Assembly: GCA_949152475.1 (NCBI GenBank)
Contig: OX424563.1
Coordinates: 3,073,001-3,137,000 of the forward strand
DNA: 64,000 bases
DNA from: Terebella lapidaria
Taxonomy: Eukaryota; Annelida; Polychaeta; Terebellida; Terebellidae
Direction of reading: 5' to 3'
Shown here: piece after piece, positions 1-64,000 of the stretch
Layout: every line of letters begins with the position of its first letter
Numbering within the stretch: position 1 is the first letter of the stretch
Made by a program: the position numbers and the translations under genes
Notes under the pieces: generated by a model
Database searches by the model: none
What the model was told of the DNA's origin: nothing
What the model saw: the letters and a program-made list of their open reading frames with translations, nothing else

Positions 1-3000
1 AACGTTAACTCATCATCATTCACATCTGACCGATAACACTTAACAAGCTTGCTGACATTCCATGACCTTCCATCAGACAATACATACGTTCGATCGCTGA
101 ACTTCCGAATTACTTGCATAGGCTCGCTGAATGACTTCCTCCCTTTCGTCACGAAACCTGGTTTTCTCACTCGCACCCAATCTCCAACCTCAAAACCTAC
201 ACTTTTCACACACTTTTTAGCATCATAGTGTGTCTTCTGTTTGAATTGTTCATTTTGTACCTTATACTGAACATGAGTGTCAACGTTATCATTATGTACA
301 TCCAAATCGACAACATTCAACTTGGTTCTCATTTGCCTGTTGTGTAACAACATTGTAGGAGATGTACCAGTCGTAGCATGTGGCGTTGCTCTATACACAG
401 CTAAATACTCAACTACAGACTCTTTCCAGGACTTGCCTGTGTGGACAGCATTTTGAACAACACCTTTCAACACTTTGTTGAATCTCTCGATAGCACCGTT
501 TGCTTGAGGGTAATATACAGATGAAAACCCATGTTTAATTCCTCTCTCACTCAGAAATGCTGTAAACACATGGGACGTAAACTGAACACCATGATCAGTA
601 ACTAATTCTGAAGGAAATCCTTCCCTAGAAAACACACTTTTCAAGAATTTGATCACAGTAGTAGACGTAATATCAGAAACAAATGCGACTTCAGGCCATT
701 TGCTATGATAATCAAGCAATGTTATAGCGTATTTACAATCATATGAACCGATTTCGAATGGACCGACAATATCCATCGCTAATTTAGACCACGGTTTGTC
801 TGGAAACGGTACAGGTTTCATTGGCGCACATGACACCCTTGCTGTTTTATCATTAGACTGACATACAACACAGTGTTTGACTAACATTTCCACCTGTGAT
901 GCCATAAGAGGCCACCAGTACAGCCCACGGAGTCTCTGTTTAGTACGGGTCATGCCCTGGTGCGATTCATGAGCTAGATTAAGAAATCTACCGGTAAGTT
1001 CGTCTGGAACAACAATCTTGTCATCACGCATCACGACATCATCACACACAGATAACTCATCTCTGACACGATAGTAGCACATCAGTTGTGGTGGAATGTC
1101 ACGAACATATGGCCAACCGTTTGCTATATACCCTTGTACAATGGTAAGTATCTCGTTATCTCGAGTTGCACTCTGTAGCTCCTGTAAACTCACAGATTTG
1201 CACAGGTCGTTAAGTGTAACATTACATATCACTTCGTCATCTACATCATATTCATCCTCTGACGCATGTAGTGGTAACCTTGACAAAGTATCAGAAATTG
1301 TGTTATCAACACCTCTTTTGTACTTTACATCGAAATTGTAGTTCATTAACTTACACGACCATCTTGTAATTCTCATCGAAGCTCTGTCAGTACCTTTACG
1401 TAACAAGGTTACAAGCGATTGATGATCTGTACATAAGGTGAACTTACGGCCCCAAACATAGGTATGCCACTTAGTACAGGCCCAGACACATGCTAAAGCC
1501 TCCTTTTCTCCAACTGAGAAATTACGTTCATGTTTGGACAATGTTCTTGAAGCACACTCTACAATCACCTCTTTACCGTTTTTAATTTGACTCAGTACGG
1601 CCCCTAGCCCATAACCAGAAGCATCAGTTGTAATGACAACATCGAGATCAGGATCAAACATAGCCAGTGTCAAATTTTCACGCACAAGAGACTTCACTTG
1701 CTCAAAGCTTTTCTGAGCTTTCTCAGACCATTTGAATGCATGCTCCTTTCGTAACAGCTCACGTAATGGTTCGACAACATCAGCGAAATTCGGGATGTGT
1801 CTTGCAAAGTACCCTGCTAAGGGGCCGGTCATTATTTATCAGGTGGGGGGGTTGGGTAAAAACTGGGGGGTCACACTTTCATTTTCAACATTATTGGGGG
1901 GGTCATACTTTTATTTTCGATGGGACTGGGGGGGTCGGAGTTTGAAATTGAGTTATTTTGAGAAAATCTGAATAGTAAAATAGTTAAATAATTAGGTGGA
2001 AACAATTCACTCAATATCAGTACATGGACTGATTGGAGTACGCGATGGAATTTCAGAACATTTTCAGTAAAACCATAATCTCACTGAAACCGGATCCCGC
2101 AGAGGACCATCCAGGAACACCCAACATCTAGAGATGCCGCAATCCGTGTCCATCAGGGCTCAAAATTTATAATTTTATCCGGGAGCCAAAGGCTCTATTT
2201 CCCTCCTATTCAACAATTTTTAGGAGCCAATTGGCTCCTAGAAGCATATTTCAATATTACCTTAATCCGATTTTCATCAGCCAATTGGCTCGAGAGCTCT
2301 ATTGCCTGGGAGCAAATCTGAAATGTTATGGGCCTATGGCTACCCATAAGTGGCAATTCTGAGCCCTGATGTGCATTGATCAACGCTCATCACTCAGATT
2401 GAAACATTGTCACCAAGAATCAACTTTGGACCTAACGGAGCAGCACTATGTAGCTGAACACGGTGCCAGCAAGGATGAACCCAGATCAGCAGGGTCCTGT
2501 CACAAACCAACCACGGATCAAACAGTCCATACCACCTTGAGCAACATATCATCCCTTACGATGAACCCGAACCAGCATGCCGAAACCACAGACCGGTTCT
2601 CCACTCAAAATTTTGTCAACACATGACCCCACTGAGGATATTCCCCGAAGACCTCAGGACTATCGCAAACCACCATGTAAAAGACATGAACCTTTTCACA
2701 CAGAATGGCAAGATAGTCCTGGATTGCCCCGGATGACCCGGGTAGTGAATCTGACTCACATGATTTGGATGGTGGCAGAACATTATGAGCCCATAATAGA
2801 GCCAACCCAGACCTGATTCAAGACTAGAAAAAAAAACAGTTCTGAATGGCCTGATTCACCAATTTTTCCCTGCTCATCAATGATATGTGGAAGAGCCCTG
2901 TATTTTTCGCGAGTTCGCTATGGTGTCCAGTCAGTCCGTGAGGGTTTTCATACATTTTTTCCATTCCATCAAAATTTCGGAGTCAAGGAATCAACTGAAT

Positions 3001-5163
3001 CATCTTTGACCTAGGTCTCGAGTGTTTCAAGTGGGCTCCGAAACGATGGCTTGTGTAGTGAAAAAGAATATGCTAGTATCATACGAGTAATAATTGTTGT
3101 AATGGCATTCACACTTGAAGCGAAGGAATGGTGGATACACGGAGAGTACAAATCATAATATTCCCTGACCTTATTATAGTATCATATATTTGCAACAAAA
3201 GTCACAATTGTTTCAATAGAAATGTAAATAAAGCGTAAAAAAGCATTCAAGTATCATATATATTATGATACTGGTGCGTTGTAATTGTCATCAATTGTGG
3301 AGCATAGCCTTATATTCATACATGGGGATTGGGGGGGTCATACTTTTATTTTGGATCTTGGTGGGGGGTCATAGATTGGTTGTCGATATCGGTGGGGGGG
3401 TCAAACTTTCAAAACTCATTTCTCGGAAAAACCATCCAACCCCCCCCACCCAGTAAATAATGACCGGCCCCTAAACCAAGATACGATTTCAGTGCTTTTG
3501 CGTCCTGTGGAACCGATACATCACAAAGATACTTGAACTTATCAACACTAATCTGGATACCATTTTCCGTGACTTTTTGTCCTAGAAACTTGAGCGTAGT
3601 TTGACCAAATTTACATTTGTCATTGAGAACGATACCATACTCATTTAATCTTTTCATCACCTCGTACAGATTTTGATCATGCTCAGCTTTTGTTTTGCCA
3701 CTTATGATGACATCATCAAGGTAATTTTGCACACCATTTAGTCCACTGAGAACAGTAGCAAGCATCTTTTGAAATGCCGACGGAGCAGAAGATAATCCAA
3801 AACATAGGCCTACTCTTTTGTACTGATACACACCATCGTGTGTTATGAATGCTGTTAACCCTCTGGAATCAGGATGGAGCAGAATTTGGTGATACGCACT
3901 TGCCAAATCAAGTTGAGAAAAGTATTTAGCATTTCTCAGTTCAGACAACATCTCATCGATTTTTGGTAACGGGAACTTGTCAGGGATTACACACCTATTC
4001 ACCTCCCTGAGATCGACACAAATGCGTACTTTACCATCTTTTTTCCAGGATACAACAATTGGGGAGACCCACTCAGATGAGTCTATCTTCTCAATTACTC
4101 CGAGATTCTCTAACCTTTTCAGTTCATCAGATACCTGTCTCTCTGCAGACTGTCTGGTAGTGAGCACTTGCATATCACCAAACAGTGCGTCATCTCGCGC
4201 GACGGCGTTCCGGTCATCAGAGAGCACCTGGTTCACACCAGCAGGAGCACGAGGTTTGGATAAACGTCGGATGCAGCAGCGGGAAAAGTGACCAATTTTC
4301 TTGCAGTGGGCGCACATCTGACCCAGAGCTTCACACTCGGGGTTGTTCGCTATGTGATCGGGAGAACCACATCTGAAGCACTTGCGTTGACGTTGTTTCG
4401 GGAGAACACCACCCGCACCAGTACTGTTGGTTTGACTGGCGGGAACGTTGAACGGAACACTGGTAGAGCCACTGGCACCACGGCCTCTACCTCTCGAGAA
4501 GCTGGACCTGTTCGTCGATTTCACACGATTCACGGACGGGTTGTGACGACCAGACAGCGTCTTGGAGTCCTTCAGCGCTTCTTCTACAGAACGTCCTAAC
4601 GTAAGGGCTTGAGCTAGCGTTAAATCACGCTCCATTAACAGTCTTTCACGTACTTTGGGTAAGTTGGTCTTTTCGATAAGCTGGTCCCTAATCATCTCAT
4701 CTACTTTATCCGTGAAGTCACAAGTTGTACAGAGTTCACGCAAAGCAGCAATGTAACAGTCTATGGACTCACCAGTCTGTTGTGCACGTTGACGAAATTT
4801 ATGCCGTTCTGCCACCACATTAACATGCGGCTTGAAATGAGCAGCGAGCACGTGCTTCGCGTTGTCGTATGCTGTAGCGGTGTCTGGAGGGTCGTCCCGT
4901 GCTGGCAACGTGTGGAAAATTCGTTGACCTTCCATGCCAAGACAATGCAATAGAAGTGCTTTTTTCCTTTCTGCGGGAAAGTCTGTTCCTCCAATTGCCA
5001 AGACATAATTCTCAAATGCAGAAATCCATTGTGTCCAAGGTAGTAAAACTTCTCCAGGTTCTGGTAGAAATGCCCGCGGAGGATTCAAAGATATTCTCGT
5101 CGCCATATTGTAATGTAATGCATGATGTGTAGAAATGCACTCGATCTGCAGGGGAAAGAACAA
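1..5163 (-). mobile_element. Ty3/gypsy LTR retrotransposon fossil, interrupted by a nested element
   Basis: Read on the minus strand, the high-coordinate part (about 3475-5106) encodes a Gag-like region with two CCHC-type zinc knuckles (CFRCGSPDH and CAHCKKIGHF cores), then a reverse transcriptase with the YLDD active-site motif. The low-coordinate part (about 1-1820) encodes an RNase H start (ITTDASGYGLGAVLSQ) and an integrase core with the GPFE, TDHG and YYPQANGAIERFNK motifs. The order Gag, RT, RNase H, integrase fits Ty3/gypsy. The element is broken, at least by the nested DNA element at 1821-3471, and it runs off the left edge, so the far LTR is not visible. Family call is firm; clade within Ty3/gypsy is not assigned. 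Confidence 0.92.
1821..3471. mobile_element. Nested non-autonomous DNA transposon, PIF/Harbinger-like, TAA duplication
   Basis: The two ends are inverted: GGGGCCGGTCATTATTTA at the left and its reverse complement at the right, followed inward by G-rich blocks containing GGGGGGGTCATACTTTTA on both sides. TAA directly flanks both ends (1818-1820 and 3472-3474). It sits inside the Ty3 fossil between the RT and RNase H parts, so it is younger. No transposase is seen in its 1651 bp. The interior at about 2160-2310 has short repeats around GGAGCCAATTGGCTCC. A 3 bp TAA duplication with a GGGG start suggests PIF/Harbinger, by inference. Confidence 0.8.
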
Positions 5164-5654
5164 TCTTTATTCAACGCTAGCACATTATATAGACATCGGA
5201 GTGTACAGTACCCGAGTTCTACTAGTTGATGCGTGACCGTGACTGGGCTCAGGCTAAGGCCAATGCAAATACATTGCTGTTTCACTATGTGCAACAACCC
5301 TGAAGACATGACAACATGAATGTTTCAGTCAGAGTGTTCCCATTGAATCACTATACGACCTATGCTAGCATATATCACGTAGCGAGATCACTAGTCTCAA
5401 GTTCAGTGCCAACTGCTGAACAACTTGAAACCATCAAACTGAAAAGCAACACGGTGCGCAAGATACAATGAAAACAAAACAACATAAGGATTACCGCAAA
5501 GAAACTTTGCGATCTTCGAAAGAACAACCAGATGATGTGCATAGATATTCCTAGTGACTTGTTGGGGCTGAACAAATAGTAACACCACGTTTGTGGTGCA
5601 CATGTGCTGGCGAACGTATAAGAAACTCGGCGAAACTGCAGTAGTGGGGATATT
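5164..5654 (-). other. Probable leader/5' LTR region of the Ty3 fossil, borders unresolved
   Basis: This stretch lies directly upstream of the Gag start on the minus strand and has an AATAAA-type signal near 5170 on that strand, as expected for an LTR. TGCA words occur near 5148 and 5637 and could be TG...CA ends. The second LTR is outside the window, so borders cannot be confirmed. No gene is seen. Confidence 0.35.
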
Positions 5655-6115
5655 ATGGAATTCCGGTGCGGCCACGACTTGCGAGTGGCGACATGCGACT
5701 TGCGTGATGTGACTTACGTGAAGCTCCACGACTTGCGACATGCGTCTTACAAGTTGCGATATGCGTGCTGTGACCATGGTGACATGCGTTATACGACATG
5801 CGTGTTGCGAGTTGCCTGTTGCGAGTTCCGAGTAAGCGAGTTGTGGGCTGGGTGTTGAAATTTAAGATTTCTAGCGGTTTTAGAATAGAAATATTTTTTT
5901 TTGGCGTCCACGATCGGAACAGACCGAGGAACAGACGTTGTTGGCTTTGAACAAACTAGACTCGGATCTCCCAGTATGTATGGAATTCCGGTGCATTGAC
6001 GACTTGCGAGTGGCGACTTGTGTGTTGCGAGTTGCGTGTTGCGACTTGCGTGGGGCCTCTTGTGAGTTGCGTGTTGCGAGTGTAGTGTTGTGAGTTGCGT
6101 ATTATTCGGCGGTGT
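5655..6115 (+). repeat. GCGACTTGCG-type repeat module pair (plus copy)
   Basis: Two consecutive modules each open with ATGGAATTCCGGTGC (5655 and 5979) and continue with irregular 7-10 bp repeats of GCGACTTGCG/GCGAGTTGCG. An AT-rich spacer (about 5870-5970) separates them. The same arrangement appears inverted at 7620-8032, including the spacer sequence near TTGGCGTCCACGATCGGAAC. Open frames here come from the short repeat and are not genes. Confidence 0.75.
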
Positions 6116-7100
6116 TGAGGTTTTTGTGCTATTTTGAAATTAGATGCATGCTGTCTACAGTATGCTTGGTGAAAGATAAAATCTGCATCACCGGTAATTG
6201 AATTGTTTTTATATAATATATATTGTATTGTATACATGTATTGTAATTGTGATACAGTCTGTGACACTGCCACAGTGATTCACTAAAATCACCTCAGATA
6301 TCTCTTTATGACTTGATTCTTGCCAATTACTTTTGAGCATTGAAATATAGTTAAAAGTGTCTGACTTATGTGGAGAAAATTTAATATATATAGGGTCTGG
6401 GCCAATATGGGATTTTATACTACCGCGTTCGCTATAATCATTTTAGCGAACGCGGCCTACTATATTACAATGACTGCAATAGGCATGACAACACCAATGA
6501 TATTGCGTCGTATCCGTTACATTCAGAGAATTCCCTATTTTGAAAACGGGGGATGCCTTTGATCCCCCGCAGAATGGTGAGGGATATTTTGCTAAGGCTG
6601 GTTGTTGACCCAAGCTGGTTGGCATTGCACACGAACAGTTTCAAGACCACAGCACGCACAGAACGGCTCGGACGACGAACGATATATATGGGTTGTCAGG
6701 CATGAAAATCAGTCGTTTTAAGGGGGTACCCTCAGAATTCGAGCTGTAGCGAAAAATCCAATTTATCAACATATATTTTCCTTACTATAGTGAGATGAGG
6801 AAATGAATTGGCTAGCTTTGTATATAAGCTGCTAAGGTTCATCTTGTTCTGGGACGGAGCTATGGAGACTTGAATTTGGGCTTTTTATCATTGTTTTGTA
6901 TGGCCGAAGGAATTAGTGAAATCTGTCCAATATATTCCCACACAAGTCGAGAATGATGCAAACTGGCATAGGCTTATGTCCCACATTTTCCAAGATCGCA
7001 TCAGAAAAGAATTTCAGCTTAGGCCTATAGTCATCATTGCAACCATTGGCATAAATTTCTTCACAAGAATGTTCTTTACATTGAGCGCATTTCACAAGCA
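6116..7100. other. No gene seen; one perfect hairpin
   Basis: I see no coding region in this stretch. At 6423-6455 there is a perfect 12 bp stem (CCGCGTTCGCTA / TAGCGAACGCGG) around a 9-base loop. The rest is AT-rich single-copy-looking DNA with short open frames on both strands that show no recognisable protein. Confidence 0.5.
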
Positions 7101-7101
7101 C

Positions 7102-7490
7102 TGGTTCATATGAACTAGTTCATATGAACCAGTTCATACGAACCATAGAAAAGGTTCATATGAACTGGTTCAAGTAAAAGTTCGACCAAATCACAGAAAG
7201 TTGAACCAGTGGACACTTGGACCTATAACTGCTCAGAATTTGTAGAAGTAAAGACAATTGCCCATTGTTCACATGAATGGTTGCTATGGGGATATTTGAT
7301 ATTTTAGAAAGTCAACAATGCATGTAGAAGTTCCAACATTTGAGAAGTGGTTCATATGAACCTGCACGTTTCACAGGAAAAGTTCATATGAACCAGTTTG
7401 TATTTGGTTCATCTTTTTGAGATTTGGTGCAAGTTTGAGATTTTTGGTTCAACTTTTTGGTCCAAAACATGAACCAGTTCATATGAACCT
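7102..7490. repeat. Cluster of GGTTCATATGAACC palindromes
   Basis: About six copies of the palindromic core TTCATATGAA, mostly extended to GGTTCATATGAACC or a half-variant, occur at roughly 7104-7160, 7350, 7384 and 7470. They are irregularly spaced, unlike a tandem minisatellite, with further GGTTCA half-sites between them. Function is unknown. Confidence 0.65.
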
Positions 7491-7619
7491 GTGACTAAGA
7501 AACGCGCTCATTGATCAAGTTCTTCCATATCAAAATGTACCCCCATATTTTCAGCCCAAAAGTGATCGGGAAACTCGTGAATCGTGATCAGGTTGACCCG
7601 AAGGTTTTGCAGAATTTTC

Positions 7620-8032
7620 GGAATTTTCGGATCGCGCAAGTCGCAACACACAAGTCGCAACACGCAAGTCGCCATTTGCAAGTCGCGGCCGGCCGCACCA
7701 GAATTCCATAGTTTAAAGCCATCAACTTCTGTTCTTCGGTCTGTTCCGATTGTGGACGCCAAAAAAAGATATTTCTTTTCTAAAAAAACGCTAGAAATCT
7801 AAAATCTCAACACCCAGTCCACAACTCGCTTCCTCGGAACTCACAACAGGCAACTCGCAACACGCATGTCGCATAACGCATGTCACCATAGTCACAAGGC
7901 GCATATCGCAACTTGTAAGACGCATGTCGCAAGTCGTGGTACGTCACGCAAGTCACATCACGCAAGTCGCAACACACAACTCGCAACTGGCATGTCGCCA
8001 CTCGCAAGTCGTGGCCGCACCGGAATTCCATA
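7620..8032 (-). repeat. GCGACTTGCG-type repeat module pair (inverted copy)
   Basis: This is the reverse complement of the arrangement at 5655-6115. The ends read GGAATTCCATA (8022-8032) and GAATTCCATAG (about 7704-7714). CGCAAGTCGCAACACGCAAG-like repeats and the same AT-rich spacer (GGTCTGTTCCGATTGTGGAC at about 7739) are present. The pair encloses the 6.1-7.6 kb segment, so the whole may be one composite inverted-repeat element. Confidence 0.75.
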
Positions 8033-8224
8033 GGATATACCTCGTTATCGTGTGTCGCCGGACTTTACATTGGTGCCGTACTTTTTTTGAACCACTGACG
8101 GTGGGAGTAGACCCCCACTTTTGACTTACATCACATGTGTATGCCCCTAAATCAATTGGTTCCCACTCCCTGACTGATCCCGGACATATATACCACTTGT
8201 CTCTGGGGCATCCATATGGCTGAT

Positions 8225-9692
8225 TAACTTAACCAGAGTGATGTGGCTGAACAGTGACCACATTAACAACAAAATATCTAAATCTCTCTTTCAGATTAAG
8301 CAAGTTAGAAATTATCTCCCAGCTGAAACCTTGAGGACTTTATACTTTTCAATGATACAACCATATTTAAATTATGGTATTTTAGCCTGGGGTAATGCAA
8401 ATCCGAGTTTACTTAAAAAAAACCAATATCCTCCACAAACGCGCTATTAGGTATATCAACAAAGCGACTTATAACAGTCACACAGATCCCCTATTTAAAA
8501 AATGCCAAATACTTAAAAAAATACTTAAATCTTCATGCACAAATTCTCCTGTAATAAACTACCTTCATCTTTTGCAGGCACTTTCCAATACAACCATGAA
8601 ATAAACTGTAGTTACACTACAAGGCAGTCAAACCTGATTTATGTTAAAAAATGCAACTCAAACTTTGCTAGCAAACAGCCTCTTTTTAATTTTCCCAAAA
8701 TTTGGAATGAATGGACCACCAAGCTAGATAATATACCTTTCAAAAGCACAATTAAACACAAGGTTAAATCCCTGCTACTATCTGAATATTCCCAAAATGT
8801 TAAGTGCAACAACCCACTCTGCAATGATTGTACATCATAATGTTCCCAATGTTTTTACACCTTGCATTATGACGCTTCTCTCGACCTGGCTCCGCCAAAA
8901 AACTTAAAAAAAATTTGGATGCCTTCACGACCCGGCTGCTACCCATCTGTCTGACCCACGACGTGCCGGCCCTGCCCTGCACGCAACACACCACCCAGTT
9001 TTTTTTTTTACCTTTTGTCGTGGTGTTTCGTCCGTCTGTTGTCTGTCCGTCCACATGTTTATCTTTGGAGCTCTAGACCAACTTCTATCATTTTTTTAAA
9101 AAAAGTATTAGAATACCATAATAGAATACAACACGGATCTATATATACCTTGATTTGTTGATGTCATAATATGTATATATTTACATGTATATATTGATAT
9201 AGTCGAGTTATTGCCACATTCGATAATATGTGGTAATCAATATATTTGATAATCGATTTTCAATATAGTATTAATATATAATATTCGATCTTTGATGACC
9301 TGGATAGGTCTACACATGGTAATTTGGTCTACTGGGTTGTCTTTTCTGACCAGACTGTCCTGCACTACACTTTTCTCCGGTAACCTTTCCTATAGCTCTA
9401 GGGCTAGCTTTTAATTTGTCTTTTTGTTCTTTTTTTTTATCAATTATCATGTCAAATATAAAATTAATATCATTAAATTCATTTAAGGGCCAAGTGTAAA
9501 AACAGCATCCAGCTATTTTGGTCCCCTAGTTTTCATAAAGTTAATACTAATACTATACCAAATACTCGAATACCTTATATCATTTATTTCTCTCCTCAAA
9601 TAATTGTGCATTTTATGTATCATATTGTATATTGAATGATTTATATATGAAAACTGCAAATAAATTACTTACTTACTTACTTACTTACAGTG
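8225..9692 (+). mobile_element. 3' end of a non-LTR retrotransposon (LINE, CR1/jockey-like group)
   Basis: Plus-strand frames between 8238 and 8840 give a typical LINE ORF2 C-terminus after the RT domain. Words such as HINNKISKSLFQIKQVRN, YLPAETLRTLYFSMIQPYLN and YGILAWGNAN are followed, after a frame change near 8415, by HKRAIRYINKATYNSHTDPL and FNFPKIWNEW. A long 3' untranslated part follows. The element ends in (TTAC)n at about 9666-9690, directly after ATTTATATATGAAAACTGC, which fits elements with short 3' repeat tails. It is 5'-truncated at about 8225 and contains at least one frameshift, so it is dead. The exact clade is not certain. Confidence 0.8.
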
Positions 9693-10761
9693 AGGTCAGA
9701 GCTGACATCTGGGACGTCTCTTCAAAAGAGGGATGCACTGTAGCATTATGACGTGGTGGGGCTGCACGAGTAGTAACACCACGGTGAGACATTTGGTGAC
9801 ACTCTAGTAATGGGGTTTACTATACCTCAAGCGAAAACGCTGCATCATGATTGGTCAATCGTCATTGAACACTTTGACGTACTAGTAAACGTTTCTGTAT
9901 ATCGATTACTCGCCGTACAGTAATTTGATATATACCTCTACGTTACTTAGCTTTTGTATTGATGACGTAATTTGCTTGATATCCACAAATTGCAATGCAG
10001 TATGTAAGAAATGTCGAAGAACGGTAAACAGTTTTCATCATTTAGCTTATGATTTAACAGATATTGATAAACTTATTCAATTATTCTGTATAGTAAAACA
10101 AATACTGCACTGTTACACTGCAGGTACATGGAATTACTACCCTCGGCAAGAAACATAACCACACTCGGCTTCGCCTCGTGTGGTGATGTTTTTGCCTCGG
10201 GTAGTAATTCCATGTACTTGCAGAGCAAACAGTGCAGTATTTGTAGAATATCGTGCGCAATATTCTATGAGACAACAAAGAAATCATCTACTTATCCCCA
10301 TTGATTTGCAATGCAAGGCAACAATTCTCAAGCGAAAATATGTTCACAAGGATTTTATTTTAAAAAATATCAGCACTGAGAGTGAGACGACATGAAACCA
10401 TGAGAGAATATCGTATATGTACACAAAATATCAACATGATATATATCTTTTTCGGAAGACTATGATTGCTAATAGGAGCTCAACAATATGAAAATATAAT
10501 ATCATACATTTACACATCAATATCAACAATTTTATCCTCCATGAAGATGTTGAAATAAATAAACACATACAAAAACATATCCTTTCCATATTACATGTAT
10601 GCTCTGTGTATAGACTAAATCTATATATTCAAATAAGAACATCAAATTGAGAAAAAAAGCGTTGGAAATTGAAGTTCCACAAAAACAGGAGAAGCGTACA
10701 TCATTCTATGTGAATATATGATTAATCTCCGCGAAGTTGTCTGTGTGAAGCAGATCTTGTG
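9693..10761. other. No gene seen; long hairpin at 10100-10243
   Basis: I see no credible exon here apart from the possible 3' untranslated part of the calmodulin-like gene at the right end. At 10100-10243 there is a near-perfect inverted repeat, with arms of about 65 bp sharing GGTACATGGAATTACTACCC and its complement. The apex is TCGGCTTCGCCTCG, a common foldback/MITE apex style in marine invertebrates. Confidence 0.6.
10100..10243. mobile_element. Short foldback element (hairpin MITE)
   Basis: The left arm AAATACTGCACTGTT...ACATAACCACAC pairs with the right arm TGTGGTGATGTTTTTGCC...AACAGTGCAGTATTT. The spacer of about 14 bases is centred on GGCTTCGCC. Target duplications were not identified. 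Confidence 0.6.
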
Positions 10762-12874
10762 TCAATGGTTACTCTCTGGTGTGTTCATCATCGCCGCAAA
10801 CTCTGGAAGATAAAATGCCTGATTGGTACAGTTTGTTATAAGCAATGATAACTATACATGTGGCTAAATATATTTAAATTATAGTCATAGACAAACCTGA
10901 CCCCCACCCTCTTCAACGGACTAACCTTCGTAGTTAATGCCGCCTACCACTACCTAACCCCCACCCCAACCACCCCCGCCCGGACATTGGACTTACCCTT
11001 GTAGTTGATGAGGCGTACCACCATCCGACCTCATTCCCCCTCCCCGGGACATCGGACTGACCATCGCAGTTGATGCGGCCTACCACCACCTGACCTTCCT
11101 CTCCCTCCCCGGGACATTGGACTAATGCTGCATTCAAACGAAGTTGTGAAGACGGTGCAAACCGCCGGTGACGTCGACTGTCACAGGCGGTGAGTGTTGG
11201 TTTGAACGCAGCATCATTAACCACCGTCAGCTATTTCACTGGCGGTGGAAATGGAGGCGCTAAAAAAATTCCCACTTCATCGTTGGTGAACACCGTCGGT
11301 AACGTGGCTTGACGGCAAATCACTGGTGGTGAACTGGGAAACACCGTCTTCACAAGTTGGTTTGAACGCAGCATTACCCTCGTAGTTGATGCGGCCTACC
11401 ACCGACATAACCCTCCCCCCACCCCTCAGGAACATTAGACTGACCCTAGTTGATGCATGACCCTCGTAGTTTGTGCGTCCTACCACCACCTGACCCCCCC
11501 CCCCCCCCGACCCTCCCAGGGACATTTGACGGACCCTCGTAGTTGATGCGGCCGTCGTTGTCGGTGTCGGCCTCTGTCAGCATTTCGCTGATCTCGTCCT
11601 CTGTCAGCTGGTCTCCCTGGATGTAGCGCATCACGTGTCTAAGCTCCTCTGTCCGGATGAAGCCGTTCCTTTCCCGGTCAAAGACGCGGTATGCCTCGCG
11701 AATCTCCTCCTCAAAGTCACGCTTCTCCATCTTCTTGGCCATCATGTTCAGGAACTCGGAGAAATCCACCGTACCACTGCCTGCATTCGACATGCATTTC
11801 GTTGATGAATACAAAAACATCATTAAAGGCGAGAAAAAAAATAATTGGGTACAAAAATATTTTTATATAAACCCCATCTCATCTCAGCGTTTTTCTGTTA
11901 AAATTCATGCATTCCTGTCTCTGCAGTATAAACGTGGAGGAAGATCACTTTCAAAGTTACTTTAAATGTCAATGTAACATTTGAGTGTGACAGAAGTCAT
12001 TAAATCTCGTCATTATTGGCATGTTTTTGTTTATCTATCTTGAAACAAGTTTATGTTTTCAGACAGGTATTGGCATCCTGTCCAATTATGAACGGTTGAC
12101 CAATTTCATAATAATCGAACTTGCAATGAAGGAAACGTGATAGAATCTATATGATATTGTATTTTATTATTTTTACGTAAAATGATGTGATATACGACAT
12201 AAAGTATAACAACCATATATATTAATCGTAAATTACTAGTAAATTGTTTCTTGTTTACCATCGATGTCCACTTCGTTGATGGTTTGTTGTATCTCTGTTT
12301 CCGTGGGGTTCTGTCCCAGAGACCGCATGACCAGACCCAGCTCCTTGGTGGAGATGTAACCGTTACCGTCCTTGTCAAACAGCGCAAACGCTTCTCGAAA
12401 CTCTACAAATCACAACAAATTGTCAAATATCGCTTAAATATACGTATATTTATCTTTTGCAAAAAAAGTAAGTACAGGAAAGAGTAATATGGAATGGATC
12501 AGCTGTATAGAATATAGACAATTCTAGCCTTTTCTCAACTATAGCATACCATTATGTGCAGTATACCCCCCCCCCCCACCCTCCCCCCTTCATATACATG
12601 TAGGCCTAGATCACATACACAAGATCCCGTTCCAGCTTATTAATAAGTGGGGAAAATACACGAGAATTTCGTATTTTATTGAACAATATCTCCAATCTTG
12701 CAAATCAATGATACTATATCACGCGCCAGCTAGCTAAACACCCATGTATATCTAGATAATTCATATAAAAAGGTTTGCTACAACTGGTGAAAAAAAGAAT
12801 TACAATTTGTAAGTAAAAACATATCTAGACAAACCTGCTATTTGTTCGTCCGTTAGTCTTTCTACGTGATACGT
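10762..12874 (-). CDS. Calmodulin-like EF-hand protein (spliced, four exons seen plus a candidate first exon)
   Basis: A calcium sensor of the calmodulin family, assembled from minus-strand exons 12874-12835, 12402-12259 (144 bp, the length of CALM exon 3), 11780-11535 and 10802-10762, all joined in phase by GT-AG introns. It has four EF-hand loops: [36 protein letters not shown] and [12 protein letters not shown]. All keep Asp at position 1 and Glu at 12, so calcium binding is plausible; loop 3 is the most altered. The linker resembles calmodulin ([20 protein letters not shown]), and the protein ends MMNTPESNH. It differs from calmodulin at many sites, with one extra residue near YIQGDQLTE, so it is a paralogue rather than calmodulin itself. 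A candidate start exon is at 14604-14612, giving about 159 residues. The donor after INYE reads GTCCGT, which is weak; better donors occur in the intronic repeat. Confidence 0.9.
10922..11534 (-). repeat. Intronic minisatellite made from copies of the exon end and its donor
   Basis: Inside the last intron of the calmodulin-like gene, about 60-85 bp units repeat near 10926, 11010, 11070, 11385, 11455 and 11530. Each contains a version of CATCAACTACGAGGGTC, which is the 3' end of the preceding exon plus the donor, followed by C-rich DNA and GGGACATT. One copy (about 10993-11015) gives CTACAAGGGTAAGTCC, a stronger donor than the exon's own GTCCGT. The array is interrupted by a 250 bp MITE at 11125-11374. 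Confidence 0.75.
11125..11374. mobile_element. MITE in the calmodulin-like gene's intron, TA duplication
   Basis: Terminal inverted repeats ATGCTGCATTCAAAC / GTTTGAACGCAGCAT extend to GTGAAGACGGTG / CACCGTCTTCAC. An internal copy of the end lies near 11197-11213. TA flanks both ends (11123-11124, 11375-11376). There is no coding capacity in its 250 bp. Confidence 0.8.
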
Positions 12875-14860
12875 CTGAAACACAACAAACAACACTCAAG
12901 TCTGTATTATTAAAAATGATTTTCACACGATGATTTAAAAAAAAAGATTTTATTCACACAATCAAAGCAAAGTTTGATAAATAAAAGTAGTATTAACGTC
13001 AAGACAGCTGCTCATGTGTTACCAAATGCACGCTGTTTGCCAGGACTCAAAAGTTGACAATAAACACCCATAATATTATGGTTTCACCCACATGCCGCGA
13101 GAGTATGTGTAGAACGTACATGTGCAGTGTATATTTGACATGGTTGAAATTGGAGTAATCTAGTTGATAATGCATCTCTGTGCATCATTCGAACGTTAAC
13201 GACAGAGAAAAGACACACTGGCCTTGGATTGGATTGGTATTGGATTAGCTTATTTGGACGATCACAACGACGATATATTGTGTGGATTAAGTAATCTGAT
13301 TGAGGGTATAGAATATCAACTTGGTTAATTGTAACACACATCTACATGCAGTTCGATAGTGCTGGAAATATTGATTGAAACGCTAACACATATCGTCATA
13401 TTACATATCATCACGATACTTGGAATGGTGAATCACGAATGTACAATAGAACTTCCAGTGTGTTGCACATTAGACTTACCAGGATTTCATTGCCCTGTAA
13501 GATTGGCCACATGCGCGACCTGCTGTGTCTGCGAGCCATTACTAATAGGTAATGATATAATTATATATACTAATTTGGTCTTTCGCAATATCCTGTTTTA
13601 TACACTTCCAGCATCAACGGGTAAACTTATTTCTCTATGTTGACTTCGAAGTCCTAACGTTCCCAAAGCAGTGTTCAACTGGCGACGATATACATGTAGA
13701 CAACTAACAGATGTGATTCGAAGTGATCTTTGAATCTGTATCATTGATTGATGGATGTAACTAAACCTCAGAGCCTTGGCGCCAGTTGACTATGCCTCAT
13801 TTACCACCCCATTAATTTTATACATCCCTTCACCCCCTGCATGTCTATCTTATTTGTACAACACCAGAGAATTTCCAGGCAGCGATGAAGACTCAGTTAA
13901 ACGTTCATAATGGGAAAAGGTTCTCACCAAATTAAATCGATTTGAAGAGAATCGACGTTTTTTTGTATTGTTACGGTCATTTAGCAATTACTCCCTGGTG
14001 TGAGCAGCGATGTTGACCTTGGTTCATACCTGGACGACATTTGGTAGGAGGCTGCAAGCTATCACCTTCCAGATGATACCGACAGCATATGAATGACGAT
14101 AAGGAGACACGAACAGCAGTTTAATAACAAATCCCATTGGAAAATCGTTCTAACCGGTTTGTCGTTGAATCTGCTAAACTTCGATACCTCAATTACATTT
14201 GCCATTATGTGTGTCCTTGTATGGATAATAGGCACCCAAAGTCAGCAATTACAGATAACGACGTTATAATCGCCTTTAATTATTAGATTTTACGTGAAAA
14301 TGTCAATTTCATGTTAGTTCGAGAAAAGAACAAATTTTCGTGAACAACAGAAAATATATTTCAAGTTTTCCTTTCTATTGTCTTTTCATTGCCCCAGTAA
14401 AACAGTCTATTCTTTAACCTGCGATCTCCTAACTAGTGATTCTTCTTTATTGTAAAGAACACAGATTAATATAAGAGTTTTACTCTTGGGTTGATGAGTA
14501 CCATAAATAAATTATAGTTAATACGATACATACTTAGTTCATTTTCTGCAAATGAACCAATAATTGTACACGCACTTTTGGCATTTGGCATACCGTACCT
14601 TACAATTGCCATGGTTGCATACGGCTAGTGAAAAAAAGAATTAAAAAAAATACTGTAATGAATGGTGCACTCTGGCTTACATGTATTTCCTTGATCAATG
14701 ATCACGAAAAATAAACGATAAATTTGCCAAAAATATGATGCAGTTATATTTCAGACCAGATTATACATGTACATTAGTTGCATGGTAAAGCGGTCATTGT
14801 CGCCGTGATATCGATTCTGTCTGTGGAATTGAACTCTAACATCGATTATTATGTGGTGTG
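12875..14860. other. First intron and upstream region of the calmodulin-like gene; no other gene seen
   Basis: This AT-rich stretch shows no repeat array and no recognisable protein. The only coding signal I can propose is the short exon at 14604-14612. Open frames such as 13359-13643 have no recognisable motif, and their composition looks like chance. Confidence 0.45.
14604..14612 (-). CDS. Candidate first exon of the calmodulin-like gene (MAI)
   Basis: On the minus strand, ACCATGGCAATT is followed directly by the donor GTAAGG. The start context (ACCATGG) is ideal and the exon ends in phase 0, matching the phase of the exon at 12874. Calmodulin genes commonly have a tiny first coding exon. 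With only nine bases this is a proposal that needs a transcript. Confidence 0.4.
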
Positions 14861-14889
14861 ACGTCCAAATCGTTTTTTTTTTCAAACAA

Positions 14890-16865
14890 GAGGCATCGGC
14901 CTTGAGCGCTCCGCTGCAAAAGTTCAAATACTACTGGTAGTAGTGTCACCACCGTTGAAATTCCAAATTTTATCCATATGTTTGAAAAAAAGGGGCCGTT
15001 TTGACCTTTCAGGGTCATCGGAGGTCAAATCCAAGGTCACCACTAATCATTATAGATGACTTCCCATTTGAAAGTGGCAATATTTAAGCTCTCTATCTTC
15101 AAGCATTCTCTGCGTACAGTTGTGGCAGTTTCCATTATGAAGGGGGAAAATTCAAAAGAGAATTTTTTTATGGCTGGAAATAGCTCCAAACAAAACGAAT
15201 ACTGACTTGAGACAACAAAAATGTTTCGGCGACCCGTCGTCCCCACACGGAGACCGGCGATTCAAGAGCAACGAAACTTATACACATCAAAGGTATATGA
15301 GGGGAATCTTTTGAAACAGAAAACCTCCAAACGGATCAGACAGTTTTTGAGAAAATGGCCGCCAAAGTCCAAAATTGGCCGTTTTTCGTCTGAAATGGCC
15401 GTCATTTAAAAAACATAGCACCAAGGGTGCTGTAGCTTACCGGCAATCATGAGAAATGCAGAGTATTGATTTTCCAACATATAAATTGTTACACTGATCT
15501 TGAACTCTAATTGTCAAAACATGTTCGTAAATGTTGCTGGAACCACATTTTCTGCATGGACTATAATACGAAATCAAATTACACATTACAAAAATAGATA
15601 AAGAGAATCTTATACATTATTTTGAGAAAAACTGTCTGAATAGATTTTGACAAAATGGCCACCAAAGACAAAATTCCTCGTTTTTGACCTTTCAAGGCCA
15701 TTGAAGGTCAAATTCAAGGTCATCACTCAAACCGCAATATATGATTTCCCATTTGAATGTGCCAATACTTAGGCTCTATTTTGAAGTCTTCTATGAGTTT
15801 ACTCCGCACAGCTCCCTTTATGAAGGAAAAATTGGGTGGAATTTTCTAAGTCCAAAAAATTTTTCAATGGCCAAAAAAAAAAAATTTGGTTTTTTTTTGC
15901 TGGAAATGGCTCAAAACAAATAGTGACTTGATTTTGGACAAAAAAAAAGTTTTTTTGCCGACCCGTCGAAAAACGCAGACCGCCACACGCAGACCGGCGA
16001 TTCAAGGGCAACGAAACTTATATACATCATAGAGGTACATGAGGGTAATGTTTTACAACAAAAATCTCAAAACTGATTAGACAGTTTTTGAGAAAATGGC
16101 CATCAGAAATCCAAAATTGGCCATTTTTCGACAAAAACAGGTCGTTTTTGACCTTCCAAGGTCATTGAAGGTCAAATTCAAGGTCATCACTCAAACCGCA
16201 ATATATGATTTCCCATTTGAATGTGCCAATACTTAGGCTCTATCTTCAAGTGTTCTATGAGTTTACTCTGCACAGCTCCCATTATGAAGGAAAATTGGGT
16301 GAAATTTTCCAAGTCCAAAAAATTTTTCAATGGCCAAAAAAATCTGCCATTTTTTGCTGGAAATGGCTCAAAACGAATAGTGACTTGATCTGGGACAAAA
16401 AAAATTTTTTTCGCCGACCCGTCAAAAAATAAAAATGGCCGCCACACGCAGACCGGCGATTCAAGGGCAACGAAACTTATACACGTCATAAAGGTACATG
16501 AGAGGAATGTTTTGAAACAAAAATCTCAAAACTGATCAGACAGTTTTTGAGAAAATGGCCTCCAAAGTCCGAAATTGACAATTTTTCGTCAAAAATGGCT
16601 GCCAAATAGGCAAAAACGATTCAATCAAAAAAAATAAAAAAACGTCTTTAGATACTGGCCCAAGGTATATTCTGACAAATTTATGGGGAAATTCATCATG
16701 TCAAAAAAAAGTTACAGACCCGGACGGACGACAGACGACGGACGACGGACGACGGACGACGACGGACGACGGACGACGGACGGACGACGGACGACGGACG
16801 ACGGACGAAATACCACGACAGTACCTTATCGGCCCAAAGGGCTAAAATAAAAAATTAGCCCAAGG
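14890..16865. repeat. Tandem repeat of about 465 bp units with a GACGGAC-rich end
   Basis: Landmarks recur in order: CCGGCGATTCAAGGGCAACG (15253, 15993, 16456) and CAAGGTCATCACTCAAACCG (about 15715 and 16182). The spacing is about 462-467 bp where uninterrupted. The block closes with a GACGGAC/GACGACG microsatellite (16732-16808) and a short hairpin, GGCCCAAAGGGCTA. A diverged copy lies at 20390-20950. Open frames here are repeat shadows. Confidence 0.75.
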
Positions 16866-19280
16866 GCTAAGATAGGTTTCTGGAGAGTATTCAGCATATA
16901 TGATTTCCTATATGTTCACAACCGCTTACTAAGCTGTGAATTCAGCAATAAGACATTATGTCCTTAGTATTAGTCATTATGTCCTGTGACATAATGAAAA
17001 TGAAATCAAGTCAAATTAAAGGTGTCCACAACAGAATTCTAAGTTCTAAATTTGATAATAAACAAGATATTAGCTAAGTTGTCCTGTGAGACTTTGAAAA
17101 TGAAGTCAAAGGTCAAATTCAAGGTCACGACAATATTCAGCATATTGTAACGGGTTTGCACCCTTCTGTGACGTCTTGATAAACTGGTTTTCTTGGGAGG
17201 TGGGTGAGTTGTTATTTAACCGGAGCTGAAACGGTAAACCTCCGGGAAACTGCTACTGCTGTACGGTTGAACTCCGGCTAGAAGTCTCTAAGGTTGGTAG
17301 CGTGGTCTGGAATGGACCTCTTAACCGTTGTCCGACTGCTAATCTGCAACTGCACCTGTAACGTAAGAATCCGGAGGCGTTTCCGTCTCCGGGTACTGCA
17401 ACTGCTCCGTCGAGATACCGCTTTACTGCAACAGCTCCGTCGTTTTCCGCCTTACTGCAACTGCGACTGCACCTGGAATGAGAATCCGGGAACGTTGCCG
17501 TTTCCGAATACTGCAACCGCTCTGCCAGGTTCCGCCTCACTGCAAACTGCTCCGGTTGGCTCCGCCTCACCGCAACCTGCGACTGCACCTGAAATGGAGT
17601 ATCTCGGAAGTGTTCTCACTTCCGGTTACCGCAACCGCTCCGTCAGGTACTGCCTCTGCAACTCCGTCGTCCGGTACCGCCTCTGCAACTGCTTCGTCGT
17701 TCCCGTCTCTACAACTGCTCCGTCCGATACCGCCTCCGTAGTTGCTCCGTTGAATACCACCTCCGTCTCCGTCTCCTTCCTTGGTGATCTGGGTTCTTGG
17801 ATCACCCTAAGACGTCGTTACAACTTGGTCTTAACCGATTGTGGACTTATCTCCCTTTTCTCCGTATTACTTTCTTTTCCGGTGAACTAACTTTATTATA
17901 AGTTCCAGTTCCCTAACGAACACGGAAAAACAACTCGGTTGAAGTTTTCATGTTTATTCTCCAAGTGCACAGTCAGAAGACTTAACTGCTATCATCTGGA
18001 TGACTCTATCCGGAACAAGGGAGTACTCCGCTATGGGAGAAGGGGTCTGCACAGGTCGACGTCAGGACACCAACTCCGCCGTCCGCTGTGAAGCGGGGGC
18101 TTTTATAGACCTGAGACCCACGTCACGTGACCAACCTATTGTGACGTCATAGTCCGCCAAAACACTGATATTTTCCGGATTTCTAAAAACACTCTAGAAC
18201 CAATCAGTGGCTGACACGTCACCTTTTAAACCGAAAACGAGGCTGATCACATGACCTTCCGGAAATAACGTCATTACGTTTTTGTACTCCATTGTTCCGA
18301 CTCCGTCTCCGGTTCCGTCTCCGGTTCCGGCTCCCTCTCCGGCTTTACCAACATACAAATATACCAAGTTCCGAGACGGAAAACCTTTTAAACATTAACA
18401 ATACGGAACCGTATGGACCTTTAAACACATATACATTTTAATAAACGGTTATTTAACCATAATATCACAAAACACTAACAGAATTACCTAGGGGAAACTT
18501 TTGGGTACGCCCCAAAACCGTTACAATATATAAATTCCTATCAGTCTACAATTGATTCTCAAGTCGATAATAAGCGAGATATTAGTCATTTTGTTCTTTG
18601 ACCTTGGAAATGAGGTCAAAGGTCAAACCAGGGTCATCACAATATTTGAACTATATCATTTCCTATATGTCCACAATTGATTCCTAAGCTGTGAAGTCGA
18701 TGATGAGCGAGATATTAGCCATTTTGCATTGTGACCTTGAAAATCAGGTCAAAGGTCAAATTCAAGGTCATCAGAATATTCGGCATATGTCATTTCCAAT
18801 ATGTCCACAATTGATTCCTAAGCTGTAAAGTCAATAATAAGCGAGATATTATCCATTTGTGCCTGACCTTGAAAATAAGGTTAAAGGTCAAATTCAAGGT
18901 CATCAAAATATTCGGCATACATCATTTCCTATACGTCCACAATTTAGTCTCAAGCTGTAAAGTGGATAATAAGCGAGATATTAGCTGTTTTGTTCTTTGA
19001 TCTTGAAAATGAGGTCAAAGGTCAAATTCAAGGTCATCAGAATATTCGGATTATATCATTTCCTGTATGCGCGCAATTGATTCCTAAGCTGTAAAGTCGA
19101 TAATAAGCGAGATATTAGCCATTTTATGCTCTGACCTTGAAAATGACGTCAAAGGTCAAATTCAAGGTCATGACAATAATCAGCATGTATTATTTCCTAT
19201 GTGTCCAAAATTGATTCCTAGTCTCTAAACTCAATACTAAATGAGATATTAGGCATAATGTGTCCCATAATAGCATAGGA
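16866..19280. repeat. Satellite of about 120-135 bp units with AGGTCA motifs, split by a solo LTR
   Basis: Units share AGCGAGATATTAGCCATTTT, CATTTCCTATATGTCCACAA and AAGGTCAAATTCAAGGTCAT. About two units lie at 16866-17145 and about six at 18526-19280. The insertion at 17146-18525 separates them. Several units carry AGGTCAAAGGTCA (18613-18625, 18746-18758, 19012-19024), a perfect DR1. Confidence 0.8.
17146..18525. mobile_element. Probable solo LTR (Ty3/gypsy type)
   Basis: The 1380 bp insertion begins TGTAACGG and ends CCGTTACA, and is flanked by ATAT on both sides (17142-17145 and 18526-18529) within the satellite. It carries no coding domain. A CTGCAACTGCTCCGTC-type short repeat at about 17300-17770 creates a long open frame that is not a gene. 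TG...CA ends with a 4 bp duplication fit a solo LTR; a DNA element with 8 bp inverted ends is the alternative. Confidence 0.65.
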
Positions 19281-19288
19281 GAATTTAA

Positions 19289-20368
19289 AGAGCATGTGTC
19301 ACGAAAATTGGGTATTGGGTTTTTCTGTGTATGTGAAAGCACAATTTGAACTGAATAAAACGGTCTTTACAGCATATTGATATCATGATTTCTTCCAAAG
19401 TTATGGCACTTCAAACATTTACATATTCACAGAATCTGACAACAGAATCTGACAGCTAATTAATATGCAAATGAGATGTGTGATGTCATCGACAGACTGG
19501 TTTTTAATTATACATTTTAAAATGGAATAATGAGAATGTTTCTTTTCATAATTGTTCACCAGAACCCACTTTTTATGTTTCATGGTTAAAATAGTCAGTG
19601 ATTTCATGAAATTTTTGGTTACCATGGCAACCATTGGCCGGCTGGGTCCCTTAGCAACCATGGTTGCTAAGGTCAATATCTAATTAAAAACAGGACATAC
19701 AGGAATGAAACTATTTCAGACAATGAATAATGACAATATATTGTGGAATATATCAGCAAAATGTTTGAACACAACACTTAGCAACCAATAAAGGCATTGG
19801 AAACCAGTGGTAATGGTATCCATTCACTTGCAATGGCTTTAAACATTGGTGATTTCTCAGGCCTGTATCGGTTGCTATGGTGTGGAGTTGAACAATTTGT
19901 TTATTAATTCCAATAGATATTGTCATTATCTCGTTATTTGTGTTGGTTTCATACTTTCATTCCGTGTTTTGACGTTAATATTAGCCTTAGCAACCACGTT
20001 GCTAAGGCCCAAATCAGCCTATTGGTTGCCATGGCAACCAAGATTGGCATGCACTCACTGACTATTCCTACTGGACAATATTTCTGATAGGTGTTGGTGA
20101 CCAAATGTGAACATAAAAAACTCCATTTTGTCATGTTAAGACACCTAATTAAAAACCAGTCTGTCAATGACGTCACACATCTCATTTGCATATTAATTAG
20201 TTGTCAGATTCTGTTGTCAGATTCTGTGAATATGTAAATGTTTGAAGTGCCATAACTTTGGAAGAAATCATGATATCAATATGCTGTAAAGACCGTTTTA
20301 TTCAGTTCAAATTGTGCTTTCACATACACAGAAAAACCCAATACCCAATTTTTAGTGACACATGCTCT
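19289..20368. mobile_element. Foldback element with TTAA duplication
   Basis: Both ends carry AGAGCATGTGTCAC (inverted) and are flanked by TTAA (19285-19288 and 20369-20372). The inverted similarity continues for about 240 bp (for example CTAATTAATATGCAAATGAG on the left). It resumes inside with TTGCTAAGG/CCTTAGCAA and GGTTGCCATGGCAACC blocks, so most of the 1080 bp folds on itself. No transposase. TTAA targets are typical of piggyBac and Kolobok; no assignment is made. Confidence 0.8.
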
Positions 20369-20372
20369 TTAA

Positions 20373-20955
20373 CATGGAAAAGTCCCATTTGGGACCCGTC
20401 GAGAAAATGAAAATGGCCGCTACACACAGACCGGCGATTCAGGGGTAATGAAACCTATACACATCACAGAGGTATATGAGAGCAATCTTTTGAAATAAAA
20501 ATCTCAAAACTGTCTGAACAGTATTTGAGAAATGGCCACCAAAGTCAGAAATTGGCCGTTTTTCGGCGAAAATGGCCGCCATTTTGAAAAAAAGCGAAAA
20601 CAAAAAAAAACTGAAATAAAATAGCCCCCTCTTGAAATATTTTTAGATATTTTTGTGCAAAATTTCACAAAGATCTGATTGTAAACTTTAAAGATAAAAA
20701 TGTGGACGGACGACGCCGCCGACGACGGACGACGGACGCAACGCCATGCCAATAGGTTATCGGACCATACGTCCGGTAACCGGAAAAACTAAAAAAAAAA
20801 AATCCATGTTGATAAATTTTAGGCATTTTTGTGCAAAATTTCGGAAAGATTCGATCGTAAACTTTACAGATAGCAAAAGTTGACGGCGACGGACGGACGG
20901 ACGTACGTACGGACGGGCAGACGGAACAGACTTACGGGCCTTTCCCATGTTAAAT
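20373..20955. repeat. Diverged copy of the 465 bp repeat family
   Basis: GACCCGTCGAGAAAATGAAA, ACAGACCGGCGATTCAGGGG and AATGGCCGCCATTTTGAAAA match the units at 14.9-16.6 kb. The block contains two GACGGACG-type microsatellites (about 20703-20735 and 20882-20920). No gene is seen. Confidence 0.65.
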
Positions 20956-21428
20956 TTCCTATCTCGACTGGCCCCTAAACTTGCAAAACTGGCCCTTAAA
21001 ATCTAACTTTTGGCCTGAACCATGGTTAGGGGCCGTTTTCAGCTTTTCCCAGGCCCCCAACTCCGTTCCGTTAGCCCGGACTGACGGACTGACTCCGGAC
21101 AACAAGGTACCCCTAAAGCTCCGCTACGGTAAAAGTTGAATTTTTTTTAAAATTTGCATCTGTCTGTGTTATCGTTGAATATTAATTAATACTTTATTTC
21201 TAGCCCGTAGACATATGTATTACCACAACCCGTTATGATATATCAGTAATTTGTCTCATCATCATGCACGCAATGGTTCTGATGTTGTTGACACAAATTG
21301 TGGCTTTCTATTCTAGTCACCGGGATTCCACAAGAATCGTAGACTACATATCTACATTGGCTCCAATATTTTGATGTCTTCATAGGTAAATTTGAAAGCC
21401 AAATGTCCACTGGTATTTGGTTGATTAC

Positions 21429-22043
21429 CCAGATAGCACTGGGTTACGTTGCGCCAACGTTGGCGATTGGTTGGGGAAGTCGGCGTTGGTAATACAACGT
21501 CGGTCCATCAGAGGGCCAGCGATGTGCTGCCAACATCGCGATCACATTGGCAATACCACGTTGGGCCAACGTTGGCAGTTTGTGGGGGAATTCGACGTTG
21601 GTAATCCACTGTTTATCCACTGAAGGGCCAATGTTACGTTGCCAATGTCTGGCCGACGAGGTTCACCGACGTTGTATAAATACAATCAAGATCCAACGAA
21701 TTCCGCCATTTTGCAGAATAAAAATTCGATTATGGTGTTGACGAGGGGCGTCAATTATATGGAAGTATTTATCAAAGTTACAGGATAAAGTGATTTTGTT
21801 TTTATTTTTTACTACTATTCTTGCACAAGGAGTCAGTTCTAAAATTTGAAATTGTATTGTTCCAACATTGGGCCAATGTGGCCCTATGGTTTTTACAATG
21901 TTGGGCCGATGCTGACAATTAAGTGTGGGCCAACGTTGGCCCAATGAGCACCACGATGTAGGCTCGATATTGTGTGCCAACGTTGGGCCAATTTTCATGT
22001 ATATTTTGGTCCACTATTGGGCCAATGTGATCATGCTATCTAG
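21429..22043. mobile_element. Inverted-repeat element rich in CCAACGTTGG palindromes
   Basis: The ends CCAGATAGCAC and TGCTATCTAGG are inverted. Repeats of GCCAACGTTGGC / GGGCCAATGTTG lie inside, about a dozen degenerate copies on both flanks of an AT-rich middle (21680-21850). No coding function. This looks like a MITE that grew from a palindromic minisatellite. Confidence 0.6.
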
Positions 22044-25000
22044 GTGATTGGCTCTGTGATAACTGAGCATAAATCAAACTTCCACACCGGTTATTTAGTA
22101 AATACACTGTTCAATGATACACTGTTCAATGATGGTTGTGCAATCATTTGACCATGCCATGGATGTGCATCAAATCATGCGCACTGTTATACCTGAGGTT
22201 TACTTTTATATAGGCCTACTTATTATGAACATATCGGTTAGTTGTATGCATATTCAATATAACCATTTGTAGGTATACGGGTCTCAATTTTCAATCCACA
22301 AACATAGCTGTGACATAAAGGCCGGTAATATATCATATTTGTCATTATAATATGTATACTATGTAGGACTGATTGGTGACAATGTTCAGAGCACAAATTT
22401 ATAAATCACGCCATCACGCCATCACTTTACTGTACATGACTGAGCCCGCACGGCTGGTGTTGACGTGTTTTGACGGAGACCCCGGTCAATGACAGCTCAT
22501 TACCATCTGGACATAATCGAACGCACTCACAATATTGTAAGGATACCATCTGTGTCCACTACAGAACGCGGCTCATATTTCTATCGTTAAATGTTGTCAT
22601 TGATAGGGTCATGACAGTGCATTGTGCCACCCACGGGGAAGTCAATACAAAAACAATTCTTAATTCAATTTATTATCTTGGATTGAATGAATACCTCACA
22701 TGTCAAACTCACGGATGCTCATAAATGTTACTATACATACATGCATGTACGAGGACATGTGAAGACATCGAGTTCAGCTTTAATTTCCCAGACAGTCATG
22801 AACAGGGGACCAATTTAACAGAGTATTTCTAGGCCCATATACTATACCAAATTTATATATGTTGAAAATAACTGGCGGCAGATTAAAAACACCGAGATTT
22901 TAGCGAGGATCTGGTTTTGCATAATACGCGGTAACAGTGAATTTATAGCAGTATCACAATAATTCACCTGCTCCCCCATCCACATGTATACAGGCCCTGT
23001 TCACTAATCGGTACATGTATACCTACAGATTTCCAGGAAATCTCCACATTTGCATCTGAAGAGCTAGTGTATGCAAATCAACAGATGTGAGATTTACATA
23101 ACCCGAGTGGTGAAAATGGATTTTACAAAAACTATATTTTAAAAAAAATGAAACCCACGAAACGGACGATTCGATATTCAATGTTCTTTTTTGCCAATAG
23201 CGTTTATTTTTTAAATATTAAACATACACGTACATATACGCTCACTGATAAAAACAAGACACTACGATGCATTATGCATAATATTAGATACGGTATTTAT
23301 TTCAATGGACGCGCACATTATATGGCGGCAAATTCCATACACGGCTACACGCACGCCTGCATGATATCCCCCTTTTATTGAGATATATTTACACGTTTTT
23401 TTTCCTGTCACAGGGCGAACATATATCACAATCCATTACCGGGAATAACATGCATCTACCGCAGTCAGAATTTCAATTTTTTTCCCAGATGGTGCGACTT
23501 GTTTGCAGCTAAAAATATCTCTAAAAATAGCGATAATATCATTTAGCGGTGCATAATAACATTACGTTGTGTGATTAACATTACAACACTCAAGTGTACT
23601 ACCGCTACATATATTTGTTTTTCCCAACATACACTACATCTATACATAATCTTCGAATACACTAATTTAACCATCAAACCGGGCAGTTGGCATTTTCTGA
23701 GTCCAGTTTGCCTATAAAAATGATCAGTGACCACCGCACTTTTTCCCCGTCGATTCAATGTCAATAATTGAAAATGAGGTAGGCTTAATAATACGTACCA
23801 AATCTAACTAGCATGAGTTATGTTAATTTAGCTCACCTTTTTAATGTTGTTTTCCATTTTATCTGCCATATTCCAGGTTTTGTTCACATATATTTATTTC
23901 AGATGCATCCGCCGCCATGTATCCGCCGCCATCTGAATATGTATGGTTGATGTTCGTTTTGTTATAAACACACAAAACTCGGCCCTGGGGCAATTTTACA
24001 TAACGATTTCATCTCCAATGTGCAAATATATCAGTGAGGTATTGGTTCTCTCCTCGTGGTAAACCAGTCAGTGTTTCATTTATACAGGAGCTAATGGATC
24101 GTTTTCAAGTTAAATTCAGCGGACAAAATACATGCAGCATCTGTTACAAAGATATTATAAAGGGATTTATTTGTTACTCGCTCCAATGCATGTACGTGTT
24201 AAGGGTTTATTCGGATAAAATTCTCCAATATTGAAATGTACGTTTCTGTGCATTTACATTCAAGTACCAATGCTCCAAAATGCTTTGAACTATGAACAAA
24301 TCGTACAAGTGTAAATAAATGTAGCATATGATATTTCATATGATATTTTTTGTATAAATGTACCAGACTACCGGTCCCCATCATATAATCGTGTGCAAGG
24401 CCGTGAATTTGATTGCTTACCTTTTTGTACTCGCTGTCCATGGTTCATGGAACAAAGGAAGTTTTCCGTTCTACAATAGAGAACAATAATTCCAGGAACT
24501 GTCCTGTTTACGACTGTACTGTTTTCTTCGAGATAATCAGGTAATATCACCACTCTCCGTCATTGGAACCGTAAATGTGACAGCATACAAGCGGTATATT
24601 TGTGCCTGTTAGTGCAAATATTAGCGTAATGTATCAGGTGTATTCGATACCGGGACTGGCCTGTTCCACACACGGGCACCTGTTGTATGCTTGAACAACG
24701 CGCATGATTAGTATGTACAAGGGATGTTGATATCACTGCGGCTAGATTTTTATCACTAACGATGAGAATTATTATACAGCAAAATGTTTTATTTCTATGC
24801 GGGTTCAATAGCAAACTGTATGTGACAGTGAATATATTTGTTGGTGTGTATTCCGAGCTTACAGCACAACCATATTGAGCCAGGAGAACATTGAGCTCAT
24901 GAACCACAATGATTGAACAACATACAGCACCACCCCGTGAATTTAATTAAGGTATACATCAATAAAATATTCAAGCAGTCCGATCGTTTATCGCTTTCAT

Positions 25001-25780
25001 GTCTTTGACATCTCTGTTCATGGAAATAAACCACACACAAAGGCAACCAAAAGAGCAAGGGAAAGTCCATATCTCATTGTTGCATGACTATACAAAAGGT
25101 GTATTACGGATGGCCCAAGACATCCCGGAGCATGATCCGGGTGGTCCAGGGCGTCGAGGACTTTATCACGACCTTCATGGTCCCATCACGATAAATGCAC
25201 AAGGATTCAGCTGCCGTGATACCACGGATGTTTACGGCAGCATCACGGATTGTCACGACAGACACCGCACGTAGTGCCATGGTGTCAAAGCTTGGCGTTG
25301 TAAGGCCTTGACTTGTTGTCCCAGACCTCATAGGGTGTTTTCACGGCGCTGTGCCGAATTAGTAACAGACTAATTGACACCACTAACACGGACCTGACGA
25401 ACATCCCGGATGTTCCCAGACCACCCGGGACGTACTGGCGCAACTCCCGGATCGCCTATAATCGCTACGGACAGCCAAGGACCACCGAGGCGATCCGAGA
25501 CTCGTATGTGACTAGGCCTTTACAAATGAACATGAGCAGATACATGTAGCATCCATTCTGTTTTGCAAATATGATAGGTCTATGACATACACGTGCGTAC
25601 ATACATAATGTATACAAGCAATGTGATTGTCTATATCAAATTCCTAAAATCTCCTAAAGCAATCTTCCTAAAACATTTGCTCTGAGGAGCAAACTACACA
25701 TACACGTAAGATGTGTTTTATCATGGTATTTATTATGTAGAAAGAAACTCGGTTTCTATGCAGTTCATAAAAAAGCCTAA
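22044..25780. other. No gene recognised; GC-rich repeat block near its right end
   Basis: I find no exon that I can assign. The stretch is mostly AT-rich with scattered ACATGTA words. From about 25090 to 25510 there is a GC-richer block with repeated GATCCGGG, CATCCCGGA and CACCCGGGA words that looks like a decayed repeat. A short frame at 24086-24200, preceded by an acceptor-like TTTATACAG, was considered but shows no known motif. Confidence 0.4.
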
Positions 25781-25782
25781 CA

Positions 25783-26975
25783 GGTTGTATATCCTCATGA
25801 CGTTTTTCAAGGTTGTATATCCTCATGACATTTTTCAAGGTTGTATATCCTCATGACCTTTTTCAAGGTTGTATATCCTCATGACCTTTCAAGGTTGTAT
25901 ATCCTCATGACCCTTTTCAAGGTTGTATATCCTCATGACCTTTTTCAAGGTTGTATATCCTCATGACCTTTTTCAAGGTTGTATATCCTGACCTTTGAAG
26001 GTTGTATATCCTCATGACCTTTGAAGGTTGTATATCCTCATGACCTTTCAAGGTTGTATATCCTCATGACCCTTTTCAAGGTTGTATATCCTCATGACCT
26101 TTTCAAGGTTGTATATCCTCATGACCTTTTTCAAGGTTGTATATCCTCTTGACCTTTTTCAAGGTTGAAAATCCTCATGACCTTTTTCCAGGTTGTATAT
26201 AATTTTGACCTTTATCAAGGTTGTATATCCTCATGACCTATTCAAGGCTGTATATCCTCATGACCTTTTTCAAGGTTGTACATCCTCATGACCTTTTTCA
26301 AGGTTGTATATCCTCATGACCTTTTTCAAGGTTGTATATCCTCTTGACCTTTTCCAAGGTTGTATATCCTCATGATCTTTTTCCAGGTTGTGTATCATCT
26401 TGACCTTTTTCAAGGTTGTATATCCTCATGACCTTTTCAAGGCTGTATATCCTCATGACCTTTTTCAAGGTTGTACATCCTCATGACCTTTTTCAAGGTT
26501 GTATATCCTCATGACCGACATTTTCAAGGTTGTATATCCTCATGACCTTTCAAGGTTGTATATCCTCATGACCTTTCAAAGTTGTATATCCTCATGACCT
26601 TTTTCAAGGTTGTATATCCTCATGACCCTTTTCAAGGTTGTATATCCTCATGACCTTTTTCAAGGTTGTATATCCTCATGACCTTTTCCAAGGCTGTATA
26701 TCCTCGTGACCTTTTCCAAGGTTGTACATCCTCATGACCTTTTTCAAGGTTGTATATCCTCATGACCGACCTTTTCAAGGTTGTATATCCTCATGACCTT
26801 TTCATGGTTGTATATCCTCATGACCGACCTTTTCAAGGTTGTATATCCTCATGACCTTTTCAAGGTTGTACATCCTCATGGCCCTTTTCAAGGTTGTATA
26901 TCCTCATGGCCCTTTTTCAAGTTTGTATATCCTCATGACCTTTTTCAAGGTTTTATATCCTGATGACCAACTCAA
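25783..26975. repeat. 28 bp minisatellite (about 42 copies)
   Basis: The unit is close to AAGGTTGTATATCCTCATG followed by ACCTTTTTC. Copies vary in T-run length and have scattered substitutions, and four carry a GACCGACC-type or ACCGACA expansion. The array ends about 160 bp before the CAAAAC duplication of the large composite element, so it lies outside that element. Confidence 0.9.
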
Positions 26976-27131
26976 GTAGGCTAACTTGACAGGAAGAAAA
27001 ATGAACATAAGAACGTCAACCACACGAAAAATAGTGTACTGTAGGCTATTAAACATACATGTACACTGCAAATTGTAAAGATTATCTAAAGTCAAATTTT
27101 AAGGTTACGAGATCATATTCCAGTGGGGTCC

Positions 27132-27137
27132 CAAAAC
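27132..27137. repeat. Target-site duplication CAAAAC, left
   Basis: CAAAAC lies directly before the left inverted terminus TACGGCGG. The identical six bases follow the right terminus at 48581-48586. Confidence 0.85.
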
Positions 27138-27239
27138 TACGGCGGCCCAATGCTGCCATTATTCATGCCTGAGTTAAGAGTAGTTTTGAAATCAGTTTCA
27201 TAGTTAGTAAACAGTTATTTTCAGTTATGAAACTAGTTT

Positions 27240-28567
27240 CTAGCAAGGCACAAACCCTTTACACCCGGCACAAACGTTTTTAGCAGGGTGCAAACCTTTC
27301 TAGCATGGCGCAAACCTTTCTGGCACGGCACAAACCTTTATAACAGGGCATCAACCTTTATAACACGGCACAAACCTTTTTAACTTGGCGCAAACCTTTT
27401 TAGCACGGCACAAACCTTTTTAGCATGGCACAAACCTTTATAACACGGCACAAACCTTTATAGCAGGGCACAAACCTTTTTAACATGGCGCAAACCTTTA
27501 TAACAGGGCACAAACCTTTTTAACACGGCACAAACCTTTTTAACACGGCACAAACCTTTATAGCAGGGCATAAACCTTTATAACACGGCACAAACCTTTT
27601 TAACTTGGCGCAAACCTTTTTAGCACGGCACAAACCTTTTTAGCATGGCACAAACCTTCATAACACGGCACAAACCTTTATAGCAGGGCGCAAACCTTTT
27701 TAACATAGCGCAAACCTTTATAACAGGGCATCAACCTTTATAACACGGCACAAACCTTTTTAACTTGGCGCAAACCTTTTTAGCACGGCACAAACCTTTT
27801 TAGCATGGCACAAACCTTCATAACACGGCACAAACCTTTATAGCAGGGCGCAAACCTTTTTAACATAGCGCAAACCTTTATAACAGGGCACAAACCTTTT
27901 TAACACGGCACAAACCTTTATAGCAGGGCATAAACCTTTATAACACGGCACAAAGTTTTTTAACTTGGCACAAACCTTTTTAGCACGGCACAAACCTTTA
28001 TAGCAGGGCATAAATCTTTATAACACGGCACAAACCTTTATAGCAGGGCGCAAACCTTTTTAACATGGCGCAAACCTTTATAACATGGCACAAACCTTTA
28101 TAACAGGGCACAAACCTTTTTAACACGGCACAAACCTTTATAGCAGGGCACAAACCTTTATAACAGGGCGCAAACCTTTTTAACATGGCGCAAACCTTTT
28201 TAGCATGGCACAAACCTTTATAACACGGCACAAACCTTTATAGCAGGGCGCAAACCTTTTTAACATGGCGCAAACCTTTATAACAGGGCACAAACCTTTA
28301 TAACAGGGCACAAACCTTTTTAACACGGCACAAACCTTTATAGCAGGGCACAAACCTTTATAACAGGGCGCAAACCTTTTTAACATGGCGCAAACCTTTA
28401 TAACAAGGCACAAACCTTTTCAACAAGGCACAAACCTTTATAGCAGGGCATAAAACTTTTTAACACAGCACAAACCTTTATAACAGGGCCTAAATCTTTA
28501 TAACGGGGCACAAACCTTTTTAGCACGGCGCAAACCTATATAGCAGGGCCCAAACCTTTATAACAGA
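27240..28567. repeat. 20 bp minisatellite, left arm (about 66 copies)
   Basis: The unit is approximately AACACGGCACAAACCTTTTT, with ATA/TTT and ACACGG/GCAGGG/ACATGG variants. Mixed variants recur in blocks (for example near 27380, 27600 and 27760), suggesting small higher-order amplification. The array is inverted relative to 47225-48480. Frames translating to CYKGLC-type repeats are not genes. Confidence 0.92.
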
Positions 28568-28729
28568 GTAGGTTTGAAACTAGACGTCAAGGCCTGAAGA
28601 TGCCTTGGGGCATTTCGTGTGAGTTCTATTCCTACCTAACATTTACCTAAGAGACCGCGTAGAACCATAATGACTGAATCTGTCCGTGGTCAAAGTTTAA
28701 GTGACATACCCCGTCCTTAGGCATTTTTG
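28568..28729. other. Junction between the two left satellites
   Basis: A unique-looking junction contains GTTTGAAACTAGACGTCAAG and GATGCCTTGGGGCATTTCG. The reverse complement of this junction also closes the diverged relic at about 57690-57742, which helped define the family's original order. Confidence 0.6.
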
Positions 28730-31700
28730 CGTTTCGCTCTACGACGGACCGTTTCTGAGATATGGCAAACAGGAAGTGCTGAGTCGGCAAAAAAAAATTC
28801 GACACCAGAAGTCGTTTCGACGCAAGATACCCTCTAGACTAGTTAGTCTAGTGCCAGGAGGTCGGAATTGAGCTCCGTTTCGCTCTACGACACACCATTT
28901 CCGAGATACGGCCAAACAGGAAGTGCCGAGTCGGCGAAAAAAAAATTCGACACCAGGGGTCGTCTCGACCCAAGATACACACTAGACTAGTTTGTCTAGT
29001 GCCAAAAGGCCGAAATTGAGCTCCGTTTCGCTCTACGACGCACCGTTTCCGAGATACGGCCAAACAGGAAGTGCCGAGTCGGCAAAAAAAAAATTCGACA
29101 CCAGGGGTCGTCTCGACCGAAGATACACACTAGACTAGTTTTTCTAGTGCCAGGAGGCCGAAATTGAGCTCCGTTTCCCTCTACGACGCACCGTTTCCGA
29201 GATACGGCCAAACAGGAAGTGCCGAGTCGGCGAAAAAAAAAATCGACACCAGGGGTCGTTTCGACCCAAGATACCCCCTAGACTAGTTTGTCTAGTGCCA
29301 GGAGGCCGAAATTGAGCTCCGTTTCTCTCTACGACGCACCGTTTCCGAGATACGGCCAAACAGGAAGTGCCGAGTCGGCGAAAAAAAAATTCGACACTAG
29401 GGGTCGTCTCGACCCCAGATACACACTAGACTAGATTGTCTAGTGCCAAAAGGCCGAAATTGAGCTCCGTTTCACTCTACGACGCACCGTTTCCGAGATA
29501 CGGCCAAACAGGAAGTGCCGAGTCGGCGAAAAAAAATTCGACACCAGGGGTCGTCTCGACCGAAGATACACACTAGACTAGTTTGTCTAGTGCCAGGAGG
29601 CCGAAATTGAGCTCCGTTTCGCTCTACGACGCACCGTTTCCGAGATACGGCCAAACAGGAAGTGCTGAGTCGGCGAAAAAAAAAATCGACACCAGGGGTC
29701 GTCTCGACCCCAGATACACACTAGACTAGTTTGTCTAGTGCCAGAAGGCCGAAATTGAGCTCCGTTTCACTCTACGACACACCGTTTCCGAGATACGGCC
29801 AAACAGGAAGTGCCGAGTCGGCGAAAAAAAAATTCGACACCAGGGGTCGTCTCGACTCAAGATACACACTAGACTAGTTTGTCTAGTGCCAGGAGGCCGA
29901 AATTGAGCTCCGTTTCGCTCTACGACGCAACGTTTCCGAGATACGGCCAAACAGGAAGTGCCGAGTCGACGAAAAAAAAATTCGACACCAGGGGTCGTCT
30001 CGACCCAAGATACACACTAGACTAGTTTGTCTAGTGCCAGGAGGCCGAAATTGAGCTCCGTTTCGCTCTATGACGCACCGTTTCCGAGATACGGCCAAAC
30101 AGGAAGTGCCGAGTCGGCGAAAAAAAAAATCGACACCAGGGGTCGTTTCGACCCAAGATACCCCCTAGACTAGTTTGTCTAGTGCCAGAAGGCCGAAATT
30201 GAGCTCCGTTTCGCTCTACGACGTACCGTTTCCGAGATACGGCCAAACAGGAAGTGCCGAGTCGGCGAAAAAAAAAATTCGACACCAGGGGTCGTCTCGA
30301 CCCAAGATACACACTAGACTAGTTTGTCTAGTGCCAAAAGGCCGAAATTGAGCTCCGTTTCGCTCTACGACGCACCGTTTCCGAGATACGGCCAAACAGG
30401 AAGTGCCGAGTCGGCAAAAAAAAAATTCGACACCAGGGGTCGTCTCGACCGAAGATACACACTAGACTAGTTTTTCTAGTGCCAGGAGGCCGAAATTGAG
30501 CTCCGTTTCCCTCTACGACGCACCGTTTCCGAGATACGGCCAAACAGGAAGTGCCGAGTCGGCGAAAAAAAAAATCGACACCAGGGGTCGTTTCGACCCA
30601 AGATACCCCCTAGACTAGTTTGTCTAGTGCCAGGAGGCCGAAATTGAGCTCCGTTTCTCTCTACGACGCACCGTTTCCGAGATACGGCCAAACAGGAAGT
30701 GCCGAGTCGGCGAAAAAAAAATTCGACACTAGGGGTCGTCTCGACCCCAGATACACACTAGACTAGATTGTCTAGTGCCAAAAGGCCGAAATTGAGCTCC
30801 GTTTCACTCTACGACGCACCGTTTCCGAGATACGGCCAAACAGGAAGTGCCGAGTCGGCGAAAAAAAATTCGACACCAGGGGTCGTCTCGACCGAAGATA
30901 CACACTAGACTAGTTTGTCTAGTGCCAGGAGGCCGAAATTGAGCTCCGTTTCGCTCTACGACGCACCGTTTCCGAGATACGGCCAAACAGGAAGTGCTGA
31001 GTCGGCGAAAAAAAAAATCGACACCAGGGGTCGTCTCGACCCCAGATACACACTAGACTAGTTTGTCTAGTGCCAGAAGGCCGAAATTGAGCTCCGTTTC
31101 ACTCTACGACACACCGTTTCCGAGATACGGCCAAACAGGAAGTGCCGAGTCGGCGAAAAAAAAATTCGACACCAGGGGTCGTCTCGACCCAAGATACACA
31201 CTAGACTAGTTTGTCTAGTGCCAGGAGGCCGAAATTGAGCTCCGTTTCGCTCTACGACGCAACGTTTCCGAGATACGGCCAAACAGGAAGTGCCGAGTCG
31301 ACGAAAAAAAAATTCGACACCAGGGGTCGTCTCGACCCAAGATACACACTAGACTAGTTTGTCTAGTGCCAGGAGGCCGAAATTGAGCTCCGTTTCGCTC
31401 TATGACGCACCGTTTCCGAGATACGGCCAAACAGGAAGTGCCGAGTCGGCGAAAAAAAAAATCGACACCAGGGGTCGTTTCGACCCAAGATACCCCCTAG
31501 ACTAGTTTGTCTAGTGCCAGAAGGCCGAAATTGAGCTCCGTTTCGCTCTACGACGTACCGTTTCCGAGATACGGCCAAACAGGAAGTGCCGAGTCGGCGA
31601 AAAAAAAAATCGACACCAGGGGTCGTTTCAACCCAAGATACACACTAGACTAGTTTGTCTGGTGCCAAAAGGCCGAAATTGAGCTCCGTTTCGCTCTACG

Positions 31701-32050
31701 ACGCACCGTTTCCGAGATACAGCCAAACAGGAAGTGCCGAGTCGGCGAAAAAAAAGTTTGACACCAGGGGACGTCTCGACCGAAGATACACACTAGACTA
31801 GTTTGTCTAGTGCCACGAGGCCGAAATTGAGCTCCGTTTCGCTCTACGACATACCGTTTCCGAGATACGGCCAAACAGGAAGTGCCGAGTCGGCGAAAAA
31901 AAAAATCGACACCAGGGGTCGTTTTGACCCATGATACACACTAGACTAGTTTGTCTAGTGCCAGGAGGCCGAAATTGAGCTCCGATTCGCTCTACGACAT
32001 ACCGTTTCCGAGATACGGCCAAACAGGAAGTGCCGAGTCGGCGAAAAAAA
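28730..32050. repeat. 148 bp satellite (about 22 copies) with 9-unit higher-order repeat
   Basis: Each unit contains GAGCTCCGTTTCGCTCTACG, CACCGTTTCCGAGATACGGC, CGAGTCGGCG plus a short A-run, GACACCAGGGGTCGTCTCGA and the hairpin CACTAGACTAGTTTGTCTAGTG read as two halves. Variants repeat with a period of 1332 bp (9 x 148), for example 28996/30328, 29472/30804 and 30031/31363. The minus-strand frames (MAVSRKRCVVER...) recur at this period and are not genes. Confidence 0.93.
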
Positions 32051-32278
32051 CAAGGGCCACTGGCCTCATAGGAAGAGCTTTGAAAATGTTTGCACAGAAC
32101 TAGTTCAAAACCCTCGAATACTGTATCCTATTCGGTACATATATGTTGTGGCCATATTGTAACTGTAGCCCATGATATTGTACCAACTGGCCAATCATTT
32201 GCTTATTGTTTGAATTGGCCTAATATAAAATTGATTGATACCATCATTAAGGTACTGTTTCCATCTGCTCCCATCTTC

Positions 32279-34438
32279 CAAACTAGATGTTTTCCAGTCG
32301 CTGACGACTGCTGGAATGTATCTCCCGTAGCCCTATCACCCCCTTCCAACACCCCCCCCCCCCCCCCAAACTATTAATAGATTCAACTTTTCACTGCGGG
32401 GCGGGATCAAACAAATGTTAACCTATTCGGTTACAGTCATGAAATATGTATTGGACACAACCTTTACCTTATTGTGCCCAAAAGTAAATGTTTTATGTTT
32501 TAACTAAATTTACTGTGGTCAATAATAGACCTAATTAGTATTCACCCATCGGTTTATTTTTTATCTCCATCAGTAGACATGTTATATGTCCAAACTACAC
32601 AGCTCAGAATGCCACATGACGATTCCCATGCAACCAATAATAGTGGTGTAGCAATCACAGGCCTATCTGATCATACATGACATTCAACAGATGGCGCTCT
32701 TGCAGCATGCAGTAGGCCCCTACAGGAAAGTTGTGCGGTTCATTATGATGAGAACTGTCATTTTGTGATAAATGTGATGATGTGATTGTTGCATTACGAA
32801 CTCGACTGGCGATTTTTGCTTTGATCATTGTATCCCCCGAACAAAGTTCGGCGGATACTATGGATTTACGATCGTCGCGCCGCCGCCGCCGCCGCCGCCG
32901 CGTCCGCGTCCGCGTCCACGTCCGCAGACACTTTCTTGTGAACGCGCTGCAGGTTGCAAATATGAACCGATTTTGATAATATTTTATATGGACATGTGTT
33001 ATGGTGAGATCTGGACACCTATCGATTTTGGTTGCCATAGCAACCAAAATAGCCGATTGGCGTAACATTTTGTGCTCAAATTAGCCTGTTTAACACACAT
33101 GGGTTGTGAACGCTCTACGGGTGGGAGTTTTCAATGAATGATGATGAAATCGCACAGGCTCAATGAGAAAGACCATCACACGAAACCTATTGTTTTTCAG
33201 AATGATCGAATAAATATTAATAAGTTGGAGAGGTTAACTTATTACGACAATTAAAATACCTACTTTGACATGTGTGATCACTCCAATAACCTGTACTAGG
33301 AAAGCAAATTGCACTGGATTCTTGTTCAGAATACAGAACTGATGTTTTTGGTGAAAAAAGAACAATATTACTGAATAAGTTAACATTGGTTTTACTAGTT
33401 AAGTCTATTATTGACCACAATAAAAATAGTTAAGACGAGAAACATTTATTATTGAGCTCAACAAGGTAAAGGTTTTGTCCAGTAGAGACTTCACAGGTGT
33501 AACCGAATAAGTTAACATTATTTTTACTAGTTAAGTCTATTATTGGCCACAATAAAAATAGTTAAGACAAGAAACATTTATTATTGGGCTCAACAAGGTA
33601 AAGCTTCTGTGCAGTAGAGATTTCATGGCTGTAGCCGAATAAGTTAACATCAGTTTTACTAGTTAAGTCTATTATTGACCTCAAGAAAAATAGTTAAGAC
33701 AAGAAACATTTATTATTGAACTCAACAATTTAAAAGTTTTGTCCAGTAGAGATTTCATGGGTGTAACCGGATAAGTTAACATTATTTTTACCAGTAAAGT
33801 CAATTTTTACTTCGAATTTCAACTTGGAACCAAGTTTGGCACATATTATGAATTAAAATATAATTTATGGTGAAAAGATTGATCTGGCTCCAATTTCGTC
33901 ATCTTGAAATGCAGTTTTGGTAAACTTTTACTTGAATTTCAGCTTGAAACCAAGTTTGGCACATATTATGAATTAAAATTTAAATTATGGTGAAAAGTTG
34001 ATCTGGCTCCAATTTCGTCATCTTGAAATGTAGTTTTGGTCAACTTTTACTTTGAATTTCAACTTGGAACATAGTATGAGTTGTTTGGCACATAGTATGA
34101 GTTGAAATATAACTTACAGTGAAAAGTTCGATCTGGCTCCAATTTAGTCATCTCGCAACTTAGTTGCGAACCAAGTTTGCCAAATATTCTGAGTTGAAAT
34201 ATAGCTTTAGGTGAAAACTTTTATCTGGCTGTAATTTCGTTATTTTTTTCGAACATGTCGAAATGGAAATTCGAATGCAGTGATTTTAGTGGTGATCTTG
34301 AATTCGACCTTCAATACATGTAAGTCTGAAAGGTTTCACTATCACAATGTACATCAGCGATATATTTGGGGCAACAGGGATGATAGGGCTACGGGGGATA
34401 CACCCAAGCGGTCGTAGGCGACCGGAAGCGTCTAGTTT
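32279..34438. mobile_element. Inner inverted-repeat element with two tandem arrays
   Basis: Ends of about 60 bp are inverted: AAACTAGATG...CCCGTAGCCCTATCACCC on the left and GATGATAGGGCTACGGG...GTCTAGTTT on the right. Inside are roughly three units of about 145 bp (33365-33810, with GAATAAGTTAACATT and TTAAGTCTATTATTG) and three to four units of about 125 bp (33800-34250, with GATCTGGCTCCAATTTCGTC). A (GCC)n-rich stretch lies at 32878-32905, next to CCCCGAACAAAGTTCGG. No gene; the 137-residue minus frame at 32655-33068 is driven by the GC run. Confidence 0.65.
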
Positions 34439-35342
34439 GTGTATGATTCTAGTAACCTAATTACTAGTAACCTATCATGCACAAAATAATCGAGTGCTTG
34501 AAACATGACTCAACCAACAAATCACCGATTTTAAAAGATGGTTGATAAGCTATGATCAATTGATTTATTTTTGTATTAAGTGCTGCAGTATCTCGTGATG
34601 TCATCTCATTAATTATTCATTAGGCTATGAGGCACGCTCACCCAACGAACAGCGATGTTTAGGTGGAAGAGGAGGGGGGAAGCATCGTGAAGAAAGTGAA
34701 CTTGTTGTCATCGGCATATATGATCTCTCGAGGTGGATCATATTACTGAAATGCATCAGTAATCGCCGATTGCGATCTTGCAGATAGTTTAGCGATATAT
34801 TCATGCGAGAAAACTCATCGGACCATTCAGCAGACCTGATTTTTACCCGGGTGCGGGCCAGCTTTCATTTATCACGATTGGGTCGTAGTCAGACGTCTTC
34901 ACGCGGATGGGTGATTTGTTGGCTGTGGTGCGGGACGGGGATGAAGCGGGTCGAGTGTGGCTGGCTGCCTCGCTAGGGGGGGGGGGGGGGGGGGGCACAC
35001 TTATTTGCATTTGGCCTACTGGACATACCAGCACTTGCCACAAGTTTTCATTTATTATGTTGCCGTATCAAGCCGTTTTTCCGTTTTTGCAATAGCTTAT
35101 GTACTATCTATGTAGTGTGGAATGTTTATGCAAAATTTTGAGTGCATCTGATACAAGAAAGCCCTGTTTCAGAGAAGATCAAAACGGGAGTGGTGATGGG
35201 TGATGAAACGGTGACACACAAAAAAAAATAAACGGTCGGAACACACGTCTCCTGTGGCTAATATTGCTTATAACTTAGGTAGGTAGTTCATGGTAAGCTG
35301 ACGCGAAATTAGCTCCCACGAAATCTTATCCAGTGCAATTTT
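34439..35342. other. No gene seen; left end of the inner inverted structure
   Basis: There is a G-run at 34977-34994. From about 35270, TTCATGGTAAG and CGCGAAATT match inverted words near 46500-46520, which suggests that the terminal repeat of the inner structure extends beyond its minisatellite. Confidence 0.4.
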
Positions 35343-37465
35343 ATGCGACGGCCATGCGGCGGTCCGTCAGAGCCACCCTGTAGCGTCGCTTCACACTGTT
35401 TCTGTTTATGTGACGGGCAAGTGACGGTCCGTCGGATAGCCGTTGTAGCGCCACATAAGAACATTTCTCTTTCTCCAAGTGACGGCCAAGTGACGGTCCG
35501 TCACATGGACGTTATAGCGCCACATAAGAATTTTTCCCTTTCTCCAAGTGACGGGCAAGTGACGGTCCGTCGGATAGCCGTTGTAGCGCCACATAAGAAT
35601 TTTTTTCTTTCTCCAAGTGACGGCCAAGTGACGGTCCGTCACATGGACCTTATAGCGCCACATAAGAATTTCTCCCATTCTCCAAGTGACGACCAAGCGA
35701 CGGTCCGTCACATGGACGATATAGCGCCACATAAGAATTTTTCCCTTCCTCCAAGTGACGGGCAAGTGACGGTCCGTCAGATAGCCGTTGTAGCGCCACA
35801 TGAGAATTTTTTTCTTTCTCCAAGTGACGGCCAAGTGACGGTCCGTCACATGGACATTATAGCGCCACATAAGAATTTTTCCCTTTCTCCAAGTGACCTG
35901 CAAATGACGGTCCGTCAGATAGCCCTTGTAGAGCCACATAAGAAATTTTCTCTTTCTCCAAGTGACGGGCAAGCGACGGTCCGTCAGATAGACGTTATAG
36001 CGCCACATAAGAATTTTTCCCTTTCTCCAAGTGACGACCAAGCGACGGTCCGTCAGATAGCCCTTGTAGCGCCACATAACAACATTTCTCTGTCTCCAAG
36101 TGACGGGCAAGTGACCGTCAGATAGGCCTTGGAGCGCCACATAGCCATATTTTCCTTTCCCCAAGCGACGGTCCGTCAGATAGCCCTTGTGGCGCCACAT
36201 AAGAATATTTCTCTGTCTCCAAGTGACGGGCAAGTGACCGTCAGATAGGCCTTGGAGCGCCACATAGGGAAATTACCCTTTCTCCAAGTGACGGGCAAGT
36301 GACGGTCCGTCACATAGACGTTATAGCGCCACATAAGAATTTTTCCCTTTCTCCAAGTGACGACCAAGCGACGGTCCGTCGGATAGCCCTTGTAGCGCCA
36401 CATAAACAATTTCTCTTTCTCCAAGTGACGGCCAATTGACGGTCCGTCACATGGACATTATAGCGCCACATAGCAATATTTCCCTGCCCCAAGTGACGGG
36501 CAAGCGACGGTCCGTCACATAGACGTTATAGCGCCGCATAGCAATAATTCCCTTCCCCAAGTGATGGGCAAGTGACGGTCAGATAGCCCTTGTAGCGCCA
36601 CATAAACAATTTCTCTTTCTCCAAGTGACGGGCAAGTGACCGTCAGATAGGCCTTGTAGCGCCACATAGCAAGATTACCCTCTCTGCAAGTGACGGGGAA
36701 GTGACGGTCCGTCACATAGCCCTTGAAGCGCCACATAAGAATATTTTCTCTGCCCAAGCGACCAACAAGTGACGGTCCGTCAGATGACCCTTGTAGCGCC
36801 ACATAAGAACATTTCTCTTTCTCCAAGTGACGGGCAAGTGACCGTCAGATAGTCCTTGGAGCGCCACATAGCCATATTTCCCTTTCCCCAAGCGACGAGC
36901 AAGCGACGGTCCGTCAGATAGCCCTTGTAGCGCCACATAAGAATATTCCTCTGTCTCCAAGTGACGGGCAAGTGACCATTAGATAGGCCTTGGAGCGCCA
37001 CACAGCCATATTTCCCTTTCCCCAAGCGACGAGCAAGCGACGGTCCGTCAGATAGCCCTTGTAGCGCCACATAAGAATATTCCTCTGCCTCCAAGTGATG
37101 GGCAAGTGACCATCAGATAGGCCTTGAAGCACCACATAGCAAGATTACCCTTTCTCCAAGTGACGAGCAAGCGACGGTCCGTCAGATAGACCTTATAGCG
37201 CCACATAGCCAAATTTCCATTTCCCCAAGCGACGAGCAAGTGACGGTCCGTCACATAGCCCTTGTAGCGCCACATAAGAACATTTGTCTTCCTCCAAGTG
37301 ACGTGCAAGTCACCTTCAGATAGGCCTTGGAGCACCACATACCAAGATTAGCCTATCTCTAAGCGACGGGCAAGTGACGGTCCGTCAGATAGACGTTATA
37401 GCGCCACAAAAGATTTCTCCCCTTTCTCCAAGTGACGGGCAAGTGACGGCCCGTCAGATAGAGCT
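35343..37465. repeat. 69 bp minisatellite, left arm (about 31 copies)
   Basis: Units contain GTGACGGTCCGTCAGATAG, then TTGTAGCGCCACATAAGAA and TTTCTCCAAGTGACGGGCAA. The 69 bp period is a multiple of three, so long frames stay open on both strands (35343-36125 plus, 35406-36263 minus) without being genes. Inverted copies lie at 45190-46460. Confidence 0.9.
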
Positions 37466-38756
37466 GATACCCCCACATGAAAAACACTATTAACTTTGAA
37501 AACTGGACAATTTCTGATGCATTGGGACATATGTCCGGAAATCAAATGAATATTTTGAGAAATAAATCTCTGCGTACATTGGGTGAGAACAAGTATTGTT
37601 TTCCTTGTGGACCTTTGATATCAGTAACATCAAACAATGACAAGCATTTCAAAGCAATATCCGACCAAATGATAATGATCCCAACATTGGCACTGATTGT
37701 GCTTTAGATATAAACATCATAGAAGATGCTTATATTGTCAGTTATATGCAATTAGTGGATACTGCTGTCACAGATGACTTGGCTGATAAGCCTGAGACAA
37801 AAGACAATGGGGTTTATACAAACAGTGACATCAGACATGGGCCCGGGTGTTAATCAGCAATGTTCTTTCATTGTGGTGAAAAAGTAGCACCCCAATATTT
37901 CTACACATATTAAGGGGCATTTGACTGCCATATTTTAACTTGTTGGAATAAAACTTTGACTAGTCAAAGACATGTTCATTTATTCCTCAATATTATTCAT
38001 TTTGGGCAATGGTTAATGATATCATGCTATACTTTCCTGGCAATCACATCACTGAATGTTGTTACTTTTCTGCAAAATCTATCAGTTCTAGGTAATTAAC
38101 TACTGTCGTTGCTGTAGGGGCTGAAATGTATGCAATATTTATTTGTATATGTAAATCAAATGACACATTGGAGTAGTGAAAGTAATGACTCCATCACAAA
38201 TATTCTTAGTTAGAGCAGAAAAATGCTTTCACGCATATCCATTGCCATTTGTTTTCAACTTACCCCCGGTACTGACACAAGTGTTAATGCAATGAACTAG
38301 TAAAACCAATGTGGTCTTAATCATCAATAATTTTCCAGTTACCATGGTAACCGTGGTAACAGCAGACCTATATTTCTAGACATATCCAGTGTCATTCGTT
38401 TTCAAACAACTGGCACATATTCTAACTTGTTGGAATAAAGACGTTTACCAGTAAAGGTAATGTTCAGCTATATCATTCCATTGTAACCAATGGTAACTGG
38501 TATCATGTCATACTTTCCTTTCAGTGGCATCACTGATTGTTGTTATTCTTTTGACAAATTTAGCAGTAGCAATTAATGAACACTTTCGGGTTACAATTGT
38601 TGCAATTTATCATGTTTATCTGTATATGTAAATAAAATAACACACTGAAGTAGTAAAGGCAATGTTAACTAAATCAGCAATATTCTTTCAGTTCGAGCGA
38701 CCTATTTAGGATACCATTTCTTTGTACATAAAATAACACACTGAACTTGCAAAAGT
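37223..38756. repeat. 1534 bp direct duplication, copy 1
   Basis: This segment repeats at 38760-40293 with an offset of 1537 bp and no difference that I can see. It begins inside the 69 bp minisatellite (CCCCAAGCGACGAGCAAGTG) and ends AACTTGCAAAAGT. It includes the low-copy segment with GACCTTTGATATCAGTAACA and stretches related to the array that follows. Confidence 0.9.
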
Positions 38757-38759
38757 TCA

Positions 38760-40293
38760 CCCCAAGCGACGAGCAAGTGACGGTCCGTCACATAGCCCTT
38801 GTAGCGCCACATAAGAACATTTGTCTTCCTCCAAGTGACGTGCAAGTCACCTTCAGATAGGCCTTGGAGCACCACATACCAAGATTAGCCTATCTCTAAG
38901 CGACGGGCAAGTGACGGTCCGTCAGATAGACGTTATAGCGCCACAAAAGATTTCTCCCCTTTCTCCAAGTGACGGGCAAGTGACGGCCCGTCAGATAGAG
39001 CTGATACCCCCACATGAAAAACACTATTAACTTTGAAAACTGGACAATTTCTGATGCATTGGGACATATGTCCGGAAATCAAATGAATATTTTGAGAAAT
39101 AAATCTCTGCGTACATTGGGTGAGAACAAGTATTGTTTTCCTTGTGGACCTTTGATATCAGTAACATCAAACAATGACAAGCATTTCAAAGCAATATCCG
39201 ACCAAATGATAATGATCCCAACATTGGCACTGATTGTGCTTTAGATATAAACATCATAGAAGATGCTTATATTGTCAGTTATATGCAATTAGTGGATACT
39301 GCTGTCACAGATGACTTGGCTGATAAGCCTGAGACAAAAGACAATGGGGTTTATACAAACAGTGACATCAGACATGGGCCCGGGTGTTAATCAGCAATGT
39401 TCTTTCATTGTGGTGAAAAAGTAGCACCCCAATATTTCTACACATATTAAGGGGCATTTGACTGCCATATTTTAACTTGTTGGAATAAAACTTTGACTAG
39501 TCAAAGACATGTTCATTTATTCCTCAATATTATTCATTTTGGGCAATGGTTAATGATATCATGCTATACTTTCCTGGCAATCACATCACTGAATGTTGTT
39601 ACTTTTCTGCAAAATCTATCAGTTCTAGGTAATTAACTACTGTCGTTGCTGTAGGGGCTGAAATGTATGCAATATTTATTTGTATATGTAAATCAAATGA
39701 CACATTGGAGTAGTGAAAGTAATGACTCCATCACAAATATTCTTAGTTAGAGCAGAAAAATGCTTTCACGCATATCCATTGCCATTTGTTTTCAACTTAC
39801 CCCCGGTACTGACACAAGTGTTAATGCAATGAACTAGTAAAACCAATGTGGTCTTAATCATCAATAATTTTCCAGTTACCATGGTAACCGTGGTAACAGC
39901 AGACCTATATTTCTAGACATATCCAGTGTCATTCGTTTTCAAACAACTGGCACATATTCTAACTTGTTGGAATAAAGACGTTTACCAGTAAAGGTAATGT
40001 TCAGCTATATCATTCCATTGTAACCAATGGTAACTGGTATCATGTCATACTTTCCTTTCAGTGGCATCACTGATTGTTGTTATTCTTTTGACAAATTTAG
40101 CAGTAGCAATTAATGAACACTTTCGGGTTACAATTGTTGCAATTTATCATGTTTATCTGTATATGTAAATAAAATAACACACTGAAGTAGTAAAGGCAAT
40201 GTTAACTAAATCAGCAATATTCTTTCAGTTCGAGCGACCTATTTAGGATACCATTTCTTTGTACATAAAATAACACACTGAACTTGCAAAAGT
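38760..40293. repeat. 1534 bp direct duplication, copy 2
   Basis: Copy 2 of the segment at 37223-38756, separated by three bases. The identical 76-residue frames (37477-37707 and 39014-39244) show the identity. Part of the segment (about 37480-37855) occurs again, inverted and diverged, at 44815-45215. Confidence 0.9.
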
Positions 40294-42012
40294 GATGTTA
40301 ACTTAATCAGCAATATTCTTCCAGTTAGAGCACACCTATATATTATGTACCATATAAATGGTGACTGTTTTGGAGGGGAACATGGCAAAATGTTCCCTCG
40401 AGGAGACAATGTTACCGGAGGCGAAGCCGAGGTTAACATTGCCTTTGAGGGGGAACATTTCCTGACAAACGAGTGACCATTTATTTTATTATACCGAATG
40501 TCACTGATTTTATCATGACGTTATACACATATCTGCATATGTACCTTCAAAGTCATTGTTGAAGTCGACAATTTTCTAAAGTCTTCGACGGCAGCGGTAA
40601 ACTGAATCAGCAATATTCTTCTAGTTAGAGCAAACCAATATGATACACAATTTCTTTGTACAAGTAAATAAAACAATGCACTGATTTGGTAAAAGTAATG
40701 TTAACTTAAATACATGTAACACTATTCTTCCAGATAGAGCAAACCTACATAGTATGTAGAATTTATTTGTACAAGTAAATGAAGGAAAGCACTGAAGTGA
40801 TAAAACTAATGTTAACATGATCAGTAATATTCTTCCAATTAGAGCAAACCTACATATTATATAGAACTTATTTGTACCAGTAAAGAAACTAACACACTGA
40901 ACTAATAAAATTAAGTTTAACTTAATCAGCAATATTCTTCAGTTAGAGCGAAGCCACGTAATATATAGAATTTATTTGTACAAGTAAATGAACTAACGTA
41001 CTGAAGTAATAACAGTAATGTTAACTTAATGAGCAATATTCTTCCTGGTAGGGCAAACCTACATAGTATTTAGAATTTATTTGTACAAGTAAATAAACTA
41101 ACGCACTGAACTAATATAACTAATATATAATATATATAATAATAACTAATATTAACTTAATCAGTAATATTCTTCCAGTTATAGCAAACCTACATGGTAT
41201 ATAGAATTTATTTGTACATGATGTACAAGTGAATAAACTAGAACACTGAACTAATAAAACTAATGTTAACTTAATCAGCGAAATTCTTCCAGTTAGAGAA
41301 AACCTACATAGCATATAGATTTTATTTGAACAAGTAAATGAAGTAATGCACTAAACTAATAAAACTACTGTTAATTTATTCAGCAATATTCTTCCAGTTC
41401 GAGCAAACCTATACATAATATATAGAATTAATTTGTACAATAAATAAGCCAGCACACTGAACTAATAAAACTAATGTTAACATGATCAGCAATATTCTTC
41501 CAGTTAGAGCAAACCTATATAATATGTACAATTTTGTGTTCAAGTAAATAAATTAATACACTGAAGAAATCACTGAATAAAGCTAATTCTAACTTAATCA
41601 GCACAATTCTTCCAGTTAGAGCAAACCTACATAGTATATAGAATTTATTTGTACAAGTAAATAAACTAACGCACTGAACTAATAACACTAATGTTAACAT
41701 AATCAGCAATATTCTTCCAGTTAGAGCAAACCTATATAATATGTACAATTTTGTGTTCAAGTAAATAAATTAACACACTGAACCAATAACTGAATAAAGC
41801 TAATTTTAACTTAATCAGCACAATTCTTCCAGTTAGTGCAAACCTACATAGTATATAGAATTTATTGTACAAGTAAATAAACTAACGCTCTGAACTAATA
41901 ACACTAATGTTAACTTAATTAGCAATATTCTTCCAGTTAGAGCAAACCTACATATAATATAGATTTTATTTGAAGAAGTAAATAAAGTAATGCACTCAAC
42001 TAATAATTTTGT

Positions 42013-42043
<31 letters not shown>

Positions 42044-43795
42044 AAAACTACTGTTAACTTATTCAGCAATATTCTTCCAGTTGGAGCAAACCTATACATA
42101 GTATATAGAATTAATTTGTACAATGAATAAGCCAGCACCCTGAACTAATAAAAATAATGTTAATATGATCAACGGTATTCTTCCAGTTAGAGTAAACCTA
42201 TATAATATGTACAATTTTGTGTTCAAGTAAATAAATTAACACACTGAACCAATAACTGAATAAAGCTAATGTTAACTTAATCAGCACAATTCTTCCAGTT
42301 AGAGCGAACCTACATAGTATATAGAATTTATTTGTACAAGTAGATAAACTAACGCACTGAACTAATAAAACTAAGGTTAACTTAATCAGCAATATTCTTC
42401 CAGTTAGAGCAAACCTACATATTATATAGAACTTATCTGTACCAGTAAATAAACTAACGCACTGAACTTATAAAACTAAGGTTAACTTAATCAGCAATAT
42501 TCTTCCAGTTAAGCAAAGCTACGTAATACGTAGAATTTATTTGCACTTGTAAATGAACTAACGCACTGAAGTAATAACAGTAATGTTAACTTAATGAGCA
42601 ATATTCTTCCAGACAGGGCAGACCTACATAGTATATAGAATTTATTTGTACAAGTAAATAAACTAACGCACTGAACTAATATAACTAATGTTAACTTAAT
42701 CAGTAATATTCTTCCAGTTATAGCAAACCTACATGGTATATAGAATTTATTTGTACAAGTAAATAAACCAGCACACTGAACTAATAAAACTAATGTTAAC
42801 TTAATCAGCAAAATTCTTCCAGTTAGAGCAAACCTACATAGCATATAGAATTTATTTGAAGAAGTAAATAAAGTAATGCACTAAACTAATAAAACTACTG
42901 TTAACTTATTCAGCAATATTCTTCCAGTTGGAGCAAACCTAAACATAGTATATAGAATTAATTTGTACAATAAATAAGCCAGCACACTGAAGTAATAAAA
43001 CTAATGTTAACATGATCAGCAATATTCTTCCAGTTAGAGCAAACCTATATAATATGTACAATTTTGTGTTCAAGTAAATAAATTAAAACACTGAACCAAT
43101 AACTGAATAACGCTAATGTTAACTTAATCAGCACTATTCTTCCAGTTAGAGCAAACCTACATAGTATATAGAATTTATTTGTACAAGTAAATAAACTAAC
43201 TCATTGAACTAATAACACTAATGTTAACTTAATTAGCAATATTCTTCCAGTTAGAGAAAACCTATATCATGTATATAGTGATCAGCACTATTCTACCAGT
43301 TACAGCAAACCTACATATTATATAGAACTTATTTGTACCAGTAAATAAACTAGTGCACTGAACTGATAAAACTAAGGTTATCATGATCAGCAATATTGTT
43401 CCAGTTAGAGCAAACCTATATAATATGTACAATTATTTTGTTCAAGTAAATAAATTAACACACTGAACCAATAAAGCTGATGTTAACTTAATCAGCACTA
43501 TTCTTCCATTTAGAGCAAACCTACATAGTATATAGAATTTATTTGTACAAGTAAATAAACTAATGCACTGAATTAATAAAACTCATGTTAACATGATCAG
43601 CAATATTCTTCCAGTTTGAGCAAACCTATATAGTATATAAAATTTTTTGTACAAGTAAATAAACTAACACACTGAAGTAGTAAAACTAATGTTGACTTAA
43701 TCAGCAATATTCTTCCACTTGGAGCAAATCTACATAGTATGTACAATTAATTTGTACAAGTAAATAAACTAACACACTGAACTCATAAAACTAAT
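40294..43795. repeat. Array of about 107 bp units (about 32 copies), one-sided
   Basis: Units contain CAGCAATATTCTTCCAGTTA, GAGCAAACCTACATAGTATA, TAGAATTTATTTGTACAAGT and AATAAACTAACGCACTGAAC. Variants alternate (TATATAATATGTACAATTTT units), which suggests a two- or three-unit higher-order pattern. There is an (ATT)n run at about 42010-42040. A foldback (40355-40490) sits in the first units. There is no inverted counterpart on the other side. Confidence 0.88.
40355..40490. mobile_element. Short foldback within the 107 bp array
   Basis: Left words AAATGGTGACTGTTTTG, GGGGAACATG and GACAATGTTACC pair with GGTTAACATTGCC, GGGGGAACATTT and CAAACGAGTGACCATTT. The apex is GGAGGCGAAGCCGAGG, the same style as the hairpin at 10100-10243. 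Confidence 0.6.
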
Positions 43796-44814
43796 GTTAA
43801 AGTGATATTGGCAGAAAGTTATGGACTTTGCCATACCTTTCTGATCGAAGGAAAAAACATACAGTTTTATATCTGCACTTGTATGGCCAAAGAGATGCCC
43901 ATTTGTAATTGATTTCATTGCGAGTTTCTGGTGGAGACAGTTTGGGCTGATCATGAATTCCAGTGATGATTGCATTTCTGATTCTTCTGATGTTATACTA
44001 GGCAACAAAGTTCCTTTGATTGTCTTTAAAGTTCAGATCATGGATTACAAAATGGAACTGTTTGTAACACATGTACATGTATGGTTACATTTCTCAATCA
44101 TTGAAAACTTCATTTCAACATGCAACTTCGAATAAGTGGAGGGACAGTCCAAAAAAGAAACACATATCGAAGCACACTTTCAACACTGAGATACATGTAT
44201 ATCTATTGCATTCTGATGACCTCTGTGAATGGGAAGTATTGCAAAAGATATGATAATGATATTGGGAGTTCCCACCAAGACAGAACTGTCTGAATGTAGA
44301 TACTGTAAAAAGACTAATTTTGGCAGCTATTACATTTGGCGGTTGTGTGCCCCACGTTATTTGGCGGATATTTAATATGGCGGTTTCAAAACCATATATA
44401 TTTCTTAACATGTGTCTACTTAATTTGGCGGACGATTTAATTTCACGGTTTTTCCTCTACTGCCAAATCCGCCAAATAAATCGTCCGCCAATATTATTCG
44501 TTTTACAGTATTAATTCCTTGACAGAGAAACAGACCCCACGGATGAAAGTTATTATTCTGAAAAACAGACCCCATGGATGAAAATTATTGTCCTATAGTA
44601 AACATGATGCAGAATCACAATTTGGCCATCTGACATGTACATGTATACTGTACCCTTCTCAATATTATCATCATTGTCTTTGAAAATCCACCTGAAGTGC
44701 CCTTGTCCTCCACGCCACCAGTGCAACACTGATGTCCTGCATTCTATATCATCTGTGCATGTTCCCCCCCCCCCCCACCCCCCTCCCCCTTTCCCCTCCC
44801 CCTCACCCTAGCTC
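43796..44814. other. Gene-free interval of the large element, contains a MITE
   Basis: No exon is recognised. A MITE lies at 44301-44510. Two copies of an AACAGACCCCATGGATGAAA-type repeat lie near 44530 and 44565. A C-rich run is at 44764-44812. Confidence 0.45.
44301..44510. mobile_element. MITE with TACTGTAAAA ends
   Basis: TACTGTAAAAAGACTAATTT on the left is inverted as AATATTATTCGTTTTACAGTA on the right (21 bases in the sequence, read here as two overlapping words). TA is the probable duplication. TTTGGCGG/CCGCCAAAT words repeat inside. It is about 206 bp and non-coding. Confidence 0.75.
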
Positions 44815-45215
44815 ACCCTCTGGGCCCATGTCTGATGTCACTGTTTGTATAAACCCCAGTCTCTTTCGTCCTAGGCTTATCAGCCAAGTCATCTGTGACA
44901 GCAGTATCCACTAATTGCATATGACTTGTGACTAAAATCTTCTATGATGTTTATATCTAAAGCACAATCAGTGCCAATGTTAGGGTCATTATCATGTGGT
45001 GAGATATTGGTTTGAATTGCATGTCATTGTTTGATGTTCCTGATATCAAAGGTCCACAAGGAAAACAATAGTTGCTTCTAACCGGATCCCATGCATTTTG
45101 AATATGTACACAGAGATAACATTTATTTCTCATCAAATATTCATTTGATTTCAGACAATACGTCTTAATGCATCAGGGATTGTGCAGTGTTCACCACTTA
45201 TAGCGTGTTTTTCAT
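44815..45215. repeat. Inverted, diverged copy of the low-copy segment
   Basis: The reverse complement matches 37480-37855 over long words such as TATTGTTTTCCTTGTGGACC and TTGGCACTGATTGTGCTTTA. There are many substitutions and small indels, so it is older than the direct duplication. Confidence 0.8.
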
Positions 45216-46460
45216 GTGGCACTATATCATCTATCTCACGGACAGTCACTTGCTCATCACTTGGGGAAGAGAAATCCTGCTGTGTGGCGCTTTTTGCCCA
45301 TCACTTGCTGAAGGAATATATTGCTATGTTGCGCTATAATGTTTTATCTGACGAACTGTCGCTTGCTCATCACTTGGCGAAGGGAATTATTGCTATGCGG
45401 CGCTCTAATATCTATCTGACGGACCGTCACTTGCCCGTCACTTGGGGAAGGGAATTATTGCTATGCGGCGCTATAACATCCATGTGACGAACCGTCGCTT
45501 GCCCGTCACTTGGGGCAGGGAAATATTGCTATGCGGCGCTATAACGTCTATCTGACGGACCGTCGCTTGCCCGTCACTTGGGGCAGGGAAATATTGCTAT
45601 GTGGCGCTATAATGTCCATGTGACGGACCGTCACTTGCCCGTCACTTGGAGAAAGGTGAATATTGCTATGTGGCGCTATAACGTACATCTGACGGAGAAA
45701 TTGTTTATGTGGCGCTACAAGGACTATCTGACGGTCACTTGCTCGTCACATGGAGGTAGAGAAATGTTCTTATGTGGCGCTACAAGGGCTATCTGACGGA
45801 CCGTCGCTTGCTCGTCACTTGGGGAAAGGGAAATATGGTCACTTGGAGAAAGGGTAATTTTGCTATGTGGCGCTCCAAGGCCTATCTGACGGTCACTTGC
45901 CCGTCACTTGAAGACAGAGAAATATTCTTATGTGGCGCTACAAGGGCTATCTGACGGACCGTCGCTTGCTCGTCGCTTGGGGAAAGGGAAATATGGCTAT
46001 GTGGCCCTCCAAGGCCTATCTGACGGACACTTGCCCGTCGCTTGCCCGTCACTTTGAGACAGAGAAATATTCTTATGTGGCGCTACAAGGGCTATCTGAC
46101 GGACCGTCACTTGCCCATCACTTGGAGAAAGGGAAAAATTCTTATGTGGCGCTATAACGTCCATGTGACGGACCGTCACTTGGCCGTCACTTGGAGATAA
46201 AAAAATTCTCATGTGGCGCTACAACGGCTATCTGACGGACCGTCACTTGCCCGTCACTTGGAGAAAGGGAAAAATTCTTATGTGGCGCTATAATGTCCAT
46301 GTGACGGACCGTCACTTGGCCGTCACTTGGAGAAAGAGAAATGTTCTTATGTGGCGCTACAAGGTCTATCTGACGGACCGTCGCTTGCTCGTCACATGGG
46401 GAGAGTCATAGCTATGTGGCGCTATAAGGTCTATCTGACGGATCGTCGCATGGGCGTCAC
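45216..46460. repeat. 69 bp minisatellite, right arm (inverted, about 18 copies)
   Basis: Units read CTGACGGACCGTCACTTGCC, CGTCACTTGGAGAAAGGGAA and TTATGTGGCGCTACAAGG, the reverse complement of the left arm. After the last unit, words near 46470-46520 remain inverted relative to 35270-35340. Confidence 0.88.
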
Positions 46461-46722
46461 ATACAATTCCAAGAAAGTGGATGAGGAGAAATAAAAATTT
46501 CGCGGGTTCTTACCATGAAAGGGTAACCATAACTTATGACAGTAACCATACTTGGGTACACGGGTGTCATATTCTTTCCAACTGGCCCCAGGCCCTCCTA
46601 ATTAGCCACAATTGAATGGTTTGCTCTGGCTCCAAGTCGGACTTTCAAAAATGTAAACAAAGGAAAATTCTCCAAAATCCAAAAAAAAACTAACATCATA
46701 GAGGAAGAGCTCTGCTCTTCCT

Positions 46723-46840
46723 AAAAATCGACACCAGGGGTCGTTTCGACCCAAGATACCCCCTAGACTAGTTTGTCTAATGCCAGGAGGCCGAAATTGA
46801 GCTCCGTTTCGCTCTACGACACACCGTTTCCGAGATATGC
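46723..46840. repeat. Single resumed 148 bp satellite unit
   Basis: ATCGACACCAGGGGTCGTTT through CACACCGTTTCCGAGATATG matches the satellite at 28.7-32.05 kb in the same orientation. This shows that the array once continued across the 14.7 kb insertion. Confidence 0.85.
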
Positions 46841-47224
46841 AAGAAAGCCTCAAGGATGAATCAGCAAAAATTCTTCTGAGCTCTAGGTCAAAGGTCGTTC
46901 GACGGAGTGATCCCAAAATCAATAGGGTTCTTCCTTGGTGGTATATGAACTCCCATGCAGAGAATACTTGCCATTGCATGAATACTTTTTGAGTTATCGA
47001 TCGGGAACCAAGTCTCAAAATCAACCTTGATTTCATCCTCACGGACCTCACGGACCCCGGAGCCACCTCCAAAACAATAGGGGACTTCCATGTAATATTT
47101 CTGACCAGTGGTGTAAATTTGGACAAGATCCGTTCAGGCGTTCCCGAGTTATTGATCGGAAACCAAAACGACGGAAAAAAAAAAAAAAGTTTCCTAATTA
47201 GTATGCAGTTTTTTTCAGTTATGA
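46841..47224. other. Unique right segment of the outer element
   Basis: It contains repeated GAGTTATCGATCGG/GAGTTATTGATCGG words and GGTCAAAGGTCGTTCGACGG. Its reverse complement matches 56640-56810 (GGTTCATATGCCACCAGGGA-like versus GAGTTCATATACCACCAAGG), linking the two loci. The 212-residue minus frame over it has no recognisable domain. Confidence 0.6.
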
Positions 47225-48480
47225 AACTAGTTTCTAGCATGACACAAACCTATCTATCACAGCACAAACCTTTACAACATGAGGTTTGTGCCATGCTACA
47301 AAGGTTTGTGCCATGCTACAAAGGTTTGTGCCGTGTTAAAAAGGTTTTTGTCATGTTATAAAGGTTTGTTCCTTGTTATAATGGTTTGTGCCGTGTTAGA
47401 AAGGTTTATGCCCTGCTATAAAGGTTTGTGCCGTGTTGAAAAGGTTTGTGCCTTGTTATAAAGGTTTGTGCCGTGTTGAAAAGGTTTGTGCCTTGTTATA
47501 AAGGTTTGCGCCATGTTAAAAAGGTTTGCTCCCTGCTATAAAGGTTTGTGCCCTGCTATAAAGGTTTGTGCCGTGCTAAAAAGGTTTGTGCCCTGCTATA
47601 AAGGTTTGTGCCGTGTTAAAAAGGTTTGTGCCCTGCTATAAAGGTTTGTGCCGTGCTAAAAAGGTTTGTGCCGTGTTGAAAAGGTTTGCGCCCCGTTATA
47701 AAGGTTTGTGCCATCTTAAAAAGGTTTGTGAAGTGTTATAAAGGTTTATGCCCTGCTAAAAAGGTTTGCGCCAAGTTAAAAAGGTTTGTGCCGTGTTATA
47801 AAGGTTTGTGCCGTGTTATAAAGGTTTATGCCCTGCTATAAAGGTTTGTGCCGTGTTAAAAAGGTTTGTGCCCTGCTATAAAGGTTTGTGCCGTGTTAAA
47901 AAGGTTTGCGCCCCGCTATAAAGGTTTGTGCCATGTTATAAAGGTTTATGCCCTGCTATAAAGGTTTGTGCTGTGTTAAAAAGGTTTGTGCCCTGCTATA
48001 AAGGTTTGTGCCGTGTTAAAAAGGTTTGTGCCCTGCTATAAAGGTTTGTGCCCTGTTATAAAGGTTTGCGCCATGTTAAAAAGGTTTGCGCCCTGCTATA
48101 AAGGTTTGTGCCGTGTTATAAAGGTTTGTGCCATGCTAAAAAGGTTTGTGCCGTGCTAAAAAGGTTTGCGCCAAGTTAAAAAGGTTTGTGCCGTGTTATA
48201 AAGGTTTATGCCCTGCTATAAAGGTTTGTGCCATGTTAAAAAGGTTTGCGCCCTGCTATAAAGGTTTGTGCCTTGTTATAAAGGTTTGTGCCATGCTAAA
48301 AAGGTTTGTGCCATGCTAAAAAGGTTTGCGCCAAGTTAAAAAGGTTTGTGCCGTGTTATAAAGGTTTATGCCCTGTTATAAAGTTTGTGCCGTCCTAGAA
48401 AGGTTTGCGCCATGCTAGAAAGGTTTGCACCCTGCTAAAAACGTTTGTGCCGGGTGTAAAGGGTTAGTGCCTTGCTAGAA
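47225..48480. repeat. 20 bp minisatellite, right arm (inverted, about 62 copies)
   Basis: The unit is AAAGGTTTGTGCCGTGTTAA and variants, the reverse complement of 27240-28567. It ends with CGTTTGTGCCGGGTGTAAAG and the shared terminal sequence. Confidence 0.92.
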
Positions 48481-48580
48481 ACTAGTTTCATAACTGAAAA
48501 TAACTGTTTACTAACTATGAAACTGATTTCAAAACTACTCTTAACTCAGGCATGAATAATGGCAGCATTGGGCCGCCGTA

Positions 48581-48586
48581 CAAAAC
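48581..48586. repeat. Target-site duplication CAAAAC, right
   Basis: It follows the right terminus GGGCCGCCGTA directly and is identical to 27132-27137. Confidence 0.85.
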
Positions 48587-49622
48587 TGATAGAGGGTTTA
48601 TCTGCAACAGCTTAGACATTGAACTTTATTTTCTGAATGGTTTTACCTCAAAATTTTGTATTCAGAAAGTAAATGACCATTTTGTATGTCACATATGACT
48701 GCTTGGACCCTACAAGTAATTTACTTGATGAATTCTAGTACCTACATATAGTCATAAATCCTGTTAGTGAATAGCTTACATGTACTTCATCACACACTCA
48801 CAAAGTGCCTTTCCCACATTTTTCAGGATATGATTTTTGGCGGGATTTTAAAGCAAATTACCTACTAACCAACCAGAGTTCGAGTGCAGTTTCTCGATTA
48901 GATGATTTGTAAAACTAGTCGTTAGTAAAACAAGCAATTTCTATACATGTCTGGTGATACAGAGAAATGGGCATTAATGTTTCAATATGACTGAGGCCAA
49001 GTTCGAGGTCATCAAACGATCCATCACATCTGTTATGTATGTAAGTTGCACTACTGTAGTTCAAGGGCTGTATTTGTGATTGGATGCTGATCATTTTGTA
49101 GAGTACAATCATTGCTTGCGGTAGTAAGTTGCACTACTGTTGTGTATGGCCTGTACATGTATTTGTGATTAGATGATGATCATTTTGTAGAATACAATCA
49201 TTGCTTGCGGTAGTAAGTTGCACTACTGTTGTGTATGGACTGTACATGTATTTGTGATTAGATGATGATCATTTTGTAGAGTACAATCACTGCTTGCAGT
49301 AGTAAATTGCACTACTGTTGTGTATGGGCGTGATTAGATGATGATCATTTTGTAGAGTACAATGATCATTTTGTAGAATAAAGTTGTTTGTAACATGATA
49401 AAAGTGTCAGTTTTGTTCATTGTCTGATCATGGATATGTATTGATGCATAAATTCATAAACGAAATGTATCATTGTATATACCCCTGCTCATCTGCTGAA
49501 ATAAAAGTTTTAATATTTGTAAAAGTCATTCACTTTGCTAATAAGCGGTGATCCGAGTCTGTGTTCTATCGAAAATTAATTTGATAACACAGGTAATAAT
49601 ACAACACTTCACATGTACAGCA
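48587..49622. other. No gene seen; short tandem repeat at 49020-49390
   Basis: Three to four units of about 100 bp share AGTAAGTTGCACTACTGT, TGATGATCATTTTGTAGA and TACAATCATTGCTTGCGG. The rest is AT-rich and without a recognised exon. Confidence 0.55.
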
Positions 49623-49628
49623 TTTATT
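49623..49628 (-). promoter_or_regulatory. Polyadenylation signal of PBDC1
   Basis: AATAAA on the minus strand, about 45 bases past the PBDC1 stop codon. It is the only such hexamer close downstream. Confidence 0.6.
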
Positions 49629-49671
49629 TACACAATATACAACTCCAATAAAAGGTTTCACTGAACGACTG

Positions 49672-51041
49672 TCATGATTCTGGGTTCTCTCCACCAGTCT
49701 GTGAGTGTTTTTGTGTGTCCCCCGTAGCGTCAGAATCATTGCAGTCTGCTGTTCCTGTCTTGCTCTGGGAATACTTTTCTCTCAGGCCCGAGTTTAGACC
49801 CTGTCTATTTCGAGCAATTTCTATCGCCAGAAACTGTATCCTGGGTACTGGAAGATGAGCAGAAAATCATTCAAATTGCTCTGTACTTCATCACAAACTT
49901 AACTTTAGAAAAAGTCAATTCTGGGAGTGCATGGTAATATGTACGTGTACCTACCAATGGTGGTGTTTTTGTCTGAAACATCTCCACGACAGTCGACTCG
50001 TAGAAGGGTTCCCATGTTGTAATCCTCAACTTTATTCTGATAACCTTCCATAAAAATGCGCCATTTCTGGGAATCATCAGTACATTGAATATGAAAAACA
50101 AAAACATAGATTCTTTCATTACATCATGAATGGTCATCACAAATGATTCAAACGTTTGTTTGTACATTTTCTGATGTACATTGTAAACTACTCATTTACA
50201 TATGTTCTTATCGTAACTATTCAAATACATAACTTTAGGAACCATCAAACTCTCCACAACAAATAGGAATTATGAGTAACAACAGTGCACCTGTTTGCCC
50301 TCCTTGGATTTCATGCTGTCCTCATCGATCACTTCAAGTGGTGTCTCTGGAAACTCTGCCAGAAACTGGGAGTAGATTTCGTCGTCCACTCGTGTCAACT
50401 TCAGCAGTTTGGGGTCTACCGCCGTAATTAGCTGGATAAGAACGTGAACACAATCATACTGCGCTCTGGTCTTACACCATAATCATTATTGATGATGAAA
50501 TTGATGATACATTTCGGCCTAATCATCTTTGCATGAATTGAAAAACCGTAAGTTTAAAAGATGATTTTTAGCATATCAAAGTTTGACATTCAAATCTTCT
50601 CTAGCATCCGAATCCAGGTCATAACAGATGTAGATAATTGGTTCCAGACAAAGCATCTAACCTGTCTGATGAAGGACCAGTCTTGTTTATTCAGTTTACT
50701 TTACCTTGAAGTATGTATCAGCGTGATGATAGGCTTGCATAGCCCACTGTATCTCAACTCCAGGCTGACAGAAATCAAGACTTTTATCACAGAAATATAC
50801 AATTATAAAATGGTATTATATTAAACTTCTTTTTCCAACTGGAGAATGGATATTTAGCTGATGTAACTAACTTGATCAAATGTTCATTGACATTTCTAGA
50901 TGGGTCAGATTGTGTCTGCATGGTTTCCAAACACAAACCAAGATTGAAACCAGAATACCAGTACTCGTCACTTACATCATTGCCATACTTTTCTGCAGGC
51001 TGCTTGAAGAAATTGGCTGTATTAGCAGCTTCTGTTCCTCC
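49672..51041 (-). CDS. PBDC1: PBDC1 (polysaccharide biosynthesis domain-containing 1), five exons, first exon not placed
   Basis: Minus-strand exons 51041-50976, 50764-50705, 50431-50291, 50066-49955 and 49847-49672 join in frame through GT-AG introns and give 184 residues to a TGA. Diagnostic stretches match human PBDC1: PAEKYGND, IQWAMQAYHHADTYFK, VDPKLLKLTRVDDEIYSQF, KVEDYNMGTLLRVDC and PRIQFLAIEIARNRQG. The yeast homologue Ypl225w (Chp1) is a chaperone for newly made eEF1A, so a cytosolic role in translation factor folding is the likely function (family knowledge). The C-terminal tail after IARNRQG is polar and low in complexity, as in other animals. The first visible exon starts in phase 0 at an acceptor, so an upstream exon with the ATG is missing from this model. 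Identity is firm; the N-terminus is open. Confidence 0.93.
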
Positions 51042-52238
51042 CTGAAAAGAAAACTTCCTACATTAATGCAGTGACACTACATGTACAGCATTTGTTCCGA
51101 GTAACATCCTTATTCACTATATACCTAGTATGAAATTGTAGGTGATTGACTGGATAATGTTCAGGGCCCAAATGTAAAACAACATGTATTTGACTATATG
51201 TCAGTTTTTATTTGATTTTACACTGCATAAGACCGCCATTCATTCGAAGAGAGAAACTTGCTGGAATTTGCCTCTTTGATTAAAATGATTTAATATGTTT
51301 TTAAAGCACAATGGATCAGCAATTTTAGCGCAGATAACAAATTTAAAATGATTATTCAAGCCATTTAGACTGTTTTAGATAAATCTTTCATTGGTTTTTA
51401 ACTTGTTTTGAGATGTCAATTCGCTTTCTTTCGCATTGTACACTTTCCAACACGCATGGAACTTCATCTTTCGGACCTGCGGTCCTCCGCAGGTATGGCT
51501 GAGGTATCCCTGAAAGAGGTAATTTGTTTACACCCTGTGACCTCACTGTAGAATTTTCGTAGGCATATAATAAGAATTCACAATCATCATGATCATATTC
51601 TTGGACAGAATAGATCCATTAGAGTAAACCATACAGTTTTCGGACACTTAAGGTGAAATCTCAATAATGACTGAAATGAAAAATGCTAGATGAGTTATTT
51701 TACATGCAACGGCATATGCGCCAAAATGTGGTAGAATTTATAAAGTCGTATGGAAATATTATGTTGTTATCACTTCAATATTGGTGAATTACGAACTGTG
51801 AGTTCAAATGACTAATCAGACACCCCAGAAAGAACTCAGACACCTTTTGTGTCTTCAAAAATAATACATGTAGCTATATCATTATGATTTAAGGTTTTAT
51901 ACATGGAGCATTCAATCAGTAATTGCTATAAGGCTATACATGAGTTATGAAAGAAAATTAACCAGCCCTGAGTCCAGGAAGTCAGAAAGATCAAATATAG
52001 TACACTATACAGTTTTCAGACACTAACACTAACAGGGAAGCTAACATTGTGGATCTTATTGAACTAGATATCTCTGACAACACTATGCAGAAATTTCTTT
52101 GAACCAGCAAAGACCAAAAACACTTGGTTTGGTTCAATGCTTGGGAAAATTTGTTTGTGGCATATAACTGATATAGATAATTGGCGGTAAATCATGAAGT
52201 GTTCGATTTCTGGTGGTGTCCGAAATTATGCTGGGTTA
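51042..52238. other. Probable first intron/upstream region of PBDC1; foldback end fragment at 51455-51530
   Basis: No ATG exon could be fixed here. At about 51455-51530, CACGCATGGAACTTCATCTT through CCTGAAAGAG matches the terminal part of the foldback element at 62704-63388, so it is a fragment of that family. Confidence 0.45.
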
Positions 52239-53174
52239 CGAGCCATCCGTCCTAAATTCGCCGCATCCCTAAGTTCGCCAACAGCATATTAGCAAAGCAT
52301 AGAAGCTGTCTTTGTGAAAAACAAAATGATGGAAAATAGTTATGATACTAGACTATATTGATTAAAGACCTAGTAGCATGCCGATGAAAGTGCTTTTCAT
52401 TTAGTCTATTATGAATAGTTTTCCATAAATTCGAACGAATTTTACATTTACAATCAGTGGGTTTAGAGATATTGAACCAAATAGGCACTCCCTCCGTAAA
52501 TTGCCGAAGATTTTGATCCTGATTTTAGTGTGGGTCACGTGGTTTGTGACGTCAGTTGAGGCAGGCCTGATAGTACATGTAGCCAGCAAGATAAACTGCA
52601 TGTCGCATATTCATTCCCCTGGTCTATGTTTGACAATTCAAGTGAAGGGGTGAGATGGCAAAAATACGGCATTTCTTGTCTTGATATTTAGAATCAGCAC
52701 TATTTATTCACCCAGAACGGAGGTTTGTTGAACTGCAAGATGTCCAGTATTTGCTGGTTTTTGCGTGTTTTTTGTTGAATAGCATGCATTTTGAGGTGAT
52801 TTTCCCTGCTTCGAGCTGGCCAACAAATTACGTATTTTACGTTTTTGGCCAGCCATCAAAGCACATTCTGCCTCAACTGACGTCACGATTACGGAAATTG
52901 CCGAAGCTATTTCTTTCATCGGCTGGAGAAGGCGATTGCAATACTGGGTCAAAATATTCCATTATATGTCGCTGTTATTAATTACCAATTAACGCGAACA
53001 CCTTTTTCATCACCAAATGTCCACAATGCCTTTATGTGAACAGGAATAAAATCATATAATGGTACCTTGCTACTATGACTTTAACGATTTTAACGGGTGT
53101 TTGAAGGACATGACAGAGCCCAAAAATGCTGTTGGCGAATTTGGGAATGCGGCGAATTTAGGACGGATGGCTCG
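52239..53174. mobile_element. 936 bp inverted-repeat element, TA duplication
   Basis: CGAGCCATCCGTCCTAAATT, CGCCGCATCCC and GTTCGCCAACAGC on the left are inverted on the right (GCTGTTGGCGAATTTGGG ... GGACGGATGGCTCG). TA flanks both ends. A second inverted pair inside (GTGACGTCAGTTGAGGCAG at 52547 and its complement at 52871) shows partial foldback structure. No transposase. A short relative with the same ends is at 61240-61461. Confidence 0.85.
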
Positions 53175-54346
53175 TACTCTACCAGGCATCCATGTTGATA
53201 GCTTGTGGACACGGGCATTTTGGACATACACAAGTCATGTATACACTGTATGTGATCAATAAATGTGCACACTAGACGATTCAACCCGGTACAAGTACCA
53301 CCGTCAGGGCGGCCGATAACCGGTGGTGGCCGTACATTTTTCCGGTTACACGGTTCAGGGGATAGGCAGTGGTGGGGGTTGGGCAACGTACGGTGTCTAT
53401 CATTGTAGGGTCTTTAATTACATCAACCAGTTTCCCGGAACTAGATCTATATATGTATAGGCCGGTGCTATGGCATTTGTGACCAGTCGACTGAGTTTTG
53501 CCAATTTTTGTAGGGCCCGGACGAGTCGACGGGTACCCGAATTCGGGGCGAGTCAAACAATTACCCAGGTCGGAATTTCATTACCCGTAACCGAGAACGA
53601 ATGATGATATATAGTTTTGGTCTCGAAAATTTGCGATAAACGCTAGTAAAATCATGAGAATGACAAGAAATTTTTCGGGAAAAAATCGGAAGTAGTTTTA
53701 CGAGATCATGTGACATCTTTCAAACTCGAAAATAAACAGCGACGAAACAAATAATGTGTGTCAAAGATCGATGACTGGCGTTTACGTGTTACATATTGCC
53801 CGTATTTGCTCCTCCAGTGATTACCGTTTAAATTTTTATCTATATTTGGACGGGTTACCCGGGGCGGGTCGGGTCAGACCACACGGGTACCTGGGTCGGA
53901 AATTTCCGACTCGTCCGGGCCCTAAATTTTTGAGATCATGTGTGCGGGCGATATTACAAGAAAGTTGATAGAAGGAACCAAAACAACTTGACAAGCAGTG
54001 TGGAATGTTTAAGGACAAACATTATATCCTCGTGTAAAAATGACAGTGAACATCATACCAGAGGAAAAGACATTCTGGGGAGTTATTGAGCAATTTATAT
54101 CAGAAAACACTCGATTTCGCAAATAATTTAAGTCTCGTTGAGAGAAAAGAGACTGTGCGAGAGCTGTATGGAGAGGTTAAAAAGTCAAAAGTCATAAAAT
54201 CCAAAGATTCGTCATGCTCTTGTTCTTGTGCTTGACCTTCCTCCTCTACCAGAACCACTTTTCTGTGTAAAAATCCATTACTGTTGAAAGCAATTATTTT
54301 CTAAAAGCGTGGTGGGTTTTGAAAAACTGTTGTAAAAGTGACTTTA
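53175..54346. other. No gene seen; contains a 410 bp MITE
   Basis: Apart from the element at 53511-53924, no repeat or exon is recognised. A GC-richer block, GGCCGATAACCGGTGGTGG, lies near 53310. Confidence 0.4.
53511..53924. mobile_element. MITE with TAGGGCCCGGACGAGTC ends
   Basis: TAGGGCCCGGACGAGTCG and CGACTCGTCCGGGCCCTA are inverted at the two ends. A second inner inverted zone contains GGGTACCCGAATTCGGGGC against CCCGGGGCGGGTCGGG. TA may be the duplication. Confidence 0.75.
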
Positions 54347-54995
54347 AGCCGGCTATACACTATACGACGCGACCACGACGCGACGGCGACCCGACGGCTT
54401 CACAATACATTACACGACGAATCGTCGCGTCTTCGAAGTTTCAATTTTGCTCAATGTGTTTTAAATATTGATTGTTAACCTATCGGGGTTCGGTCGTTTA
54501 TCCCCATTCGCCAAAACAATACACAAATGACATGTGATCTGTACATGTAAAAATTATACACTTGAACATTTTATTCTACAATATATATGAAAAACTGAAT
54601 GTAATCAACTAAATATTTTTCGGGATGCTATTTCGTTAGACATAAAACAGTAACAATGGCCAAAAAATGTTTGTCGATATTTCTAGACATTGAATCAGTT
54701 ATAACTTCGTGCACCTCAAACTTATAGTAGCCTAAAATGTCCGTTTCAAAAGGCTGAAGCTCGCATGTACCACGACAAAACGTCACAAAACCGTCATACA
54801 CTACACGACGCGACCGCGACGCGACGATTAGTCGGCACAAATCAGTCTCCACAACTGAACATTTCAGTCGGGGCGACGAGTAGTCGTGAAGCGGTTTTTA
54901 TTCGTCGTGAACCCGTCGTGGGTGGCTATACACTATAAGACGGGTCGTCGCGTCGCCGTCGCGTCGTGGTCGCGTCGTGTAGTGTATAACCGGCT
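54347..54995. mobile_element. MITE with AGCCGGCTATACACTA ends, TTA duplication
   Basis: AGCCGGCTATACACTATACG on the left is inverted as GTGTAGTGTATAACCGGCT on the right. CGACGCGACCACGACGCGAC-type repeats follow inside both ends, and another copy lies at about 54796. TTA flanks both ends (54344-54346, 54996-54998). A 3 bp TWA target suggests PIF/Harbinger, by inference. Confidence 0.75.
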
Positions 54996-55079
54996 TTAGA
55001 CTCAAGTATATGTTGGAATGCATCACTCTACTGCTAACCATCCTAGACGTAGGAATTGAACAGGAATTTACGTGTCAGA

Positions 55080-55520
55080 TGCTCATATACGGCATGGTCT
55101 TGGGGAGGCTCTTCTTCCATAACTGCTTCCAGCAAGTTCAATGACTCACAATCAGTCTGCATCGGTCCCACAGTAGAATTCCCAGGTCTCATTCCAGACA
55201 GAGTTACTGTAAGGCGTCCTTGACCCGCGGCATGAAGTCATCCCAGATGCTCTGATGATGTGCACATCACAGCGCAACGTGCTGGAGATTCTCGGTCTCT
55301 TCCTCAAACAGTTGACATAACATAGAGGAGCCTGGTCTTGAAATCGTTGTCTCCAAGCCAGTATACGTCCTTGCTAATACCATAGCCTTGACACATGCCT
55401 TCTATCCGTAAAGGGGCACATATACTGCCACACAGGATGGAGGCACCCTGGTATCAGTCATGTCGGAGATGAACCTCTCGGTGATCTTGAGACACGCATC
55501 TGGTTTCCATTGGTTGTTTT
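55080..55520 (-). pseudogene. LINE ORF2 C-terminal relic (minus)
   Basis: Minus-strand frames near 55240-55340 give LCQLFEEETENLQHVAL followed by CAHHQSIWDDF, which resembles the Cys/His-rich tail of some LINE ORF2 proteins (CxLC...E...HxLxxC). Several frame changes and stops interrupt it. No 3' tail is visible. The assignment rests on this motif only. Confidence 0.35.
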
Positions 55521-55641
55521 TGCTCCCAGGTGGATTGTCCAGCAGGTATGCGTCAAGGGCAAATCGTACTGCCGGAACAGTTTAGATACACATTAGTGGT
55601 AAATGCTTCACCTAAGGACACTGGTGAAATAGCACAGCAGT

Positions 55642-55716
55642 CCAGCTCGAGGCTCGAACCTATGATCTTTGGATTACGAGTCCGACGCCTTATCCACTGC
55701 GCCACTCACTCCACGT
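55642..55716 (-). tRNA. tRNA-like sequence (pseudogene or SINE head), anticodon-like CGT
   Basis: The minus strand has an A box (TGGCGCAGTGGATAAGG), an anticodon arm with loop CTCGTAA and a B box (GGTTCGAGCC). These match a tRNA fold with the anticodon position reading CGT (Thr). The T stem and one anticodon-stem pair are mismatched and the acceptor stem is poor, so it is probably a tRNA-derived SINE head or pseudogene. It is enclosed by an inverted repeat, CACCTAAGGACAC (55611-55623) and GTGTCCTTAGGTG (about 55717-55729). Confidence 0.55.
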
Positions 55717-56039
55717 GTCCTTAGGTGTACTGTAGCCTGTATGGTGAGTTAACCCAACATGAGTAGTGTGACTGCAGTAGATACCCGCAAGGTAGATACG
55801 TGTATGGCTGTTATGACTCGACAGTTTTGTGCTGAGAAAATAGAATAATGTGCACTTATATGCATGTTTGGTCTTAAAATGTAGCAAAACGTCAGTTTTT
55901 CATAATATGGTATGACACATAATTCACGGATCTGCTATTAAATTTAAAAAAAAATAATAGCTATATATCGTCCTATTATAAAGCATAGGACAGTAGGAAC
56001 AAATGACTTGCACAACGATTATGTTCATGCATTGCGAAT

Positions 56040-56640
56040 GATATTCAAAATGCACGCTCCTTATAATCTCCTCCAGATTCTGGCAAGAAAAACTGTAGGA
56101 GCAGCATCACTGCTAGAGATGCACAAGACTATGTGATCTCAAGAATGACTCACGGCTTTGAGGCACTCATTGTTATATGATGAAATCTCAGGTAGACACT
56201 CTTAAAGTGTCTGATCGCAAGACCATCAAACAAATACTATCACAGTATCACTGCCAGAAAGAACGGATGGAGCTGCAGCATATGTGTTGCCAGGGATTCG
56301 CCCAATAGCGACGGTTATAGATGCCCACCTGACCTTCCTTGGATCGAAGTTCTTGAACTAGAAAGAGCAGCACATATATGAAGCCCACCCTGAAGTACAT
56401 CAGTACTAGCATCAAGCCTGACCCTTGGAAAACCAAGCCATATAGTTCTGCCATCGACAACATTGCAATAGACATCATTAGAGTCCAAGTCTGCATTGCC
56501 AAAGGAACCTGTGATCCTACAGAGCAACAAGGCCTGCTTCAATCAATTTGATGTTGACCCGACTTGCATCTTATTTAAACAAGAGCCAGAAGACAGAAGG
56601 CACTTCATAGCCTCCGTGACACTTCAATTTCTACACGTAT
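56040..56640 (+). pseudogene. LINE ORF2 C-terminal relic (plus)
   Basis: A plus-strand frame near 56520-56625 reads FNQFDVDPTCILFKQEPEDR followed by RHFIASVTLQ, similar to the Cys/His tail seen in LINE ORF2 proteins, with key cysteines lost. Upstream, NLLQILARKTVGAASLLEMH is in the same direction with interruptions. It lies head-on to the relic at 55080-55520 and may belong to the same family. Confidence 0.35.
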
Positions 56641-57742
56641 GTCGATTTTTGGACTTTATTTCCACTCGATAACTCAAAAAGTATACCGCAATGGCTGCAG
56701 AACTTTGCATGGAGGTTCATATGCCACCAGGGAAGAACCCTGGATTAATCCGTCAAACAACCTTTGACCTAGAGGTCGGAAGAATTTTCGCCAAGTCATC
56801 CTTGGGGTTTCCTACATATCTCGGAAACGGTGCGTTGTAGAGCAAAACGAACGTTATTTTTTGGATTTGTTGTCTTAGACAAACATGTCTAAGGGGCATT
56901 AGGGAAAACCTTTGACCTTGACCTAAATTTCTTTCGCTGAGTCGGAATTTTTTTTTTCATCGATATCTTGGGAACAGTGCGTCGTTGAGTGAAGTGGACG
57001 TTATTTTCGGACTCGTTGCCCCAGACAAACATGTCTAATGGGGTATTATGAATGACCTGTGACCTTGAGCTTATATTTTTTTGCCGAGTCAGCATTTTTC
57101 GTTTTATATCGATATCTCGGAAACGGTGCGTCGTAGAGAGAAACGGACATTATTTTTGGGATTCGTCGCCCTAGACAAGCATGTCTAAGTGGTATTAGGG
57201 ATAATGTTTGACCTTGACCTAATTTTTTTTTCGCTGAGTCGGAATTTTTCTTTTTCAATGACATCTTGGAAATGGTGCGTCATAGAGTGAAGCGGACGTT
57301 ATTTTCGAACTCGTCGCCCTGAACGGACATGTCTAAGGAGCATTAGGGATGACATTTGATTTGACCTTAAATTTTTTTGCTTTCGTAGAGCGAAACGGAC
57401 GTAATTTTTGCACTCTCTGCCCTACGCAAACATGACTGAGGGGTATTAGGGATGACCTTTGACCTTTACATTCGACATTTTTTGTTTTTGTCGATATCTC
57501 AGAAACAGTGCGTCGAGAGCGAAAGAGACCTTATTTTCGGACTCGTCGCTCTACACAAACATGTCTGAGGGGTATTGTGGCATTTTTCATTTTCGTTGAC
57601 GTCTCGGATCCGGTGCATTTGTTTGGTATCTCAGTACGGTGTGTCATAGAGAAAGCAGATGTCATTCTTGTCATGTTATAGGTATGTCTCTCCCCCGAAA
57701 TGCCTCCAAGGCATCTTTAGACCTTGACGTCTAGTTTCAAAT
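56640..57742 (-). mobile_element. Old, diverged relic of the large composite element's core
   Basis: Read on the plus strand: a segment matching the right unique part of the large element (GAGGTTCATATGCCACCAGG, ACCTTTGACCTAGAGGTCGG), then five to six diverged satellite units (CTCGGAAACGGTGCGTCGTA, TAGACAAACATGTCTAAGGG, GCCGAGTC), then the junction (CCAAGGCATCTTTAGACC, TTGACGTCTAGTTTC). The units differ strongly from each other, so it is far older than the copy at 27-48.6 kb. No terminal 20 bp minisatellite is visible. Confidence 0.75.
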
Positions 57743-58634
57743 ATAACAATATTCAATTCAAACTGCTACTCAAAGAACTTCGCAGTTGAATTCATGAAAT
57801 TATTATATTTAAAAAGTACATGTCTCATAATAATGCTAGGCATTGAAACTTGTACATGTCTCTTCACTAGAGCAATTATGTTCTGTAAAACCCAACATTA
57901 TAATAATAACGACTTGCGTGGCATGTTCCAATATTTTCTCTTTTGGGTTTCTGGTGCCACGTCCCCAAGACCAGATACACCATTTGTAGTCCATTAAAAC
58001 AGGGTCCTATCATGTCAAACATATCAAGTGACGAGCCGGTCAGAGATCACTAGGGCCTGGAGAGCCTGGAATAACCTGGGTGCAGCAACCTGCTTATTCA
58101 ACCGTTATACATGTACATTTTATCTATTTTTTAATAATTAATGTAGATTCATTCAGAATCATTTTCAAATTCATCTCTAATTTTTACAATCTACAAGCCA
58201 CTCCATGCAACTATATGAGCGTAAACTATTATTATTCATACTTACCACTATGCTACGCTGAAATTGTGTTTCAGTCTAATCAAAGTACTATCTTTCCATT
58301 GTGAGACACAACGCTTGTTGAACCCTTGTCACATCGTGTAACAAAACTAACAAGGAGGAAACCACACACAAAGTCGTAATAAACTTCAGCAAAGTGTTGC
58401 ACAATAGTGGAAATTAATTACTGGGGTAAGCATTATTTACCGTTTGTCCCAATGGTCATATTAGTTGTGTAAACACAATTTGGATATCCCCACTATATAG
58501 TGGTCACTTTTTAAAACAATGGAGTCCCTTATACGGTCTCATTGATGTGATAATAACTCAGCCTGATGACCTTGGGATGTGACGAGGTAATCAACTATTT
58601 TCCTCAGGCTAAGCCATCGCGAAATAATCACTTA
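57743..58634. other. No gene seen
   Basis: AT-rich stretch without a recognised exon, repeat or RNA gene. Confidence 0.4.
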
Positions 58635-59062
58635 AAGTCGGCGTCATTCAACTCTGACCCACTGTTTTTGCGATAAATTCTTCAATTTTTAAATTACCTT
58701 TCTTAACTCTCAACAGCGTTCATTATGCTTAGGGGCCCAATTCGTCATAAAATTTGAAAGAGTTTGGACAGTAAACAAAAAAGTTGGCCTATCTGGCCTA
58801 TAGTAAATTTCTGGTGAAATTTGGCCTTGGACCGCTGCCAAACCCGTAGCATTCATATAGATAGCGTTTTGACGTTTTCTTATTACGTTATACATAGGCC
58901 AAATGGGCTAACTTTTTTGTTTACTGTCCAATCCTTCTAAATTTTGTACTAAATTAGGCCGCTAAGAATTATGGAAGCTGTGAAAATTTCATGCGGCTAT
59001 CTTGAAAATTAATTAAATTATCGCGAGAAAAACAGTGGGTCAGAGTTGAATGACGCCGACTT
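58635..59062. mobile_element. MITE with AAGTCGGCGTCATTCAAC ends, TA duplication
   Basis: AAGTCGGCGTCATTCAACTC and ACCCACTGTTTTTGCGATAA on the left are inverted on the right (TTATCGCGAGAAAAACAGTG, GAGTTGAATGACGCCGACTT). Inner inverted words AAAAAAGTTGGCC/GGCTAACTTTTTTG continue the fold. TA flanks both ends. It is 428 bp with no coding capacity. Confidence 0.8.
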
Positions 59063-60020
59063 TACACTAATTTCTGGCACTCTGAAAGCATTGTCCCATG
59101 ATGAGAACAGTGCCAGGAAAAACCCATCTGGCACTCTGTGGTTGTCAAGCAAAACGTCATGAAACAAGAAAATACAGCTAACTGTGAGAGTCGACATTAG
59201 AGCTCGAGCACATCATCAGCACCCTAGACAGCGGAATGTATTCTAATCAACGTAATTCACCCCCCCCCCCCCTCCATGATCATGATAATTAACATATATG
59301 CCCACTGGGCTAATGAAAAACCAGTTTAAAATATAAAGGATTATCTGAAGGCTTCGCAAACCCAACACCTTGACATATGAAATACGTCAAATTATGGTGA
59401 ATGTAGCCGTGGCATCGCAGACGAATCGTTGTGTTCGCTTCATAAGACCGAGGAATGCCACACGGCACACGCAAGCTTACATGGATGCTGCACAGGAAAT
59501 TGTGTGCTCCAAAATACGTGTCATTGCGGTAAAATTTGCTTTGCATTCTGGGAACGTCAATTTCCATCGGCTCCGCCATTTTGACGTTTTCCAAACAAAT
59601 TCAGCATTTTGCGTAATTTTCTCAAACCTAACACATCGATTTATGCATTAAACATGTGTGGAATATTCAAAGTTTACCATCAATTTGAGAGATTTCATGT
59701 CAAGGACAAAGAAAATTCTCTTTGGAAGTAGGATTCTAAACGTTTACATGCCAAAACGGGCTTCGATAGGTTGGCATGAGACCTCCATAAAAAAGTCAGC
59801 ACATAGACATGTAGAGAGTTGGGGGCTTCGCCCCCAACGCTCTAATGTCAAAAAAACCGAAAACGTTATCATTGCAAAAGCTACGTAACTAAGGCCATGT
59901 AAACACCGGCAAAATGGACAGTGTTTTGGTTTGAAAGTTGTTGATTTCGTGGATATTTCCAATGTTTTGGACAATTTCTACCCCTGTAACTTGCTGTAAG
60001 TACCGAAATCGTGCCAGAAA
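59063..60020. other. Mostly gene-free; candidate 5' exon on the minus strand
   Basis: It contains the candidate exon at 59481-59579, a C-run at 59261-59273 and a small hairpin, TTGGGGGC-TTC-GCCCCCAA, at about 59819-59838. GTGCCAGGAAAAACCCATCT at about 59111 is a piece of the family forming the hairpin at 60021-60170. Confidence 0.4.
59481..59579 (-). CDS. Candidate first coding exon of an unknown gene
   Basis: On the minus strand, AAAATGGCGGAGCCGATGG is a good animal start context. The frame (starting MAEPMEIDVPRMQSK) runs 33 codons to a strong donor, GTAAGC, in phase 0. It could open an unknown minus-strand gene whose other exons are not recognised here, or even be the missing PBDC1 first exon 8.4 kb upstream, since both phases are 0; there is no sequence support for that link. 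An in-frame ATG also occurs five codons earlier. Chance is a real alternative. Confidence 0.25.
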
Positions 60021-60170
60021 ATGCATACGGCATTGTATTCTCGTGCCAGATGGGTTTATCTTGGCACACGTACGTCTCTTTATCTAGGCCTCGCCTAAAG
60101 GCTCGGCCTAGATCGCAGAGACTTGTGCCAAGATAAACCCATCTGGCACTCGAAACAATGCCGTATGCAT
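60021..60170. mobile_element. 150 bp foldback (hairpin MITE)
   Basis: ATGCATACGGCATTGT, GTGCCAGATGGGTTTATCTT and GGCACA on the left pair with the right arm almost perfectly. The apex region is CTAGGCCTCGCCTAAAGGCTCGGCCTAG. The arms are about 65 bp with only a few mismatches. Confidence 0.75.
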
Positions 60171-60658
60171 ATAATCCCTCATGTCAAATAATTTGGTCTG
60201 TTACTTGGATCTACAGGCAAAAGTTGTTGTATCCTATCTCGTCTAATTGCATTAATACCGTTTCATAGACGGCCAATCCGAAAGCTTGTTACTTTCAGGA
60301 ACGGAAGTGATAACTAAAGTTGCAACGTGAAAGCGGGATTCTGATTGGCTAATTTGAACAGGCCCGCAAAATTTCAACTGTGGTTGATGACAGGGAAAGG
60401 TGGAAAAATAATTCAAAGATTCTACATGAGATTCAAATGATTATGAAATGAAAGGTAATCGTTGTCAGTGTTACTCGTTTTTATCGATACTTCAGTGAGT
60501 GTTGCGTTTCAACTCAAAATTTGATGAGACTCGTGTCAAGAGACAAGAAGTCGAGACAGTCTTCATTGACTTCGGTGCACACTCACAGTTCAAGCTAGAT
60601 CTATCACCAGATCGAGTCAGTCGTATCACTTATTCACGAGTCACTGTGACTGTGAGCA
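60171..60658. other. No gene seen
   Basis: The open frame at 60499-60942 runs into the foldback and shows no motif, so I do not call it a gene. Confidence 0.4.
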
Positions 60659-60980
60659 GAATCCACGGAGAAAATGACGGAACACCCCCGGTCACTTCAA
60701 CTCGACAATTCATGCAGAAATACACATTTCACGCATACATCGCTTGTTTTTTTTATGCACGGGTCCTTATACTACATCACCGGCCAGTTTATGTTGAGGA
60801 ATATCCAAGTTTATTCATGAATACGAAGATTTTATCCAGTTTTCTGCAAATCTGCCAGCGGTCGGATTTCGAGCCGCTCGTATGCCACCAAAATGGTCAT
60901 GTATGCGTGAAATGTGTATTTCTGCATGAATTGTCGAGTTGAAGTGACCGGGGGTGTTTCATCATTTTCTCCGTGGATTC
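60659..60980. mobile_element. 322 bp foldback element
   Basis: Arms of about 80 bp (GAATCCACGGAGAAAATGA ... CATTTCACGCATACAT) are inverted at 60659-60738 and about 60897-60980, with only a few differences. The loop of about 160 bp is non-coding. No target duplication was identified. Confidence 0.75.
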
Positions 60981-61239
60981 TCAAATGCATCAGTTCAAGG
61001 CAAGCAGGGTGAACGAAAAAAAAAAAAATCTTAAAATACACCCTGCTTTTGCCTTGTTTTCAGGGCTAGATAATATGCGGCCTGATCGTTTTGGCGGTCT
61101 TATCGCTTGGTAACCTAAACCAGCCCTGTACTTTTTTAGAAACAGCTTTTTGGAACATCAATACACATGTGATAACTGACGGGGGAAACCATCTAACACA
61201 TGTAGTTTGGATCTAAGATAACTCGCCTTACTGCATTCA

Positions 61240-61461
61240 CGAGCCATCCGTCCTAAATTCGCCGCATCCCAAAATTCACCAACTCAATATTATCAGATCT
61301 AAGTCTAAGAAACTCGTTTTATGGAAAACAAACTGCTGGTACAAATATTGAATATCAGAGTCTCAATTGATGATAGAACTGGTTGGTTTCATTCGCATTA
61401 CAAGGTCTGAAAACCCTGTTGGCGAATTTGGGAATGCGTCGAATTTAGGACGGACGGCTCG
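61240..61461. mobile_element. 222 bp relative of the element at 52239-53174
   Basis: It has the same ends, CGAGCCATCCGTCCTAAATT and GACGGCTCG, with the inner GTTGGCGAATTTGGGAATGC. The right flank is TA and the left flank is CA, probably a mutated TA. The interior is short and unrelated in length to the 936 bp copy. Confidence 0.8.
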
Positions 61462-61479
61462 TAGATCTACACACGGAAT

Positions 61480-61622
61480 TAACCTATCGCCAAACCAATT
61501 TGTCCGAGTCTTTTTAAGTCATTTCCGACGCATTCTGCAAAACGTTATTATTGGCCAAAGAGAAGTTTGCCAACGTAATATGTGCAACTCGGACAACTTT
61601 TAGGGGCTTTGACGATAGGTCA
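61480..61622. mobile_element. Small inverted-repeat element, about 140 bp
   Basis: AACCTATCGCCAAA / TTTGACGATAGGTC and TTGTCCGAG / CTCGGACAA are inverted at the two ends. Non-coding. Confidence 0.5.
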
Positions 61623-61855
61623 ATTCAACATCAAGTCAATGCAGTGTCGTATTCAGAGTTTTTGAGACAAATGTTTTCATTTACAATCACGATTTTGAGT
61701 TTCCCACCCGACCATCATATTGCGTTTATGACGTTTTCTATTGCATTGTCTATGCATACAGCTTGAATGTTTATATTTTTGTGACGGTGGTCTCAATCTC
61801 TGTCTAGCGTCAAGATCACAGAAATTGCACTCAATCTGTCTCTGTGATAGGCCTA

Positions 61856-62149
61856 CCGTATCGGTCCTAATAGTAGCACGGCGAGCCAAAGCAAGACCCC
61901 CTGCAGCAGCGCGCGCAAAAATGAGGTCAAACTTGAGGTCAAACTTATGAAAATCACTGAATAATATACCTATAGCTTTTAATACCCTTTATTATGATTC
62001 AAATAACATGAATATGTGGATTGGAACACTCCAAGATCTTATTAGAAAGATATGAAGTGAATTATAAAGTCACAAAAATCCAACATTTTTGGGCAAAAGA
62101 GGGGGACGCTCTACTATTAGGGCACTTGCCACTATTAGGACCAATACGG
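61856..62149. mobile_element. 294 bp MITE, TA duplication
   Basis: CCGTATCGGTCCTAATAGTA and ACTATTAGGACCAATACGG are inverted ends, flanked by TA on both sides. A second CTACTATTAGGG word lies just inside the right end. Non-coding. Confidence 0.75.
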
Positions 62150-62701
62150 TATTAAGAAATATTTTTTACAATAAAATCGCAAGAAAAGAAACAAAAACAT
62201 GCTTCTATGTTTAACTGCTATAACACCTGACACAACTATATGTCATTGGAAAATAGTGTTTGTGGAATTTGAAGCAGAGCAGGGAACTTTTCCCATATGA
62301 TATATTTGAGGTACACATTATGTGTTGATGTCAGCAGTTCTCATGGTAAACAACTGGGACATACCATTATATCCTTGAGGGGGTGTGTGTCATAACTCGC
62401 CTCAACCATAAAATATTACGTGGTTAATGTGCAAAATATTTGGAAAATATGTGAACCGCTTCTTTTTTCCCCTCAATTTATTCCACTGCTTAACATATGC
62501 ACATATATTCATGGAGCAACATCAGATTTTGGTGACTCAAATAATGTTTTGCCTTGCCTTGAATGGAAAATATGAAGGACAACTAGAATAACAGTTTTTT
62601 TTTTGTATTCTGAATTTATCCATGCATGTTGCTATGCCACGAGGACGCTTTTCCCCAATACCACGAAAACTGCAATACCACGAGAACTGCTTACTCGACT
62701 A
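62150..62701. other. No gene seen
   Basis: AT-rich stretch with no recognised exon or repeat. Confidence 0.4.
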
Positions 62702-62703
62702 TA

Positions 62704-63388
62704 TGTCTTTCGGGGATAACTGCTGAGGACTGCAGGTACGAAAGACGAAGTGCCATGCATGATAAAATGTGTACGTCGATGAGACCGAAATCTTTTCGCC
62801 GTTTGACAGCTCAAAACATAGTGATAAGTTATAACTAACGAAAATTACAGCTAAACCTACCAAAATGGCTAGGATAATCATTTATAAGTTGTTATCTGCA
62901 CAAAAATCGCTGATTAATTATGTTTTTACAAACATAATTTGAATCGTTTGAACCAAAGATGCAAAATCTGGCAACTTTCTCGCTTCGATTAAATGGTGGT
63001 TTTATACGATGTTGAATCAAATCGAAACTGGCTTAGTGTTGCGTACATGTTGTTTAGCATTACACAACACGTTTTCCATTTCGATTTGATTCTACACTGT
63101 AGAATCAGACTTTATCGAGGCAATGGTGAAACCGCCATTGAATCGAAACGAGAAACTTGACCGCTTTTGCCGGTTTAGTTCGAATGATTGGAACACAAAT
63201 AACAACTTTGAATTGATTATGCTTGCCATTTCGGTAAGTTTATCTGTAATTTCCGTTAGTTTTCACCAAGTTTTGAGGCGTCAAACGACGAACAGATTTT
63301 AGTCACATCGAGGTAGGCCTACACATTTTATCATGCATGGCACTTCATCTTTTGGACCCGCGACCTCAGCAGGTACTCCCGAAAGACG
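62704..63388. mobile_element. 685 bp full-length foldback element, TA duplication
   Basis: The two halves (about 62704-63035 and 63050-63388) are inverted copies along their whole length. Shared words include TGAAGTGCCATGCATGATAA-type, AATTACAG(C/A)TAAAC and TTTCTCG(C/T)TTCGATT. TA flanks both ends (62702-62703, 63389-63390). The arms have diverged by roughly 20-25 percent by eye, so it is old. A terminal fragment of the same family is at 51455-51530. Confidence 0.8.
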
Positions 63389-63390
63389 TA

Positions 63391-64000
63391 CTTTGTCTAC
63401 TGCTGACCGTCACTCAGCATCAGTTTGCAGTCAACTGTGTCAGTGTTAGACAAACAATATCGTCCTCTCTGAGGGCCAAAGCAAAAGGCCCAAAGACGAA
63501 AAGTCCAAATGCCTCCCGTGTCAGAATTCGGGTTACATTAGATGGCAGTACAGTTGATAGCGCATCTTATGTCATTTCACACATAGATTTATATGCGATT
63601 GCGTACGCTACGCATCTTGGAAATAATGAAGAAAAATCCATGAAACATAATTTTTTCGCCGCTGAAATTCTGACAAGTTACTTCCGTCCTTTTGTTTACA
63701 TTTTACGTCATCAAAAGCTGTGCACAAGACCACATAAGCAGCGTGACCTAGCGAATCAAACAAATTCAGTACACTATATTCGCTAGGTGTTGCCTCAATC
63801 GCGATACTTTTTTTGGTAAACTTGTTCATGTGTTTGTACAAAAAACAGGCGAGCTTACGAAATCTGTTTTACTTGTTCAGTACCTGGGTAGTATTTTTCT
63901 TCTGTGAATAAAATTGTGAACCCCCTTAATCTGTTAATAGGACAAAGTTTAAAGAAGTAGATCTACCCTTGTCCGCTTCAGAACAGTAAATTGTGACCGG
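63391..64000. other. No gene recognised
   Basis: The plus frame 63337-63786 (149 residues) starts inside the foldback element and has no known motif. I see no other feature. Confidence 0.4.

Follow-up and report, generated by a model that had tools for sequence, protein, structure and literature searches.

A 21.4-kb insertion with IS3EU-type ends and minisatellite foldback arms in Terebella lapidaria

Within a 64,000-nucleotide stretch of the Terebella lapidaria genome (the window), we identified a 21,443-bp insertion (E1; 27138–48580) that begins with TACGG, ends with CCGTA and has inverted termini (TACGGCGGCCCAATGCTGCC). The insertion is of transposon type and duplicates 6 bp of its target; an independent element of the same design (E3; 5654–8032) lies in the same window. 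From their sequences, both fit best among non-autonomous foldbacks with ends of the IS3EU type, as follows from those ends together with the foldback architecture of the arms; they are candidate rather than proven members of IS3EU. We think it likely that E1 is a non-autonomous IS3EU-type foldback that was moved in trans and was enlarged by nesting.

The target-site duplication, CAAAAC, lies at 27132–27137 on the left and at 48581–48586 on the right, identical at 6 of 6 bases. Inside it, the left arm (27138–28566, plus strand) consists of the TACGG terminus, a 114-bp exact tip and then a 20-bp minisatellite, and the right arm (47282–48580, minus strand) holds the minisatellite in inverted orientation, with CCGTA at its end. 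When one arm is inverted, the 114-bp tips are identical and the terminal 20 bases match at 20 of 20 positions; over their first 260 bp, the arms differ five times (four mismatches and one gap). A preliminary description of this site had claimed a transposon-type element with an exact CAAAAC duplication and inverted termini nearly identical for about 190 bp. Our analysis upholds that reading and reproduces its outer coordinates (27132–48586) exactly. Reading 7 bp (CAAAACT on both sides) is also possible and makes the element asymmetric; we prefer 6 bp because symmetric TA..TA ends result from that reading only.

Satellite arrays are hard to assemble, and an exact 1534-bp tandem copy within E1 (see below) could be a duplicated haplotype segment, so E1 could in principle be an assembly artefact, or else a chance inverted arrangement of two minisatellites. 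We regard this as very improbable. Against it, the non-satellite tips stand in an exact 114-bp match, the two outer junctions bear the same 6-bp duplication, and E3 repeats the design independently. The terminal 20-mer was found at only two sites in the whole window at up to three mismatches, both of them ends of E1 (mean of 0.00 occurrences in 100 shuffles), and none of 20 dinucleotide shuffles of the window gave an exact 6-bp duplication with termini matching at 17 or more of 20 bases (best, 16). Because the 20-mer is unique to these ends and the shuffles fall short, we take the observation to be real and not due to chance.

E3 is 2379 bp long, runs from TATGG to CCATA with termini that match at 20 of 20 bases, and is flanked by an exact duplication, GGATAT (5648–5653 and 8033–8038). 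Degenerate 14-bp repeats lie within its long inverted arms, which can be aligned for about 400 bp and also contain a second, internal end motif. Beyond the TAYGG signature, its ends and repeats bear no likeness to those of E1; the two have in common the length of the duplication and the repeat-bearing arms. We met the TAYGG..CCRTA signature in the literature only after both elements had been found. There are 2749 TAYGG..CCRTA pairs spaced 60–30,000 bp apart in the window, and only E1 and E3 combine a 6/6 duplication with 20/20 termini. Two further pairs that passed a loose filter were dropped (termini 12/20, duplication 5/6).

Other scans of the window singled out the same elements. The first scan for 6-bp duplications, run with neither a filter on terminal bases nor masking of arrays, yielded 425 pairs in which the 6-bp repeats are exact and the termini match at 15 or more of 20 bases; in the best 40 of these, everything except E1 and E3 falls within arms or satellites or is a palindromic 6-mer in a longer inverted repeat. 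Boundary filtering, with tandem-array pairs dropped, left 154 inverted pairs, each neighbouring offset counting as a pair of its own. E1 and E3 have the only exact 6-bp duplications among them, and the other exact duplications (3 bp twice, 4 bp three times and 8 bp once) reflect other elements or chance. TA..TA pairs with a 6-bp duplication at no more than one mismatch numbered 12; after three in tandem arrays were masked, the nine left were E1, E3, a probable nested element (E2, described below), 54354–54988 and five weaker pairs. We set aside 46884–56771, which joins two dispersed repeat segments, as well as 24775–51878, 9264–21196, 12174–12446 and 57810–58122, with termini of 15–16/20. The pair at 54354–54988 (one mismatch in the duplication) was dropped as a fourth such element because its palindromic GCCGGC appears, by eye, to belong to a longer inverted repeat. 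The inverted-repeat element at this locus is rich in GC and carries internal end motifs and an 11-bp tandem; it seems to extend beyond the boundary that a 6-bp duplication would give it.

The window holds several other repeats and one probable host gene sequence. A 1651-bp inverted-repeat element flanked by a TAA duplication (1821–3471), which we take to be Harbinger-like, interrupts a Gypsy-like retroelement on the minus strand (3–5166; reverse transcriptase at 3412–5166, RNase H and integrase at 3–1835). A 414-bp element at 53511–53924 (TAGGGCCC..GGGCCCTA) with an exact 8-bp duplication (AATTTTTG) is presumably a hAT-like MITE. Long inverted repeats also characterize an element of about 1.1 kb with TTAA at its borders (19285–20372), and a 432-bp inverted-repeat element (58633–59064) with TA ends is flanked by a 4-bp duplication, CACT. 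A minisatellite with a 28-bp unit repeated about 43 times (25782–26968) stops about 170 bp before E1; matches of its last part include no inverted partner. A terminal-like motif, TACGAGCCATCCGT, occurs at 52237, 53176 and 61463 (one with one mismatch), two of the occurrences being inverted relative to the first and none having matching duplications. A minus-strand open reading frame with EF-hand domains at 11449–11862 appears calmodulin-like by eye and is probably host gene sequence.

IS3EU is a known but little-studied type of transposon. The superfamily has been described as having TA..TA termini and, usually, 6-bp duplications (PMC10045372), and one set of rust-fungus IS3EU families has 6-bp duplications and TAYGG..CCRTA ends (PMC12730594). 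The ends of E1 (TACGG..CCGTA) and of E3 (TATGG..CCATA) are both of this form, and the duplications of both are exact at 6 bp, with the 7-bp alternative for CAAAAC noted above. E1 thus resembles IS3EU and GingerRoot elements in its TA..TA and, specifically, TAYGG..CCRTA ends and in the length of its duplication. It differs from them in having no recognized transposase gene and in its long minisatellite foldback arms, a feature that the matched passages on IS3EU do not describe. By its long inverted arms with internal tandem repeats and no recognized coding sequence, E1, as a single copy, has the characters of a foldback element.

The lack of a transposase, already remarked in the preliminary description, was borne out by a protein-domain search of open reading frames read from stop to stop. 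E1 contains 40 of these of at least 60 amino acids, mostly outside its main satellite arrays, and 4 are repeats within the exact duplication; none of the 36 distinct frames has a Pfam match above the curated cut-off. As no transposase was found, it is the termini and the duplication length that place E1 with IS3EU. Exact-pattern searches of viral contigs gave no match to the E1 terminal 20-mer or a subterminal 29-mer, pattern searches of viral contigs gave none to the 148-bp satellite, the E3 terminus or the E2 repeat, and prokaryote contigs contained no match to a degenerate 39-base arm pattern; these contigs are not eukaryotic, and the results carry little weight.

E1 might instead descend from another superfamily with duplications of about 6 bp (Polinton/Maverick, Dada or an unusual MULE foldback), an origin that we consider unlikely. 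Polinton/Maverick elements carry integrase, polymerase B and capsid-type genes. Their duplications are described as 6 bp long, as in E1, but the 36 open reading frames scanned contain no Polinton-type domains, a search in which a gene-less derivative would not show. Dada duplications, at 6–7 bp, are also of suitable length. In the passages available on this group, Dada-U6 and Dada-U1 are said to lack terminal inverted repeats, and those Dada elements whose termini can be defined are located in small RNA genes, whereas E1 and E3 have long inverted repeats and the window yielded no RNA gene (no Rfam matches and no tRNAs). Mutator is the superfamily in which most foldbacks have been placed, including Tetris of Drosophila virilis (PMC4079207). 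Tetris resembles E1 in being non-coding and in having long inverted arms with tandem repeats and a variable middle, but it is described with duplications of 8–10 bp, one of the grounds for its assignment to Mutator, in contrast to the 6 bp of E1 and E3. The TAYGG ends of both elements fit the description of IS3EU.

Precedents for the arms and for a tie between satellites and IS3EU come from other systems. Galileo, of the P superfamily, likewise has long, internally repetitive inverted repeats; its arms are described as variable in length, its copies as exchanging sequence, and the tandem repeats in its inverted repeats have been proposed to act as secondary transposase sites (PMC3573991). It differs from E1 in its P-type transposase family and in its tandem repeats, described as about 210 bp in two or three copies, compared with about 60 copies of 20 bp. 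The oyster satellites CgiSat35 and CgiSat47 have been annotated as DNA/IS3EU (PMC8268682), and one half of a Tribolium repeat is reported to be 86% similar to an IS3EU element (PMC5844308), so that a link between satellites and IS3EU has precedent. The comparison of the oyster satellites with E1 is by annotation, and the passages on them describe no foldback element. Among the matches listed (titles, abstract openings and passages), none reports an IS3EU foldback, which is not proof of absence.

The minisatellite arms of E1 bear on how its age can be read. Tandem Repeats Finder counts 65.9 copies of the 20-bp unit in the left arm (27247–28565) and 59.5 in the right (47282–48471); the more than 60 copies per arm given in the preliminary description therefore hold on the left and narrowly fail on the right. 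Aligned from the tips, the arms match at 100, 96 and 98 positions in the first three 100-column blocks, then at 47–96 per 100 columns, with unit-sized gaps, until column 1400, and hardly at all beyond; identity is 87% across 1300 aligned columns. Both arms are mosaics. Exact common blocks of 117, 112 and 112 bp sit at non-equivalent depths, the left arm contains an exact internal repeat of 158 bp shifted by eight units, and 13 unit strings are common to both arms, each of which was parsed into 26 distinct ones.

This pattern makes block duplication or exchange between the arms likely, and the near-identity of the tips is therefore weak evidence for the date of insertion. Block turnover or conversion can hold parts of the arms alike at any insertion age. 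The preliminary description took the near-identical ends to indicate recent mobility; with exact blocks at non-equivalent depths in mosaic arms, this is not supported as stated, and the tips alone are no proof of a recent move of the full 21 kb. A remnant of the subterminal segment of the left arm (matching 27194–27279 at 81%) lies directly inside the right arm, at 47188–47273 (plus strand), as though two outer-element copies had joined.

Tandem arrays make up about 62% of E1 (13,314/21,443 bp) and are spread over several nested layers. The arrays are thus abundant, as the preliminary description held, although its phrase 'built almost only from satellites' is too strong. Between the arms we recognized a cassette (K) in which a boundary segment is followed by a 148-bp satellite and then by one further segment. 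Its left part, at 28573–32050 (plus strand), contains the boundary segment and the satellite array (28730–32050); its right part, at 46723–47025 (plus strand), starts with a remnant of one 148-bp unit (up to 97% identical to the array) and continues into the further segment. An unsplit copy of K, diverged and inverted, lies in the right flank (56641–57741, minus strand). The boundary segment (28573–28623) is 90% identical to 57741–57690 and the right segment (46756–47025) is 75% identical to 56899–56641, in the same order as in the flank copy.

The 148-bp array breaks off at about 32049–32050, within a poly-A stretch of a satellite unit, and restarts in phase at 46723. As the flank copy is collinear and unsplit and the array resumes in phase, we infer that K is split by an insert of about 14.7 kb (32051–46722, ends uncertain by a few bases) and that the interior of E1 is nested; the outer foldback would measure about 6.8 kb without the insert. 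A single 21.4-kb mobile unit of satellites, as proposed in the preliminary description, is not supported in that form, since K is split by an insert that itself holds a probable second element. For the 115-bp piece that follows the split, identity is 97.4% to the closest unit of the array and averages 93.5%, against unit averages of 88.4–95.7% within the array. In the array, 16 of 22 units have a nearest neighbour at 100%, which would count against a recent split. The three units nearest the break have nearest neighbours at only 93.9–96.5%, so the piece resembles a unit from the edge of the array. A hairpin-like motif, GGAAGAGC, is found near both the left and the right end of the insert, and inspection of these ends by eye revealed no clear transposon type.

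Inside the insert is a probable second foldback element, E2 (35342–46463; TATGCGACGG..CGTCACATA, with the end on the far side reading TATGTGACGC), which has inverted arms of a 69-bp minisatellite. Its putative duplications are CAATTT (35336–35341) and CAATTC (46464–46469), alike at 5/6 bases, and their AATT core is partly ambiguous with an inverted repeat. TA..TA ends and TATG are present, but the ends read TATGC and TATGT and so depart from TAYGG, at the fifth base at one end and in the fourth-to-fifth context at the other. The scan behind the 154 inverted pairs described above called for an exact terminal seed of 8 bases, which is why E2 is missing from them. Identity between the non-satellite inverted segments of E2 is 82.6%, for which reason E2 looks older than the outer insertion, although its arms may have differed from birth. 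E2 also contains a satellite array with a period of about 105/217 bp (40596–43806, plus strand) and the exact tandem duplication mentioned above (37223–40293, plus strand), the two 1534-bp copies of which (37223–38756 and 38760–40293) are 100% identical and are either very recent or an assembly artefact.

Two histories could produce this arrangement, and both are compatible with an IS3EU origin. Given the nested interior, the original insertion may have been a smaller outer element that then grew in place. Alternatively, the whole 21.4 kb may have moved as a unit, carrying K, the insert and E2 with it, if the outermost ends, belonging either to two foldback copies or to a single swollen element, acted together; this reading competes only with growth in place, and we hold it to be possible but rather doubtful. 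The exact outer tips (114 bp) and 6/6 duplication at the outermost ends, together with the older look of E2 (82.6% identity, 5/6 duplication), favour movement of the full block, and the left-arm remnant inside the right arm would fit the joining of two copies. Large DNA segments lying between foldback elements have also been reported to move in Drosophila (PMC6431247). Against this, a short exact duplication dates an insertion poorly, conversion can keep tips alike, and the arms of E2 may have been unequal from the start. K occurs outside E1 as well and need not be cargo. Because K is dispersed and nesting is easy, we lean slightly towards growth in place.

On the reading that we prefer, a non-autonomous foldback enlarged by nesting, E1 was probably mobilized in trans by a DDE transposase of the IS3EU/GingerRoot type encoded elsewhere. 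Such an enzyme would recognize the TAYGG..CCRTA tips and insert the element through a 6-bp staggered cut, which the tips and duplication of E1 would reflect. The minisatellite arms, given their mosaic structure, may then have grown by block duplication, by exchange from arm to arm or by both, and their repeats may supply extra transposase sites, by analogy with the proposal for Galileo. The size of 21.4 kb would result from nesting, in which an outer element with its 148-bp satellite cassette, of about 6.8 kb together, was split by the 14.7-kb insert that carries the probable E2.

Foldbacks have mostly been placed with Mutator, with exceptions that include Galileo. The presence in one 64-kb window of E1 and E3, with IS3EU-type ends and the same arm design, suggests that another superfamily takes the foldback route, and the two elements provide a concrete tie between dispersed satellite DNA and one superfamily of transposons. 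More speculatively, and in our view somewhat improbably, IS3EU-type elements in this genome may repeatedly and independently turn into foldbacks whose arms are built from different minisatellites (units of 20 bp in E1, of 14 bp in E3 and of 69 bp in the probable E2). If so, the transposase or the products of its repair would create tandem arms and could mobilize composite blocks of more than 20 kb, and IS3EU elements would be a general source of dispersed satellites.
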